Origin: Hondaea fermentalgiana
Taxonomy: Eukaryota > Sar > Bigyra > Thraustochytrida > Thraustochytriidae
DNA length: 64,000 nt
NCBI GenBank assembly: GCA_014084085.1
Contig: NPFB01000005.1
Span: 124,001 to 188,000 of the forward strand
Reading direction: 5' to 3'
A model generated the notes under the pieces. That model did no database searches and was not told where the DNA came from. It worked only from the letters and a program-made list of their open reading frames with translations. The translations under genes and the position numbers were made by a program. Positions 1-64,000 of the stretch are shown piece by piece (positions within the stretch are counted from its first letter, which is position 1; each line of letters begins with the position of its first letter).

Positions 1-73
1 GCTGCGCGCGTGAGGACCGCTCCGAGGGCGTGGCGAGACGCAGGGGCTCTCGCAGCGCAGCGTGGACGTTGGC

Positions 74-103
<30 letters not shown>
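74..103 (+). repeat. (CAG)n tract just upstream of the lipin start
   Basis: Ten consecutive CAG units in the same frame as lipin but before its first ATG. It is either 5' UTR or, if translation begins upstream of the window, a polyglutamine run. Confidence 0.8.
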
Positions 104-105
<2 letters not shown>

Positions 106-120
106 TACCTGCGTGTGGTC

Positions 121-2994
121 ATGGCGACGTCGCCGACACCAGGCGGCAAGACCGAGTGGAAACTGTTGAATGGGAAGTGGCAGCATGTCGCGGCCAACGA
201 GCTTGGCGGCGAGTCTCAGAACTCGATGGCCTCCGGTTTGACAGCACCGGCAACCCCGCAAGCAGCAACTAGTAGTCACGGTGCAGACCGTGCCGCCAGT
301 TCTGGGGTTGCAGCTCCGAGATCCGTGAGCGAAGACGTGGGATCCAAGAGCCTCAGTGTCGCTCAACGGGCAGCGCTCTTTGATCAAAGCTCGAATGAGA
401 GAGCTGCATCCATGCCAAGCCCAAAGGATAAGATCAGCGCTCACGTCCCAGCACAGCACGTCATGACAAGCTCGAATCAGACCACCGGCCACCCGCTCCC
501 GAAAGAATTGAACGCTTCGGCGGCACGCGCCAGAAAGGCATCTTTGGGGGGTGGCGTTCCAGGAGCCACTGCTGCTACTGCTGCTGCTGCTGCTGCAACT
601 CGTGAAAGCTTCGTGTCCCAAACAAGCGCAAACTCGCAACCATCTTCGCAAGCAAAGGGACGTCCAAAGTCAGGCTCTAGTGTCTCGGCTCTTGCCGCAG
701 CGTTTGAGAATCAACCCCAGCTTCAGGCCTCTTCGTCAACTTTAACCACGGCGACAACGGCGAGCACAATCAGCAGTAGTTCGGGAGCAAGCTCCGTCGT
801 TGTCGTGCCCGAAGGACGCACCTTGAACATTCACCCTTTGGGAGATGCCGCAGGTACATCGGCTCACCAGCAGGCTGCTGCCGCTCCCCCACACCCAGAC
901 CGTCATGCGCATGAAGCGAAATCTGGGAGGCACGGCGCAAGCGCAGTGGGCCATGCGAATCGCTATGCTCCCCATCAGCATGTCAAGGCGCGTCCGCGCA
1001 CGCTGCCTCATCAAAGGCAAAAGCCGGAACGTCCACACCGCCCCGTATCAAGCTCGGATCGCCCTCCGGCTCCGGTGAAAAAAGACGAGGTGGAAGCCTC
1101 CGAGGAACGGCCAACGGCCCCAACCTCAATGGCATCGCCCTCGCCGATCGTCCCGCAACGTGACCCACCGGGACGTGGACGCGCTCAATCCATGCAAGTC
1201 TTTGTTGCCCAGTATGACTTTTCGCGACGTCATCCAGACGAGCTCAGCTTTGCGTCGCAAGACCATCTTCGTCAGGTTCCGAATCGAGGCGGACGCAAGC
1301 CCGAGTCTGGATGGATCTGGGCTGAGAACCTCCGCACGCGCGAAATTGGTCTCACTCCAATGAACTACATTGAGCGCACTAGGCAACCGGTTGACACGAC
1401 TGTGCCGGCAAATCTTCGAGCGAGTGCGCCTGTCGCTCAGCTAGATTATTCCGAAGCAGACGCAAAGGCGCAGCATCTTGTCAAGGTGGATTTGGACACA
1501 GGCCATGCCTCGGGTGGTGCCGTGGGGATTCATGTAGGTAGACAAGTCTCAGCCGACGACAATCTTAACGAGGGTGGTGGGGACTTTGACGCAAGACCTC
1601 CGCAACGCCGCCCGCCAACAACCTCGACGTTTCCTACCTCTGCTGCGTCCGAGTCTGCATCGTTTTCAGAACAGCCCCCGCCGCCGCCTATTGCTCCGCG
1701 GCGGCCCGAGAGCATTCGCGCAAAGCCGCTCGAGCCTTTTATGGGACACCAGACGGCGACCATGGCACCACCGCCGCCGCCACCACCACCACCGCCGCCA
1801 GCTTCGATGCAATCGTCAGGCCAATCCCGGGCTTCCTCGCCGCCACTGCCTCCGCAGATGTCGGGCTCGGCGTGGCGCGGGTCCATGGCGGATCTGAATC
1901 GAATCCGAACTACAGCATCTATGCCGGCAAACGCTCCCATGCATCAAGAACAGCGCCAATACAGCTCGCAGCCCATTCTGCGCAGAAATGGATATGCCAC
2001 CGATGTCGTCGGTGTCCGCTCCAAGGACACCGGCGAGATTTTTACAACAAACTTTAACGTTCGCTTCACGGGCCGAAGCGGAAAGTTCGAGGCACGAGGC
2101 GATACGGTAGATGTGCTCCTGGATGATCGCGTCCGCTTCACCATGGAGATTGGCGATGGTGGCAAGGCTCAATTTCCGTCCGGAAAGTTGGCACCGGATC
2201 CAGAGGTCCTGGGTAACGTGACGAGCCTTTTGGACGAGCTCGGGCCGCACAAGCTCAAGTTTGAGCACCGATACACGGCCAACGGAGAATATCGCCTCAA
2301 CTACGTCGAGGCCCTCTTTTGGCTATGGGATTCGTCAGACTCGATTGTCGTTTCGGACATTGACGGCACCATTACGCGTTCGGATGTGGGCGGCATGATC
2401 AACGGTGTCTTGGGCGCGCGCATGGGCTGGAAGAAGGGGCACGCGCATCCCGGCGTTTGCTTCCTCTACAATCACCTCATTGACGAAACAAATGCGCACA
2501 TCATGTACCTGACGGCGCGCCCGCTCAATCTCATCAACGACACACGATCATACATTTATGAGTTAGAGCAGCCCGTTTCATCGTCGAGCATGACGATGCG
2601 ACAGCTGCCACCAGGCCCGATTATCACTGACACGACGAACTTGACGTCGAGCTTTCGGCGCGAGGTTGTCGATAGGTCCTCGCACGTCTTCAAAACTGAA
2701 ATGCTCTCGCAGCTGCGCGACTGCTTCACGAACGCTGGGCGCGACATTCGGCGGTATCCCGTTTTTCTCGCCACCTTTGGAAACAAGGATACGGATGCCG
2801 TGGCGTACCGCGCAGTGGGCGCGCCACCTGTGACGATCTTCATTATCGGCACCGACTCGAGGGTTCAAGTTGCCGACGAGTTCCGCGAGCGCTGGACCAA
2901 TTACAGCGACCCGCGACTTGTCAAGGTTATTATGGAGCGCATCGACCTCATCAAGTCTGGGCGCCTGCCTGACCCCAATCTCCCCATTGATTAA
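121..2994 (+). CDS. Lipin-type phosphatidate phosphatase with an internal SH3 domain
   Basis: Lipins are Mg-dependent phosphatases that turn phosphatidate into diacylglycerol at the ER/nuclear membrane, the branch point to triacylglycerol and phospholipids. The HAD catalytic motif DIDGT is visible (D746, D748), followed by SARA-like TAR, LPPGPIIT and GNKDTDAVAYR segments typical of the lipin C-terminal (LNS2) domain up to the end. Just before it (about residues 638-683) is a short stretch like the lipin N-terminal domain (FNVRFTGRSGKFE, VDVLLDD). Residues about 360-420 read as an SH3 domain (AQYDF, DELSF, GWIWAEN, LTPMNYIE). The first ~350 residues are low-complexity and there is a proline run before residue 560-600. 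I chose the ATG at 121, the first in frame; the frame is open to the window edge through a CAG tract, so an upstream exon or start is possible. About 957 aa. Confidence 0.85.
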   Translation: MATSPTPGGKTEWKLLNGKWQHVAANELGGESQNSMASGLTAPATPQAATSSHGADRAASSGVAAPRSVSEDVGSKSLSVAQRAALFDQSSNERAASMPSPKDKISAHVPAQHVMTSSNQTTGHPLPKELNASAARARKASLGGGVPGATAATAAAAAATRESFVSQTSANSQPSSQAKGRPKSGSSVSALAAAFENQPQLQASSSTLTTATTASTISSSSGASSVVVVPEGRTLNIHPLGDAAGTSAHQQAAAAPPHPDRHAHEAKSGRHGASAVGHANRYAPHQHVKARPRTLPHQRQKPERPHRPVSSSDRPPAPVKKDEVEASEERPTAPTSMASPSPIVPQRDPPGRGRAQSMQVFVAQYDFSRRHPDELSFASQDHLRQVPNRGGRKPESGWIWAENLRTREIGLTPMNYIERTRQPVDTTVPANLRASAPVAQLDYSEADAKAQHLVKVDLDTGHASGGAVGIHVGRQVSADDNLNEGGGDFDARPPQRRPPTTSTFPTSAASESASFSEQPPPPPIAPRRPESIRAKPLEPFMGHQTATMAPPPPPPPPPPPASMQSSGQSRASSPPLPPQMSGSAWRGSMADLNRIRTTASMPANAPMHQEQRQYSSQPILRRNGYATDVVGVRSKDTGEIFTTNFNVRFTGRSGKFEARGDTVDVLLDDRVRFTMEIGDGGKAQFPSGKLAPDPEVLGNVTSLLDELGPHKLKFEHRYTANGEYRLNYVEALFWLWDSSDSIVVSDIDGTITRSDVGGMINGVLGARMGWKKGHAHPGVCFLYNHLIDETNAHIMYLTARPLNLINDTRSYIYELEQPVSSSSMTMRQLPPGPIITDTTNLTSSFRREVVDRSSHVFKTEMLSQLRDCFTNAGRDIRRYPVFLATFGNKDTDAVAYRAVGAPPVTIFIIGTDSRVQVADEFRERWTNYSDPRLVKVIMERIDLIKSGRLPDPNLPID

Positions 2995-3466
2995 AGAGAG
3001 CAGCTATAATTGCAATTTGCACCGCCCACCAGCCGGCTACCTTGCTTGGGGTTAGCTCGAGCCACCCGGCGTCGCTTGACACGTCGCTTGATGCATCGCT
3101 TGATACTGTTGCAGTGTCATTCCCTGGTGGCTGCTGCATCGATGCATTCTTAGCCTTGTCTTTTGCAGCGCTTTTCTTGGGAGGTGCTTTGGGTACGCCA
3201 TGAAAGGGGTCCGTGCTCCCGGCAAGTAATGCCATGATTGGGACACCAATGCCTGCGGCCTGGGACTCTGCCTGGAGCCGCTGCAACTTGGACATGACCT
3301 GGCGGACGCGACCATTTTCCTCGAATCTCCGCGAGGCCTCTTCCGTGGAGAGACGGTTCCTACCGGTCCAATGGTCGATGGCGGCAAGAACATCTTTATC
3401 GCGGAGGTCCTCCTGCAGGTTCTTGTCCTTTTGCAGCGCCTCGAGCACGCCCTTGACGCGCTCCAT
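2951..3466 (-). CDS. Small conserved protein of unknown function, convergent with lipin
   Basis: A 171-aa ORF. The first ~75 residues are a compact charged helical block (VLEALQKDKNLQEDL, AIDHWTGRNRLSTEEA, then VMSKLQRLQAE) that looks like a conserved eukaryotic module, but I cannot name the family. The middle is Lys/Ser/Asp-rich and low complexity. The C-terminus has a short hydrophobic stretch (WWAVQIAIIAALF) that could be a membrane anchor. The stop lies 44 nt inside the lipin CDS on the other strand, so the two genes overlap tail to tail unless an unseen intron near the end changes the C-terminus. The frame is open upstream of the chosen ATG, so a slightly longer N-terminus cannot be excluded. 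Confidence 0.55.
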   Translation of the reverse strand: MERVKGVLEALQKDKNLQEDLRDKDVLAAIDHWTGRNRLSTEEASRRFEENGRVRQVMSKLQRLQAESQAAGIGVPIMALLAGSTDPFHGVPKAPPKKSAAKDKAKNASMQQPPGNDTATVSSDASSDVSSDAGWLELTPSKVAGWWAVQIAIIAALFNQWGDWGQAGAQT

Positions 3467-4048
3467 CTTGCTCGACGAGTCGGTCTTTCGAGGCGAAAAG
3501 CTTGGTTATGCAAGCGCAACGAAGCGAATACTTTTGCACAAGAAGTGGCGACCAAACACAGAAAGGAGAGGGCACACTCCCTCGCAGTCACTGCCAGCGA
3601 CAGCGACAGCGACTTCTCTTTATCCCCGCGATGCCGCGGTCGGCCGCGCGCTCGCCAAGATGTTTCCCGTTGCCTTTATTTTTTATTTATTTTTTCTCCG
3701 GAAGAAGCGAAACCGCTTATTCGGTAACGTTCTTTAGACCGTTCGTTCGTCGAGAGGTCAGACGTTACCGTTCCTTCTCGTTCTTTACTACACGACACTT
3801 GGCGATGTGACTGTAACAGATTCCAGGGCATCTTCGTGTCTTCGGGTCTTGATTGTCACGGGGTCGGGTAGGCGATCGCGAAGAATCTTGGAAACCACGA
3901 GTTCGCGGGTGGCGGCGAGGATACGCACGCGGTCGCGGCGCGGCAGACCGCAAAGAAGCCAGAGCCGACGCACGTCGCCGCAGCCCTTCCGCTCGCAGCA
4001 GAAACGCAAGCACCCGCGCCGCTCAGTCCGCAAGACAGACTCGCCAAG
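3467..4048. promoter_or_regulatory. Divergent promoter region upstream of eEF1B beta
   Basis: This 582-bp gap separates the starts of two divergent genes. It holds T/A-rich runs near 3680-3725 and 3770-3795 in otherwise GC-rich DNA and no protein-like ORF. It must contain the promoter and 5' UTR of eEF1B, expected to be a highly expressed gene. I see no specific factor site I would defend. Confidence 0.4.
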
Positions 4049-4597
4049 ATGTCGGAGACCAACTACGACGCGCCCCTCCAGGACAACGTGGAGGTGCGCC
4101 AGACGGAGCTCTTCAGCGCCATCTCCCTCAAGGACGACCCGGCCAAGTTCGAGGGCGGCGCCAAGCCCGCCGCCGCCTCGGACGCCAAGCCCGCCGCCAC
4201 CGAGGAGGAGGATGACGATGACTTTGACCTCTTTGGCGACGACGACGAGGAGGCCGAGAAGGCTCTCGCCGAGAAGATGGCTGCCGAGAAGGCTGCCCGC
4301 AAGGCCGGCAAGGGCAAGGGTGAGCGCTCGCTCATCGTGCTCGAGGTCAAGCCGTACGACGCCGAGACCGACCTCGAGGTCCTCGCCAAGGGCATCAAGA
4401 AGTTCGAGCACGAGGGTATCCAGAACTGGGGCAAGGAGCACAAGCTTCTCCCCGTTGCCTTTGGCATCAAGAAGCTCGCCATCTCCGCTGTCGTCTACGA
4501 TGACCTCATGGGTGTCGACGGTCTCAGCGACCTCATCGAGGAGAAGTACGGCGACCTCATCCAGTCCATTGACGTCCAGGCCATGAGCAAGGTCTAA
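4049..4597 (+). CDS. Translation elongation factor eEF1B beta (eEF1A guanine nucleotide exchange factor)
   Basis: Exchanges GDP for GTP on eEF1A in the cytosolic translation elongation cycle. The 182-aa protein has the family layout: a short N-terminal segment, an Ala/Lys linker, the acidic signature (EEEDDDDFDLFGDDDEEAEK, residues about 51-70), then the C-terminal GEF domain (SLIVLEVKPYDAETDL, then VAFGIKKLAISAVVYDD) ending with the characteristic Ile-Gln-Ser-Ile-Asp-Val tail. It lacks the longer GST-like N-terminal domain of many homologues (about 210-230 aa), so it is a short form or misses an upstream exon. Codon third positions are strongly C/G, fitting high expression. Confidence 0.93.
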   Translation: MSETNYDAPLQDNVEVRQTELFSAISLKDDPAKFEGGAKPAAASDAKPAATEEEDDDDFDLFGDDDEEAEKALAEKMAAEKAARKAGKGKGERSLIVLEVKPYDAETDLEVLAKGIKKFEHEGIQNWGKEHKLLPVAFGIKKLAISAVVYDDLMGVDGLSDLIEEKYGDLIQSIDVQAMSKV

Positions 4598-4779
4598 GTC
4601 CTTTAACTTTGTCTGCCTCCTGCTTTTGTTTGCGTTCCCGCATGCATGAACTTTGCTCGAATCACCATGAGCTATCTTTTTGCGAATCTTTGCTTCTTGT
4701 TCTTCCTTGTCGAGCTTGTGTACCTTTCGACAGTGAACGAATATCTCCACTTTGGTCGACTCCGCACGATCGAGATTGT

Positions 4780-5140
4780 TCTTGCTCATTACAGCTGATG
4801 TCTCTGTGTCTTCTCGAAATCGTCCGCAAGATCACACCATGAGGTGGGATGCTTTGCTCGATTCCCCAGAGTGCACTACGAACAATTGATGCTGATCATG
4901 CTCCTGATGCCACCTCTCTGTCTGCTTGACTACTTCTCGAAATCGCACAGTTTGGGTGCTGCTTCGTTGAATGTGGTTCTCTCCGCAAGATCACTCGATG
5001 AGACGGGATGCTTTGCCCGATTTCTCAAAATGTACTACATAACGTTGCTTCTCATCCTTTCTATCGTGCTGCTGACGCCCTCTCTGTCCGCCTGGCTCTT
5101 GCTCGAAATCGCGCACGATTTGAGTGATGCTTTGTAGAAG
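4780..5140. repeat. Diverged tandem repeat, unit about 160 bp
   Basis: CCGCAAGATCAC...GGGATGCTTTGC occurs at about 4824 and again at about 4983, each followed by a similar pyrimidine-rich stretch and the motif CTCGAAATCG (4812, 4935, 5101). A + strand frame (4844-5137) stays open through two units and gives two related hydrophobic peptides starting GCFARF. I treat it as a decayed repeat; translation is possible but unsupported. Confidence 0.55.
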
Positions 5141-6250
5141 GTGACGCGAGGTATTGCCGGATTTTACCCCATGATCAACTATGCAAGTCACATCAGTCGA
5201 TCTGGTGGCCCCCCATTGCCGCCGACTCAGCGAAGATCATTTCCGCGTCATCCATGACACAACGCATGGCATGGTTGTTGCCTGCGCATCTTTCATCTTA
5301 CACCATTTCACCTCTCCTCGCGAAGCTTTGCTGCGCCGCTCGTTTTGGTTGATTTACTTCCCTCCTCTGGACCAGGCTGGCTGCTCTGCAGCTCCTGCGC
5401 CAATGCCGCCTCGAACCCCACGAATGCTTTCTTCCCCTCGAGGCTTGGCTCGGCTTTCCTTTCCCCCTTGCGCAACTCGAGCAGCGCGGGCCTTGTCTTG
5501 CAAGGCAGCGAGGGTTGCGTCGACGCGGCGGCCTGGACATCCAGGTGACGCCAGCCAGCGCTTGGCGACCGGTCCGGTCGCCTCCCGAAATGCCCGTCGA
5601 GGCCGCCTCGCCGCTTGACTGCGAAGAAAGCGCAGCCGAGCAGAGCGCCGTCGTCAGCGTCTCGCTCGCCGGCATCGATCGCGACATGTCATGTGAAGAC
5701 GAGACATGAATGAACGGTCGCGCAGTGAGTGCTTTTGCAGATGGACAAGGATGGATGTCTTCGCCGCGGTGCTCGACATTCATCTCTGTTTTTCGATGCG
5801 AGGACCCGGCCCAGGTTCTTGTCCTCCCCCTCGCCCGAGCCGTCGTACTTCCCTGCAGACGCGGCGCGCGGCCGTCGCGTCGAGTCCTAGGGCGGCGCCG
5901 TCGAGGGAGGGAGGAAGGGAGGCAAGCGACTTGGAGGGGCGAGGGGGGAAAGAGAGCAGGGAAAGCCGCCACGCTGCGCTGTGAAATCCGCGCGTGCAGG
6001 CGCACACACTGTGTGGGGCGGCTCACCCACCATCATCGATCGCTGCCTGAAAAACTAAAGGCCATGCACTAGCAGCATGGCCGCGCGGAAAGCCCGGTCG
6101 CCCCGCGCGGTCGAGGCCGTGTGCGACATGCCAAGGCAGCCGAAGCGCCCCGCAACGCGTGGAAGATAGATAGTGCACACGTATGCCATGCGAGTGTGCA
6201 TGCCGTGCGTTTGGATGGATGTGATGGCCGCCACGCCGAGGAAGGGATAA

Positions 6251-6286
6251 AGATCGATCGATCGGTCGATCGATCGATTGATCGAG
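6251..6286. repeat. (GATC)n microsatellite, first array
   Basis: Slightly interrupted GATC repeat. The unit is self-complementary, so the array can fold on itself. Confidence 0.85.
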
Positions 6287-6476
6287 AGACGCTGCAGTGC
6301 AGAACCGCAACTTGGGACCATCGCGGCTCCCCGGATTCACAGCAATAGCGTCTTCGGCGACCTTTTGCTCTGCGCTGCCCTGCGCTTGGGCCCCGGAGTG
6401 CGCAGGCCAGAGTCCGTCACGGCGATTGAGATCGACGAGATCTCGAGTGGCGAGAACTCCGCAAGGCGCTGGCGTA

Positions 6477-6650
6477 AAGCCAAGCCAAGCCAAGCCAAGC
6501 CCAACGTTATCGGGGTGGATTCGCTGATCAATCGATTCGCTGATTTGTTGATCAAATCAATTCGTCGATCAATCAATTCGTCGATCAAATCAACCTGGCT
6601 GTTGATCGATCGATCGATCGATCGATCGATCGATCGCGACCGATCGAGTA
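6477..6650. repeat. AGCCA run, GATCAA-type repeats and second (GATC)n array
   Basis: An AGCCA pentanucleotide run is followed by diverged GATCAATCAATTCGTC-type units (about 6525-6595) and then a perfect GATC array at 6604-6636. Confidence 0.8.
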
Positions 6651-6919
6651 CCCGCCGTGGCTCGTGCCGGACCTCGAGTGGCTCTTCGTGTCTCTCACAC
6701 GGGCGCAAGGGGACTCCTCACCCGAGAGGACAGGACTCCGGACCGGCGGGCTCGATTGCGAGGTACTCGTCCCCCGAGCCTCAACTGCCGCCGTTCTGGC
6801 ATCGTCGAGAGCAGCCAGCGCGGTTCGATCCTCGCTGCCGGCCCCGTGCTCCGCCTGCTAGCCGCTGCCGCTGCCGCCGGCGGTTGTGCGCCTGACTTCG
6901 ATCCTTCACCCGCCAAGCT

Positions 6920-6995
6920 GTGTTTGTTTGTTTGTTTGTTTGGTTGGTTGGTTGGTTGGTTGGTTGTTTCTGTGTTTGTTCGTTTGTTTGTTGTT
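6920..6995. repeat. (TTTG)n followed by (GGTT)n tract
   Basis: Tetranucleotide repeats TTTG (about 6920-6940) switch directly to GGTT (about 6941-6967), then decay. It is not a known telomere unit array. Confidence 0.85.
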
Positions 6996-7440
6996 TGTTC
7001 GCTGGGACGACTCGGCACTACATACAGCGCACGCATCCTACGACATACTACTACTCTGTCAACAAACAGCCAGCCAGGTGAACCGCAGGCGCGTGCGTGT
7101 GTTTGAGTGGGTGTGTGCAGGCCAGCGCGGGCCACTGCGATCTGGACCGCGGCACGGGAGCCCAGCCGAGCCGAGACGAGCCGAGACGAGCCGCGACGAG
7201 CCGCGCAGACCCTAAAGTCGGACGCTTTGTCTTGGCTGCCTCGCCTTGGAGTCAGTCGCCTGCCTGCCTGGCTCTGCCGCGTACGGGTCGGGCGAGACTC
7301 GCACGCGCAAGCAAGCAAGCAGCTGCAGGTGCGCTCTTCTCTTCGCGCTCGTCGCTCGCCCCGCCGTCCTGGCCGCAGGACCCGGAGGGCCGCGAGCAGC
7401 AGCGCGCGGAGGCCTCCTCGCGCCAGCCCTGGCGAGGCCG

Positions 7441-7540
7441 NNNNNNNNNNNNNNNNNNNNNNNNNNNNNNNNNNNNNNNNNNNNNNNNNNNNNNNNNNNN
7501 NNNNNNNNNNNNNNNNNNNNNNNNNNNNNNNNNNNNNNNN
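7441..7540. other. Scaffold gap (100 N)
   Basis: Exactly 100 N, so the length is a convention and not a measurement. Any ORF drawn through it is meaningless. Confidence 0.98.
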
Positions 7541-8444
7541 TCCCGCCCGCCCGCCTGTCCGCAATCTGTTCCTTTCCCAGTAAGGAAAGGTTTCCCCCAA
7601 TAGCGTTTGCGCGTCTCGCCACCTCAGGGGGCGTTCGGCGCGACGAAAGCGTTTTTCCTGTCGTCGCGCGTGGCGCGCGCCACGACGTCACTGGCGAGGA
7701 AAACAAGCTTGCGTGCGATTCTGGCGGTTCCCAATCCCTCGCAAGCTACGACATATCAAGTGCGCGCACACGCTATGGACGAGGCCAGCAAAAGAAAACT
7801 TTCAATCGTACGAAGGCACAAAGGAAGAAACAGCCTCTTCCTTTGTTTTCTCCCCCTCGTCCTCTGTCCTCAAGCGCTTGCGCGTGTCCGCCGTATGACT
7901 TATATCGACGGCACGTGCGCCTGCGAGTCGTTATTGCACTTTATCCTAAGCCTTCTGCGTCGAGAACGACAAGTGCTTTATTTTTATTTTCTCCTGACGT
8001 TGAGGCGAGCACGCAACAACGAATTGAATCGAAGTGGATTGAACTGGTTGGTCAGTCTATTGAAATTCTCGGTCTGCGCGCGGCGCGGGGCGCGCTCACA
8101 AGCGAAAGGGGTGGAGTGGCCGGCCGGCCCGAGGCAGCGGGCCCTCGCAGCCAAAGCGACTGAGGGACAGCGCTCGCTCGACACGTTCGACGTGCACCTA
8201 GCCAGCTAGCTCGCTCCAGGGCGCCGGCCTCGGCGCTCCTGCGCGCAAGAGGTCTATTACCGGATCTCTCGCGCGATAGGCCACTTGGGCCTCGCGTCCA
8301 CCGAAAGCGTCGAGCACGAGGAGCACGAGCAGGACGCGGCCGCAGACCCCGACCGAGCCCGACCGCGCGAGCCCCTGCGAGGCGAGCGGCGTGCACGCGG
8401 CGGAGACGTGCCCGGGGCGGCGGAGCGGCGGCGCACTTCGATCC

Positions 8445-8585
8445 ATGCGACGCGCGCGCGTGCTGGCGACCGCTTCGCTGGCGGCGGCAGCGGCGGGACC
8501 GAGCCGCGGGCTTCTTCATCGCCGCCTCGGGTGGCGGGCGTTCACCATGGCCAGCACCGGGCTGCCGGACTCGCCCGGCGCCGGC

Positions 8586-8621
<36 letters not shown>

Positions 8622-10100
8622 ACCAACGCGTCCGCGGGCCCGAGCTTGGCGCCGGGCGTGGCCTCGAGCTCGGCGGCGACGGGCTCACGAGGTCTCTCCA
8701 CTGGTGGAGAGGGCTTGCGCACGGAACCGGAACCAGATGTACCTGAATCCGACAAGCCTGTCCTTGTGGTTGTGGGCGCCACCGGCGTTGGCAAGTCAAA
8801 GCTTAGCGTGGACCTCGCTCTCCGCTTGAACGGAGAGGTGGTGAACGCTGACGCAGTTCAGATGTACCGCGGTCTTGACATTGCCGCAGCAAAAGTGTCG
8901 CAAGAGGAAATGCAAGGGGTTCCTCACCACTTGATGAGTTTTCTGGACCACACCGATAGCTATACTGTCAAGCGCTTCCGGGACAATGCGCTCACGGTGA
9001 TCAATGACATTCATTCGCGAGGCAAGCTTCCCATCATTGTCGGCGGAACCCTGTATTACATTCAAAATGTGTTGTGGCCAACACTCATTGACGGAAGCGA
9101 AACAGATGCCGAACCCGACGAGCCAATCGATGACCGGGCTGGCGTAGAGATCCCCGAGGGCATGACGCCTCACGAATACCTGAGCAAGATTGACCCCGTT
9201 CGCGCCGATACTCTCCACCCTCGAGACACGCGCAAGATCCAACGCAGCATTTACGTCACCAAGACCAGAGGACGCCCACACTCTGAGATCATCGCGGAAC
9301 TCCAAGCTTCTGGTGTGCAGAAAAAATTGCGTTTTCGCACGGCAGTGTTGTGGCTTCGTTGTAACAAAAATGTGCACGAGGAGAGGCTCGACAAACGCGT
9401 CGATGGCATGCTGGAAGCTGGTATCGTTGAGGAAGCCATGAGCTTTATCAAAGAGCACGATTTGATCGATAAGCTGAAAGCCAACGACCCCTGTCTGCAG
9501 GACGGCCAGTTTCAAGCCATTGGCTTCAAAGAGTTCCTCCCTTTTCTACGTGCCTCTGAGGATCCGAATGTAGACGCACGTACGCGGGACGAGATCAAAA
9601 AGGAGTGTCTGAGAACCTTGCTCACCCACCACAATCAGTATCGAAAGTACCAGACCAAGTGGATTCGCAAACGTCTGTTGACGCGCAACGCGCCAGTCTA
9701 TGGCCTGGAAACCGATCGATGCGGCAAACATCCTTTTGCTTGGGAGAGGGATGTTGTCGAACCTTCTGTCAAAGTGTACAAGTGGCTCACGTCCACCACG
9801 GACCTGAGCAACACGGAGCCAAAGAATATGCGCCGTGAAAACGCTTCTTCGGAGGACCAAACCCTGTCAACATATCATTGTGCACTGTGCAACGTCACGA
9901 GCATTGGCAAAACGCAGCACATGAAGCACATTAAGGGCCAACGCCACCGTCGTAGGGAGCAAGCATGCCAAGTTCCGCGTCAGAACAAGCGACCACGTGA
10001 CGAACGTTTTGCAGAACTTCTCAAGGAGGAGCTCGAGCGCGAGGTTGCCAAGACGAAAAAGGACGACGGTGTCACAGGCCCCAAGGCGGATTCGTCATGA
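8445..10100 (+). CDS. tRNA dimethylallyltransferase (MiaA/MOD5/TRIT1 family)
   Basis: Transfers a dimethylallyl group from DMAPP to A37 of tRNAs reading UNN codons. The P-loop GATGVGKS lies at about residue 111, followed by family motifs VNADAVQMYRGLDI, GVPHHLMSFL, YTVKRFRD and IIVGGTLYYIQ, then the DTRKIQRS segment. A C-terminal U1/matrin-like C2H2 zinc finger (CALC...HMKHIKGQRH, about residues 477-500) matches the eukaryotic MOD5/TRIT1 layout. The start at 8445 gives an Arg-rich, acid-free N-terminus that looks like a mitochondrial presequence; a second in-frame ATG at 8547 in a better context (ACCATGG) gives a form without it. A GTG-free frame extends upstream to an ATG at 8391. About 551 aa. 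Confidence 0.92.
8588..8621 (+). repeat. (GGCGAC)n coding hexanucleotide repeat
   Basis: Tandem GGCGAC/GACGGC units encode an alternating Ala-Thr run in the N-terminal linker of the tRNA dimethylallyltransferase, just after the second start codon. Confidence 0.85.
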
Positions 10101-10528
10101 TTGGGGAATGCATATCATGATTGATCGTAAAGGTGGTTCAGAGACGCAGGAGAGGGACGAATGATGGGTTGCGATTGTGAGTGGAGGTGACGCGAGGTCG
10201 TTTTCGTCAAGTTCTTGCGTTTGTGGAAAGAGAAACGAACAAATCATACATCAAATTGAAGGCAATTGTGCTGGGACGAGGCGGGCATCAGGATGTTTTC
10301 GCATGGCGCACCTTTGCTTTTGCGCATCCTTTGACGCTCGCGTCACGGGTGCTGAGAGAGAGAGAGAGAGAGAGGGAGAGAGAGTACGAGAAACACTGTA
10401 ATTATTTTACCACGTTAGACTTTCTTCGTCCCATGTGTTCCTGCATGGAAGAGCCCAAAGGGCGGACTCGCACCGCTGGACACTGCACAGTTTTCGAAGC
10501 TTCGTTTGCCCGAGGCTAGATTCTGAAA
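10101..10528. other. Convergent intergenic region with (GA)n tract
   Basis: 3' regions of two convergent genes. A (GA)n tract sits at 10353-10385. Nothing else recognised. Confidence 0.6.
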
Positions 10529-11503
10529 TTAAGGAAAGACTTCGTGTTGATCTGCAATTTCGTCGAAGAGCTGGTTTTTAGGAAGAGCCGTCTGAAAGTT
10601 GCTTTGCCCAGGCGGTAGCTTCTGGCCACGATTTGTCGTTTTGATTCTCCAAGCGTCAATAAACTCGGTACCGGCGCTGAGCCCAGGACCCTGTGGGGCT
10701 TCGCAAAGCCTACCCTTGCCGCCCGCTACAAAACTCTGCTCGGATATCCGCATGGTGCGCGAGCGACGTGACTCTGCACGCGTGGCTTCGCGGCAAACAT
10801 CGTACTCTGAGGAAGCTTGCACGCTTTTCCGAACACGACGACGATGCTTGTGCGGAGGTCGTAGGCCTTCGTTTCGCAACAGCTCCGTTGTGTAATTCCG
10901 CAAATGCTCCTCGACCGGAACGCCAAACGCAGTCGGAGGACCCTCAAGGGCGTAAGGGGAATTGTAAACACCGGGTCGCGACTTTGTGGAGAGCAAGTGG
11001 TGCAACTTTTGCGCGACCTTTTTGAAGTCGTCCTGCATCTCCCGCAACTTTCGCTCCTGTTCTTCTTGTGTTGCTCGCTCGCGATTCGCGGCCAATTGCA
11101 TGCGCAGCTCGCTGCTCTTTTCGAGGATGTTGGCGATGTACGCTTTTCGCGCGTGAAAGTCGTGCTTGTACTTGCGACTGTGAAAGCCGCGAAACACGTG
11201 CTGGATCGCACAAGCTTGATAGTGAAACATGCTCATCAAGGCCTCGTCATCGAGCAGCTTTTGAAGTCGCGCGCATGCTAGTCGCCCACAATGTCCCCGG
11301 AAGACGCGCGAGATTTCGAGGCAAGCGAACCTCTTGCGCTTATACAATTGATATGCAAAGTGTCTTCGCACTTGGCGCTGGATGAGCACCGTAGCGCCGA
11401 GTTCTTCTTCCTTGGCCTCATCGCGTTCTTGGAGCGCCCTGCTCACCGCCTGTGCCACCGAGACCTCTGCTACGGCGCGGAGGTGCAAGAAGAGGTGCGC
11501 CAT
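10529..11503 (-). CDS. SPATA17-like IQ-motif protein
   Basis: A 324-aa protein with three IQ (calmodulin-binding) motifs near the N-terminus: ATVLIQRQVRRHFAYQLYKRKR (about 37-58), CLEISRVFRGHCGRL and ACAIQHVFRGFHSRKYKHDF, then a charged coiled-coil (ELRMQLAANRERATQEEQERK). It continues with LLSTKSRPGVYNSPY, a segment I recognise from SPATA17, a protein of motile cilia and sperm. The C-terminal third is basic and probably disordered. Its role is inferred from family: a calmodulin-linked axonemal component, which agrees with the B9D1 gene at the right end. Convergent with the tRNA dimethylallyltransferase gene. Confidence 0.72.
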   Translation of the reverse strand: MAHLFLHLRAVAEVSVAQAVSRALQERDEAKEEELGATVLIQRQVRRHFAYQLYKRKRFACLEISRVFRGHCGRLACARLQKLLDDEALMSMFHYQACAIQHVFRGFHSRKYKHDFHARKAYIANILEKSSELRMQLAANRERATQEEQERKLREMQDDFKKVAQKLHHLLSTKSRPGVYNSPYALEGPPTAFGVPVEEHLRNYTTELLRNEGLRPPHKHRRRVRKSVQASSEYDVCREATRAESRRSRTMRISEQSFVAGGKGRLCEAPQGPGLSAGTEFIDAWRIKTTNRGQKLPPGQSNFQTALPKNQLFDEIADQHEVFP

Positions 11504-12005
11504 GGCGCTCCTCGGTCTTGGTCGAAAGCCTGCTCTCTGATATGCCGCAAGTGGCCGACCACCCCAGCCAGCCAGCTAGCCAGCCGGTTTTGCCTTTTCT
11601 CTTATCCAGCGAGGCGCCGCTCTGCGCCGCGCAGAGCGCTGCGCCCGATAGAGAGATGCCGCTAGATTGGGAAAGGATTACAGTCAGTCAGTCGCCTCCG
11701 CTTGCGTACGTGCGCTGTGTGCGCGCACTTTTTCGTGCGTGCCCGGGTGTGTGTGTATGTGCGCAAATAGAGATAGAGAGATATCGAAAGCAAGGAAGCT
11801 TAATATGTATCTCGTACTTTTCGAGCTACTTCAATCAATCAACCACGTGAAAAGCATCTCAGAAGATCAAGAAGCACCAGGTGAAATGAGAAAAGAACAA
11901 AAGGTCCGTTGAGAAAATAGACCTTTTTCGTTCTATTAGAAATTACATATGAGTGAATAGGCCTTATTTTCTTGTCGATCTCTAGATAAAGCCAGGGTCT
12001 CCCGT

Positions 12006-12039
<34 letters not shown>

Positions 12040-12097
12040 CCACAAGATTTCTTTCTGTCTCTTACGTTCTATTACCTTTCGCGAGAGGTAGAAAACT
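11504..12097. other. Intergenic region with (CAG)n tract
   Basis: Promoter side of the SPATA17-like gene and 3' flank of the WD40 gene. A (CAG)n array lies at 12010-12040 (CTG on the WD40 sense strand, in its 3' flank). No gene seen. Confidence 0.6.
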
Positions 12098-13768
12098 TTA
12101 CGGCATGCTTTTCTTCTGTTGTTGCTTTGAAGAAATCGTTTTCGGGTGGGTGCAAACAATCTGACCATCTGCTCCGCACGAGAAAAAGTAAATGTTCGTC
12201 CGCTCATATCGAGGAAGATGGGACGGGGGAGCCCACGTGGCAAGTTTGAACGCGCACACTGGGTGGGGCTGTGTCTCGAAAGCGTCTGAGAGCGCAAGCG
12301 ATGAGACGCGAAGAGTTCCGTCAAAAGCGCATGTCGCCAGTACTGGCCCACGTTGACTACCGGTTGTGTGAATTTTAATGTCCATGATCCAACTTCGATG
12401 CGCTTGTATTCTGCGAACACAGGTTCCAGCACTTAGATTATACACGGCAAGCACGCCTGAACGAAATCCAGCGATAAGAACCTGTGAGCTCATGCTGCGA
12501 TCTTCGTTCGCGCGTGCGGATGTCAGACAACAAGCATCCATTGCGCTCGCTTCCGCCGACTCGGAAAAACGATGCACAAGCTGTATAGGAGACTCGACGC
12601 CATTGCCACGAGCACCAAGCTGCTCGGCCATTCGATAAATGAGCATTTCTCCATTCTTGCAGCCAGCACAGAGGAACTCGTCATTGACTGAAAGTGCGAC
12701 GCGGGATACAAACGAGTCAACTTGTCCCACAAAGACTCGCAGATTTTGATTCTGGGCCTGAGCTGCAAGCGCCTTTAGCGAACGAGGAGCACTGACGCTC
12801 TCTGCCGACGACGGGCGCCGCCACACACGCACACCGCCGTCGGGGCTTATGGCAAGGATCGCATGCCCCCAACGCGGCACGAGTTGTATATGTGTAATTC
12901 CTCCAAAGTGCCCTTTCAAGATGGCATGGCAAGACAGATCCACGAGACTCCAGACGCGAAGATCGCCGTCAGAGGATGCCGAGATGAGCTGGCCAGCAAA
13001 ATAAGCGCACGCAAGCTGGACGACCGGCCCAGTATGACCATGCAAAGTGCTCGAGGCGGTCTCTTCGATCTCTTTATAGCCAGCGTCACTGCTCTCATCC
13101 CGACAGGGCGGCCGCGCCCATATTCGTATCGTGGTATCTTCCGACGCCGTTGCAAAGCGCGAAGCGCCAAGCGCGCACGCGTGTAAAATTGCCGCAGTGT
13201 GGCCACGATAGATTGCCTCAACGCGTTGGCTAGTTCTGCAAGCTACACTCTGGGCTGCGGGGTTTCCTTCCATGCACGATACACGTCTCAATGCGGCAAC
13301 TCCACCTTCGCATCCGCTGAGAAGGTGTGAGGGCCAGAGAAGCGTCAAACAACGGACCGAGCGATCGTGTGCGAATTTGCGGCGTGCGTTGGGCTGTTGT
13401 GGTTTTTGAGCAATTTCTTGTCGCCAAGTTTTGGTCCGAGCTTGCCAGTAATCCTCGTCGCAGGGCGAGCTCCCGACGAGGTACTGTGAGAGGTCGTTTC
13501 GTGCAATCCGGGGCGAGACGTTCCATGATGGTCGCTTCGTCGAGCGTGCCGATGCCACGCCATTTCGGCTTCGCGGCGGACGCGGAACGAGACCTTTTAC
13601 GCGCGCAGATTTCACAGCCGGCCCTTTCTGACGCCGGTCCTGCTCCTCGCGTTCATTCGTCAGACGCAAACGCGGCACTGACTGCGCAGGCAGCGACGAG
13701 GGCGAAGGTGAAGCCAAAGGCAACGGCGAAGGCGAAGGCAAAGACGAAGGCCAAGGCGACGGCGCCAT
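12098..13768 (-). CDS. WD40-repeat protein, function unknown
   Basis: About 556 aa from the ATG at 13768. The first ~140 residues are low-complexity (Ser/Pro- then Arg-rich). After that WD40 blades are visible: HTAAILHACALG with ATASEDTTIRIWAR, HTGPVVQLAC with ISASSDGDLRVWSL, HFGGITHIQL with ISPDGGVRVW, then SRVALSVNDEFLCAGCKNGE, VLIAGFRSGVLAVYN, AHRSWIMDIKIH with ATCAFDGTLRV, and a last SCGADGQIVC. That makes about seven blades, one propeller, so a scaffold function is likely. No added catalytic or targeting domain identifies the orthologue. Divergent from the thiolase gene. Confidence 0.8.
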   Translation of the reverse strand: MAPSPWPSSLPSPSPLPLASPSPSSLPAQSVPRLRLTNEREEQDRRQKGPAVKSARVKGLVPRPPRSRNGVASARSTKRPSWNVSPRIARNDLSQYLVGSSPCDEDYWQARTKTWRQEIAQKPQQPNARRKFAHDRSVRCLTLLWPSHLLSGCEGGVAALRRVSCMEGNPAAQSVACRTSQRVEAIYRGHTAAILHACALGASRFATASEDTTIRIWARPPCRDESSDAGYKEIEETASSTLHGHTGPVVQLACAYFAGQLISASSDGDLRVWSLVDLSCHAILKGHFGGITHIQLVPRWGHAILAISPDGGVRVWRRPSSAESVSAPRSLKALAAQAQNQNLRVFVGQVDSFVSRVALSVNDEFLCAGCKNGEMLIYRMAEQLGARGNGVESPIQLVHRFSESAEASAMDACCLTSARANEDRSMSSQVLIAGFRSGVLAVYNLSAGTCVRRIQAHRSWIMDIKIHTTGSQRGPVLATCAFDGTLRVSSLALSDAFETQPHPVCAFKLATWAPPSHLPRYERTNIYFFSCGADGQIVCTHPKTISSKQQQKKSMP

Positions 13769-15209
13769 GATTTTGGCGCTCTCAGCTGCCGCCTGCAGGC
13801 GCACACCCCTACCGGGTCACCCTGCGAGTTCCTCAACCATCGTTACCTAATCGCTTACACGGAGGTCCCGTCATTTCCCCCGCACAAACTCGCCAGCTAC
13901 TCCCTCAATCAAGTTTTTCAATCTGACCCCCTAATGACTTCTGTTTCCCCGAATATTTATTTTTATTACAATGAACGCTGGCGGGGTTGTTTTCCCGAAA
14001 GAGGGCAGTCTGTAAAGAAATTCAGAGGGCCAAATTGCAAGCGCCTGGGCCCAGCTTCTTCTACCTTCCTTCTCCCACCTTCGCCTCGCCTCGCCTCGCC
14101 TCGCATCTCGCGCCTCCTGCTACTGCCGCCACCGCGAGGTACGTACCCGGGTCGCAGTCGCGCGGCCTCGCTCCGAGTCCCGCCTCTCGCGGCCTTGGAC
14201 ACGCGGATTCCGGGCGCCCTACCTCGCACCGCATTGCATTGCATTCCACTCCTTTCCGTTTCATGATGCTCGTGCTCGAGCCCGCCGTTCATTTCACGCC
14301 GCCGCGCCGCGCCCTGGTCGCTGGGCTAGCTGCTGCCGCACGCAGCCGCGCCAAGGCGCGCTCTGCCTGCGCCGGCGTCGTCGCGGCGCCGCCCGGCCCC
14401 GGAAGCCCCGCTCGGAGGGCGTAATGGCGGGGCGCGGTGCACGGGCAGGCTGCGTTACACGCGATTGCATCGCATTACATCGCTACCTGGAACTCGCTCG
14501 CAGTGCTGCGCAACATTGCACGCGGCGCTTGCACGCGTTGCGGAGCTTGCTTGCTTGCTTGCTTGCTTGCACATGCCTCGTGGCATGGCATTGCGCTGCA
14601 TTGCACTGCGCTGCATGGCATCGCGCTGTATGTATTGCATTGCGCCGTATTGCATCGCCCGCCCTGCGCTGCGCGGTGTGCGTGGATTGCATCGACTGCA
14701 CCGATTGCATTGCACTGCACTGCACTGCACTGCACTGCATTACGCTGCATTGCAATGCGCCGATTGCATTGCACTGGATTGCATTTCATCGAGCAGCATA
14801 CCCCGAACGGAGGAGCTCGAAGGCGCGACGGAGCAGCACGCGAGGAGGGTACGTGGCGGGCGTGGAGAGCGGGCGGGCGCGGGAGAGCGGGCGGGCGGGC
14901 GAGCGAGCGCGAGCGAGCGGGAGAGCGAGCTGGAGAGAGAGCAGGGGACGCGACAGACGCCGCGGGACGGGACGGTTGCTTTGCTCGGCTTGATCTTGCA
15001 AGTGCTTGCAAACGTACCAGTGCGATGACTTGCGCGGGCTCCGAGCGAGCGAGCGAGAGAGAGAGATTTGACGCCAAGGAGAAATGCGAGTTTGCTTCCT
15101 ATCGAGACGAGACAACTAACCGACGCAAGGTAACCAACGCAAACCGCAGATCAGAAAAGACTCTCTGGTGCTCAGCGTCACGCTTGCTTTCTTCAACAAA
15201 TCAAGCACA
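13769..15209. promoter_or_regulatory. Divergent upstream region (WD40 / thiolase) with TGCA-rich low complexity
   Basis: About 1.4 kb between two divergent starts. It contains a (GCTT)n run (14545-14571), a long TGCAT/TGCAC-rich block (about 14460-14790), GAGC/GGGC repeats (14868-14935) and a (GAGC)n(GA)n end (15047-15066). Frames that stay open here are Cys/His/Ile-rich by-products of the repeat. Promoters of both genes must lie here. Confidence 0.55.
14460..14790. repeat. TGCAT/TGCAC pentanucleotide-rich block
   Basis: Dozens of TGCA cores spaced about 5 bp apart, with the most regular (TGCAC)n stretch at 14706-14745. TGCA is self-complementary, so the block can pair with itself. Confidence 0.8.
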
Positions 15210-16532
15210 ATGTTCAGGAAGGGCGCGGAGCGCACAATGTCGACGGCGGCGGCAGCCAAGTCGGCACCCTCGAAAAAGGTCGTCTTCATCGACGGCGCCC
15301 GTGTGCCGTTCAACCTGGCCAGCACCACGTACAAGGACAAGATCTCGTACGATCTGGCGCGCATTGCCGCCAAGGGCGTCGTTGATCGCACCGCGATCGA
15401 CAAGAACGCGATCGACTACGTTGCCTGGGGCACCGTCGTGCAGGAGGTGCGAACAAACAACCTCGCCCGCGAAGTGACCCTCGGCGCTGGCCTTCCCCTG
15501 GGTATCCCCTCGCACACGATCGGCCAGGCATGCATCTCCTCGAACCAGGCCGTGTGCACCGGCGCTGAGAAGATTCTCGCCGGCCAGGCCGACGTCGTGC
15601 TGGCTGGCGGATCCGAGACGTTTTCGGACGTTCCCATCCGCTTTTCTAAGCCGGTCCGCGAGCGCCTCATCAACGCCAACAAGGCCATGAAGAAAGGCCC
15701 GGCTGGCATTTTGAAGCTCCTCAAGGGTCTCAAGCTCTCCGACCTTGCCCCGGAGCCCCCTGCCATCAAGAACTTTAGTACTGGCGAGGTCATGGGCCAC
15801 AGCAGTGACCGCCTCGCCTCGCGCTTTGCCGTGAGCCGCCAGGACCAGGACGAGTTCGCCCTGCGCTCGCACCAAAACGCCGCCAAGGCCCACGAGGCCG
15901 GGTACTACAAGAACGAGGTGCTCAACGTGGGTGGCTCCACGGAGGAGAACTGCATCCGCGGCGACACCACCATGGAGCGTCTGCAAAAGCTCAAGCCTGC
16001 TTTTGTTAAGCCCCACGGCACTCACACTGCGGGTAACTCCTCGCCTCTCACCGACGGCGCCTCGGCCTGCATCATCATGGGCGACGACAAGGCCAAGGAG
16101 CTCGGCTTCACGCCCCGCTCGCACATCAAGTCGTGGAACTTTGTTTCGGTCGATCCCTTTGAGGAGATGCTCCTCGGACCTGCCTACGCCATGGCTCGCA
16201 TCCTCAAGGCAAACAACCTCACGCTCAACGACATTGACGTCTTTGAGATCCACGAGGCCTTTGCGGGCCAGGTTCTCAGCAACCTTGCCGCCCTCGAATC
16301 CGACGCCTGGTGCAAGGAGAACATCAACATGGACAAGGTCGGCGCTGTGCCTTTTGACAAGCTCAACCAGTGGGGCGGCTCGCTCTCCATTGGCCACCCT
16401 TTTGGTGCCACTGGTGTGCGCATTCTCACCACGGCCACCAACCGTCTTCACCAAGAGGACAAAAAGTACGCGCTCATTGCCGCCTGCGCCGATGGTGGCC
16501 AGGCCCACGCCTGCCTCATCGAGCGCATGTAA
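15210..16532 (+). CDS. Mitochondrial 3-ketoacyl-CoA thiolase, trifunctional protein beta-like (HADHB)
   Basis: Catalyses the last step of fatty-acid beta-oxidation, splitting 3-ketoacyl-CoA with CoA into acetyl-CoA and a shortened acyl-CoA. The 440-aa protein has the thiolase nucleophile in GQACISSNQA (C108), the NSSPLTDGAS motif, the catalytic His motifs EIHEAFAGQ and GGSLSIGHPFGATG, and the last Cys (C426) in CADGGQAHA, the form typical of the trifunctional beta subunit rather than the CxGGG of other thiolases. The N-terminus (MFRKGAERTMSTAAAAK) looks like a mitochondrial presequence; no PTS1 is present. Start 15210 has A at -3 and is the first ATG. The alpha partner (HADHA) is not in this window. 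Confidence 0.93.
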   Translation: MFRKGAERTMSTAAAAKSAPSKKVVFIDGARVPFNLASTTYKDKISYDLARIAAKGVVDRTAIDKNAIDYVAWGTVVQEVRTNNLAREVTLGAGLPLGIPSHTIGQACISSNQAVCTGAEKILAGQADVVLAGGSETFSDVPIRFSKPVRERLINANKAMKKGPAGILKLLKGLKLSDLAPEPPAIKNFSTGEVMGHSSDRLASRFAVSRQDQDEFALRSHQNAAKAHEAGYYKNEVLNVGGSTEENCIRGDTTMERLQKLKPAFVKPHGTHTAGNSSPLTDGASACIIMGDDKAKELGFTPRSHIKSWNFVSVDPFEEMLLGPAYAMARILKANNLTLNDIDVFEIHEAFAGQVLSNLAALESDAWCKENINMDKVGAVPFDKLNQWGGSLSIGHPFGATGVRILTTATNRLHQEDKKYALIAACADGGQAHACLIERM

Positions 16533-16919
16533 GTAGCCATTTTACACACACAAGTTGGCACAGTCGTGGACATGTAGAGCAATGAGAGGGAAAAACCAAT
16601 GTGATGACACGTAGCTTATATCTTGATTGATTGATAGTTCACACTTCTTCTCCGCGCAAGCTGCTGCACCTTGCTTGATGCGCGCCAATGTGTGCAGAGA
16701 GAAAAAGCTCTCGCCTTCCCTTTTGAATTTCGGATGATTGGAGCATTTTGTGCCCTGTCCTCTCTGCGGAACGACAAGGAAGCGAAGAAGTGCGACGAGT
16801 GATGACGGAGTGATTATGACACTTTTATATTATAGCTTCGTTTCCTTCTTCTTCTTCTTCTTCTTTGCTGTCTTGCCTGCAGAAAAGGGTTCGACAATTT
16901 TCCATTGTCACATATACCA
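16533..16919. other. Convergent intergenic region
   Basis: 3' flanks of thiolase and the SKA3-like gene. A/T-richer than the genes, with a short (TTC)n run at about 16851-16863. No gene seen. Confidence 0.6.
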
Positions 16920-18068
16920 TCACTCCGCAAGTTGATAGGTGTCGCGCCGCGTTCCCGACTCGAGTCTTCCCAAGTCAAGAAGCGCCAAAACAAGCGCCTT
17001 ACCCGAGCCAGACGCACCACTGCTTGCTGCCACCTTTTCAATCTCAGAAAGAGAAATACTGCCTTGGTTGCTCACGAGGTCCAAAACTTTGTTGAGCGTC
17101 GGAACATCCACCTGAGTTTGCACGTAGCTTGGCAATGCATCGAGGTCTTCCTCGAGCAGGAAGCAGTCCGCCGGGCCCTCCGCGCTGACACCTCTTTTTG
17201 GCGCTTTGCCAAATACGTCTTCCCCACTTCCGCTCGGACTCAAACTTTGAGGAGGAGGGTTGTGCCCATTCCGCTCAACCATGGGTGAATCGAGTGGCAG
17301 CGCTTTCGCAACCTTGTCTTCGTCTTGGTTGAAATCCGCATAGCGATTCGCAAGGCCAAAATCCTCAAGCGTTGGTGTGCGCGGGTCGCTATCGCAATCG
17401 GAAGCTACGCTCAAGAGCGATCCACGACGTCGCATTGGAGTCGGCTGTGGTGTATGCAGGGGCTCGTCCGCACATGCAGCACCTTTGGGCGTGCCGGAGA
17501 CCCCAGCAAGACCACGTGAATCGAGGCCGCGATTGACATTAGCGCTTTGCATTGAGTTTTCAGCATTGCGTGGCTTAAGCTCACTCTGCACGAATGCTGC
17601 CTTTCGCGTACTCCGCAATCCGGTCGTGACCCGTGGTGTTTGCGATGGGAATTGAGTGCGCTGTTGCGGTGTTGCCGACGGCGGTGACAGCGCTGAGCTT
17701 TTGGGACTCCGGGCGAACGTGTGTCCGCGCTCGCGACACACTGCGGCGAGAAGCCAGGCGTTTTGGTCCCGCTTTGCACGCCCGACTCTCAACATTTGCT
17801 CCAAGGATGGCGCCGTACGTTCGTAGAGTCGCTCCGAGTACTCGAGCGACTCTTTAAGGTCCTCCATTCGAGAGGTGAATGCACTCATTTGCTCTCGCGC
17901 GTCAACCGCGGACTGATGGTGATGTCTGGTCTCCCTCCTCTCTGACGTTGATGCGTCGATGTCTGCGCCATCCCCTTCTGCACGCTCGTATGAGGCAAGC
18001 GCTACGCGGTGCACATCGTCCACGGCGGACTCGAGGGCCGCCCCAAACCTCCCCAGGATTGCTTCCAT
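16920..18068 (-). CDS. SKA3-like kinetochore protein (candidate)
   Basis: 382 aa. The N-terminal ~105 residues are helical/coiled-coil (SAFTSRMEDLKESLEYSERLYERT...), as in SKA subunits, which assemble through N-terminal coiled coils. A long disordered middle is rich in Ser/Thr-Pro sites and carries RTPTLEDFGLANRY, which resembles the TPxLxDFGL motifs of SKA3. The last ~75 residues (LPSYVQTQVDVPTLNKVLDLV, then SLSEIEKVAA and ALLDLGRLE) look like a winged helix, comparable to SKA microtubule-binding or SKA3 C-terminal segments. SKA joins outer kinetochores to spindle microtubules. The family assignment is inference from short motifs; the ORF itself is sound. Confidence 0.6.
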   Translation of the reverse strand: MEAILGRFGAALESAVDDVHRVALASYERAEGDGADIDASTSERRETRHHHQSAVDAREQMSAFTSRMEDLKESLEYSERLYERTAPSLEQMLRVGRAKRDQNAWLLAAVCRERGHTFARSPKSSALSPPSATPQQRTQFPSQTPRVTTGLRSTRKAAFVQSELKPRNAENSMQSANVNRGLDSRGLAGVSGTPKGAACADEPLHTPQPTPMRRRGSLLSVASDCDSDPRTPTLEDFGLANRYADFNQDEDKVAKALPLDSPMVERNGHNPPPQSLSPSGSGEDVFGKAPKRGVSAEGPADCFLLEEDLDALPSYVQTQVDVPTLNKVLDLVSNQGSISLSEIEKVAASSGASGSGKALVLALLDLGRLESGTRRDTYQLAE

Positions 18069-18856
18069 GCTTGTGGTGGTTCTCTGTCTCTACCTTGACC
18101 CCGACTGCAAGCTCGGGGTGCAGGGCCAGCCGCAGCGCGCCTATTCCTTTCCCAAGAATCCCCGCGCGCTTCGGGACGCAGCGCGCCCGCTCCCGCCCTG
18201 CTCACCGTGAGCAGGCTTGCGAGCGAACGGTTATTGTTTTCCTGCCTTGCCTTTCCCTTGTGCCCTTTGCTAGGATTCTCGCCTTGCCTCGCCATCGGTC
18301 GAGAGCGCCTTTGCCGCGCGACCCGCACGCGTGCGCCAGGACTCGCGCTCGGGGCCGGAGCGGAGATCGCGTTGCAGACGTCCTGCCGGCGGATCTCTCT
18401 CCCGCGTCCTCGGAGCCTCCTCCGTCTGCGCAAGCCGCAGTGCGGCGCGGCATGGCACCGCATGGCCTTGCCCATGTGTCCCTCATCTCCTCCTCATCGA
18501 CCCGACTCGCCTCATCTCATCTCATCCCATCTCATCTCGACTCATCTCCTCCCACCCCTTCCGTCGCGTGCCAAGCCAAGCCAAGCCAGCTCCGGGTCAG
18601 GCGGGCGGCTCTGGCCGCGTCGTGGCGCGAGGTCTGGCACGCGAGGTCGCCCTGGCCTCGGCAGGAGAGAGCTTGACTTCATCAGGGGCCAAGGCAGGCG
18701 AGAAAAGGAAGGCAGCAGGGCGGGTGGGTGGTGAGAGAATGAGCGATGCACGACCAGCTTGAGCTTGAGCTTGGCCAGAAGGCCGCGGCAGACCCGCAAG
18801 GAGAGCAGCGCCGAGGAGAACGAGGAGCGGAGCGAGCGGAGAGGAGAGCAGAGAAG
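18069..18856. promoter_or_regulatory. Divergent promoter region (SKA3-like / PTPS)
   Basis: 788 bp between divergent starts, containing a (CATCT)n run (18511-18548) and a GAGGAGCGGAGC purine-rich stretch just before the PTPS start. No ORF of protein-like composition. Confidence 0.45.
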
Positions 18857-19746
18857 ATGCCCTTCTTCGAGGTGCACGTGGCGAAGGAAAAGTTCAAGTT
18901 CAACTGCGCGCATTTCATCGCTTTCAAGGTACGTCAGGACGGGTCCGTGCGGATGGGCGGGCCGAGCGAGCGAGGGCGACCGAGGAAGGGGGAGACCGGG
19001 GCGGCGAGCGTAGCGGAGGGACGAAGAAACTGACTCGATGCTGGGCGACGTGACAAACTGGACGGTCTACTTTCTGGTCTCGCGAACACATCACGGTGGA
19101 CGGGCAAATGCATATGCAAATGCGCGACTTGTCAAAATTGCTCGATCACAAAATTGTGGCGCACGAAAAATAGGGATTCCGAGAGCGCCTGCATGGGCAC
19201 AATTACCAGGTCGGCGTCAAGCTCAGTGGCGACCGTGGCCCCGATGGCTACGTACTCGACTTTGGCGAGGTCAAGGAGCAGGTGATGCGGATCTGCAAAC
19301 TCTGGAACGAGCGCTTCATTTGCCCCGTGAAGAGCGATGTGCTTGACATCGACCTTACGAGCAACGAGGACAACATTACAATCAACTGCGAGGATGGGAC
19401 GCACTTCTCCTTTCCTCGAGATGACTGCCTCTTTCTCCCTATCGTTCACTCATCAGCCGAAGAACTCGCCGAGCATTTCGCTGTTTTGCTCGTCTCAAGC
19501 GTCGGCGCAGAGCGCCTGCGCTCGCGCGGCATTAGGGATATCGAAGTTTCCGTCGCCGAGGCGCCTCACCAGGCCGCCATCTACCGCTGCACAATCGAGC
19601 ATTTGCTGGAGATCGCCAGCGGGTCAGCTGAAGCAACGCAAACACAAGTCGAGCGCCCGACCCCGAAGCCATGCACGCATACCAACTGCTGTAAGGCTGT
19701 GGCCTCTGACGCGCAAAAGCAAGAGCAGGAGCAAGAGCAAGCATGA
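18857..19746 (+). CDS. 6-pyruvoyltetrahydropterin synthase, PTPS-III type (two exons)
   Basis: Spliced gene: exon 1 18857-18928, intron 18929-19173 (GTACGT...AAAATAG, 245 bp), exon 2 19174-19746, giving 214 aa. The join falls on a codon boundary and restores AHFIAFKGFRERLHGHNY, the core of the family. Zinc-ligand histidines H19, H31 and H33 are present. The catalytic Cys of animal PTPS is absent; a Glu (E28) sits just before LHGHN, as in PTPS-III enzymes of Plasmodium and other protists. Those can cleave dihydroneopterin triphosphate to 6-hydroxymethyldihydropterin and so bypass the aldolase FolB in folate synthesis. Further family features are LDFGEVK and, in the C-terminal part, VAEAPHQAAIY with the usual Glu. 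The C-terminal ~45 residues are a low-complexity extension ending in Glu-Gln repeats. Confidence 0.87.
18929..19173 (+). other. Spliceosomal intron in the PTPS gene
   Basis: Donor AAG|GTACGT and acceptor TAG|GGA. The interval has in-frame stops, and removing it joins two halves of a conserved motif in frame. This is the only intron I can place with confidence in the window. Confidence 0.85.
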
Positions 19747-20021
19747 CGGTGGACAACAATCTCACATTCCGCAGTAAATAGTAGGCTGTTTTTGTAAGAA
19801 AGAAAAGAAGTGACAAAAAGACAAGTATGAAAAGGCTTTGCGCGTCCATGCACATGACCTTAATAAGTATCTATCTATCTGTCTTTGATCAGGGCAAGAG
19901 CAGTCTATCATGAGGCTGTTGATCATCGTCATCTTCACTTGGTAGTGCTCATCTCCATTTCCACCTTGACCGTGACCTTCATCTTCATCTCCATTTCACT
20001 TCGCTTCATGTCACCTTGCTT

Positions 20022-23000
20022 TTACTTCTTCTTGCCAGCCTTTCCCTTCTTCTTCTTGGCCGAAGCCTTGATGGCGCGGAGACGCTTCTTCTCCAGCTGC
20101 GCCTGCTCTTCGGCCTGCTGCTGACTAGCACGGCGCTCATCGACGCAACGCTGCGTGAGCGCCTTGACAGTCTGAGCAGACTCGGTCGTGCGAGGGCTCT
20201 TGGGTCCGTAAAGCGTCTTGAAGATGGCGTATGCGGACCGCTCGAACTCAAGCGACTGCGTCCAGCACTGCAGCCCTGCCATAGCCTGCGCAGAAAGGTG
20301 GCAAAGCAGTGCAATCTGATGCTTGTCGTCACCGCAACGGCTCATGGCCTCGTTCGCGCAGGCAAAGGCCTTCTCGGCTTCGCCAATCTCGAGGTAAATC
20401 GTCGCGAGACGCTGATAGATGGCCGAAAGCTGCTGCGCACGCGGACCGGCCATGAGCTCAAAGAGATATGCAGCGCGACGCAAATGCTCCACAGCGCAGT
20501 CGTACACATGCTGCATGTGGTAGAGGCTACCCAAAGCAAGGTGCATGGCTGCCACATTGTCCGTGTCCCGGGAACCGAGCACCTGGGCGAGCGCGAGCGC
20601 GCGGCGGTGTTGCGAGATGGCGCCACCAATATCCCGAACAATACGCAGAATATCTGAGACGGTCATAATGCACGAGAGCGCGTTGCGGTGCACGGGGCCT
20701 TCGATCTGGCAGACCATGTTGAGAGCTTCCATGGAAAGCTGGTAAGCGGTGTGAAGCTCCTGAGGGGCGCCCGCCTTGACCGAGATCCGGCTGCGCGCCG
20801 CTGCAATGCGATCGCGGACCTCCTGCAGACACCACTCCGGACGGGACGTCTTGATGACGGGGATCACATCGACCATGTCCGTCTCAAAGAACGGTGTTTC
20901 TGCCTCAAACACGTAGTTGCGCGAGGCCACGCGGATACCGCAGACTTGGCATATGCGGCGCAGGAGAGCAGGCAGGTAGGCGCGATCCACGGAGGTGTTC
21001 TTGCCCTCCGTGGACCCCGGGGCCGCCACCTCGGGCTCGGAGTCCTCCTCTTCCTGGTTCTCCTTGGAAGACGTCTCCGCGTCCTCCTCCTTGGCCCACC
21101 ACCAACGCAACTCGTAGCCAAAGTGTTGCTTGACGGAAGCACGAATTGCCTGACGCAGCTGGCGTGCACCTGCTGAAAACGAAGACGAAGAGCCCGAACC
21201 CAAGAGCCAGGCCTCGACCTCTGCAGACGAGGAGCTAGTCTCATCGTCGGCAGCGTTGCCATCGCCGAGTTTACCTAGCACGGCATTCAAAAGCCGCACA
21301 AGCGTGGTGGCGAGCGTCTGGTCCGCGGTCTCCTGCTGAAGCATGACACGACGGAAGATCCATTTGCAGCTGCGAGCCACCATCTCAATCTCGCAGAGCT
21401 CGTTCAAGGCCTGCGCCGCAGCAGGAAGCGCGGTGGAGATCTCAGAGCCCTCCTTTGCGGGCAAAAGCTTTGTCGTCTCCGCCTCGAGCAGACCCTCTGC
21501 GATCTGACCAATGTACCGCACGTTAATGCCAAAGTTGTGCATCGTGGTCACGAGGGCTGCACCGTCGCTTGGGGTAAGCGCCCCGGTCCGGAGCCCGGTG
21601 ACAAGGCTCGGGAGCTGGGTTTCGACGAGAAACTCAGCAAGCTCGCGCGCATCCGCAAGGACCTGCTCGTCACGGAACTCCTTGGGCTGGTGGACCGTGA
21701 ACAAGTTGCTGTCGATCTTGGGCAGCTTGGCATCGGGGACCTTTTCGCGTGCATCCCGGATCGCCTGCTCGAGCGCCGAGGTCGTCTCCGCGGACCAGGG
21801 CTCCTCCTCGGTCTGTTTTCCGTGCTCCTTTTCAAAGTCGGCATAAATGGTTTCGGCGGCCTGGCGGCGCAAGACCTCTTGTGCGCGACGCTTCGTGTCC
21901 ACGAGCTGCTGGACGAGCTCAGGGCGGAGCAAAGCAACATATTGCGTTTCGTCGAGGGGTTTTTCCTCGAGGTCCTTTTCCTGGTAATGATTGAGATCCA
22001 GAGGCGTCGTGCGCGTGACGTCCAAAATGTAGCGGCGGCCGTCAGCGCCGCGCAGACCCTTGGACGTGACCGGGGCAGAAAGCGTAAGCTCGGCGTCGGC
22101 CTCAGCGTCGGTCTCCTCGCCAGCAGGCGAGGGCTTGACGCGACCACCCTCAATGTAGAGGGACTTCATGAGCGAAGTCACGTCATCGGCAATCTCGGCC
22201 TTGGCATTGATCTTGGCGCCAAAGTCAATCGAGCCGTAAAGCAGCGATTTGGCGTGGTCGTTCTGCAGAATGCCGGGCACCAAGCTCTGTGCGATAATGC
22301 GGTGGCCTTGAAAGTCGACAAGGACCGTGTTGAGCGTGTGCAGGCGGTCGCCAGGTTCTTCGGGCTTGGGCTCGTTGAGCCGCTGGCGCTCGAGCACATA
22401 GTTGATGCTCTTGATGGCCTGCAGGTCGTGGTTCGAGCCGCAGTATGTGGCGACAGGGTTCAATGCCGGGTCCAGTTTGCTCTCGGCATCGATGCCAAAG
22501 CCGTGCTCCATGCGCGCGACCGACAGAAAGACGTTGTTGAAAACGTAGACGTGAGACTCGGGCGCCTCCGACGGATTGAGTGCGAGGAGCGAGCCCTCGA
22601 CGAGAGCGACGGCGCCGCGACGGGCGTTATCGGCAAAGTCGTTGTGAAGAGCTTCGAGAAGACGTGCACGTGCAATACGCTGGTCGAGGGACTCGACGGG
22701 CATCTCCAAGAGACCTTGGTACTCTTCGTTCCAGTCGCGCGGGTTGCCAACCGTCTCGGCCATGTTGAGCGTATCGTACATGACCTGAGAAGCCCGGTTG
22801 CGGTCGTGCGGGTGCGGGGTGTCAACCACATCGTTCCACTGACCCTGCGGATGGGGCATGATTGGGGCACGGTTGGCCTCGGCGTAATAGAGTGGAAGGT
22901 TGATGTTGGTCGTGATGGACGTCACGTCCGGCTCAGAGAGGCCCGAGGAGCGCAGCAACGCTTCGTTGCGTTTTTCTGCGCTGGCCAAAAGAGCCTTGTA

Positions 23001-24044
23001 CTGTTGTAAAAATCCAGGCAGCACCGACGCAAGGAGTTCCACAAGGGTGGGGCATGTCGGGGAGTTTTTGGCAACCTCCGGGTTAAAGACGGTGTCGGTC
23101 GAGCTGTTCTGGAAGAAGCCGGCCTTGCAAGCCGTCACGTGCACAACGTTGTCATTGGCGGAGGCGATGCGAAGGTAAAAGAAGTCGTTGAGAAGGCGCC
23201 GGTTCGACGGGACCGGGTTCCAGCCCGAAGGCACGATCTCACGCGCGCACACGGGGTGCGGACGCGTGAGCTCTGCCACGACGTCGATGGTACGCACGCC
23301 ATCGGCATCCTGCTGCTCGCCCGAGTAAAAGCTCTCCAAGTTCACAGGCACTGGGAGAGGAGCATCGGGAATCTTGGCGGCCGTGGCGAGCGCGTCTTCG
23401 TCGCTAAGGGCCTCTTGGCCGTCGTGATCGGCAATAGGGACGGATCCGCTCATGCCCGAAAGGGGGCCCGGCGGATTGCGGAGGATCTCACGCACATGGT
23501 TCACGTGTTCCCAAGCAGTCTTGGACGTGTAGGCATCAGGGACAAGAACGAGATAGTCGCCCTTTGCCAGGGTCTCGCACTCTGCCAGGATGGCACTTTC
23601 GTCGAGAGAGGTGGTGTCCTGGAACGGGTGGTTTGGCGCCTGGCGGGAGCCCTGCTTGCGCTGTCCGTGCTTCTTCTTCTTGCTGGCATTACCCGAAGAT
23701 TTCTTTTGCAAATGCTCAGCGACCTCCTCGGCGGGCACCGTGGCGAGGTGGCAGCTGTTCGAGATGTGGCACAGCTCGGGGACGTCGCGCAGGAGTTGCT
23801 TCAGGTTCACCACGCTCTCCTGCAGACGCACTTGCGGGATCTTCAGCGTGCCCTTGACGCGGCGGCTGCCCAGCTCAAGCAGGACGAGGGGCGCGTCGAA
23901 GATCGCTTCTTGTTCTTCTCCTTCCTCTGCTTCTTGGCCCGCTGGCGCCTGCTCCTTCTCCTTCTCCTGCGCGGGCGCGGGCGCGCTCGCTTCCTGTGTC
24001 TCTGGCATGGTGTCCTCGGTGCCCTTGCTCTCAGCCGTGCTCAT
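20022..24044 (-). CDS. Clustered mitochondria protein (CLU/Clu1/TIF31 family)
   Basis: Cytosolic RNA-binding protein needed for mitochondrial distribution; CLUH-type proteins bind mRNAs for mitochondrial proteins, and the yeast form associates with eIF3. The 1340-aa protein starts with an acidic low-complexity segment, then a ubiquitin-like/CLU-N region (LQESVVNLKQLLRDVPELCHISN). The CLU domain lies at about residues 430-680 (DWNEEYQGLLEMPVES, RDFA-like DFADNARRGAVALVEG, then NHDLQAIKSINYV), followed by the eIF3-p135-like middle. Tetratricopeptide-type repeats run from about 1090 to 1280 (TDNVAAMHLALGSLYHM, QRLATIYLEIGEAEKAF). The Lys-rich tail ends KKKKGKAGKKK. Start 24044 is the first ATG. 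Confidence 0.92.
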   Translation of the reverse strand: MSTAESKGTEDTMPETQEASAPAPAQEKEKEQAPAGQEAEEGEEQEAIFDAPLVLLELGSRRVKGTLKIPQVRLQESVVNLKQLLRDVPELCHISNSCHLATVPAEEVAEHLQKKSSGNASKKKKHGQRKQGSRQAPNHPFQDTTSLDESAILAECETLAKGDYLVLVPDAYTSKTAWEHVNHVREILRNPPGPLSGMSGSVPIADHDGQEALSDEDALATAAKIPDAPLPVPVNLESFYSGEQQDADGVRTIDVVAELTRPHPVCAREIVPSGWNPVPSNRRLLNDFFYLRIASANDNVVHVTACKAGFFQNSSTDTVFNPEVAKNSPTCPTLVELLASVLPGFLQQYKALLASAEKRNEALLRSSGLSEPDVTSITTNINLPLYYAEANRAPIMPHPQGQWNDVVDTPHPHDRNRASQVMYDTLNMAETVGNPRDWNEEYQGLLEMPVESLDQRIARARLLEALHNDFADNARRGAVALVEGSLLALNPSEAPESHVYVFNNVFLSVARMEHGFGIDAESKLDPALNPVATYCGSNHDLQAIKSINYVLERQRLNEPKPEEPGDRLHTLNTVLVDFQGHRIIAQSLVPGILQNDHAKSLLYGSIDFGAKINAKAEIADDVTSLMKSLYIEGGRVKPSPAGEETDAEADAELTLSAPVTSKGLRGADGRRYILDVTRTTPLDLNHYQEKDLEEKPLDETQYVALLRPELVQQLVDTKRRAQEVLRRQAAETIYADFEKEHGKQTEEEPWSAETTSALEQAIRDAREKVPDAKLPKIDSNLFTVHQPKEFRDEQVLADARELAEFLVETQLPSLVTGLRTGALTPSDGAALVTTMHNFGINVRYIGQIAEGLLEAETTKLLPAKEGSEISTALPAAAQALNELCEIEMVARSCKWIFRRVMLQQETADQTLATTLVRLLNAVLGKLGDGNAADDETSSSSAEVEAWLLGSGSSSSFSAGARQLRQAIRASVKQHFGYELRWWWAKEEDAETSSKENQEEEDSEPEVAAPGSTEGKNTSVDRAYLPALLRRICQVCGIRVASRNYVFEAETPFFETDMVDVIPVIKTSRPEWCLQEVRDRIAAARSRISVKAGAPQELHTAYQLSMEALNMVCQIEGPVHRNALSCIMTVSDILRIVRDIGGAISQHRRALALAQVLGSRDTDNVAAMHLALGSLYHMQHVYDCAVEHLRRAAYLFELMAGPRAQQLSAIYQRLATIYLEIGEAEKAFACANEAMSRCGDDKHQIALLCHLSAQAMAGLQCWTQSLEFERSAYAIFKTLYGPKSPRTTESAQTVKALTQRCVDERRASQQQAEEQAQLEKKRLRAIKASAKKKKGKAGKKK

Positions 24045-24454
24045 GGCGCCTGTCTCGAAGATCAATCAAGTCGCCCCGCGACCTCGACTCGACCCGATCC
24101 GGCCCCAGCTCCAGCGGCCTCGCGCTCGCGTGTCTGCCTCGCGCCTGCGTGTCTGCCGCGCGCCTGCCTGCCTGCCCGCCTGCCTGCCTGCCCGCGTGCC
24201 TGCGCCGGGCGAGCTTGAAGTTTTGCTCGCAGCGCCTGCAGTGCCTGCGGCGCTTGCTCTGCTTGCTTGCTTGTGCTTGCAGCGCTTTTCCTGCTCCCGC
24301 CGCGCCCCAAAACTGGATGGATGCCGCCGCCCCGCGCGCGGAGTCCGGTAGCACCGCCACGGAGACCATAATAAGCCCAGCTGCTACAAGACTTGGTGGG
24401 AAATGGAGCCGCGAACTGCACGGCAGCAGGCCGGCCGAGTAGTGAGTGATGTAT

Positions 24455-24951
24455 ACTATGCCGCCGAAAGAGAAGAAGACGAGCACCTCGGCGGACTTCA
24501 AGAGCAGCGAGGACGACGACGACAACGACGACGGCGAGGCAGATGATGGAGGTGGCGCATTGCCAGGGTCGAGAAGGATAATGCGAAAGGCAAGCTGCGC
24601 GCTTGTGGTTGCCTTGCGTGCTTGTGATTGATTGCCTTGCTTGCGTGCTTGCTCGGATGCTTGAGGGTTCGTAGCGTAGGGTAGCAGCAGGCGAGGATGA
24701 CGGTGGACGAAGCGAGGACGATTAATTGATCGATCGATCGATCGATCGATCGCAAGGACGGTGTCGATGAGCACGGTGTGCTCGACCTCGAGCTAGGTAG
24801 AGATCCGTCCTCGCCTCTCGAGTCGGGCAAGGCAGGAAAGAAGGAAGCAAGCAGCAAGCAAAAAAGGAAGGAAGGGCGTGCCGTGCTTCATGGTCGCGCA
24901 CGGACCAAGACACAGATTGATTTCCTTTCCTTTGAGGGTTTGGCTTTTTGA
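24455..24951 (+). CDS. Possible small spliced gene encoding an acidic/basic low-complexity protein
   Basis: Two stretches with protein-like composition sit on the + strand between CLU and the TTL gene. The first begins ATG at 24455 or 24446 (MPPKEKKTSTSADFKSSEDD... then Asp/Glu-rich). The second, open from 24730 to a TGA at 24949-24951, reads KDGVDEHGVLDLELGRD, a Lys-rich segment, then RTKTQIDFLSFEGLAF. They are in different frames and I could not find a clean GT-AG pair joining them, so this is a guess at a real but short gene. Confidence 0.22.
24728..24752. repeat. (GATC)n microsatellite, third array
   Basis: Perfect GATC array about 25 bp long. Confidence 0.85.
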
Positions 24952-25509
24952 TCGAAGGAAAAGCCGCTGCCGCCCTTGCTGCTCGTGCTGTTGCCGCTTT
25001 GCAAAAGTGACGGCCCGGGACGTGGCAAGGGTCTCGCGTGGCAAGAGTCTTGCGCGGCAGCATTTGGGATGGGCCGTTCTAGGCCTTCCCTCGCGCGTGC
25101 TCGCGCCCGTCAGCGTCGTGCGCCGCAGGCTCCACGGGCGAGATAGTCGTATGACTGAAGGTGGTTGTCTCTTCCCGCCAAGAATGACAACGCAAGACAG
25201 CCAGCCAGCTCCGTGTCTGGCCGTCTCTACAGCGCGGGGCAAAACTCGCCAAATCTTCGACGCGCATTTCCTTCATCCACGCCGCGACACTCTGCGCAGC
25301 AAGGTCTTCCTTCGCGTGCGAGAAACTCCAAGAACTCCAGGTCGCCCGAGTCCTCGCCTCTCCTCAACAGCGAAGGCAAGCGCGGCCCTTTTTTGCCGCA
25401 AGTTACTCCACTGCCTCCCCGTCTCCAGACATAGAGGCTTGCATTTCGCACACACCTGGGGCAGAGCGCAAGTCCCAAGGCCCGCCCGGGCGCCGCAATT
25501 CGCCGGGGA

Positions 25510-25705
25510 GCTAGCTAGCTAGCTCTAGCTGCTATCGATGGAGCGATCGATCGATCGATCCATCGATCGAGCTCAAGGCCGTCGAGCATCTCGCGAACCG
25601 CGCTGCGCGCAGCTGCGACGAGGGTCGGGCCAAGCCAAGCGCTCTCCGCGGGGCTTCCGCTCGGCCGGGCGCTCTGCGCAGGCAGGCAGGCAGGCAGGCA
25701 GGCAG
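25510..25705. repeat. CTAG/GATC palindromic cluster and (GGCA)n run
   Basis: AGCTAGCTAGCTAGC (about 25509-25524), then GATC repeats (25541-25570), then (GGCA)n at 25680-25705, all within 400 bp upstream of the TTL gene. Confidence 0.8.
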
Positions 25706-25900
25706 AAGGCGGGAGACGCGCAGGCAGGCGAGACCCGGCCGTCGCGGTCTGGCAGAGAGCATCGGTACGACTGCGCTCGTGGTCAGACGAAGACGGGCGG
25801 CCGGCCGCGCCTGCGCCTGCGCTTGCGCTTGCGCGTGGCGAGGGGCTCGTCCTTGGCGAGGCGGGAGAGGCTCGCGAAGAGCTCGCGCGCGTGAACGAGG

Positions 25901-27730
25901 ATGGGGTCTTCGGATCTGCCCCTGAAAAAGGAGAAAAAGTCCAAGTCGAAGAGCAGCTCGAAGCGCAAGAGCAGCAAGAAGAAGAGCGAGAAGAAGGGAA
26001 AGCGAGGACCAGCATGGAAGATCCAGCTAGAGACGATCTTCATGCAGGCCAAGGTGAGGCTCTTTGAGCTGCAGGCAAAAATGGAGAGCAACCCCGAGTT
26101 CCGCCAGCGCGTCATGACCTTTGCCATCGGCACCGTCACGGTTCTGCTGCTTTTGGCCGTGATGCTCAAGAACGGTGGTGCCGCGGGCCACGGCGCTGCA
26201 GCCGGCGGTGCCTCGGGAGGCTCCCTCATGTCATTGACGAAAAGCAGTTCAAGCCTCAAGGGAAGCTCGCATGCCACGGTCAGCAGCAAACCGCCCGGCA
26301 TCCTCGGCATGACCAAGCGCGAGCGCGAAAAAGCAGAAATGAACTTTGACGTGAGCGGCAGCGATCTCATGAGCGTCAAAAGAAGGTATGGAACGCGCGA
26401 GGAGCACGAAGCAGCCCAAAAGACGGGCCACAAACAACTCTCTGCCAAGGAACAAGCCTGCTACAAGAACATGCCCGTGCAGGTTGTCCGAGACTCGCCC
26501 AAGGTGGGCGTGTACAAGCCGCGCAAGGTTTTCGATCTGGCCGTCTTGCAAGCTGCTCAAAAGAATCTTGGCTTTGTGGAGGAAAGCGACATGAAAAAGG
26601 CCACACTCATTCTCAAGGGTGTCCCACGGGTCGTGTTTCGCCAGCTCAAAGAGGGCAAACAGTATTACGATATGGTCGCCTCGCTTGGGCGCATTGGGTC
26701 CAAAAAGAAGACGCAGCTGGCTACACTGCGCAATCATGTCCGCAAATTCAAGTGCTCCTTTGAATCGCTTTACATTCAACCTCGATCATACGACATGAAC
26801 AAGCCCACGGATTGCAATAACTTTTTCAAGAACCCAGATAAGGGCCGCATGTGGGTTCTCAAGAGCTGCAAGAGCGGCGAAGGATCCAAGGGCATGGGTA
26901 TCAGTGTGATTGACGACCTTGGTCCTAGCCGCCAAGAATTTGGCGCCTGCGAGGCGAACGCAATGAACTACGTGGCCCAGGCATATATTGAGCACCCGCT
27001 GCTCCTCGACCAGCGCAAGTTCGATATGCGCATGTACCTCTTTGTCGCGAGCACCAAGCCATACATTGTCTTTGCGAACCCAGGCTACATCCGCCGCAGT
27101 CTTGCCCTTTACAAGCCGTCCTCGACGGAGAAGAATGATGTTCTCACCAACTACCACGTGCAAATGGAGCGAAACGACTTCAAGCCCTCTGATGCCATGT
27201 GGAACTTTCCTCAATTTATCGAGTATCTTCGTTCCAACGATCACTGCGTTGCATGCGGTGACATCGAAATTCAGCTCTTCAAGATTGCCCGTCTTGTCTT
27301 TGACTCGGGACGCAGCTACTACAAACGTTGGAGCGGCTCCTTTCAGCTTGTCGGTCTGGACTTCATGATGGACGCATACCTCAACGTCATGTTCATCGAA
27401 GGTAACGTGAGTCCCGGCATTGGCAATCACGGCCTCGCGTGGAAGCGCAAGATGATGCTGGATCTTGTACAGATCATGTACGAGCAAACGATGCTCATTC
27501 ACGAGAAACCTTCCGAGTTTGATCTCCGGATTGGCGACCGCGTCTACGGGCCGAACAACAATTACTTTGAGCTGGTGGTTAACGAGCACCACGAAAAGTG
27601 CAACTCTGCCGCAAAATTCAATCCTTGCAAGGAGCTCAAACCCGAGGGCGTTCCAGACGTCCCCGAGGAGGAGGTAGCGGACGACGGTGCCGATCCTGGT
27701 CCGGACGGCGATGATGATGAAGAGGACTGA
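25901..27730 (+). CDS. Membrane-anchored tubulin tyrosine ligase-like (TTL/TTLL) ligase
   Basis: TTL-family ATP-grasp ligases add amino acids (tyrosine, glutamate or glycine) to tubulin or other proteins. The 609-aa protein has a very Lys/Ser-rich N-terminus, one hydrophobic helix at about residues 76-92 (FAIGTVTVLLLLAVML), a Gly/Ser linker, then the TTL domain (about 190-560). Visible motifs are MWVLKSCKSGEGSKGMGI (ATP-binding loop), YIEHPLLLDQRKFDMRMYLF, YIRRSLALY and GLDFMMDAYLNVMFIEGNVSPG, which carries the Mg-binding Glu-x-Asn of the fold. The acidic tail is DDDEED. The transmembrane anchor is unusual for a tubulin modifier and suggests an ER or vesicle location. Which amino acid it adds cannot be told from sequence. 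Confidence 0.85.
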   Translation: MGSSDLPLKKEKKSKSKSSSKRKSSKKKSEKKGKRGPAWKIQLETIFMQAKVRLFELQAKMESNPEFRQRVMTFAIGTVTVLLLLAVMLKNGGAAGHGAAAGGASGGSLMSLTKSSSSLKGSSHATVSSKPPGILGMTKREREKAEMNFDVSGSDLMSVKRRYGTREEHEAAQKTGHKQLSAKEQACYKNMPVQVVRDSPKVGVYKPRKVFDLAVLQAAQKNLGFVEESDMKKATLILKGVPRVVFRQLKEGKQYYDMVASLGRIGSKKKTQLATLRNHVRKFKCSFESLYIQPRSYDMNKPTDCNNFFKNPDKGRMWVLKSCKSGEGSKGMGISVIDDLGPSRQEFGACEANAMNYVAQAYIEHPLLLDQRKFDMRMYLFVASTKPYIVFANPGYIRRSLALYKPSSTEKNDVLTNYHVQMERNDFKPSDAMWNFPQFIEYLRSNDHCVACGDIEIQLFKIARLVFDSGRSYYKRWSGSFQLVGLDFMMDAYLNVMFIEGNVSPGIGNHGLAWKRKMMLDLVQIMYEQTMLIHEKPSEFDLRIGDRVYGPNNNYFELVVNEHHEKCNSAAKFNPCKELKPEGVPDVPEEEVADDGADPGPDGDDDEED

Positions 27731-27767
27731 GCGAACTCGCGCCACGACCTTGCTTGCTTGGCTTAGG

Positions 27768-27808
27768 CTGCTGCTGCATGCTGCTGTAGCAGCAGCAGGA
27801 GCATGCAG
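27768..27808 (+). other. GC-rich inverted repeat in the 3' flank of the TTL gene
   Basis: GCATGCTGCTG and CAGCAGCAGGAGCATGC face each other across one or two bases, about 40 bp after the stop codon. The transcript could form a stable CUG/CAG hairpin in the 3' UTR. Confidence 0.5.
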
Positions 27809-28036
27809 TACTCACAATTGCGAGCGAACCATGTCGACTCAGCAGTTGGAGGTCGTCCTTGGCGAGGTGTCGCGCTCTACTGGCTAATGGAATAAGGAAA
27901 AAAAATTATCGCTGTGAAAACATGACAAGAAAAAGGAAACAACTAAATTACATGACTCCTGGTAATGAATGCACTCTGCTTTCGTCATTGCAGAAATCTT
28001 TCTTCAGCACACGTATGACCTTTCGCGTCGCTTAAT

Positions 28037-28190
28037 CCGGTCTGCGCAACTCGGTCAAGACTTGTTTCGCAAATAGGTCTTGTGCAACCACCTCACCTAT
28101 TCAGCGCTATTTTATGAGGCAAAGAGAATCATTAATCGCCACGCATTTGCGCGCGCCACTCATCAAGGCCAACACTTGTTCCGCAAAGGA
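28037..28190 (-). pseudogene. Two decayed duplicates of the TMEM245-like C-terminal coding segment
   Basis: On the minus strand the true CDS ends EFAEKMLAELSGA-stop (28292 up to about 28337). Just downstream, 28148-28187 reads SFAEQVLALMSGARK with no stop at that point, and 28037-28075 reads DLFAKQVLTELRR. Nucleotide identity covers about 40 bp each, spaced about 155 and 110 bp. They look like fragments of an old tandem duplication of the gene end. Confidence 0.6.
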
Positions 28191-28199
28191 AATTACCAC

Positions 28200-28269
28200 C
28201 ATGTGAGCGCGAAAGTAAACCCTGACCATGCGAGTGCGAAAGTCTATCCTCCCCATGTGAGCGCTCAAT
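28200..28269. repeat. 27-bp tandem repeat, 2.6 copies
   Basis: CATGTGAGCGCGAAAGTAAA and related units start at 28200, 28227 and 28254 with a 27-bp period and a few mismatches. A + frame through them reads HVSAKVNPD, HASAKVYPP, HVSAQ, but no gene is supported there. Confidence 0.75.
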
Positions 28270-28291
28270 GATTCGCGCGCTCACAGCGCAT

Positions 28292-31200
28292 TTACGCGCC
28301 ACTCAATTCGGCCAACATCTTCTCCGCAAATTCGTCGTATTGCTCCTTTTTGATAAGTTTCTTCTCGAGCATAACTTGTGCTCTCAATAGCCTCTCTTCC
28401 GGCGAGGGTGCTAGGCGCCGACGCGATCCTCCTCCGACACCGCCTCCCCCCCCGACGCCCATGCCGCCTCCATTCATTTTTGAGCTGTTGTCGCCACGAC
28501 GAGACAACATTTCCTGGAGCGTTCCGCCCGACGGAGGTCGATTTCGCGTCGTCGTTGCGTTGATCACAGTTCCAAGAAAACTATCAATCAGGCTCGTCTC
28601 CCCGCTTGCCGTGTGGTGCCTCCGGAGACGGGCACTTCGGCCCGCTTGACGGAATGAGGACGTATGCGCGAGCGGCGCCGTCCGGGTTGGAAATCCGCCA
28701 AAAGATCGCCGACCCTGGGTAACGTCAGTACCTCGTAAGATGCGCTCACGCCCAGAGTCACGATGCCGCGGTCTCTTCTTTCCTCGTTCGTAACCTTGCC
28801 GCGAGCTTGAACGCCGTTCCCCCTCTGTGGCATCATCGCTGTCAAAGTTGAGAAAGTTGCGGACCGTGGGCTCGCTCGATCGCCGTTGATGGTGGCCTTC
28901 GGTTTCTTCATCCTCATTAGCCTTTCTCTGACGTTCCAATGCAGCTTGAGCTCGACTGTGTCTCATGACTTCTGCATCCTCGCCCTGGTCCTCGTCCCTG
29001 TCATTATCCTCCCTGTATCCTCCTGTATCTGCTTCTGCGTCGCGGGGAGTATCGAACGACTTGACAGCGCAGAACGAGGAAGTCGATGATGCAGTGGAGA
29101 GCGAGGATCCTTCGTAGTCGCTATGACGCCGCCCTCTGGACACATTCAAGGTGTTTGCTTCCCCAGCGTTGCCCGTTGCGAGACCAAAGACGGGCTCTGC
29201 ATCAGCTTTTGCATCCCAATGCGAGGTTTCGCTGGGACTGCGTGTCATGGTCCCGTGCCCCGTATCGTTCGCCGCGCCACCATTATCAGCCTCGTCGGGC
29301 AAGGTCGTCCCAGCTCCAAAGGGGTACGCTCCGTGGGGGCGAAGCTTACGAGAAGAAAGATGTGTTTCCGAGTCGGAGCGGCGATGCCCGCGATTGCGGC
29401 GACGACGAGACGGTCGGGAAGCAGGCGTGTCTGTGGACCATGTTCGCTGAATGCTATGATGAATGGGGAAATTGGCAGGTGCATTGGTTCCCGGCCCGAG
29501 ACTGCCCACGGTGCCGCTCGCGCTACCGAGGGTGAGCGAGGAGGTGAGCGAGTTCGTACCCGACAAGGGCTGGATTCCCCGGACACTTTGTTGGGTATTT
29601 TTAAGGGTATTGTACGATACAATGCCCAAACAAACGAGAAGTGGACCAAGGATGACGCCGTGCGCTCCGAAGGCGGTGACGCCGAAAAACATGGACATGC
29701 CAGTCATAAACTCGTTCTTGGACTGGTCCGCGTGCTCGCGAGTCGAAGGTTGCTGGACTTTCTTTTGAAAGGTCCCAAGCACCCAGCTGTCCAGCTGGAA
29801 GCTCAGAATGTACTGGAGAGAGAAAAGAAGTAACGAGAGGTACCAGTGCCCATTGAGTGCAAAAATGAGGCACCACGGAAGACAGGCCCAGTAGGCATAG
29901 ACGACAGGAAAGAGAGTCAGCGCGATGGTGAAGAGCGCCGCCAAGTAGGGCAGTTGGATGCCCATGATTTTGAACAAGACGAGCGTCGCTGTGGCCCTAT
30001 AAAAGCTCATTTTTACCGTGAGCATGACGACAGCCTCCATTGTGGCGCGAAGCTGCTGTTCGAGGAGGTAAATGTCTGAAGCGCGCTCCTCCGGGGCGAT
30101 GGAGGACTCCGCAACTGGGCCCGCGCTTGGAGATAAAGTACCAAGTTCGCTATCGGCATCGAGATCCTCGTCGTCCATGGGCAGCGCTGGATCATCCTCA
30201 CACTCGGCAACACTCCGTGAGGATTCCGAGGTCGACGACGCTACAGCAATGATACGCTCGACAAAGGCGGAGCGGCGTTGATGAGACGGAGGAGGCCCAG
30301 GAGGACCACCCGCGCGAGCGGGGCTCGCGGCCGGCGCGGGCGCGGAACCGGTTGCTGAAAGCGGTTCCGAAGCTGAGACAAAGGCATTGCCACCAGCAGG
30401 GACGGGATCCGTCGGAGTGGCATCTTGAGCTTCAGAGCTAAAGATGCCAGTGAGAACTTCGTGCATGAGATTGTCCTCGCTACTGAGCAAAATAAAGGTG
30501 ATCGTGACGAAGAACATGACGCGCACACCAAAGTCAATGACGAGGAAAAGCACAGACATGGTGAAGATCGTCGAGGTCCAAAAGCCGTCACGGGCAGAAA
30601 GGGCAACGTCGCGAACTTTGTCCGTAACACCGCTGAGATCCGTCGACTTGGTGTGCTCGGCGACCATTTGAAGAATTTCTTGGAGAGAGCGGTTCTGCAT
30701 CCAGTCCGGAATAGAAAACCACCCGTCGGCCATGAGAAAGGTATCGTCCATACTTACGGCGCCCTGGGAAGCAGGTGCCCCAAAGAGCGAAGCCTCTGCG
30801 GCAGAGAGTGAACAGGCAGCGGTGGCGGCCTGGCCCGAGAGCGAGCTCGCGTTCGAGGCTAGACAGGTTGCGTTGGGCGCAGAAGTATCGTTTGTGGCCG
30901 CGAGACGGGTCTCTTCCATGAATCGAACAACCCATCGAAATGCAGGCTCCCAGGTCGTGTTCGTGACATATTGATGCTCAAAGTCGCCCAGCCAGGCATC
31001 GAGGGCATTTTCTCCGTGGCCAGAGACCTCGTTCCAGACATCCTGAGCCCATCGCGAGTTCATGAGTGTCTCTCCAGCCCAAGCCTGAATCATTTGAAGC
31101 ATGACCTTGACGTCGTGGAAGGCAAAGACGACAAAAAGCGTGGTGCACACGACGCCGAGCACGAGGATGAAGAGAATGAGCACGAGGGCCACAAAGGTGG

Positions 31201-32107
31201 AATCGTTAAGAACGAAGCGATGCATTCTGAAGAAGAAGAGGGCACGGCGGTCGAGCAAATAGACAAAGAGAGCCAGAGCCGCAAGCGCGAGCACCAAGAG
31301 CATCACGAGCAAAGGCTCGAGGAGGATCACGGGCATGAGAAATGCCAGAGCGAGCGCGATGGCCCAGCGAGGCGCCGAGCGGACCGTCTCGCGGGCTGTT
31401 CGCATGGCGTACTCGAGCATGTTTCGGGGCGAGATGGTGTTTTCGTCGTTGATGAGGACGAGGCAGTCGACAATGCTTCGTTTCGTCTCCCATAACGCCT
31501 CAGAGGCAAGAAAGGCGTAGAGGAAAACACCAATGTAAGATTCAAAGAGAACGTAGTTGAAGTACACGAGTCCAAGAATGCCGAGCGTGAAGAGGTTTCC
31601 GAGGATGATGCTGACGACGCGGTCTTTTTGCCTCCGTACGAGGTCTTCGGCGCCGTAATAGTCGTACGCCGAGGGGCCCAAGAAGGCCCCCTCGCCCTCT
31701 GACCCTGAGCTGTAGGCAGAGAGGTCACCTCCGGCGGCGACGGCGTTGGCCACCGCCATACCTCCGCCGCTGCGAGGAGACAACTTGCTCAGATCCGACG
31801 CATACGAGCTCGTGCGACGGCCGGGCGCGCGTCTCCGCGACGCCGCCGCGCCCAGCCTCTGCAGCTGCTGCTGCGGCGGCGGCGGAGGCTCTGCGACCGC
31901 GGCCACCTCGCGCTCCTCGTCCTCGTCCTCGTCCTCGCCCTCGTCGTCGACGGCCGCCGCCCTGCGCGCCTTGGCCATCTCCGCGGCCTCGCGCAGCGCG
32001 CGGCTCGGGCCGGCCTCGCGCGTCTCCGCCGCGGTCCCCGCCGCGGTCTCCGCCGCGGTCTCCGCCGCGGTCTCCGCCGCGGCGGCGCCCTCGTCGGCGG
32101 CCTTCAT
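28292..32107 (-). CDS. TMEM245 / AI-2E-transporter-family multispanning membrane protein (5' end uncertain)
   Basis: About 1271 aa if it starts at the ATG at 32107; the frame continues into the 100-N gap, so the true N-terminus may be further up. The N-terminal ~130 residues are low-complexity (repeated Ala-Glu-Thr, acidic, Pro/Gln). Then hydrophobic helices (IILGNLFTLGILGLVYFNYV, IALALAFLMPVILLEPLLVML, FVALVLILFILVLGVVCTTLF) and, after a luminal loop with several Asn-x-Ser/Thr sites, a second membrane block with the AI-2E-type signature (LPYLAALFTIALTLFPVVYAY, then AFGAHGVILGPLLVCLG). The last ~400 residues are Ser/Arg/Asp-rich and disordered, ending in a SHOCT-like helix pair (LRAQVMLEKKLIKKEQYDEF). 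Substrate unknown. Divergent from the IQ/WW gene across the gap. Confidence 0.8.
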   Translation of the reverse strand: MKAADEGAAAAETAAETAAETAAGTAAETREAGPSRALREAAEMAKARRAAAVDDEGEDEDEDEEREVAAVAEPPPPPQQQLQRLGAAASRRRAPGRRTSSYASDLSKLSPRSGGGMAVANAVAAGGDLSAYSSGSEGEGAFLGPSAYDYYGAEDLVRRQKDRVVSIILGNLFTLGILGLVYFNYVLFESYIGVFLYAFLASEALWETKRSIVDCLVLINDENTISPRNMLEYAMRTARETVRSAPRWAIALALAFLMPVILLEPLLVMLLVLALAALALFVYLLDRRALFFFRMHRFVLNDSTFVALVLILFILVLGVVCTTLFVVFAFHDVKVMLQMIQAWAGETLMNSRWAQDVWNEVSGHGENALDAWLGDFEHQYVTNTTWEPAFRWVVRFMEETRLAATNDTSAPNATCLASNASSLSGQAATAACSLSAAEASLFGAPASQGAVSMDDTFLMADGWFSIPDWMQNRSLQEILQMVAEHTKSTDLSGVTDKVRDVALSARDGFWTSTIFTMSVLFLVIDFGVRVMFFVTITFILLSSEDNLMHEVLTGIFSSEAQDATPTDPVPAGGNAFVSASEPLSATGSAPAPAASPARAGGPPGPPPSHQRRSAFVERIIAVASSTSESSRSVAECEDDPALPMDDEDLDADSELGTLSPSAGPVAESSIAPEERASDIYLLEQQLRATMEAVVMLTVKMSFYRATATLVLFKIMGIQLPYLAALFTIALTLFPVVYAYWACLPWCLIFALNGHWYLSLLLFSLQYILSFQLDSWVLGTFQKKVQQPSTREHADQSKNEFMTGMSMFFGVTAFGAHGVILGPLLVCLGIVSYNTLKNTQQSVRGIQPLSGTNSLTSSLTLGSASGTVGSLGPGTNAPANFPIHHSIQRTWSTDTPASRPSRRRRNRGHRRSDSETHLSSRKLRPHGAYPFGAGTTLPDEADNGGAANDTGHGTMTRSPSETSHWDAKADAEPVFGLATGNAGEANTLNVSRGRRHSDYEGSSLSTASSTSSFCAVKSFDTPRDAEADTGGYREDNDRDEDQGEDAEVMRHSRAQAALERQRKANEDEETEGHHQRRSSEPTVRNFLNFDSDDATEGERRSSSRQGYERGKKRPRHRDSGRERILRGTDVTQGRRSFGGFPTRTAPLAHTSSFRQAGRSARLRRHHTASGETSLIDSFLGTVINATTTRNRPPSGGTLQEMLSRRGDNSSKMNGGGMGVGGGGGVGGGSRRRLAPSPEERLLRAQVMLEKKLIKKEQYDEFAEKMLAELSGA

Positions 32108-32181
32108 GCTCGTTTGCGGTCTGTCGCACCCGGCGGCTCCACGATGATCACCCTCATCATCATCATCATCATCATCATCGT
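32025..32181. repeat. GCCGCGGTCTCC repeats and (ATC)n run beside the gap
   Basis: Tandem 12-bp units (about 32025-32085) encode the Ala-Glu-Thr-Ala repeats of the TMEM245-like protein. An (ATC)n run at about 32153-32179 would encode poly-Asp upstream of the chosen start if that part is translated. Confidence 0.8.
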
Positions 32182-32206
32182 CGTCCCGGCCCCGCGGCCG
32201 CCCCGC

Positions 32207-32306
32207 NNNNNNNNNNNNNNNNNNNNNNNNNNNNNNNNNNNNNNNNNNNNNNNNNNNNNNNNNNNNNNNNNNNNNNNNNNNNNNNNNNNNNNNNNNNNNN
32301 NNNNNN
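32207..32306. other. Scaffold gap (100 N)
   Basis: Conventional 100-N gap. It lies in the shared upstream region of two divergent genes, so both N-termini and the promoter are uncertain. Confidence 0.98.
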
Positions 32307-32315
32307 TATGCTACC

Positions 32316-35123
32316 ATGTGCACTACGGACGGACGGACGGGCGCGGCAAACGCACCAATGCCACGCATCTATGCCGAGGATGTACCACTCTCAACGCAGA
32401 TGCAGCGCATGCGTCAAGACCAAGAGCAAATGCTCCTCGCACAGTCAAACCATCGTCGTGCTGATGATTACGAGAGGCACGAGTCGGTGAGTTCAACGAC
32501 ACGCCGAAAAGAGCGCGCGACGCCAATATTGAATGAGGGCAACCCCACTGGCTCGGCACGCCCTAAATCAGCTCGCCCTTCTCGCCAAGTCGCCCAAGGT
32601 GCCAAAGCGAGAGCAGCTCCAGCCGCCGCAACATCCGACATGGTCTATTCAACAAGGGAAAGAAGACGATCGACGCCCTCGCGCGTGCCTCCAGGTCCTG
32701 GCAAACGCGGTCGCAGAGGAAGAACGTCTTCTGCAGGTAGACTGCCCTCGGTCGACGCCCAAATGCCGACACCTCGACAATCCACTGGCTCTGCGCGATC
32801 TGCTGGCCTTAACGTGGGAGAAGGCGAACGCCGCAAGCGCGAGTTCGTCGAAGCTCTCTGGGCAAGGTCATCGTCATCAACCCCTGAGAATCCAAACTTT
32901 TACAGTAATGGTGCAATCAACAACAGCAACAAGTATAATGCGCGTGGGCGCAACACCATGTCCATGCTCTCCCCTACTACTCAGATCGAAGAGTGCGAAA
33001 GCCTCTTTAGTGAAGCCGAGGACTCCACATCCGAAATGGTCCGAGATCTGCCGCTTGCACTCTTCCGTGATGATCCTCGACGCACTGATTCTGCATCAGA
33101 ATTGAACCATGCTCGTAGCGCCCGAGAGCACTCGCAGCAGCACACGCGAAGAAACACTTATGAGAGATCGCCCGAAGAAAACTCGGGACGAATGCGACCT
33201 GCGAGCGCCGCCTCGCGTATGCATGGTCGTGGAACCGGCATGGCTGCACCCCAGGATCGCTTCACCTCACAGGTCGAAGAAATCCAGACAATTCTTTCCA
33301 ATCGTGATACGAGAAGCTCACTACAGAAAATGCTGCGAACGCCAACAAGCTCACTTAGCGTGGAGCTTGCTAAAAGAAAAGAGCTCGACCACATTGAGCA
33401 GGATCTTGCGGACAAAGCCGCTTTGCTCGAGAGACGAAAACGTGAACTCGAGGCGGAGCTCGAAAAGATCAAGAATGCACGCAAGATCATACTAAAGGAA
33501 GCGGCGCGCCAAAACGTGTCCATTGGTCGCCTTTTCAAGATGCGTCTGCGTGAATTCTACCGCCTGGTCCGCACCAATGAGATACAATATTCGAGGGTTG
33601 CCTATCGCGAGGCAGCTGCAATTACAATCCAGACGGCATGGCGCGCAAGTCTCGCGAGCGAGTACGTTAATGTCCTTCGCCGCGCCAAGGGCCTTCAGAG
33701 TCGGCACCGCTTTCCACAATTTCAAAACCCTGGCAAAGCTTCGCTACAAGATCTACAAGAAATGCTCGAAGCACTTTCTGGAGCGCAAATGGACGGAATT
33801 CCTACTGCCGTTCGCCAGGAACTCAAAATTGCGCTGGAGAAGCACCTTTCTGACAAGGCTGCAGTCTCGCTGCAAAAGGCGTTCCGTGGTCATCGCACGC
33901 GACATGTGACCGTGCCACGCGCAAAGAATTACCGTGAAGAGTGGCAGGACTTTTGGAGTGATGAAGGCAAGGATGAGGGCTCAGAGAGTCGCTCTCGTGC
34001 AGGCTCAGCTACGCATAGAATGGGTCAGTATCCAACGGAAAGAGCAGATTCCATGGCTGCGAGTGCCCCATCTCGAGCGCGCACTTCGCTGTCTTTCGAG
34101 TCGTACAACGAAGCGAACTATGGCGCCAGCACTAATTACGAAAACACCTCCGTATCTGGCTCCCACGCGGCTTCTGCTAGCTCGCACTATCATGATATTC
34201 AGCATCAACAGCAACAGCAACAGCAGCAGCAACAGCAAGATCAGTACGAGCAGGAAGTGGAAGGATGTGACCCCGTCCAGACTACGGGGGCCACGCCGGA
34301 GCAGTTTGCTTCCGCAACGCAAATGGGCGACGAGTTCATCCCAGAATGGTCATATGACGCCGTTGTACAAGACGAGTCCATGCCAATTCAACAAGACAAC
34401 CAAGACTTTGCGGGCAACAGCCTCTCAGCATCGCAAGCTCGTCAATCTTTCTCCGGCCCAATGTCGCCCTTATCACCAACAGAGGTTGTGAGCAGTGCCG
34501 CAGGTGCGCTACAAGACAGCGGCTTTGTCTGTCTTACTGACCTCGACGACCTTTCGGTTCTGGCAGCAGGGATGCAACTCAAGATGGTGCGAAGTGATGG
34601 TTCTTCTACCGACGTGGAGCTTCTCGAGGTAATGTTGGACGGAAACCGCGTTCGTTGCAAGTGCGGAGATGGCAGGGTCGTTGCCAAAAAGCTCAAGTAT
34701 TTCTTTACAGTGCCAACGGAGCTCCTTGCTTTGGCAAACGTTGAGGAAAGCGCCTCGCATGAGACTGTCGAGAACGTCAAGGCCTTGGTGGGAGACTGGG
34801 AAATTTGCGGCGACGAGGAGGGCAATGAATTCTACTACAACCGTGTCACGGGCCAAAGTGTTTGGGAAAAGCCGCAAGAGGTCTTAGCTGCCGAGGTCGA
34901 TGGTACCTTGGATGATCTTTTGCAGAATGGTAATAGAAATCGCGAAGCGGTCGGTTCGCCCTCTCGAATGTCCAAGGCGTCGAGCCGAAGACAAAAACGT
35001 GGCAAGAAAAAGGCCAAAAAGAGCCGCAGCTCCTTTGACATGGATGAGCTCAGCGAAGTGACGTCTCCAGCCGTGGTCTCTCCTTCGTTTGATTCCAACG
35101 CCCGTTACGATGTATTCTTTTGA
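32316..35123 (+). CDS. IQ-motif and WW-domain protein, function unknown
   Basis: Up to 935 aa; the ATG at 32316 is 10 bases after the gap, and a second at 32358 is as likely, so the 5' end may be missing. Order of parts: disordered Ser/Arg-rich N-terminus with polybasic patches; coiled coil at about 350-400 (SVELAKRKELDHIEQDLADKAALLERRK); IQ motif at about 433 (AITIQTAWRASLASEYV); second IQ at about 516 (AVSLQKAFRGHRTRH); polyglutamine at about 630; a small beta-rich segment at about 745-800; WW domain at about 826-855 (GDWEICGDEEGNEFYYN, then VWEKP, both Trp present); basic tail. This suggests a calmodulin-binding scaffold reading Pro-rich partners. I do not recognise an orthologue. Confidence 0.75.
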   Translation: MCTTDGRTGAANAPMPRIYAEDVPLSTQMQRMRQDQEQMLLAQSNHRRADDYERHESVSSTTRRKERATPILNEGNPTGSARPKSARPSRQVAQGAKARAAPAAATSDMVYSTRERRRSTPSRVPPGPGKRGRRGRTSSAGRLPSVDAQMPTPRQSTGSARSAGLNVGEGERRKREFVEALWARSSSSTPENPNFYSNGAINNSNKYNARGRNTMSMLSPTTQIEECESLFSEAEDSTSEMVRDLPLALFRDDPRRTDSASELNHARSAREHSQQHTRRNTYERSPEENSGRMRPASAASRMHGRGTGMAAPQDRFTSQVEEIQTILSNRDTRSSLQKMLRTPTSSLSVELAKRKELDHIEQDLADKAALLERRKRELEAELEKIKNARKIILKEAARQNVSIGRLFKMRLREFYRLVRTNEIQYSRVAYREAAAITIQTAWRASLASEYVNVLRRAKGLQSRHRFPQFQNPGKASLQDLQEMLEALSGAQMDGIPTAVRQELKIALEKHLSDKAAVSLQKAFRGHRTRHVTVPRAKNYREEWQDFWSDEGKDEGSESRSRAGSATHRMGQYPTERADSMAASAPSRARTSLSFESYNEANYGASTNYENTSVSGSHAASASSHYHDIQHQQQQQQQQQQQDQYEQEVEGCDPVQTTGATPEQFASATQMGDEFIPEWSYDAVVQDESMPIQQDNQDFAGNSLSASQARQSFSGPMSPLSPTEVVSSAAGALQDSGFVCLTDLDDLSVLAAGMQLKMVRSDGSSTDVELLEVMLDGNRVRCKCGDGRVVAKKLKYFFTVPTELLALANVEESASHETVENVKALVGDWEICGDEEGNEFYYNRVTGQSVWEKPQEVLAAEVDGTLDDLLQNGNRNREAVGSPSRMSKASSRRQKRGKKKAKKSRSSFDMDELSEVTSPAVVSPSFDSNARYDVFF

Positions 35124-36947
35124 GCGCACCAGCCAGTCTGCACATTTGTAGAGAACCTATACGAGAACACACTGTGTCTTTTTCTCCCTTCACCGCTCTT
35201 TTTTTTTTCTTTCTTCTTGTAGGAACAAAAGACCCCCCCTCTGTATTGTTGTGCAGCCAGCTGTGACGCTCAAGAGTGTCCAGAAAAATAATAACAGTGC
35301 AGAAGAAGGCCTGGACCAACCACCACCCATGCCGTTTTGCTCATGAGCTGCACATCGTCATTTCCATTCGCTCGCCTCCTTTATCCATCGCGGCGGCAAG
35401 CAAAACCCGCACCTCTTGATTGGCACCGCCACCGCGCCGCTGATGCTGCCGCCATACTCCCGGCAGCGCCGAGACTCGCAACGCAGCAGCAGCAGCAGCA
35501 GCAGCAGCCAGCCATGGCCAGAGCACCAACACGTATGACCTGCGGCTGTCCCGGGGTCATACTCAGGTCCCACTGGTGGCACGCCTTCCCTAGAGACACT
35601 TGCAAGGCGGGCCACAGCACGCGACCGTCGCTTCACAGTCAATCGGAGCACACGAGAAGAAGAGGACGGCGATCGCTGCATGCTGCAGCCTCGCGCGTTC
35701 GTCGAGGAGGGCCGAGAGGAGAGGGAGGGAAGAAAGAGGGAGGAGACGGCTCCGCGCGGCGTGAGAAAGCGCGGTGGGCGACGCACAGCGGCGCCAATTC
35801 AGAGGTCGGAGCTGTCCGTGCAGCATGCGCAGCTGCAGTAGCAGAGCGAGGGGAGGGAAGGGAAAGGTTGCTCATCATGCTAAGGACGTAGGTCGCCTCT
35901 TGGACGCTGACGCGTGCAATGATTCGGCCTTTTTGCCGCGACGTTGCAGCGCTCGCAAGACAGGTAGGCAGGCGGCAGGCGAGCAAGCACTCACAGTCAA
36001 ACATTCACCAGCAAGTAAGCACAGCACAAGCTCGTCTACAACTGCCAACTGCGCTTAGAAAGAAGCAGCGAGAGGGCCGCCATGTTGTTTCTCTGATTGT
36101 GAGTGGCGCTCCGTGATTGGTGGGGGCCGCATCGAGCGGCCTGTAGGCGACGGACAAAGCGCTAGAAGGGCGCTAGGACGTCCTGCGGATCCTCGGGGCC
36201 CGCATCACGTGTTGCCCCCGGCAAGGAGAAAAGGGCTGGCTCACCTTGCTCACCATCGGTCTGGATAGAAGCGACATCGGCACGCGCACAGCGCAGAGAA
36301 GCGCAGACAAACAGCCGAGCGAGGGGAGACGGCCTCCGCCTTCGCGCGAGCGAGACGGTCGCGGCGCGTCTCCGCCTGTCGCGCGAGTTGCGCGACGAGC
36401 GAGCGGGCGAGCGAGCGGGCGAGCGAGCGAGCTCTGGCCCGCGTGGCTTTCCCCAGCCAGCGCGTGCGAAGTGGCGAGCAGACCGACTCGCCAGATAGTG
36501 GGAAGGCAGGCTGACTCGCTGGACGGCGACGCCACTGACGCTCGCGAGTGAGAATCCAAGCAAGGACGCCGGCTTCCGCGCAGACCTTTGTTGGCCCCTC
36601 GCTGATCAAGGCGTGCCGGCCGCGAGGTGGGCGCGCGGAGTCGCGCAGCTCTGGCCGCTACGCGCAAGAGCCGGGTGCCAGCTGCGGCGTGAACCCGCGG
36701 CCCCGGCGAACGCGCAGAGCGCAGTTAGGCCACGACGAGCAAAGCCTCAGGTCAGTAAGGTCGTGGCGAGCTCGTCTGCTGTCCTTCTATCCGCGAGGGC
36801 GCGGGCGAGCAAACACATTGTCTTCAGCTGGTCATTGCAAACGCGAGAATGCCAGCAGCAGCATCACCAAGAGCAGCATGCGCCGCTGGCGTCTGCAAAC
36901 GCTATAGTTACCGTGGCGAACAATCTCTACAAACCTGGCGCTCCGTG
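35124..36947. other. Intergenic region with CAG and GAGC/GGGC repeats
   Basis: About 1.8 kb between two + strand genes. It has a poly-T/C stretch after the IQ/WW gene (about 35190-35240), a (CAG)n run (35484-35512), a GAGCGGGC repeat (36396-36433) and otherwise GC-rich DNA whose ORFs look like chance. An in-frame ATG at 36849 could extend the sulfatase. Confidence 0.5.
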
Positions 36948-39341
36948 ATGCAGAACGTGGCGATCTTGTTGGTGGTCTTCTTCATGGTCACCACCAACGG
37001 AGGCGCCGTGTCAACAGGACTCCTTAATGCAGACGTCCAGCAAACTCTTTTGCCAAGGTCTTTAAGCAATGATTGCAGCAGCTCCAAGGTGTCGCAGTGC
37101 AAGAGAAAATGTGGCTGGAAACGAAATGACGAGAGACGCGTGGACGCATCATGCGCGATTGGTGACGCCTACGAGGTGCACAGGAAAAAGACCAGCGACT
37201 GTCTGCAGTCCTGCGAAGATGATGACACATGCACGTATGTAGAAACGTGGACTGTGCGTGGCAATGGTAAATTGCACTGTCAGTTGTACTCGTGCTCAAC
37301 GCTAAGCGGCGACTTGTGGCGCTCCATTAATAAGCTGCGCAAGTTCTTTTCATACTCTATTGATTGTCCTGGCCGGGAAGACGGCACCGTCGATGGGCAA
37401 GACAGTGGCGATGAAGACGAAGACGATTATACCGGTGAAGGCACAGACGAGGACACAGACGCAGATGAGGACGAAGACGAGGATGAGGATGAGGATGACT
37501 TGACCAATGTCGACTCGTGTGGGCTCGACGCGGCTGACGAAGACACCTCCAGCGTGTGGGGGTCCACAGCGTCCAAGAATGCAGTCACATCGCCGGTTTC
37601 GGCTGTCGCCTGGAAAACGTCGGTAAATCTGGCTAAAATCGTGGTCAAGGGTACGGAGCTGCCCCCCGCAAGCAACCTCGGCATCGACACGTCAAATAGT
37701 CTGCATGGCAGGCGACCAAATCTTTTGCTCATTCTTGCTGACGATCTGGGAATTGGTGATACGGGCGTGGACCAATTCAATGGCAACTATGAGAAGCTCA
37801 ACACAATCTCGACACCACACCTTCAAAAGATGGCCAACAAAGGTGTGGTCTTTACGCAAGCGTACTCCGTCAATGCCGTCTGTCTCCCGAGCCGGTACTC
37901 GATGCTGGTCGGACGTCACGCAGGACATTCGCGAGTGCGCGGAAACTCGGGTACGAGCAGTGACATTCCGTTTACGACCGATGAGGTCACGCTGGCATCA
38001 GTCCTACAGGGCACAGGGTACAAGACTGCCTTGATTGGCAAGTGGGGCCTCGGCAAGAAGAGCGAGAAATCGCACCCAATCCAAAAGGGTTTCGACTACT
38101 TTTACGGTCAGCTCACGCACAAGGATGCACATGCATGTTTCCCTGTGAAGATGCACAACAACTCGGCCGACGCGTCAGACAACGCAGGCAAGTACGCCAA
38201 GTCGGAGCTCTTTCCCGAGAACAAAGATGCGTCCAAGAGCACGTGCTCGGGTCTTGAAAGCCCCCTGTATGCATCGGGAGACACCCCCTGCAGCTTTGTG
38301 CAGGACGTCTTTGCCAACAAGGCGCTCGAGTACATGGAGAACCACGTGTCACAGTACTCGGATGGAAGTGGCGGATTGACGACGCCATTTTTCGTGTACC
38401 TGTCGCTCACCGTCCCGCATATTTGCTCGTGGAGCCACAACCCCAACGACGAACAGCGCAAGGTCGCACCGTACATGGACCCTGACTGCCTTGAGAACCT
38501 TGTGTGGGCTTCCAATGAGGGAGATTCGGAACGCGGCATTGATACGGAAGAGTGCCGACACAAGAGTCTCATGGAGAACTACATTGATCGCGACATCGGA
38601 CGTATCATGGACTTGATTGACAGTTACGACGAGCTCAAGAACACACTGGTCGTCTTTGTCGGTGACAACGGTCCAGAACGGAATGCGAACTACGTAAACG
38701 ACAACTCCGTATACAATCGCCAGAATAATTTCAAGGTGCTTCACAGCATCTTTACCTTTGGGTCAACGAACGGGCACCGTGGAATCAAGCGCCAACTGTA
38801 CGAGGGCTCGCTGCTGACTCCAATGATCTGGTACTGGAAGGGGGTGACCTCTGGCCATGTTTCGCAGACGCCGACGACGACGGCGGATATTTTCAGCACC
38901 TTTGCCGACGTCGCCGGTTTGACTTCGAGCGACCTGGAGGTCGATGGATCGGCTGGAATCACACGGCCTTTGGACTCGATCAGTCTAGTGTCGTCGCTTT
39001 CTGGCAACGACGACGATCAGGTTTTGCACAGATACCTTTACTTTGAGTACTGCGACCAGCAGTCAGACAACTGGAAGTCCATCAAGTCTGACGCGGACTC
39101 ATACTGCTCTTGGTCTTTGCTGATTCGCAACTGGAAACTCATTTATGACTTTGAGTCGGAGGAGATGGAGCTCTTCGACATCACCAACGACCCTTTTGAG
39201 GAGGACAACCTCTACGTTACGGCCAACAACGCCAACGAGTCCACGAAGACGGCTACGCTGTACCAGCAGCAGGCCACGATGGAGTGCGTTAAGGCTGCTG
39301 AGGCGTACATTTCTCTCACAGATGCCGGTTTCTCCCCCTAG
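36948..39341 (+). CDS. Secreted type I sulfatase with Cys-rich N-terminal domain and acidic linker
   Basis: Hydrolyses sulfate esters after conversion of an active-site Cys to formylglycine. The 797-aa protein starts with a signal peptide (MQNVAILLVVFFMVTTNGG), which is why 36948 is preferred over an in-frame ATG at 36849. A Cys-rich, PAN/apple-like domain follows (about 40-140; eight or more Cys), then an Asp/Glu linker (about 146-185). The catalytic domain begins RPNLLLILADDLGIGDTG (metal-binding Asp pair) with the modification site CLPSR at C312 (CxPSR type) followed by MLVGRHAGH. Further sulfatase motifs are LIGKWGLG and FVGDNGPE. Substrate unknown; an extracellular or wall polysaccharide is a guess from the secretion signal. 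Confidence 0.88.
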   Translation: MQNVAILLVVFFMVTTNGGAVSTGLLNADVQQTLLPRSLSNDCSSSKVSQCKRKCGWKRNDERRVDASCAIGDAYEVHRKKTSDCLQSCEDDDTCTYVETWTVRGNGKLHCQLYSCSTLSGDLWRSINKLRKFFSYSIDCPGREDGTVDGQDSGDEDEDDYTGEGTDEDTDADEDEDEDEDEDDLTNVDSCGLDAADEDTSSVWGSTASKNAVTSPVSAVAWKTSVNLAKIVVKGTELPPASNLGIDTSNSLHGRRPNLLLILADDLGIGDTGVDQFNGNYEKLNTISTPHLQKMANKGVVFTQAYSVNAVCLPSRYSMLVGRHAGHSRVRGNSGTSSDIPFTTDEVTLASVLQGTGYKTALIGKWGLGKKSEKSHPIQKGFDYFYGQLTHKDAHACFPVKMHNNSADASDNAGKYAKSELFPENKDASKSTCSGLESPLYASGDTPCSFVQDVFANKALEYMENHVSQYSDGSGGLTTPFFVYLSLTVPHICSWSHNPNDEQRKVAPYMDPDCLENLVWASNEGDSERGIDTEECRHKSLMENYIDRDIGRIMDLIDSYDELKNTLVVFVGDNGPERNANYVNDNSVYNRQNNFKVLHSIFTFGSTNGHRGIKRQLYEGSLLTPMIWYWKGVTSGHVSQTPTTTADIFSTFADVAGLTSSDLEVDGSAGITRPLDSISLVSSLSGNDDDQVLHRYLYFEYCDQQSDNWKSIKSDADSYCSWSLLIRNWKLIYDFESEEMELFDITNDPFEEDNLYVTANNANESTKTATLYQQQATMECVKAAEAYISLTDAGFSP

Positions 39342-41175
39342 CAAATTTGCATTGCATTGTCCTCTCCCCCCCCATGAATTGATCTTTTCCCCGCTGTGAT
39401 GATGATGATGATTTGAAGATGAAGATGAAGATGATGGTTACGGTTATGGGTATCTTTGTGGAGTTATGACCTGACCCTTCGCCCGCCAGCCAGCCAGCCA
39501 GCCAGCCAGCCTCCGCTAGTCAGGTTGGTTCCTTTGAAGGCTGGTGGACTCCTGCCTCTCCTTTGCTTGGCTCGTTTCTTCGAGGGCTGGCGGATCCCTG
39601 ACTCCGCCTGACTGCCTGACTGCCTAACTGCCTGGCCCCTTCAACTCGGACACCACTTGGTCACCGCTCGGACACAGTGGGCTGGCCGGCCCTTCGTTCG
39701 CACACCCTGGCTCGGTGAATCAACCATCGGCAACGAACGATCCGAACAGCGTTCCTCTCGGCCAGCCAGCGCGGGTCCCTTTCCTCGCCAGTGCGGCCAT
39801 GTCGATGATTCTTGCTCGTTTCGACATACGTCCGAAATGAAGAGGCACGGAGCGAAGAGGCCGCGAACGATAAGGTCGCGGTCGGCTGCCGGTCCGCTTC
39901 AGCCCTCCCTCCCGAGCGCGAGTCTGTCACGCACACCCTCCTCCTCGTGTCCAGCCAACCAGCCAGTCAGCCAGCCAGCCAGCTATCCGCTGCCGCCGGC
40001 GAGCAGCTGCAGCACGCGCGGCAACGGACGACCCGGCTGGCCGTCGCGCGTGCGGGCGTGCGTGCCCTGAAAACCCAGCGCGGCGCGTTTGTTAAAAAAA
40101 AACATAGGTTACTGTTTACAGTAGTTCTTCACGCGCCCGTCAGGGAGGCAGGCGAGCTATAACTGTAACTAGTAACAAGAAGGCAAGTCTTACTGCTCTA
40201 ACACTATAGTAGACACGCCCCCACAGCGCGAGTAGAGCAGAGCGGCGCAGAGAGGGGGAAGAGGGGGAGGAGGCCAGGGGTGTGCGCCGGCGCACTTCTT
40301 TGCGGAGGCGGCCGTGATCGAGTGGCCGCGTGGGATAGCGGACTTGCGCACGCGCGGCGCAAGTGCGGAATGGGCGCGGCGCAAGTGCGGAATCGCGGCA
40401 CGCGCTGGCGCGAGGAGGAGCCCGCGGCAGAGAGGAAAGAAAGAAAGAAAGAAAGAAAGAAAGGAGGCGTCTGCGGCAGCATAAGATAAGCAGCAACAGC
40501 AAGCAGCTTGACTGTGAGTTGAAGGCGATCGAGCGAGCAAGCGAGCAGCCAGGCAGGTGGGCGAGGCAGGCGAGAGAGAGGGCAGCAGACGCCGATCGCA
40601 GGTGCGAGGGATCGCAGGCGACGGTCGGGCCGGCGACGGCGAGGCCGGGCGAGCGGAGGAAAACAAGCGAGGCGGCGAAAGCAGCGGCAATTGAGTGCGT
40701 GAGGGAGTGAGCGGGCCTGCCTGCTTTAGCTTGCTTGCCTACCTTAGCTTGCCTGCTTGTCTGCCTGACGCGCGGCAGCAAAAGAGCAAAGCGTAGCCCG
40801 CGCGCGGGCGGAGGGAGGCACGGCGCGTCGAGCGTGGCCCTGCCGGCGAGGGTGCGAGCGAAGGGAGCGGAGGGAGCAGCTCGACCGTGTTCCAGACGAG
40901 CGAGCCTGGCCTCGTAAAGCCTACAGCTAAAAACTGTCCAGCGTCGCAAAAGGCTGTAGCTAAAGCTGCAGCTGCGCTAGCGGCCGGTCAGCCAGCCAAC
41001 GAGCGCGTTCGTGAAAAGGCCAGGCGGGACGAACCCTACTCCCCACTCGCCTCGCCTCCCCCCCCCCCCGCTTTCCCGGAGAAGCCTGTGAAGCTAGCGA
41101 GCCGCAAGGCAACCTGCGGCTTGCGCAGAGCGCGATCGCGTGCCAACTCAAGGTACGTACTACAAAAGTAGTATC
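39342..41175. other. Intergenic region rich in tetranucleotide repeats
   Basis: About 1.8 kb. Contains GATGAT/GAAGAT repeats (39399-39437), (CAGC)n (39486-39510), CTGACTGC repeats (39598-39634), CAGC again (39952-39982), an imperfect direct repeat of GGCGCAAGTGCGGAAT (about 40358-40395), (GAAA)n (40435-40463), CTTGCC/TTAGCTTGC repeats (40728-40770) and a C10 run near 41060. No gene supported. Its end must hold the Pumilio promoter. Confidence 0.55.
40435..40463. repeat. (GAAA)n microsatellite
   Basis: Perfect GAAA array of about seven units. Confidence 0.9.
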
Positions 41176-44100
41176 ATGTACAAAGCCAACGATAGCCCGA
41201 TCGCGGGGCCGCCGGGGTTCACGCCGGCGGTGCGCGGCATGCACGATCGAAACAAAAAATGCAAGACGTGGGATCAGACAACCTGGGACGGAATTGGCCT
41301 CTCAGACCTCCTGAGCGAACTCGATACCTCGGGGCTCCATGGCCGCCACAAGCCGGAACACCATGATGCGCTCTCCCCGTCTGAGGCCACGAGCGTTGCC
41401 GCGCCGCAAGTCTCGCACCACCACCACCACCACCACCATGCGCGCCATACGAGCTTGATGGGGCTCAAATCCACTGATGTCGCAAGCTGGCTCGATGACG
41501 CGCAAGATAGTCGCGCCTATGCTGCCGACGATATGAAAGTGTCGGTGGCGGAGCCCTCCATTCTCTTCGGATCCTCTCGCCTTGACCCTGTCCTCGCCCG
41601 CGAACCCGTCGAGGAACCGGACGCAAACTGCGAAGGCGTGCAGAACCCTGAAGATCGCGCCCCGCGCCTCCGCACGGAAAAGTCATCGTCCTCGTCATCA
41701 TTCTCTTCATCCAAGTCGTTCACCTCGTCCGAATCGTCGGTCTCGACGTCGACGTCGACCACCACGGGTCCTTCCTCGTCCCCGACGCTGCCCTCTCCTT
41801 CTGCGTCTCCATTTTCCGCATCGTACTCCCGTCAAGGTCGTTCACACTTTGAGAAGCGGCGTAGCGTTACCTTTGCCGGAGATTTGGAGTCCATCGCTCT
41901 TCAAGCGGCAAGTATGGGCTTTGATGACGCCTTGGACGATGCGCCCTTTCGCGGCACCGTGGGTCATGGTGGTCGATCGAGCGAGCTGCGCGAGGCTTTC
42001 CCACCTTCAATGTTTCGTGATACCGGCGCGCTGTCTCCGCCGCCTTCCTCAGCCTCGGCCTCGTCCTCGTCGTCGTCTTCGTCGTCTTCCTCAAGATCGC
42101 CTCAGGCTGCGGGCTTTTCACATCATCGGGACCATGAGCTCTCGCACCCAGGCAGCCGCCATCGCGGACATCAGCGCGCGACTTCTGAATCTGCGGTCTT
42201 CCTCTCTATCGCGGCCCTGGGTGGCAACTTTTCAAGCCTGCCCTCGATTCCTGCGTCCCCGCGCCCGCTGAGCCCCGGCGAGTCCAAGTCCCCATCCCCT
42301 TGTGGAAGGAAAAGCACCGCGAACGACGGCTCCCTCCTCAAGGAAGTCCGTCTCTCCGCAGCCGCTCAAGAGCCCAGTCGCCGTGAGCATCAATCCAGTG
42401 GTATCGAGTCCGGTCCTTCGGCTGAACGCAGTGACCAGCAGCATGAACAGCAAAGACACCCAGTTGACGCTGAGGTCGATGCTCTCCGGGAGCCGCAGTC
42501 AAGTCACCCACAGCATGGCCACTTTTACTCGTATCATCCCGCCCAACTGCAGCACGACTATTCGGGCCATCAGCACGCGGGCGTGGACCGGATTCCTGAA
42601 CAAATGCAACACCATCAGTACGCACCGCAAGCTGGATATGCGGGAGTTCCGATGGGGATGCCCGGGACCATCGATCCGCGCTCGGCCACTGCAGAGCAGT
42701 TGCAGGCGATTCAAGCAATGCAAAATCAGGTCATGATGCAGTGGATGCAGATGCAAGAGCACCAGCAACGTCTCATCATGCTTGAACAGCAGCGCATCGC
42801 TGCCACTGCCGCGGCGGCGAGTGGCATGTATTTTCCCTCGGGTGCATCTGTGGGCGCGCCTCACCCGCATCACTTCCCTGCGCAAATGGCCCCGCAGGTC
42901 CCCATGATGCCCATGATGATGGGTGGAGCCTTGCCTCCGCAGGCTCGAGAACCGGTCCATGCGCAGCAGCAGCAGCAACAGCAGAAGCAGCAGCAGCAAT
43001 ACCTACTCCAACAGCGCCAGCAACAGCGTCAGCACTCCAGCGGCGAGCATGTGGCTGCCAGTGGCTCGCTCTCTCCAGATGCTTTCCAGGAAGGCCGAGC
43101 TCGCAACACGCGTGGAAGCAACGGACAGGCGGCCTCGAACCCAGCTCGTGGCAGCCGCGGAACGCGAGGTAAAGGTCGCAATGTTCAGCCTCATGGCTCT
43201 AGCCGCCCCTCTCGGAACGGACAAAGCGCCGAGTCAGCGCAGAGCGCCAGTCGTCGTACTAGTCAAAGCCCCGAGCGCTCCGCTGACGGCTCGAAGACCA
43301 TGTCGACTCTTCTCCAGCATCATAAACAAGCCGGGTACCGTCCTTCGGCTGAAGAGCTTCGAGGCCACGTCATCGAGTTTGCGCGCGACAGCCATGGATC
43401 GCGGCACATCCAGTGCCTGAATGACAATGCTTCTCATGCGGATCGCGAGCTCCTCCTTGAGGAGTCGCTGCCCGAGGCCCTTGGTCTCATGAAGGATGTC
43501 TTTGCCAATTATGTCATTCAGAACCTGCTCGTGCATTGCGACGAGCAACAGCGTCTTCGACTGCTCAAGACCATGAAGGGCAAAGTTCTTGACCTTTCGC
43601 TCGATCAGTACGGCACACGTGTTGTGCAGCGCGCGCTCGAGGTCGCCCCTCCGTCTTGGCGCACGGACCTTGTTCTCGAGCTCTGTACTGACGACAATCT
43701 CGTCCGCCGCTCTGCCCGGGATCCGAATGCTACCCACGTGCTCCAGCGCGCTGTAGATTTGCTTGTACGCGATGGGGGCGAGAAGCCGCAGCCTCGGGCC
43801 GCAAGCGGCTCGCGGGGTGGCGGCCGCTCTTCTGGCCAGAGTGGAGGTAGCGGCAGTCGGCGGGGAACCGCTCCGCTTCGCCCGCGTCCCAAGTTGACAG
43901 CTCGCGACGAAGCGCTCATGGCGATCCTCGAACGTGCCATTGCTGCCGAGGCTGTCGATCTGAGCCGTAACCAAAACGCCTCTCGTCTGGTTCTGCTGGT
44001 TCTTGGGGACTGCGACACGGCGCGATCACCTCATATTTCAAGCATTATGACAAGTCTCGAAGGATCGTACCCCTCACTCGTGTGGGACCAGCATGGCGTT

Positions 44101-44514
44101 TTTGCCGCAGGTCATGTTCTGGCCAGTGGGTCCCCCGAGCAGGTTGAGCGCGTGCAAAACGTCGTCTCAGCCCATCTCCTTGAGTTGGCCAAACACAAGT
44201 TTGGAAGCCATCTCGTTGAAAAGGCACTGCTGTGTGCCTCTCCAGAGCAAGTGCGCAAGCTTCTCGAACCTCTTGTCGATGATGACGGCTCGCACGCCGC
44301 TTCGCTCGGTCTCGAAGCAAGTCCGCCAGAGTCGGATGGCTCTGTGATTCTTCATTTGGCCAAGGATCCATATGGCAACTTTGTCGTGTCCAAGGCTTAT
44401 GAGGTTTCCAAGGGCGACTTGCGCGACCGTCTGTTTACCGAGGTGAACGCGCGCGCTGACATTCTTTCGCGGTTTACATACGGGCGTCACATCTTGAATC
44501 ACGTGAACAAATGA
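41176..44514 (+). CDS. Pumilio-family (PUF) RNA-binding protein
   Basis: PUF proteins bind 3' UTRs (UGUR-type sites) and repress or destabilise mRNAs in the cytoplasm. The 1112-aa protein has a ~720-residue disordered N-terminus with His, Ser and Gln runs. The PUM homology domain starts at about residue 725 with LRGHVIEFARDSHGSRHIQ. Helical repeats with readable RNA-contact triplets follow: SRHIQ, NYVIQ, TRVVQ, NATHVLQ, then after a Gly/Arg/Ser insert SRLVL, an aberrant AAGHV, SHLVE and NFVVS. Eight repeats are therefore present but 5, 6 and 8 depart from the usual code. Start 41176 is the first ATG; a GTACGT just upstream means a 5' UTR intron is possible. Confidence 0.88.
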   Translation: MYKANDSPIAGPPGFTPAVRGMHDRNKKCKTWDQTTWDGIGLSDLLSELDTSGLHGRHKPEHHDALSPSEATSVAAPQVSHHHHHHHHARHTSLMGLKSTDVASWLDDAQDSRAYAADDMKVSVAEPSILFGSSRLDPVLAREPVEEPDANCEGVQNPEDRAPRLRTEKSSSSSSFSSSKSFTSSESSVSTSTSTTTGPSSSPTLPSPSASPFSASYSRQGRSHFEKRRSVTFAGDLESIALQAASMGFDDALDDAPFRGTVGHGGRSSELREAFPPSMFRDTGALSPPPSSASASSSSSSSSSSSRSPQAAGFSHHRDHELSHPGSRHRGHQRATSESAVFLSIAALGGNFSSLPSIPASPRPLSPGESKSPSPCGRKSTANDGSLLKEVRLSAAAQEPSRREHQSSGIESGPSAERSDQQHEQQRHPVDAEVDALREPQSSHPQHGHFYSYHPAQLQHDYSGHQHAGVDRIPEQMQHHQYAPQAGYAGVPMGMPGTIDPRSATAEQLQAIQAMQNQVMMQWMQMQEHQQRLIMLEQQRIAATAAAASGMYFPSGASVGAPHPHHFPAQMAPQVPMMPMMMGGALPPQAREPVHAQQQQQQQKQQQQYLLQQRQQQRQHSSGEHVAASGSLSPDAFQEGRARNTRGSNGQAASNPARGSRGTRGKGRNVQPHGSSRPSRNGQSAESAQSASRRTSQSPERSADGSKTMSTLLQHHKQAGYRPSAEELRGHVIEFARDSHGSRHIQCLNDNASHADRELLLEESLPEALGLMKDVFANYVIQNLLVHCDEQQRLRLLKTMKGKVLDLSLDQYGTRVVQRALEVAPPSWRTDLVLELCTDDNLVRRSARDPNATHVLQRAVDLLVRDGGEKPQPRAASGSRGGGRSSGQSGGSGSRRGTAPLRPRPKLTARDEALMAILERAIAAEAVDLSRNQNASRLVLLVLGDCDTARSPHISSIMTSLEGSYPSLVWDQHGVFAAGHVLASGSPEQVERVQNVVSAHLLELAKHKFGSHLVEKALLCASPEQVRKLLEPLVDDDGSHAASLGLEASPPESDGSVILHLAKDPYGNFVVSKAYEVSKGDLRDRLFTEVNARADILSRFTYGRHILNHVNK

Positions 44515-44991
44515 ACATTACGTCGATGCCCCGACCTCCTCCAGACCATTTCTTTTCTTCTACTTTTCTTCTTTTTTCTTTCTTCTCTTGCACATTTGCG
44601 CCTCACCATGAATCTAATCCATGAATCTAAATCTTCTTCGTTGTTCACACGTTTTTCTTGGGCGGGTTCGAGAAGAACCATGTCGCGCTTCTTCTGTTTC
44701 GAGCGAACCAAGGCCAGCTCTTGGCCTATTTCTGCATGAGAGTGATGCGTCGTCCTTTTTATTCCCTACTTGTTTTCTTTGATTTTCTCTCGTCAGTAGG
44801 ATTGCAAGTAAAAGATACTTTTACGTTGTAAATACGTATACGCCCTTGTTTTCTGGGGAAGGGGATCCTTGCGTCTGGACCAGACAGTGATTGGCGATAA
44901 TAACATCGCCTTACCGCGCCACGTCCATCCCCCCCCCCCCCCCTTTTCGTGCGCCTTCTCTCCTCAAAAGAAGAAAGAAAATAGAAAACGA
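44515..44991. other. Convergent intergenic region with C15 run
   Basis: 3' flanks of Pumilio and PanK. T/C-rich stretch after the Pumilio stop (44545-44590) and a homopolymer of 15 C at 44929-44943, a likely sequencing-error hotspot. No gene seen. Confidence 0.6.
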
Positions 44992-46818
44992 TCAAGACTC
45001 GGTGGGTTGTGCAGCGCGAGGTCCTTCGGAAGAGACATCAAGCTTTGCTGTGCGGCGTCGAGGAAAGGCGCCTCGAAAGAGGAGATCTTGGACAACGTCG
45101 ATCTCCTCCTCACTGGCCTCGTCGCCACCACTTTCTTGCGAATTCGTATCGTTGTCCATGTCCTCGTCGTCCGGTTGCTGATGGGTCGATTTGTCAATCG
45201 AGTACAAAAAGGTGCCAATCGCGCCAAAGTAACCCTCGTGCTCCATGAAGAGGGCTTGGATCGACCCGCGCGACCAATTTTGCATCATCGATGAAAGAGC
45301 GCGAAGAGCGATGCGGTTGTGACGCAAAAAATTGCCCGTAAAGAGCACACGCTTGGACTTGTGCAAACGAGCGTTCAGAAAGGCAATCTGCGTGACGTTC
45401 TGCGCAACCATGACCACGAGGGCGCGCGCAATGTCTGCCTCTTCAAAAAGTGTGGCCTTGTCTGTAGGTCCCCGCATTGAATGTAATGGTGGGTCGGCCG
45501 CTGGCGGCCGATCGTCGGGGGGATGCGAAGATGTCATTTTCGCCTCGGTTGACCAAAAAACAAGATAAGCCATGCCTCCAGGAAGTAGAACAAGAATGAG
45601 ATCGCGCAGATCAAAGGAGCCGGCAGTAAATGACACATACGAGCCCACCAAAAGATTCGCCACCAACAGGGCGATAATCACCAGACTGAGGCGCTCCAGG
45701 TACGAAACGTAACGCCGCTTGCGACTGCGCTTTGTACGGACTCGACCACGCGCAGCTGCCGCCTTGCCAAAGAAAGACGCGGTAATTTCGCCCGAGAGTC
45801 CGGCCAGCTCGTACGAGCCGCCATAGATGTCTTGCACAGTAAGATTGACATCACGTGAATCTCCGAGCTCGGCAAGATCCATGGCCTCTTTGAAGCCATC
45901 GCACCGACACAGCAATTTACACAAACCATAGTATGTAGCACCGCCCACGGCGGTACCACTGACACGTTTGAATGAAGACGGCGATGTGACATTAATGATC
46001 GAGACGCCAGAACCGATGTTCACGACCAAGAGAGGGAAGAATGACCCACTCTCCACAGGCATTGGCCGAGGTACTCTGCGCATTTCATAAGATAGTGCGT
46101 CATGCGAGACGCCGTGATGGCGGCCCTCACGTGCGCTCTCGTTGAGATCATCCAAGTTGGCCTCATATGAGTAGCACTCGCTGTTTGGATGCTCGAGCAA
46201 TGTGAAGATGATACCCCGAACCACGGTCTCAAGTTCGTCTTGTTTCAAGAGCCGGATTCCGAGTTCATCCTTGATGAGCTGGCTGAACTTGTAGGCGCCG
46301 CCGCCTGTAGCGTGAACGCGCCGAATGTTGTGACCTTCGAGTTTCTTGAGGAGCTGGATCGCGCCATGCGTGCGAGAGGTCTCGAAACTGATGAAATGCA
46401 GTCTACCTCCAAGTTTCTCCGAGTAGAATGAAAGGTGGGTGTCGCGTTCTCCGCTGTGTCCATACGTTGTCCGTTTCAGGAGAAAGTCAGCGAGCGGGTT
46501 TGCGTAGCCTGGTACTTCCTTGGGTTCAAAAAAGACGATCTTCGACAATGTTCCGCCAAAGTCCAGACCCAAGGTCATGCCGGCGTCCCATGTCAGCGGT
46601 TTCTCGTCCCAGCTTGTGAACCCGAGATCACTATACGAGTATTGACGTTTCCGCACGGGTGAAGTTGGTCTTGAATTCGATGAATCCCTTTCATCCGCAT
46701 TAGATCCGCCGCGATCATCCACTCTTCGACCACGGGCGGCTGAAGCGACAGCGCCTACGACCTCGGAAAGAGGGGATGAGGCCGTGTTTGGGTCCTGTTC
46801 TTCATCGTCGGAAGCCAT
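44992..46818 (-). CDS. Eukaryotic-type pantothenate kinase with inserted transmembrane hairpin
   Basis: Catalyses ATP-dependent phosphorylation of pantothenate, the first and controlling step of coenzyme A synthesis. The 608-aa protein has a disordered N-terminus, then the type II PanK core: GLDFGGTLSKIVFFE (phosphate loop), HATGGGAYKFSQL, LLVVNIGSGVSI, the VSGTAVGGATYYGL motif, and the C-terminal RVLFTGNFLRHN and ALFMEHEGYFGAIG. Between the ITASFFGK segment and DIARALVVMVAQNVTQIA, where relatives have a short loop, there is a ~100-residue insert with a basic lead and two hydrophobic helices (about 375-395 and 403-421). An acidic tail follows. The insert is in frame, but an unspliced in-frame intron has to be excluded. 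Start 46818 is the first ATG. Confidence 0.88.
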   Translation of the reverse strand: MASDDEEQDPNTASSPLSEVVGAVASAARGRRVDDRGGSNADERDSSNSRPTSPVRKRQYSYSDLGFTSWDEKPLTWDAGMTLGLDFGGTLSKIVFFEPKEVPGYANPLADFLLKRTTYGHSGERDTHLSFYSEKLGGRLHFISFETSRTHGAIQLLKKLEGHNIRRVHATGGGAYKFSQLIKDELGIRLLKQDELETVVRGIIFTLLEHPNSECYSYEANLDDLNESAREGRHHGVSHDALSYEMRRVPRPMPVESGSFFPLLVVNIGSGVSIINVTSPSSFKRVSGTAVGGATYYGLCKLLCRCDGFKEAMDLAELGDSRDVNLTVQDIYGGSYELAGLSGEITASFFGKAAAARGRVRTKRSRKRRYVSYLERLSLVIIALLVANLLVGSYVSFTAGSFDLRDLILVLLPGGMAYLVFWSTEAKMTSSHPPDDRPPAADPPLHSMRGPTDKATLFEEADIARALVVMVAQNVTQIAFLNARLHKSKRVLFTGNFLRHNRIALRALSSMMQNWSRGSIQALFMEHEGYFGAIGTFLYSIDKSTHQQPDDEDMDNDTNSQESGGDEASEEEIDVVQDLLFRGAFPRRRTAKLDVSSEGPRAAQPTES

Positions 46819-47932
46819 GCTAGCCTTCTTTTCCTTTTCCCTGTCCTCCTAGGTTTATCCTGACTTGGCTTGGTCTGTACTGGTTTGGTCTGATCTTAAT
46901 TGATGTGATCTGAGATCTGATCTATTTGATGTGATGTGAGAAATTGACTTGACTTGACGAGACCTGGCCTGCCCTGGCCTGGCCTGATGATAGCTCGACC
47001 ACCAATGCGAGAGCGCAAGAGGGTGCTCTGTCTTGCTTGTAAAGACCGATGAGGCTAGCGTACACGCGCGGCCCTGCCCTTTCTTGACCTGGGTCTCTGC
47101 GCTGGCGCCAGCTCGCCTCGCGCGCAAGAGGTAGCGGCGGACTGCGTCGTCGATGTGTGCTGGAGAATTCCTTTCTTCAGCCCAGTCTGGCCAGGCAACT
47201 TCGGCCGGGTTCGCGGCGAGACCGCGGTGCACCGCGGCTCACGGCAGTCCCCGCTTCAAGCTGCCGCGCAGCTCTCAGTCAAGGGTCGCACCGCAACGCG
47301 ACGCGACGCGCGCGCCGCCTTGTCTGCGCGCGTGAGTGAGTCGACCCTTGGTAGGCCTAATTGTGGTTTGGATTTTTTTTTCTTCTCGCTTTGGTGTGTT
47401 TTCACTTGCCAAGCTCAAAAGTTATTCGTAGGCCGCGCCAAGGCGGGGCTTGACTGTGAGCACTCGATCGAGGCTCGCGGGCCAGGATGTGTATGCACGA
47501 AAAACTTGATTCCTGACGGGCATTTTCTCAATGCCTCTGTTGCTGCTTGCCAGCAAGCACTCGAGACGAACATGGTTGGCGTTCGCTCTACGTCATAAAG
47601 TTGATTGCATGTGACTAGGCCTTGCCTTATTGTTAGGCATGGATTGATGGAATCGAGCCCAACTGAGCCGGTGGCGAGGTGATTCAGGGCTTCAGACCGC
47701 TGGCACCATGTTTATTGAAGGCTGATGTTTTGGGGACGCACTGCCAAGACAAGCAAGGCAGAGTAAATGAAAACAAAAAAAGTCTGCATTGCAAGCAGAA
47801 CCTGAAACGGCTCTGCGACGGGCCGACGACTTGTTTCTTTCGTCTCGATCGCACGGAGACAACCGTGCAAGACAGGCAGGCACGGCGCGGCACATCGGGA
47901 AATGTACTGACGCTGCGCAAGAGACGTGCCTT

Positions 47933-48017
47933 GGAAAGGAAAGGAAAGGAAAGGAAAGGAAAGGAAAGGAAAGGAAAGGAAAGGAAAGGAAAGGAAAGGA
48001 AAGGAAAGGAAAGGAAA
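47933..48017. repeat. (GGAAA)n pentanucleotide array, about 17 units
   Basis: Nearly perfect GGAAA array of about 85 bp, the longest microsatellite in the window. Confidence 0.95.
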
Positions 48018-48653
48018 GAAAGAATAGAAAAAGAAAAAATGAAAAGAGAAAGGAACTATCGCTCTCGCTTCGAAAAGTCTATCCCTCGTTAATTCTGCGC
48101 TTGGTGGTGCCTGAAAGCTCTTCGCGCGACAAGTCATTGGCGTGGTGGTTACAGTTTCGCATATTTCGCTCCCGCTGCGACTTCATCGTCGCGGACTGTA
48201 GCTGCGGCTGCGGAGACCTCGTGCATGCCAAGCCTCAAGCGCGGCCCACCGGTCACAGATTGCGTCGGTTTCATGTGCAATCGAAGAAACTGTGGCAAAG
48301 AGAGAGAGGGAGCGCACGGGCACGTGGCGGGAGGCCACTGGCAGAAACGACTGGAGTCCTTCCATCCGTTCTCATCCATCCATCCTTGTGTCCACGCGTT
48401 CTCGGCGGTCCGTGCTCCCATGCATCCGCGCGCGGCCCCGCCGCGCGTGCTCTCCGCGCTGTGGCTACGGCATGCGCCCGGCGAAGATGGCTGCAAGAAT
48501 CAGCACGGCATGCAGCATCGCCTGCAAACGAATCGCCGAGCATCATCGGCGCCGGTCATTCACAGTCAAGCCTCGTCCAACGACCACACTTCCTCCTTTC
48601 GTGTCTTTCACGGTCGCTCACTCGTCTTCGCCCGCTCTCAAAATCCCCAACCA

Positions 48654-48694
48654 TGTTCAACTTCCGCGGCCTCCAGGCCGCCCGGTTAGCCAGG
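48654..48694 (+). CDS. Possible orphan first exon with mitochondrial presequence
   Basis: ATG in the context ACCATGT opens MFNFRGLQAARLA followed by CAG|GTGACG, a plausible splice donor. The peptide is basic, acid-free and amphipathic like a mitochondrial import signal. An acceptor with a good pyrimidine tract (CTTCTTCCCTTTATAG, ending 49976) would join it in frame to RFTAPRADIACVKKEH and on to a stop at 50235. I do not recognise the resulting protein, and the implied 1.3-kb intron is long for this genome. Confidence 0.2.
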
Positions 48695-49029
48695 TGACGG
48701 GTTCCGTCCATTTTACGCGCATGCGCGCGTGCGTGCGAGCGAGCGAGTATGGCGTGGCGTGGCGTGGCGTTTCGCTTCGCTTCGCGCTGCAAGGCTTCGC
48801 TTTGCTTGGTCTGCACGCACCGATAGTTGCGACTTCATTTTGTCATCGCGTGCGCTTCCTGATGCGGGAGTTTCAGGCTTTCGGAGCTCTTGAAACTGCC
48901 TCGACGCCGTCACCCGTGCCGAGTCCGGCGGCCTCGAGCGGATCAGCGAGAGAGCGCACAAGCGCGCGAAAGAACGCGCGAAAGAGCGAGCGAGCGAGCG
49001 AGCGAGCTGGCGAGGGTGAGCGGTCGTTT

Positions 49030-49065
49030 GGTGGGTGGGTGGGTGGGTGGATGGGTGGGTGGGTA
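49030..49065 (+). repeat. (GGGT)n array, G-quadruplex-prone
   Basis: At least seven GGGT/GGGTGG runs within 36 bp on the + strand. Four closely spaced G3 runs satisfy the usual quadruplex rule several times over. Confidence 0.85.
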
Positions 49066-50431
49066 GATGGTTTTATTTGTCCTGGCCGTCCTCCATGTTG
49101 TGCGCACCCTGGACGCCCTTTACTCGGCGCTGTCTACCAGCACGAAGAAGAGTATGACGCAACACCGGATCGAAACTGTGAGCGATGCGACCATACAAGC
49201 GCCCTGTGCCAAGACACAACAACACAAGGCGATTCGATACAATACAAATCGACTCAACACGACGTGCGCCCGCAGGCAAAGTTGAAACCACGCTCGCGCT
49301 TCCGAGTCCTCCGCGCAATCTCGGTGCGCTGCGCTCTCGGTTTGGAAAGAAACTGCGAGCGAGCGAGCGAGTGCGTGAGCGGAGCGAAGCAAAGTAGAGC
49401 AAGGCAGAGCAAACCAAAGCAGACCAAAGCAAAACTCCAAAACAGCCTCGAGCAGCCAGCCGCTCGGAAAGGAAAAAAGGCCAGAGTAGAAGGCAAAGCA
49501 AGACCTCAAGCGAAACTAACCGGCTCGTGGCACATTACGCGTAGTCGACGCACTTGCACGCGCAAGACTTGCGCGCCATTGAGCCTCTTATCAGCAGGAG
49601 AAGGGCCCATCAGACTGACCGACTGCAAGCGAGACTAACCAACCCCGCCCCAGTCCTCTCGTCTCGTCTCCTCTCCCTTCCATTCTTTTCCTTTCGTCTT
49701 CGCTCTCAACCCTACCTTGCATACTTTTTACCTGTCGAGACTGCTGTTCGATTGATTGATCGACTGACCGCCCGCTCGTTCAAGCAAGAAAGCAAGTCCA
49801 AGCAAACAAGCAAGCAAGCAGGCTATTAACCGACCGCCTGACCGACCGACTGACCGACCGGGCATCCGCCATCGTGCCCTCCCCTCTCCCCACCCGCCCC
49901 CATAAATCGAGCAACTGACCGCCTTCACGGTCCGAGCCTCGTCCTTGCCTCCTTTTCCTTCTTCTTCCCTTTATAGGTTCACAGCACCCCGTGCCGACAT
50001 TGCGTGCGTAAAAAAGGAGCACCGCGACGAGTCCCAAACGAAACGTGGAGCGGTGAGAGTGACTTTGGGTGGACCCTTACTTGCGACAGCAATCTCCCAG
50101 CAAGCAAAGGGCAAGAAATCGTCCGTCTGCGCCACATCGCCTCCGGGACCAAAGCAAAGTACATACCCCGGCGACTGGCTTCCTCAGCGCGCTGCATCGT
50201 CGCTCTTGACGTCGTCCCCAGGTTCGGGAACTTGATTGAGACCCGAAAGGACATCGCAAGAGTCCCAAAGTGCATTTTTGTCAAGAAAACCAAAGTGAGA
50301 ACTCCCTGGACCGAGCTGAAGCTGGGCCCAATACGAGACAAATTGTATTTTGACCAATCACAAACGAGACAGGCAGGCATCTCACCACCAAATCTCAAAA
50401 ACCAAACACAAGTCACCAATTCCCTTTACAA

Positions 50432-50741
50432 AATGGGCAAGCGAAACACCTCTGTCAACGGCAAGGCGCTCGAGTCTGCGACCTTGAACCAACTTGTGCA
50501 CGCCTTCAAGCGCTCTTCCCTTAAGCGGAGGCGTCCACAGCTGTGCATCTCCATCATTTCGTTCGATGCGGCGAATGCGCAGCCGGAGCTCGTCGAGCGT
50601 CCGCGCATTTGCCGTCGTAGTGAAAGCGGAGAGATCGCCGTCAAGTTCCGGCCTCGGAAATTAAACATTGACGCGTGTAAGCCCGACTTATCTCTTGAGC
50701 TTCCGCCAGAGCCCGCCCTGACGCAAGCGCAGTCTGCATAA
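50432..50741 (+). CDS. Possible small hypothetical protein
   Basis: ATG at 50432 (context AAAATGG) opens a 102-residue frame, MGKRNTSVNGKALESATLNQL..., with a basic first half (FKRSSLKRRR) and a balanced residue composition unlike the surrounding repeat frames. The frame is also open upstream to 50004. No family recognised, and no conservation evidence available here. Confidence 0.3.
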
Positions 50742-51190
50742 TTCGTTCCTTTGATTTCAAGGGCCACGTCCGAATATAGCGTTGCTCTTGCGCTCCATTG
50801 ATCGCCAGATGTGTGCATTGTGTTCCGTTCGCACTGCCTGGCTCTCTCTCTCTCTCCTGCAAAGCCATTCTAATTGACAATGAAACTGATTTGCTCTCTC
50901 CGGACCTGTAAAGAACAATACTAGTGCAATCGAAAGAGAGAGAGAGAAAGAGAGAGGGATAGCTGTGATGGACGGATTCGCTGCCATCTTGCTCATGACT
51001 CGTTGAGAAGGCTGAGCCAAATGCTTCTACTGAAGACGTGTAAGTCGATCCGCTCAGGTGCTGGTACAGAATTCACAGGGTCCAAAAATGCAGGGACATT
51101 CGTAATAAATAAGATGCCGGGACTAGGCGGTTTGCTGACTACGACTATTTTTGTTTTTCTTTGCTCTGCTTTTGCTCTTGATTCTTCTCC
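50742..51190. other. Intergenic region with facing (CT)n and (GA)n tracts
   Basis: (CT)n at 50841-50857 and (GA)n at 50933-50967 are complementary and about 75 bp apart, so a single strand could form a hairpin. The rest holds nothing I recognise. Confidence 0.6.
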
Positions 51191-52672
51191 TCATAAATAC
51201 ATTGAAGGTGGCGCCTCATGCGCAGTTCCACCGGGGATCCGCGTTCCAAGTCCTGGTGGAGAGGAAGGTGTGGTCAGCGCGGGACGGCTATCCGAGGGGC
51301 TCGATGAGGACGCTCTATCTTGAGACGAGCTTCCTTCATCAGAAGCGTCGAACGCATCGGCACTATTTGGGGATTGATTCGCACCAGAAAAGGTGCCTTG
51401 ATGCTTCCGACTCTGCACAATCAGATATCGACTCGTCAGATAAACAAGAATCGAAAAACGCGAGACATACTTGAGAGCCTGAAGAGCAGGGTGTAGCGAC
51501 CCCCCTTGCCAGGTCTTGAGCCCCTTGAAGGCACGTTTGTGTGCAAGAAGCGTAGCGAATGAGTACACCACCAGCTTGAGGACAGAGTCGGGATCGAGGG
51601 GTTCGGGCAGCGGCTTGATAAAAACCTCGCTTTGTTGCAAGAGCCGCTCCGAGAACTGCTGCTCCATAAAGGCAAGTGTGGCAGAAACCGGACCTGTTGG
51701 CTCCACCATTTGCTGCGCCGTACGTTGCATGAGTAAACCGGCGACGACGCGGAACAAGAGTTCCGAGGCAATGGCCTTGTGACGGATTGACGACGAGTGC
51801 CGCACACGAAAGAGAAAATGGTTTCGTGCTTGTACAAGAATGGCACGATCCGCATCTGTCATGCCGCCAATTTCCAGAAGCTGTACCATCACCTGTGTAA
51901 GCGCCAGGACACCCGTGAGCGTGACGGGGGACGCGTGCAGAAGAGCGAAGCGTGCCCCCACGCCACTTGTCGCGCTCGCGCGGGTCACCACGCCCGATCG
52001 GCCTTGCGTGGGTCGATTCTCGAAGCTAAAATTCCAGTAGCCTGGCGACGTGTGATACTCGAGCTGCATTTGCAGCGCGCCGTGCCACAGCAGCAAGGCG
52101 CCCAGGGGAATGACAAAGACAGCCCCTAAGACCCACGCTAATTGACGCGTGAGCTCCACAGGTAGCTTGTAAAAGAGCCCAGCCGTTGTGCAGGCCGTCA
52201 AAAGCACATGGTAAGGTGTATCGAGAGCAGATGTGGGCTGCAAGATGGCGGCCAACGCGAGTTGGACGAGTCCTTCGGCCGCAAGGAGCCTCGAGACGAC
52301 TTCGCTCACAGACTCGATGGATCCGAAGCGAATTACGGCCGCCATGCCCAGCAGAATTAGACAAAGACCGATGCGTGCTTGGGATCCTCTCAAGAGCGTC
52401 GCAGCGTCGGCGCGTACGACCGACGGAAGGGCTTCTCTCCTTCTGCTCGGCGTCCGACCTCCTGCCTTGGCCGCCAAAGCTGCCGCAGCTGCATCTTGTC
52501 CGTTCCCTGCCGCCGCGCCGCTGCCATTACCGCCAGCGCCACCAGCGCCGCCCACGCTGCCAGCGCCGCGGCCTTGGCCCACGCTGCTCGGGGCGGACCC
52601 GCGGACGGCGCCAGCGCTGCGTCCGCGCGCCTCCCGCTCGCGGCCGCGCCTCCGCGAGGCGTTCTCGCTCAT
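51191..52672 (-). CDS. Multispanning membrane protein of unknown function
   Basis: 493 aa. The N-terminal ~90 residues are Arg/Ala/Gly-rich and disordered. Four hydrophobic segments follow at about 101-117 (IGLCLILLGMAAVIRFG), 128-146, 155-172 and 182-203 (LAWVLGAVFVIPLGALLLW), then a weaker one near 250 and a mostly helical soluble part with LKLVVYSFATLLAHKRAFKGL. The last ~80 residues are Ser/Pro/Asp-rich. No transporter or enzyme motif is visible and I cannot name a family. Start at the ATG 52672; codirectional with the CLASP gene 328 bp upstream of it. Confidence 0.7.
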   Translation of the reverse strand: MSENASRRRGREREARGRSAGAVRGSAPSSVGQGRGAGSVGGAGGAGGNGSGAAAGNGQDAAAAALAAKAGGRTPSRRREALPSVVRADAATLLRGSQARIGLCLILLGMAAVIRFGSIESVSEVVSRLLAAEGLVQLALAAILQPTSALDTPYHVLLTACTTAGLFYKLPVELTRQLAWVLGAVFVIPLGALLLWHGALQMQLEYHTSPGYWNFSFENRPTQGRSGVVTRASATSGVGARFALLHASPVTLTGVLALTQVMVQLLEIGGMTDADRAILVQARNHFLFRVRHSSSIRHKAIASELLFRVVAGLLMQRTAQQMVEPTGPVSATLAFMEQQFSERLLQQSEVFIKPLPEPLDPDSVLKLVVYSFATLLAHKRAFKGLKTWQGGSLHPALQALKYVSRFSILVYLTSRYLIVQSRKHQGTFSGANQSPNSADAFDASDEGSSSQDRASSSSPSDSRPALTTPSSPPGLGTRIPGGTAHEAPPSMYL

Positions 52673-53000
52673 CGCGGCGTCTTCCCTTTTGACGCTTTGG
52701 TGCGACGCGCTTTGGTAGCAGCCTCAGCTGACGTCTATACTACTAGTACTACTATGCAACTGGGGCATTGCTGCCAGGGACTCCACTCGTCCAAGCAGAC
52801 AAGTCACTCAGGCACCCGAAGATTCATCATGGCACCACAGTGGTTGCAAGGAAATGGGGCGCTTGCTTGCGCGTTCCCAAGCAGCCAGTCAGTCGCGCAT
52901 CTTTCAGCCAGCCAGCCGGCCGGCCGGCCAGCCAGCCAGGGAAGGAGACACGTATGCGCAATCGAAAGATTGAATTATGGAATCAGGTTCATCTACACAA
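52673..53000. other. Short intergenic region with CAGC/CGGC repeats
   Basis: Between two minus-strand genes; (CAGC)n and (CGGC)n repeats at 52907-52939. No gene. Confidence 0.6.
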
Positions 53001-56000
53001 TTATGCGCGCGAGGGACCGGTCGTGAGGCGAGGGCTCAATCCGCGCTTGACGTACATTTCAACGAGCGTGCGCTTCTCCTTCTTGAGCATGGCCAAATAT
53101 GGGTGCATAACCGTCGCACCGCAGAGCCCATTGAGCTCCACAAAGAGAAAAGTGGCCGCCTTGCGCACACGAGGTTGTTCGTGGTCGAGGGACTCAATGA
53201 GGACCGGGTGGACTTCTGTCAAAAGATCAAGCACTGCTGGCGTTGGCAAACGCCGCAGTACGACACGAAGCATATCGATGCATGCATCCTGGGCGTCAAC
53301 CGTTGGATCGCCAAGGAACTGCAGCACAATCGGCAGCAAACGTTGCGGGTCGACCGATTCGGCAATATGTACGAGGGTCTCCTTGGCCTTGCACACGAGC
53401 GAGACGTCGACGTGCTGCCGCAGGAATGCCAAAATCGCGGGCACCATGCTGTCCAGCGAGCTCTGGAAGCCACGCGGGTGAAAGCGTGCGAGCGCAGAGA
53501 CCGTCAAGAACGCCTGCACAATGACGCTGCGTGTTGGGTCCTTGAGCTCGCCAGCGCAGGCTTGGGCCAACTGTGGCGCCCAGTGATCCCAAGCGATAGC
53601 GTGCGAAGAAGCAGAGTCCTTGGCCCATGCCTCGATCTGCTGCAGCGCCAGTTCTCGCTCACTCGCGCTGCCCATCTGAAGTCTCTGCATCACGTCCCGC
53701 AATTCCACGTCTGCATGATCTCGAAAACCTGTAGACTGCGCCGTCGCTGTCTGCGTCGACCCCCTGCTATCCATCTGTGGTGATCGTCGAGCAGCTTGCT
53801 GTGGTGAGCGTCGAGCAGCCTGCTGCGGCGAGACTTGAGCCGTCTGAGGCGAATGTCGAGCTACCTGGGGGCTTGTCTGCGCGCCAGCGCGCGTTTCCGG
53901 CGAAACGGGTGGCGATGCCGCGCCGAAAGTTTGGCCACTTGTTTCGTGCTCGGCAACGTCAAACTCGCCGCCGTCGACAATCTCCAAGTTTTCTTCTACG
54001 ATTGCCGTGGCATTCTCGTCCGAGATCGCCGTTGCATCGGAGCCAGCATCGTGCGCGTCTGCACTGCTGACCAATGTGTCAGCGCCACTCATCTCCGTCT
54101 CCATCGTTGCCGTTGACTTTGCAGGCGACAAGACCGGGTTCATGAGGGACAAGGACGCGGCATCAAAAGTTCCTTCTGTTTGGCGCCGGGGAGACTCGTG
54201 GGAAGGACGAGTCAAAAATGAAGCTCGCCGCGGGGGAAGTCCTGGCTTTACTGCCAAAGCTTCACCCTCCTCGTGCTGGTCTTTTTTCGTCGACAGAGGC
54301 GCGTCCCGCTCGTGAGAGATTGCGCTGCCCGACGAAAATCGCCTCGAGATTGACGCCCTTCTCGCCTGAGACTGGGCTGAAGGTGCGGCACTCGGGGCGC
54401 GCGGCTGGTGCAACAAGTGTTGGGAGGGCTGCGCGGGCGCGATGCGCGGTGCATCCTCGTGGGCGCGAAGGGCACTTTCGAAACCCTGGATGCTGTCCTT
54501 ACCAGCCTTGACGGCTCTCTCGCGCACATCGGATGGCATCTCACTCGAGCAGAGCTCCCCAAGAAAGAGGTTCGAGTCGTATCGGTACACCGCGACCAGG
54601 ACGGAGGTAGCGGCCTTCCGCATCTCGAGGTTTCGCGAAGAGAGGGATCGGTCCACGCGCCGGACAATTTGGTAGACGTGGAGCGAGTTTGCGAAGAATG
54701 CGCGAGTCGTTGGAATGACCTTTTGCAGATATGACATGGCCGCGAGTCGCTTCGAATCGCCCTTTTGTTTGCAGAGTTCACTGAGCATCGCGGCCAGCTG
54801 ATCGTGCGGGAAATTGGAAAGACAAAGATCCATGGCTTCCCCCGAGAACCTTCGAATGGGCAGCTTTCCATCCTTGGTGCCCGCCAAGAGCGCCGGCAAG
54901 AGCTGCTTGAGATAGTCGCTGAATTCCTTGGCGTGTTTGGGAAGCATGAGGCAAATGCATTTGAGGACTTCCTGAGCCACCTTGTGGTGTCTCCGTTCAT
55001 CGGCAGCCTTGTTGCAAAGCGCAGGGATGAGCTTTGCCGCGAATGCGGAAGAGAATCCATTCGGGCTCTCGATCAGCGCGTTCATGATGGCATCAACAGC
55101 ATCCTTTCGAGCAGACCAGTGCGGGTTGCTCTCGAGTTCGCGGAGATTCGCGTTGAGAGAAGCCGGGGTGGCCTCGGCGCCTGCATCCTGGACACTCGAC
55201 GCATAGTTGGCTGCAGCAGCAGAGCTCAAGGTTTTGGGGTTGCCGAGCACGTCGTGCGAAGCGGTCACAGCTGCCGATCCCGTCGAACGCGCGGTTGCAT
55301 TCGAGGGACCCGGCTCAACTCGCATAGCAGAGCCGAGTGCTGTTCTACCATCCGCAGCATTACTTGCTGTTGCAGCTTGACCTGCGGTTGGTCCAGCTCG
55401 TATGGGGCGTGTCGCGATGCGCTGCGCGCCGCCAACGCGTCTTGCTCCTGCTTGCGCTGTTGCTGAAGTTCGTGTCGCGCGCCCCGCAAGAGAGGCTGTC
55501 GAAGCGCCTCCTGTCTCGGCGTAATCTCCGGGCTGATAAGTGCGCGTCTCGCGCGTTCTGAGTGGCGGAGACGGCTGCGTTTCGCCCATGTTCTCGGCGG
55601 CGGCTGGGGCTCGATGCACCCGCTGCGGGCCCGCGCGAAGAGGTCGGCCCGCTGCACGCGAGTTTGCTGCATTTGGAGCAGCTGGCGGGGATACCTGCTG
55701 CTGTGGGCGTTGCTGCTGCTGCTGTTGTTGCTGTTGCTGCTGATGGTGAAGACTCAGAGGCGCACGCTGGCGCACGGCAGGGGAGATGGGGCGGCGCGCG
55801 CTTGCGCCGCGGGATCCGTCGTTTGCGCCAGTCTCGACAGCAAGGTCGTCGCTCGTTTTAAATGACATCATCATGTCAGAGCGGAACGATCCGGCATCGG
55901 CCTCGCTGCCAGACTCGGAAGGCGTTTCAAGAGGACTGTGCGCGGCGGCCAAAACGTTGCCTGGAATATTGCTCGCTGGTACAAAGGAGTCGCGCGGAGA

Positions 56001-56960
56001 AGACCGCGCACGGACTCGAAAGTCGTCGCCGCGCTCCAGCTGAACATCTGTTTGTACATCGCGCAGACGGCGCTGCGATGCAGCGTCGAGACCTGCCATG
56101 ATTTGTTCGGCGATTTCCGGGCTTCGTGCACGTAGGACCCAGTAGCAGGCACGCGCAGCGCGACGCACGGCATCGTCTGCGTCATTAATTGCCGATTTAA
56201 CGGCCGCGCGAACCTCGGCCATGCGGCGATTGCCTGCAGTCTTACTCATCGAGGGCCAGCGCCGAAGAGCGAGGTCGATGTACTCGACGCACACTAGCCG
56301 GTGGTGCACAGCCTTGTCGCTGCAGCCTTCGCAGACACGCGAGAGAATTTTGCCCACGCCAAGAGGGGCAGCGCTCGATATAATGGCGCGAATGCAGCTA
56401 TCTGCAGCTTCGGAGATAACCTTGATTGACACGCACGTTTGTTTGAGACAGGCCTCCACGACTGCGTAGGCAAGGGAGGAGAAGCGAGGCGGCCACTTCA
56501 TGGTACCGCTGGCGATGCCTTCTGTCTGGTACGCGGCCGCAAGCGCGGCAAAGGTGCTGCATGCCTCCTTGACAATGACCGAGCGAAGTTCCTTGATTTG
56601 GTTCAGGAGCGGGTCCCGGAGACGGATGAGACATTCGAGGAACTCGTCGTACTTTGCGGCGCCGCGTTCTGCTGCCTTGCCGAGGCGCTGGAGCGCGGAT
56701 CCGCGGTCGGACCAGTCGGCGTCTTTCTTTTCGAGCACCTTGATGGCAAACTCGCATTCCCTTGCAAGTTCCCTCAAGTCGATCGTTGCCGCGTTTTCGT
56801 CATTCTCTCCGTGCTGCTGCTGTACAGCGACCTGTTTTTCAAGCACCGCGGGTTGCCGTCCTCCGTTCTTCTCGCGAAGCGGTTGTTGTTCGGGCTGTTG
56901 CTGGTGCTGGTGGTGCTGGGACCCGTGTAGGCCCAGCGTCGCTAAGTTTTCCTTGTCCAT
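53001..56960 (-). CDS. CLASP-family microtubule-associated protein (TOG domains)
   Basis: CLASPs bind microtubule plus ends and kinetochores and promote rescue and pausing. The 1319-aa protein has three helical TOG/HEAT regions: N-terminal at about 50-280 (KKDADWSDRGSALQRLGKAAERG, ELRSVIVKEACSTFAALAAA), middle at about 640-880 (NPHWSARKDAVDAIMNALIE, KDGKLPIRRFSGEAMDLCLS) and C-terminal at about 1130-1310 (ELALQQIEAWAKDSASS, RVRKAATFLFVELNGL, HPYLAMLKKEKRTLVEMYVK). Between them are basic Ser/Arg- and Gln-rich linkers typical of microtubule-binding regions, including a polyglutamine run near residue 500. Start 56960 (MDKENLATLG) is the first ATG; the frame upstream is open but has no nearby ATG. 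Confidence 0.85.
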   Translation of the reverse strand: MDKENLATLGLHGSQHHQHQQQPEQQPLREKNGGRQPAVLEKQVAVQQQHGENDENAATIDLRELARECEFAIKVLEKKDADWSDRGSALQRLGKAAERGAAKYDEFLECLIRLRDPLLNQIKELRSVIVKEACSTFAALAAAYQTEGIASGTMKWPPRFSSLAYAVVEACLKQTCVSIKVISEAADSCIRAIISSAAPLGVGKILSRVCEGCSDKAVHHRLVCVEYIDLALRRWPSMSKTAGNRRMAEVRAAVKSAINDADDAVRRAARACYWVLRARSPEIAEQIMAGLDAASQRRLRDVQTDVQLERGDDFRVRARSSPRDSFVPASNIPGNVLAAAHSPLETPSESGSEADAGSFRSDMMMSFKTSDDLAVETGANDGSRGASARRPISPAVRQRAPLSLHHQQQQQQQQQQQRPQQQVSPPAAPNAANSRAAGRPLRAGPQRVHRAPAAAENMGETQPSPPLRTRETRTYQPGDYAETGGASTASLAGRATRTSATAQAGARRVGGAQRIATRPIRAGPTAGQAATASNAADGRTALGSAMRVEPGPSNATARSTGSAAVTASHDVLGNPKTLSSAAAANYASSVQDAGAEATPASLNANLRELESNPHWSARKDAVDAIMNALIESPNGFSSAFAAKLIPALCNKAADERRHHKVAQEVLKCICLMLPKHAKEFSDYLKQLLPALLAGTKDGKLPIRRFSGEAMDLCLSNFPHDQLAAMLSELCKQKGDSKRLAAMSYLQKVIPTTRAFFANSLHVYQIVRRVDRSLSSRNLEMRKAATSVLVAVYRYDSNLFLGELCSSEMPSDVRERAVKAGKDSIQGFESALRAHEDAPRIAPAQPSQHLLHQPRAPSAAPSAQSQARRASISRRFSSGSAISHERDAPLSTKKDQHEEGEALAVKPGLPPRRASFLTRPSHESPRRQTEGTFDAASLSLMNPVLSPAKSTATMETEMSGADTLVSSADAHDAGSDATAISDENATAIVEENLEIVDGGEFDVAEHETSGQTFGAASPPVSPETRAGAQTSPQVARHSPQTAQVSPQQAARRSPQQAARRSPQMDSRGSTQTATAQSTGFRDHADVELRDVMQRLQMGSASERELALQQIEAWAKDSASSHAIAWDHWAPQLAQACAGELKDPTRSVIVQAFLTVSALARFHPRGFQSSLDSMVPAILAFLRQHVDVSLVCKAKETLVHIAESVDPQRLLPIVLQFLGDPTVDAQDACIDMLRVVLRRLPTPAVLDLLTEVHPVLIESLDHEQPRVRKAATFLFVELNGLCGATVMHPYLAMLKKEKRTLVEMYVKRGLSPRLTTGPSRA

Positions 56961-58302
56961 CGCGCCGCCAACCTTGCGGCCACCGTCGTCGCTGCTCTCC
57001 AGCGCGCTTCGCTGCCTTCGTTCGTCCGGTCGGTCGGTCGGTCCTCTAAAGCCCCGCGGCGCAGACTTTGCTCTCGCGCCTGCTGCTCGGCTCTCCTGCT
57101 CGTTTCGGGCTGCTCGGTGCTCCTGTGCTCTGCTTTTGCTCTTTGCTTTTGGCTTTTGCTGCCTCGTCTCGCCAGCCAGGTCCTGGCGGCCGACGGTTAT
57201 ACACATTCACGCTCTGCTCTGGAACTGGGGCCTATACCGCTAACACGTATACTGGCCTACTACTAGCAAGCTCCTTAAAAGATTAACATGGCCGCTGGAT
57301 GATGGGATGGCCGGGCGAGCTGCGAGGGAACGGCCACGACTGCATCGCATCGCATCGCATCGCGGCGTGCCGTTGCGATTGGTGACGGAGGACGAAGAGA
57401 CAGCTGCTTCTCGCTCGTGCAAGAGGCAGAAGACGCACGCTATCTTCTTGAACAAGATGCAGGGTACACATCATTTTGACGCGAGGGATTGAGGCTTATT
57501 TTTCTTCGGGAATGACGCCGGGATGCTCGAAAAGAGAGAGCGAGAGAGCGGGAGAGCTGGGAATGAAACGGCACGGCCTCGAGATGATCGACGAAATGGT
57601 CCGAGACATGCTGTAGCGTCTCCATCTTTTTCTAAATCAGCAGTCTCTGGCAGCTAGACTGCTCGCAACGTTTTTTTTCTTGTTCTCACCATTGTCGTCA
57701 TCACCATCTTCATCATCTTTTCCACCGTCATCGTCCTCTCGCCTTGCGCGTCACCCTCGTCTCCAAGATGATTTGCTCTCTTCCCCAGGGCTAGCGCACT
57801 CGGCTAGTACCCAGGCCTATTATCAGCAAGCCGCAGTGCAGGCGCTCTCGGGTTCCCCGAGGAAACGAACGCCTCCGCCTCGTGCCACAGTCGCAGCCTC
57901 CTCCTCCGCCTCCTCTCCTCCCTCTTTTCGGCACTCGAGCCGCGCCGGCATCCCGCGACGCCTCCACTCATGTCTCCCTCGCGTCCTCCAGCTGTCTCCC
58001 CGTCGCCTCGCTCGCCCTCGCCGCATCCCCTTCCCAGGGCCCGGAGTCGCGCTCTGGGCCCCGGAAATCCGGGCCCGGATGCGCTCGATTGCCGCGGGGA
58101 CGCCTGCCGCCGGTCCCCGGAGTCGCGACGCCTTCTCGCTCCCTCCCGCCCTGCGTCACGGCGGGGTCGCAGCAGCAGCAGAGCCTCGAGCCGAGGCCGC
58201 GCNNNNNNNNNNNNNNNNNNNNNNNNNNNNNNNNNNNNNNNNNNNNNNNNNNNNNNNNNNNNNNNNNNNNNNNNNNNNNNNNNNNNNNNNNNNNNNNNNN
58301 NN
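56961..58302. promoter_or_regulatory. Divergent upstream region (CLASP / SPRY-LRR-NEL gene) up to the gap
   Basis: Holds a (CATCG)n run (57342-57363), T-rich stretches (57668-57680) and GC-rich low-complexity DNA. On the + strand a frame without ATG runs from 57680 to an ATG at 58079 in frame with the next gene if the gap length were exact, so that gene's 5' exon may lie here or inside the gap. Confidence 0.45.
58203..58302. other. Scaffold gap (100 N)
   Basis: Conventional 100-N gap that cuts the N-terminus of the SPRY-LRR-NEL gene. Confidence 0.98.
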
Positions 58303-61300
58303 GCCGCCAAGGGTCCCTGGCGACGCAGCTGACGCGGACGAGGAGGGCCCAGACGAGAACCGCGCCGCGGAGAACCTCGAAGGCGACGCCAGCGCGAGCA
58401 GCGCGGGAAGACGCCGCGCGCGGAGCGCGGCGGTACCGCTGCGCGAGACCCCGGGTGAGCCCGCGGCGCTGGCGCAGCGAGATCGACGGCGTCGAGCAGC
58501 TGCACCGGCGGCAGGAGCAGGAGCGCCCGACCGCCGAACCGCCGCAACCGGTGATGGCAATCGCGCCACGAGCAGAACGAGCCTGTCGTCACGCCGCAGG
58601 GTGCGACGCAGCCGGCGCAATCATCGGAATGGTGCCACGCAGGCCGAGGGAGCCGCACACGAGGACGACGCTTCCTCGTGGGACCTCGTCGAACCGCAGT
58701 TCTTTGAAGCAGTCCGGGCGGCTGGCAAAAGCCGTTTAACAATCACGTCAGAACTCTGGCAAGATGTTCTCTTCAAGCACGAGGCTTTCCTGGCGCGCCT
58801 CCAGGAACGCAATGTCAGCGAAATCGACATTCGTGGCGCAGATATCAACGAGGACCTTGCAACACAACTTGTAGAGGTCGTCGGAAACAACCTGCAGCAC
58901 CTACGGTCCTGCCGCATCGAAGCGAGTAGACTTCCCGGACGCGGCCACGCCGGCGACTTTGTCGAAGCGCTTGGTTGCCATCGCTCCAAGCTCGAAACTT
59001 TGTCTCTTAAAGGAAGCGCCGTTCAGGAATGCGGCAAAGTATTTGCTTTTCGAGGCTCTATCTCTCACGACGAGGTCTCGGGCGTCATCGAATATGACTA
59101 TTGGTCCACCGTCCTTCTCAAGCACGTCGCGCTCAATTCTGGCCGATGGTTCTATGAAGTAGCCTTTGAACACCTTGCTAGCGGCGAATTCACGCAGATC
59201 GGCTGGGCAACGCCAGAGTTTACGTGTAACAGTTTTATCGATGGAGTGGGCGACGATGCCGAGAGCTGGGCCTTTGACACCGTCCGTCGATCCATATGGC
59301 ATGATGGGCAGGAAACAAATTGGGGAGAGCGCATGGAAGAAGGAGATACCCTTTGCTGCGTCGTAGACTTTGAGCGCGGGGAGCTGGCCTTTGGACGGAA
59401 TGGTTCCTTCGATGAGCCCTTTGGCGTCGCATTCGAAATTCCACGCGGAATCTCCTTGCGCCCTGCGCTCACCGCAGGGAAAAATATGCGGCTGGCTCTG
59501 AATGTGAGCGGCCCGCAATCCAACCCACACCAGGATGCTCTACCCATTTCAGAGTGGATCCGAGGCGAACACCGTCTCAGTACGCAATGGTTTGTAGGTA
59601 GCATTTGCCGACTTGCTGCGCGTAAAACGTTGCGGACCCTGGATCTATCAAACAACTACCTCGATGCAGCGTCTATTGCTCGAATCATTGCTGCGGCGCA
59701 GGCTCTTCCCATTGAGAGCCTCCTCCTTGCGGGCAACAATGCATCTCGCAAGTCTGCTCTGGCCGTTGCCTCGCTCCTCGCTGAGAATGGCACGCTACGT
59801 GTACTCGATCTCTCTCGAAACTGTCTCGGGCTCAAGCGTCGTCGTGTCTCGGTGTCGAGCCGTCGAGATGACAAAGATCTCAACGCAGAAGAAGATGATG
59901 AAGATCTCAACGCAGAAGAAGATGCCGAAGAACAAGGAGGAGTATTCGGCAGCGACGGAGGCAGCGGACCGGTCGGCCGTCTCGATGATCCGCGCGAGCA
60001 TCCCGTTTCCCATTACTTGTGCAACGCACTCGCTCACAATAGCACGCTGACGACTCTTTTGCTCGGCGACAACGCCCTCGATACATCGGAGACCAGCTCC
60101 ATCGCAGAGGCTATCGTGCACGGTGGCAGTGTCCGCACGCTGTCTCTTGCAGGCAATAAAGTCTCGTCGGTCACAGTGGCTTCGCTTCTTTCGAGTGAGT
60201 CTGCGCTGGAAGATCTCGATCTGTCTCGCATTGGTCTATCGGAACAAGGTGCCGGGGCAATGGATTTGCTTTCCATGTCAGCCCAAATTCGCCGCATCGT
60301 CCTCCGAGGAAACCCGCTGGTCACGCCTCCGCGGCGCAGTCGTTCGCGATCTAGCGTAATTCGTCCCACCAGAAGCAGTTCTGCCCGTGAAGCGGAAGCA
60401 AGATTCCGCTCAAGGTCCTCTGGGGCAGCCAAGGGACTTGCTGTTGCAGCGCACTCGCTCCTTCAAGTTCTCTCAAGGTCTTCCACGCTCGAAAGCGTGG
60501 ATCTCGGCAACACCGGTCTCGATTTTCGCTATACGGAGGATCTTGCGCGACTTGTCGTGGGTAACCCGGCTTTGGAAGTCCTTCGCATCGATAAGAACAT
60601 GCTCGAAAGCGAGTCAATGGAAACGCTCGCGCGCGCCCTCGAGACATCGAGTCTCCAGGAACTTGACGTCAGCGAGAACCCGATTGGCGCGGAAGCTTGC
60701 GCGCAAATGCTCTTTAGCGCCTCCAAACTCAACGTCTTTGTGGCTCGTATGTGCGAGATTGGGCTCGAGACCGCAGAGGAGGACTCCGTCGCGCTCACCG
60801 CGTTGACCAATGCCGTGCGGCAGCATGAGTCTCTTGTGTGTCTCAATATCGGCCAGAATGCCCTCCGATCGCCGCAAGTCGCAGCTCAACTTCTTGGAAG
60901 TGCAATTTGCGACAGCACATCCCTTAGGCGTGTGAACATGAGTGGAATGGGGTTTGGACTCGATGGCATTCGCGGTCTCGTGCAGGAACTGCAAGAATGT
61001 GGCGATCTGGATGAGCTCGATCTCTCCGAGAACGATGCTTCCTACAAGGGCATGCAAAATTTCATATCCTTTGCGCTTGATCGCCGGGCAACGGTGAAAG
61101 CGTTGAAACTGTCTGGAAATTCGCCAAGCGACGTACTTCCACATGTTCTCGAATCACTCGCAAGTCTCCCTTTTGGATCACGACTCTCACTGTTGCGTCG
61201 CATGATGCTCACCGTCCCGGAAGACCCAGGCCCACGTCTCGAAGCCTTTCTCGCGTCTTCGCTGGTATCCCGCCACTATGTGTGGACGCGCCGCGCGATG

Positions 61301-63103
61301 GACATCGCTGAGACGGACCTGTCCTCATTGTCGGATCTTTTGCGACGCATCCAGGTCGGTGTTGAACCCCACGCGGACTTGTGGACCGTGCGAAGCGGAC
61401 TCCACTTCCACAACGTTGAGCAGGACCTCATTCTCGACGAGAGTTTTCAAATTTTCGATGGAGAGTTGTGTTTCGACGATTGCCGAGGTGATATCTCAAT
61501 TCCAGAGAACTTGCATGTTGATGGCTTTCTCAATTTCATGCGATGCTCTGGCGAAGTGCTCATCGGCGCAGGGCTTCATGTTGACCAGGACGTAAGCATT
61601 GAGGAGGTTCCGCGTCTAACGACGTTGCCTGCAAACATGTATGTCGGTGGCGCCTTTTTTGCAATGGACTGCGACGAGCTCGGGGACTTTCCCGCGGACT
61701 TCGTCCAGGCGCCAGATCGCATGTTTGTCCTGCAGCGCTGTCCGAGCGTGGGATCTCTCCCAGACACGTTGGTGCAGACTCCGGGACGCATGATTCTCAT
61801 GAATACAGGAATTAGTTCGCGTGAGATCGTTCGTCTTCAAGGCATCTCGCACGAGGGAATGTCTGTTCGCAGCCCGTTTATGGGTGCGTTGTACATATTA
61901 CAGCCCGATTTTACCACGCTTCAGGCGGGTGTCAAATTTTGGGTAGGTCGCAGCAAATTACCAAACATCGCCATGGAAGGATTTGCACGCGAGGTGGATC
62001 AAGCGGTGGGCAGCTACTTTCGCACTAGCGTGACACAGTTTCTCTCAAAGCTGCGCATGGCCAAAGAGTTTCAGGAAGCGGGGCTGCGACAGGGTCTTGC
62101 ACGCCGCGTAGTCGAGGTTCTTCGCGCAGTCGTGGACGAAGTTGACGCACGAGATTCGTTACTGGTTCGTATAAGTGACAGCGTCGATGCTTGTGGAGAT
62201 AAGCCCATCTGGGCACTTAATCAGATGCAGGCCGTCATTGCAACTGCGCGCGCTCGCGGCGACCGCCAAGCTCTGCGCGAGCTTGGGCAAAGTATGATGC
62301 GTCTTGGAGTTGTGCACGAGCATGCTCGACGCAAAGTGTTGGCGCTTGAACGCGACAAGCAAGCTGAGCGCGAGCGTCGGGGAAGCTCTGGCTCCAGCTT
62401 ATCGGAGGAGAGCGAGGTCGACGAGATCTGTGTCTACCTTTTCTTTGAAATTGAGCTGCGCGAGCGGCTGGGGCTTACTGTCGCTGCCGAGAGCATGCTG
62501 TTTCCGAATTTTATTCCAATCTCGGCCGAGGAGCTGGACGCTGCGGCAAACGAGGCTTTGGCCGTCAGCGAAGAGGCCTTTGATCAATGGTTGGCCTCGT
62601 GGCCCGAATGGCAGCGACAGTTGCGCTTTGAGGTGGCCAAGGAGATGTCCTGGGCCTCCGTCCCGCTAGCTCACATTCCCAAGCGGGTGAGTCTAAGTCA
62701 AACTACCTTTCTCGGTGATCCATTGACGGAACCTGTTCTCCTGGGCAAGGCTGGGCCTTGGCAGCTCTCAGAGCTTTTGGACCGCTGGATCGAGACTGGG
62801 ATGGACTTTAATAACGTGTCCTGGGGGTTGGATGCTTTTGTCGAGGAGCTCGGCCGCTTAGAACCTGCGAGACGAGCGTCTTCACGCTCGTCATTGTCGA
62901 GCACGACGCGAGCTGGATTCCTCGCGTGGGATCCAGACCGTCGCGAGAGTGAATGGTCACAAGACAGCACACCGAGTCGACGCTCTTCAATCGGGGGCCG
63001 TGATCAACGTGGAGACTCCCTTGCCAAGGTTCCATCACGAACTTCTCTTTCAAGGTTGTACTTGCGCAGAAGTAGGGGCAAACAACATGACTCCGTGGAG
63101 TGA
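58303..63103 (+). CDS. SPRY-LRR protein with C-terminal NEL-type E3 ubiquitin ligase domain (5' end in gap)
   Basis: One uninterrupted frame of 1600 codons; no ATG precedes the conserved part after the gap, so the start is in or before the gap (58079 is a candidate). Order: basic/acidic linker; SPRY (B30.2) domain at 59045-59510 (WSTVLLKHVALNSGRWFYEV, DTLCCVVDFERGELAFGRNG); ribonuclease-inhibitor-type LRRs at about 59600-61190 (TLDLSNNYLDAASIARII and about ten more), broken by an acidic insert; a bacterial-style LRR at 61380-61850 (short units such as LTTLPANMYVGGAFF, CPSVGSLPDTLV); then a NEL-like domain at about 61980-62680. There the expected nucleophile is the Cys in DSVDACGDKP (codon 62192-62194), followed by MMRLGVVHEHARRKVL, VDEICVYLFFEIELRERLGL and FDQWLASWPEW. 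NEL ligases form a thioester with ubiquitin. A Ser/Arg tail follows. The ligase assignment is my reading of family landmarks, without a search. Confidence 0.8.
59874..59930 (+). repeat. Coding tandem repeat in acidic LRR insert
   Basis: GATCTCAACGCAGAAGAAGAT is present twice with a 27-bp period and encodes DLNAEEDDE then DLNAEEDAE. It sits between two LRR units as an acidic loop. Confidence 0.8.
61980..62680 (+). other. NEL-like catalytic domain within the SPRY-LRR gene
   Basis: All-helical C-terminal domain directly after the second LRR block. Landmarks in order: SYFRTSVTQFLSKLR, RRVVEVLRAVVDEVDARDSL, the Cys in DACGDKP, ALNQMQAV, QSMMRLGVVHEHARRKVLAL, VDEICVYLFFEIELRERLGL, then FDQWLASWPEW. 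Spacing and content follow the NEL fold of bacterial LRR-type ubiquitin ligases. Confidence 0.75.
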
Positions 63104-63523
63104 TTTCTAAAGCCTATAGATGCCTACATGTCCGTGGTCTATGCTGAGGCGCTGATTGTATATTTGAATAGCCACTGATTTGATCGTTCTTTAAACCCTT
63201 GAGCCTTGCACAGCGCGAAATGAAGGATTGAAGTTTCTGACCCTCATCAAGTCGTTGGACTCTCCAAGCGTCAGGGGTCGATCAGCAAAACCATTTGCCT
63301 CATCCTTGATTGTCTAATGAAGCTGAGTCTTGGCAAAGAAAATTCGGCGTTACCCCCAGTACATTAGATGAACATTATGCTGCAAGCGAGCGAATCTCTT
63401 TTCAAGCTGAAATTGTTGCAGTATAGTACACCAGAGAGGCATCTCCAAGACAGAACAGGGTCAGCTTTCCTTCTTTCTTCTTTTTACTTTTGCAGAGGAC
63501 CGAGAAGTCGTCTTTGAATACTT
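63104..63523. other. Convergent intergenic region
   Basis: A/T-rich 3' flanks of the NEL-domain gene and B9D1; nothing recognisable beyond a T/C-rich stretch near 63470-63490. Confidence 0.6.
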
Positions 63524-64000
63524 TTATATCAACATCTGTGACCGCTTTCCGAGGACGGAAGCTGCTGCCGCACCCATGCTTGATTGTTCGCGGCCCCCAA
63601 GATTGTTTGCATTTGGTGCTCCAAGGCCTGCTGTACCGGCGCTGGACAGCCCACGCGAAACTATCCCGGAAGAATGTACGACGCTCGCTCCATCCTCAAA
63701 ACCTTGGGCGCGCATGCCTCGTGCAATGACGTTAATCTTGACCGTGACAGTGCCTACCGACTCAACACGCGTCGTCTCTCGCCCCTCTGATTTGCTTACG
63801 AATCTTGAGTCGTAGAATTCAGGCTGCAGTCCACGGATCCAAGCTATGAATTGCTGAAAATAAGAACTGCACACCGGACGAAAGAGGCGCACCTTCCGCA
63901 CATAGGTGCCTGGGCGCGTTGGAATGTGTACTGATCCGTAACCACGAGCAACATCTCTGCCCAGGGCGTCAATCTTGAAGACACTGAGAACAAGCCGAGG
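63524..64000 (-). CDS. B9D1: B9 domain-containing protein 1 (B9D1), 3' part
   Basis: The frame enters from the right edge (63902-64000 reads PRLVLSVFKIDALGRDVARG, then YGSVHIPTRPGTY) and continues VRKVRLFRPVCSSYFQQFIAWIRGLQPEFYD..., GRETTRVESVGTVTVKINV and RGMRAQGFEDG. This is the second half of the B9 (C2-like) domain of B9D1, a component of the tectonic/MKS complex at the ciliary transition zone, where it helps gate entry to the cilium. The final ~45 residues form a Gly/Ala/Ser-rich tail. The N-terminal half lies outside the window. Its presence says the organism builds a flagellum with a canonical transition zone. Confidence 0.85.
   Translation of the reverse strand, partial: PRLVLSVFKIDALGRDVARGYGSVHIPTRPGTYVRKVRLFRPVCSSYFQQFIAWIRGLQPEFYDSRFVSKSEGRETTRVESVGTVTVKINVIARGMRAQGFEDGASVVHSSGIVSRGLSSAGTAGLGAPNANNLGGREQSSMGAAAASVLGKRSQMLI

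What the first reader, a model, noticed from the sequence alone, without database searches (positions are those of the whole stretch)
58303..63103. Eukaryotic protein carrying a bacterial-type NEL E3 ubiquitin ligase domain
The C-terminal ~230 residues show the order and spacing of NEL-domain landmarks: helical lead, Cys in DACGDKP, MRLGVVHEHARRKV, VDEICVYLFFEIELRERLGL, and a Trp-rich end. NEL ligases are known from LRR effectors that bacteria inject into host cells (IpaH/SspH/SlrP class and rhizobial or pseudomonad relatives). Here the domain is in one gap-free frame with SPRY and RI-type LRR domains and next to a normal eukaryotic gene (B9D1, no gap between). That points to ancient transfer and domestication, giving a eukaryotic E3 outside the RING/HECT/RBR classes, possibly an innate-immune or self-recognition receptor-ligase.
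Basis: partly seen in the sequence, partly recalled or inferred. Interest (0 to 1): 0.95.

Follow-up and report, generated by a model that had tools for sequence, protein, structure and literature searches.

The report
Protist family of bacterial-type ubiquitin ligases
A marine protist carries a family of genes in which a ubiquitin-attaching enzyme best known from bacterial effector proteins is joined to sensor-like domains, suggesting that a bacterial weapon was taken over and made a normal part of a eukaryotic cell.

Summary
Confirmed and extended. The ORF at 58304-63103 (+) carries a NEL E3 ligase domain (Pfam PF14496, E 4.4e-28; PDB relatives are IpaH/SspH/SlrP) in one frame with SPRY and LRRs, between eukaryotic CLASP and B9D1 genes. 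The genome is Hondaea fermentalgiana (thraustochytrid stramenopile); it has at least 13 NEL loci, with SPRY-LRR, LRR, SAM-LRR or ARM partners. With 26 further hits (20 without a name, one a transcript) there are 39 distinct rows. Catalytic CxD is invariant in 39 of 39 of these and 79 of 79 bacterial NELs compared. The 39 form one clade (100/100). Best reading: a domesticated, expanded family of Cys-dependent E3s whose SPRY/LRR/ARM parts choose substrates. My literature searches found no report of it.

The parts
58304..63103 (+). Open reading frame of the SPRY-LRR-NEL-tail protein downstream of the assembly gap (1599 aa, P0001; stop codon included); the frame continues upstream of the gap and the start codon is unknown
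   Evidence: GenBank-type model P0002 (2418 aa, named 'Ryanodine receptor 1') has the same NEL region (100%) but a different 5' part and a different 3' end after ..GGRDQ
58203..58302 (.). run of 100 N (assembly gap) inside the frame
59144..59506 (+). SPRY domain (residues 281-401)
   Evidence: Pfam PF00622, 1.1e-15
59624..61267 (+). RI-type LRR region with acidic and Ser/Arg-rich inserts (approximate limits, by eye)
   Evidence: Pfam LRR_1 26.6 bits over cut-off 20.6; LRR_6 and LRR_8 below cut-off; sequence
61379..61873 (+). second, short-unit LRR-like block directly before NEL (by eye; no Pfam match)
   Evidence: sequence; similar units by eye in paralogues and in the chlamydial P0035
61907..61942 (+). 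linker motif F.tL..av.FW between LRR and NEL
   Evidence: by eye (window protein, paralogues and P0035)
62030..62635 (+). NEL catalytic domain (residues 1243-1444)
   Evidence: Pfam PF14496, 4.4e-28; PDB NEL chains
62192..62194 (+). Cys1297, predicted catalytic nucleophile of the CxD motif
   Evidence: C in 39 of 39 eukaryotic-set rows and 79 of 79 bacterial rows; role from PMC9320238 (passages read)
62198..62200 (+). Asp1299 of CxD
   Evidence: D in 39 of 39 and 79 of 79 rows
62420..62422 (+). Asp1373, counterpart of IpaH9.8 Asp397 by alignment position (hand count on the Bradyrhizobium row)
   Evidence: D in 38 of 39 and 77 of 79 rows; PMC9320238
62711..62848 (+). U-box-like tail core (residues 1470-1515), shared with the chlamydial relative and not found in the other bacterial NEL loci compared
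   Evidence: not recognised individually in this protein
63527..64000 (-). B9D1-like gene (B9-C2 domain), neighbour, runs off the window
   Evidence: Pfam 8.3e-27
53004..57206 (-). CLASP-like TOG protein, neighbour
   Evidence: Pfam CLASP_N 4.1e-29

Best explanation
The locus encodes one member of a domesticated family of NEL-type E3 ubiquitin ligases in the thraustochytrid Hondaea fermentalgiana and its relatives. An LRR-NEL-tail gene was exchanged once between bacteria and the ancestor of these protists, most likely received from a protist-infecting chlamydia-like bacterium, and then duplicated to at least 13 copies that swapped their substrate-binding front ends (SPRY plus RI-type LRR here; LRR, SAM-LRR or ARM in others). 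Proposed working: the SPRY/LRR part binds a substrate; the NEL Cys1297 takes ubiquitin from the cell's own E2 as a thioester, with Asp1299 and Asp1373 as charged catalytic partners, and passes it to a substrate lysine; the U-box-like tail helps to hold the E2~ubiquitin near the NEL cysteine. Shown here: domain homology, conserved catalytic residues, the fusions, eukaryotic chromosomal context, one clade, and a transcript of a relative. Inferred: enzymatic activity, the role of the tail, substrate choice by SPRY/LRR, direction of transfer, and any defence function.
For: NEL E 4.4e-28 with SPRY and LRR in one frame; 12 NEL chains of the PDB matched; 13 loci in the genome, all over the curated cut-off; ARM+NEL, SAM+LRR+NEL and SPRY+LRR+NEL architectures; eukaryotic neighbours CLASP and B9D1 and GC of the NEL part (0.575, third positions 0.611) within the range of window genes; organism by 100% identity of the NEL region to a Hondaea protein; CxD invariant in 39 of 39 and 79 of 79 rows, Asp1373 in 38 of 39 and 77 of 79; the 39 rows one clade at 100/100; three apparent orthologues of the window gene with SPRY and NEL (P0003, P0004, P0005; 71, 58, 54% in NEL); a transcriptome member P0029; chlamydial P0035 scores 125 bits with the Hondaea NEL-tail profile, the next bacterial row 98, and joins the eukaryotes at 99/95; tail vs U-box profile P 8.8e-7, score 37.6 against at most 14.8 in 120 column shuffles.
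Against: No activity, structure or expression datum for this gene itself. The stem of the eukaryotic clade (2.29) and the P0035 branch (1.86) are long and the program warns of long-branch joining. Only one chlamydial sequence was found, so the direction of transfer is open; part of its lead in bits comes from the tail. Shigella and Salmonella NELs were left out of the trees and of the score comparison. The protein searches scored capped candidate lists. Pfam, NCBIfam and single-sequence PDB searches do not call the tail a U-box; the window protein's own tail scores -0.6 bits with the U-box profile; the PDB profile hits to E4B (E 0.57 and 0.96) are hardly better than the chance hits that follow (keratin 1.0, T-cadherin 1.4).
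Confidence: 0.82

Rival explanations
1. The genes are eukaryotic NEL relatives that have lost ligase activity and serve as LRR/SPRY scaffolds or decoys.
For: No activity data; a loop insertion of about 20 residues in the NEL of the window protein; paralogue N7 has CGDM instead of CxDK and Glu at the third position.
Against: Cys and Asp of CxD kept in 39 of 39 rows and Asp1373 in 38 of 39, although each Hondaea paralogue shares only 39-57% of NEL positions with its best match among the others; this is not expected without selection on catalysis.
Confidence: 0.1
2. Transfer ran the other way: the LRR-NEL-tail gene arose in, or was rebuilt by, the protists (for example by gaining a U-box), and the chlamydial symbiont took it up as an effector from a eukaryotic host.
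For: The eukaryotic set is far larger and more varied (39 rows) than the one chlamydial row; the tail resembles eukaryotic U-boxes; Chlamydiae hold many eukaryotic-type ubiquitin-system domains (PMC4209131, passages read).
Against: All other NELs found here are bacterial or on viral contigs; P0035 has the compact LRR-NEL layout with no Pfam SPRY, SAM or ARM match.
Confidence: 0.2
3. Bacterial contamination or a chimaeric assembly.
For: A 100-N gap lies in the frame; some related hits carry odd names or a Durusdinium label that look like contamination or fused gene models.
Against: No gap between SPRY, LRR, NEL and B9D1; 13 loci on contigs of 50 kb to 1.1 Mb with SPRY, ARM and SAM fusions; same fusion in relatives P0003, P0004, P0005; base composition like the neighbours.
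Confidence: 0.02
4. The C-terminal tail is not a U-box but an unrelated extension of NEL whose DPV...W..TG pattern resembles one by chance.
For: No single-sequence or Pfam support; PDB profile E-values 0.57 and 0.96 with chance hits close behind; U-box was the one family I set out to test, after noticing the pattern by eye.
Against: Profile P 8.8e-7; of 32 alignment windows the five that score above 16.7 all overlap the eukaryotic tail; the two best of 177635 PDB sequences are both E4B U-boxes, aligned without gaps over 45 and 43 positions; 14 of 40 single tails exceed the best of 400 shuffled tails.
Confidence: 0.28

Closest known systems
Bacterial NEL E3 ligases (IpaH/SspH/SlrP; rhizobial NopM; PF14496)
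   Same: Homologous catalytic domain with invariant CxD and the second Asp; LRR in front; C-terminal position.
   Different: Encoded in a eukaryotic genome as at least 13 loci; SPRY, SAM or ARM partners in some; extra U-box-like tail; mostly K-P-[IV]-W-A-L-N after CxD where bacterial rows mostly have R-[VI] or A-G types.
NEL-type protein P0035 of the Rhabdochlamydiaceae symbiont of Dictyostelium giganteum
   Same: Similar LRR unit and linker (by eye), NEL and tail; joins the eukaryotic clade.
   Different: Bacterial, single LRR-NEL-tail layout, 685 aa, 24% identical to the window segment used as query; long branch.
U-box E3/E4 proteins (E4B, UFD2 type)
   Same: Profile-level match of the tail over the U-box core.
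   Different: Remote, below Pfam detection, and attached to a Cys-type ligase domain.
RBR E3 ligases (analogy only)
   Same: If the tail binds E2, the logic is alike: a RING-type module beside a catalytic-Cys module (inference).
   Different: No sequence relation of NEL to RBR domains is claimed or was tested.
Klebsormidium NLR with a region called NEL-like (PMC7145615)
   Same: An earlier mention of NEL in a eukaryote (passages read).
   Different: There an LRR-type superfamily region ('ODAL') is said to be highly homologous to NEL; no catalytic CxD domain is described in the passages read.

Membership tests
NEL E3 ligases (PF14496) | Profile match over the curated cut-off | tested here: met
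   98.6 bits against cut-off 24 for the window protein; 13 of 13 loci over cut-off
NEL E3 ligases (PF14496) | Catalytic CxD motif | tested here: met
   39 of 39 rows
NEL E3 ligases (PF14496) | Second catalytic Asp (IpaH9.8 Asp397 position) | tested here: met
   38 of 39 rows Asp, one Glu; window protein has Asp1373
NEL E3 ligases (PF14496) | LRR domain before NEL | tested here: met
   An LRR family over its Pfam cut-off in 3 of 13 Hondaea proteins, the window protein among them (N2, N6, N8); LRR-like repeats by eye in 12 of 13; N3 has ARM instead
NEL E3 ligases (PF14496) | NEL fold with exposed catalytic Cys | not testable with these tools
   structure prediction switched off
NEL E3 ligases (PF14496) | Cys-dependent ubiquitin transfer | not testable with these tools
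   needs an assay
Bacterial type III effectors of the NEL family | Encoded by a bacterium and injected into host cells | tested here: not met
   Eukaryotic locus between CLASP and B9D1
U-box (PF04564) | Pfam match over cut-off | tested here: not met
   0 of 22 tails match PF04564 with the limit set at E 10, though HMMER's filters drop most weak matches
U-box (PF04564) | Profile-profile similarity over the U-box core | tested here: met
   hhalign probability 91.5%, P 8.8e-7 with 13 U-boxes; 38.5%, P 3.3e-4 with 7; controls
U-box (PF04564) | RING-type fold that binds E2 | not testable with these tools
   no structure or assay available
SPRY domain proteins | Pfam PF00622 over cut-off | tested here: met
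   58.3 bits, cut-off 26.3

The most novel reading that the evidence does not exclude
Thraustochytrids hold a eukaryotic class of cysteine E3 ligases, a NEL catalytic domain followed by a U-box-like E2-docking tail, descended from an effector of chlamydia-like endosymbionts and turned into a multigene SPRY/LRR/ARM receptor-ligase system that marks targets (possibly intracellular microbes or non-self proteins) with ubiquitin. It would be an E3 mechanism beside HECT, RBR and RCR, with RING-type and NEL-type modules in one chain.
Probability: 0.35. Interest if true: 0.93.

Novelty: new variant of a known kind. Interest (0 to 1): 0.84.

Why it matters
NEL ligases are described as bacterial effectors whose catalytic domain has no structural homology to eukaryotic E3s (PMC12506513, passages read; PMC9320238, passages read). 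A eukaryote that keeps at least 13 of them, with catalytic residues intact and new receptor-like front ends, would add a catalytic fold to the eukaryotic ubiquitin system and show an effector used by the other side. It makes open questions testable: how NELs bind E2, whether a U-box-like module can serve a NEL cysteine, and whether endosymbiotic Chlamydiae passed ubiquitin-system genes to protists or took them. Thraustochytrids are cultured, and a title in the listing reports gene disruption in Aurantiochytrium, so knock-outs look feasible.

Tried and rejected
Rejected: contamination or chimaera. Rejected as functional names: labels such as 'Ryanodine receptor 1', 'Tubulin beta chain' or 'Disease resistance protein TAO1' on these genes probably reflect SPRY or LRR matches or fused gene models (inference).

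Led nowhere or inconclusive: 18S search in the genome (machine busy; dropped because the species came from protein identity). Prp19 family PF08606 search (nothing rang anywhere, uninformative). Viral contigs with P0035 (3 stretches matched a pattern, none a relative). Plasmid and phage searches with P0035 named no chlamydial record among those listed or counted by name. Tail profile in 398 genomes of the phylum of the Paraburkholderia locus gave 0 of 398, but without a positive control, since that search is not accepted on the own genome. The PRP6 part of P0011 is 50-63% identical to Hondaea PRP6: not decisive on whether the hit labelled Durusdinium trenchii (P0022) and similarly named hits (P0005, P0011, P0019, organism cut off in the listing) are contaminants. 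The first hhalign of the tail against U-boxes used four U-boxes read on the wrong strand and scored 16.3; corrected. The first tree run with P0035 stopped on a label error and was shown. The gap count for the tail column is not by itself proof that bacterial NELs lack the tail, because the bacterial rows had been trimmed to the profile match; the search of their full frames with the tail profile is. PMC12221091 and PMC13345962 were searched by 'find' for related terms without a hit.

Rows dropped or left out: 6 Hondaea gene models that repeat genome loci (P0002, P0006, P0008, P0012, P0015, P0020) from 45 rows, leaving 39; 3 Salmonella loci of the 80 (the call itself kept 80 of 149 relatives), leaving 77 plus two rhizobial plasmid loci = 79; all 34 viral-contig loci; Shigella, Escherichia and Salmonella plasmid hits. 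Trees used 39 of 39 and 36 of 79 rows, then 23 of 39, 29 of 79 and P0035, thinned by hand for redundancy. P0034 and P0036 came later and are in no count.


Full report
WHAT IS THERE. The ORF on the + strand ends with the stop at 63101-63103 and is open from upstream of a 100-N assembly gap at 58203-58302. The start given in the finding, 58303, is the edge of that gap. The part downstream of the gap, 1599 residues (P0001), holds SPRY (residues 281-401, 1.1e-15), LRRs and a NEL domain (residues 1243-1444, 4.4e-28, 98.6 bits against a cut-off of 24). A PDB sequence search with 527 C-terminal residues returns 14 chains up to E 1: 12 are NEL proteins of the IpaH, SspH and SlrP group (9e-8 to 9.5e-6), two are chance hits at 0.23 and 0.24. 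The neighbours are a CLASP-like gene (53004-57206, -) and a B9D1-like gene (63527-64000, -), both ordinary eukaryotic genes. GC and third-position GC of the NEL part (0.575, 0.611) lie within the range of the other window genes measured.

WHICH ORGANISM. The NEL region is 100% identical to a protein of Hondaea fermentalgiana (P0002), a thraustochytrid labyrinthulomycete stramenopile. That model is 2418 aa and is named 'Ryanodine receptor 1', presumably for its SPRY domain; its 3' part after ..GGRDQ is not in this ORF, so it looks fused to a further gene (inference).

A FAMILY, NOT ONE GENE. In the 36-Mb genome the NEL profile finds 13 loci, all over the cut-off (80-109 bits), in open frames of 661 to 3546 aa; none of 14 control genomes rings. 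A further Hondaea protein, P0025, has no close counterpart in this assembly (its best match is 40% identical, and no match exceeds 49%), so 13 is a lower bound. Pfam scans of the 12 others show SPRY+LRR+NEL (N6), ARM+NEL without LRR (N3) and SAM+NEL (N4); in N5, N7, N9 and N12 Pfam lists NEL only, and their LRR-like repeats, like most in this family, are seen by eye. Three protein searches returned 13, 24 and 6 proteins, overlapping; two of them scored only the 8000 best candidates, so they are not exhaustive. After leaving out 6 models that repeat genome loci, 26 hits of the first two searches join the 13 loci to give 39 rows. Of these 26, P0025 is named Hondaea, P0022 Durusdinium trenchii, three more carry names with the organism cut off (P0005, P0011, P0019), P0029 is an MMETSP transcript, and 20 have no name. 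So at least one relative is transcribed. That the unnamed hits are labyrinthulomycetes is inferred from similarity. The window gene has three apparent orthologues with SPRY and NEL (P0003, P0004, P0005; 71, 58 and 54% in NEL).

CATALYTIC RESIDUES. In an alignment of these 39 rows and 79 bacterial rows, Cys1297 is C in 39 of 39 and 79 of 79, Asp1299 is D in 39 of 39 and 79 of 79, and Asp1373 is D in 38 of 39 and 77 of 79. The bacterial rows are two rhizobial plasmid loci and 77 of the 80 genome loci (3 Salmonella loci left out); by their labels all but one (a 'Mycobacterium') are Pseudomonadota. The review PMC9320238 (passages read) gives the CXD cysteine as the nucleophile and Asp339 and Asp397 of IpaH9.8 as important for activity; Asp1373 falls in the Asp397 place by hand count on the alignment. 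Elsewhere the eukaryotic NELs differ systematically from bacterial ones, for example mostly K-P-[IV]-W-A-L-N after CxD.

ONE CLADE. With all 39 rows and 36 of the 79 bacterial rows the eukaryotic set forms one side of a branch with 100/100 support and a stem of 2.29 changes per site. This fits a single exchange followed by long divergence and duplication; the long stem, and the program's long-branch warning, mean that the placing against the bacteria is weak.

THE TAIL. After NEL the eukaryotic rows have about 50-75 more residues with the pattern L.G...[DE]PV.....WSL.DLL.HWV.TG.D..N; the Pro of this pattern is kept in 38 of 39 rows, and N5 is degenerate. In one search that column is a gap in 79 of 79 bacterial rows, but these had been trimmed to the profile match; the better test is the tail profile against the full frames (150 aa or more) of the 79 loci, where the best bacterial score apart from P0035 is 4.1 bits (E 0.99). 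The spacing recalls a U-box. A profile of the 39 tails against 7 Hondaea U-boxes gave hhalign probability 38.5%, P 3.3e-4, score 25.2, with at most 15.8 in 40 column shuffles. Against 13 U-boxes (six more from PDB alignments) it gave probability 91.5%, P 8.8e-7 and score 37.6, with at most 14.8 in 120 column shuffles. Cutting the NEL alignment into 32 windows of 90 columns, the five eukaryotic windows that start at columns 200-280 and so overlap the tail (which begins at column 241) score 19.8 to 36.5; the other 27, among them one that starts inside the tail core, score at most 16.7. An open search of the tail profile against 177635 PDB sequences ranks two E4B U-boxes first and second, aligned without gaps, but at E 0.57 and 0.96, with chance hits at 1.0 and 1.4 behind them. 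Against this reading: Pfam and NCBIfam scans of 22 tails find no U-box, single tails are weak (14 of 40 exceed the best of 400 shuffled tails; the window's own tail scores -0.6 bits), and no structure could be predicted. I rate the U-box reading at about 0.7.

THE CHLAMYDIAL RELATIVE. The last profile search brought P0035, a 685-aa 'NEL-type E3 ubiquitin ligase domain-containing protein', on a 1.74-Mb contig, E 1.9e-32; the organism, cut off in the listing, reads 'Rhabdochlamydiaceae symbiont of Dictyos..', and the one taxon found for that beginning is the symbiont of Dictyostelium giganteum. It has a similar short LRR unit and F.tL.eAl.FW linker (by eye), CxD, and the tail. With the Hondaea NEL-tail profile it scores 125 bits and the next of the bacterial loci 98, part of the lead coming from the tail; with the tail profile alone it scores 16.7 bits (E 1.1e-4), the next row E 0.99. 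Shigella and Salmonella NELs were not part of this comparison; in tblastn and PDB searches they match at levels like the other bacterial NELs. In a tree of 23 of the 39 rows, 29 of the 79 bacterial rows and P0035, eukaryotes plus P0035 stand together at 99/95 and the eukaryotes alone at 100/98; the program warns that long branches meet. The shared tail speaks for the same grouping. P0035's own tail is not recognisable as a U-box. With one chlamydial sequence, transfer into the protists and transfer out of them cannot be told apart. Chlamydiae are known for expansions of ubiquitin-system genes; a search of PMC4209131 for NEL and IpaH found no mention, and I read passages only.

HOW IT MOST LIKELY WORKS. 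By homology the NEL cysteine takes ubiquitin from an E2 and passes it to a substrate lysine; in bacterial NELs productive transfer depends on bound substrate (PMC12506513, abstract and passages read). Here SPRY and LRR, or ARM in others, would choose substrates, and the tail could help to dock the E2. The repertoire of diverged front ends on one catalytic module resembles a recognition system, so a defence or self/non-self role is a fair guess, but nothing here tests it; ordinary protein turnover would give the same picture.

WHAT IS KNOWN. My paper searches (open-licence PMC papers only, seen as listings) showed no report of NEL ligases in stramenopiles. Mentions in connection with eukaryotes were a Klebsormidium NLR region called homologous to NEL (PMC7145615, passages read) and the use of PF14496 as one of many query profiles on Giardia (PMC7029713, passage read). 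Automatic annotation has named two relatives 'ipaH7.8' and 'SspH1' (P0005, P0019), so databases hold the match already.

VERDICT. It is larger than described (a family), possibly composite (NEL plus U-box-like tail), and its closest bacterial relative among those compared is chlamydial. Activity, structure, direction of transfer and biological role remain open.

Noticed in passing
58203-58302: A 100-N gap lies within the frame; the true start codon may be in or before it. Two orthologues begin MGVLQRLLC (P0003) and MGDRGAGLLGKLLC (P0005), and P0029 begins MGSK, which would suit N-terminal lipid anchoring; most other members listed do not begin so (by eye).
   Followed up: partly
L009 (G000:C172:620501-628900): Two NEL frames (882 and 975 aa) lie head to head about 660 bases apart with 49% NEL identity; N1 also has hydrophobic stretches near its N-terminus (by eye).
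   Followed up: no
L010:4034-7540: A NEL gene with ARM repeats instead of LRRs; P0022, labelled Durusdinium trenchii importin alpha-6, has ARM and NEL too plus a PF01984 C-terminus that may be a fused neighbour gene.
   Followed up: partly
G000:C30:55169-55981: A 716-aa frame that matches the LRR part of P0025 but is not among the 13 NEL loci, a possible front end without the ligase.
   Followed up: no
window 28295-32368 (-): 1358-aa frame with an AI-2E transporter-type domain just over the Pfam cut-off (34.6 against 34.3 bits).
   Followed up: no
window 36759-39338 (+): Sulfatase gene with SGSH-type C-terminus.
   Followed up: no
P0002 (existing model of this gene): Named 'Ryanodine receptor 1' and extended at the 3' end into sequence not in this ORF; other family members are named tubulin, LSm1 or plant disease resistance proteins, so the annotation needs correction.
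   Followed up: partly
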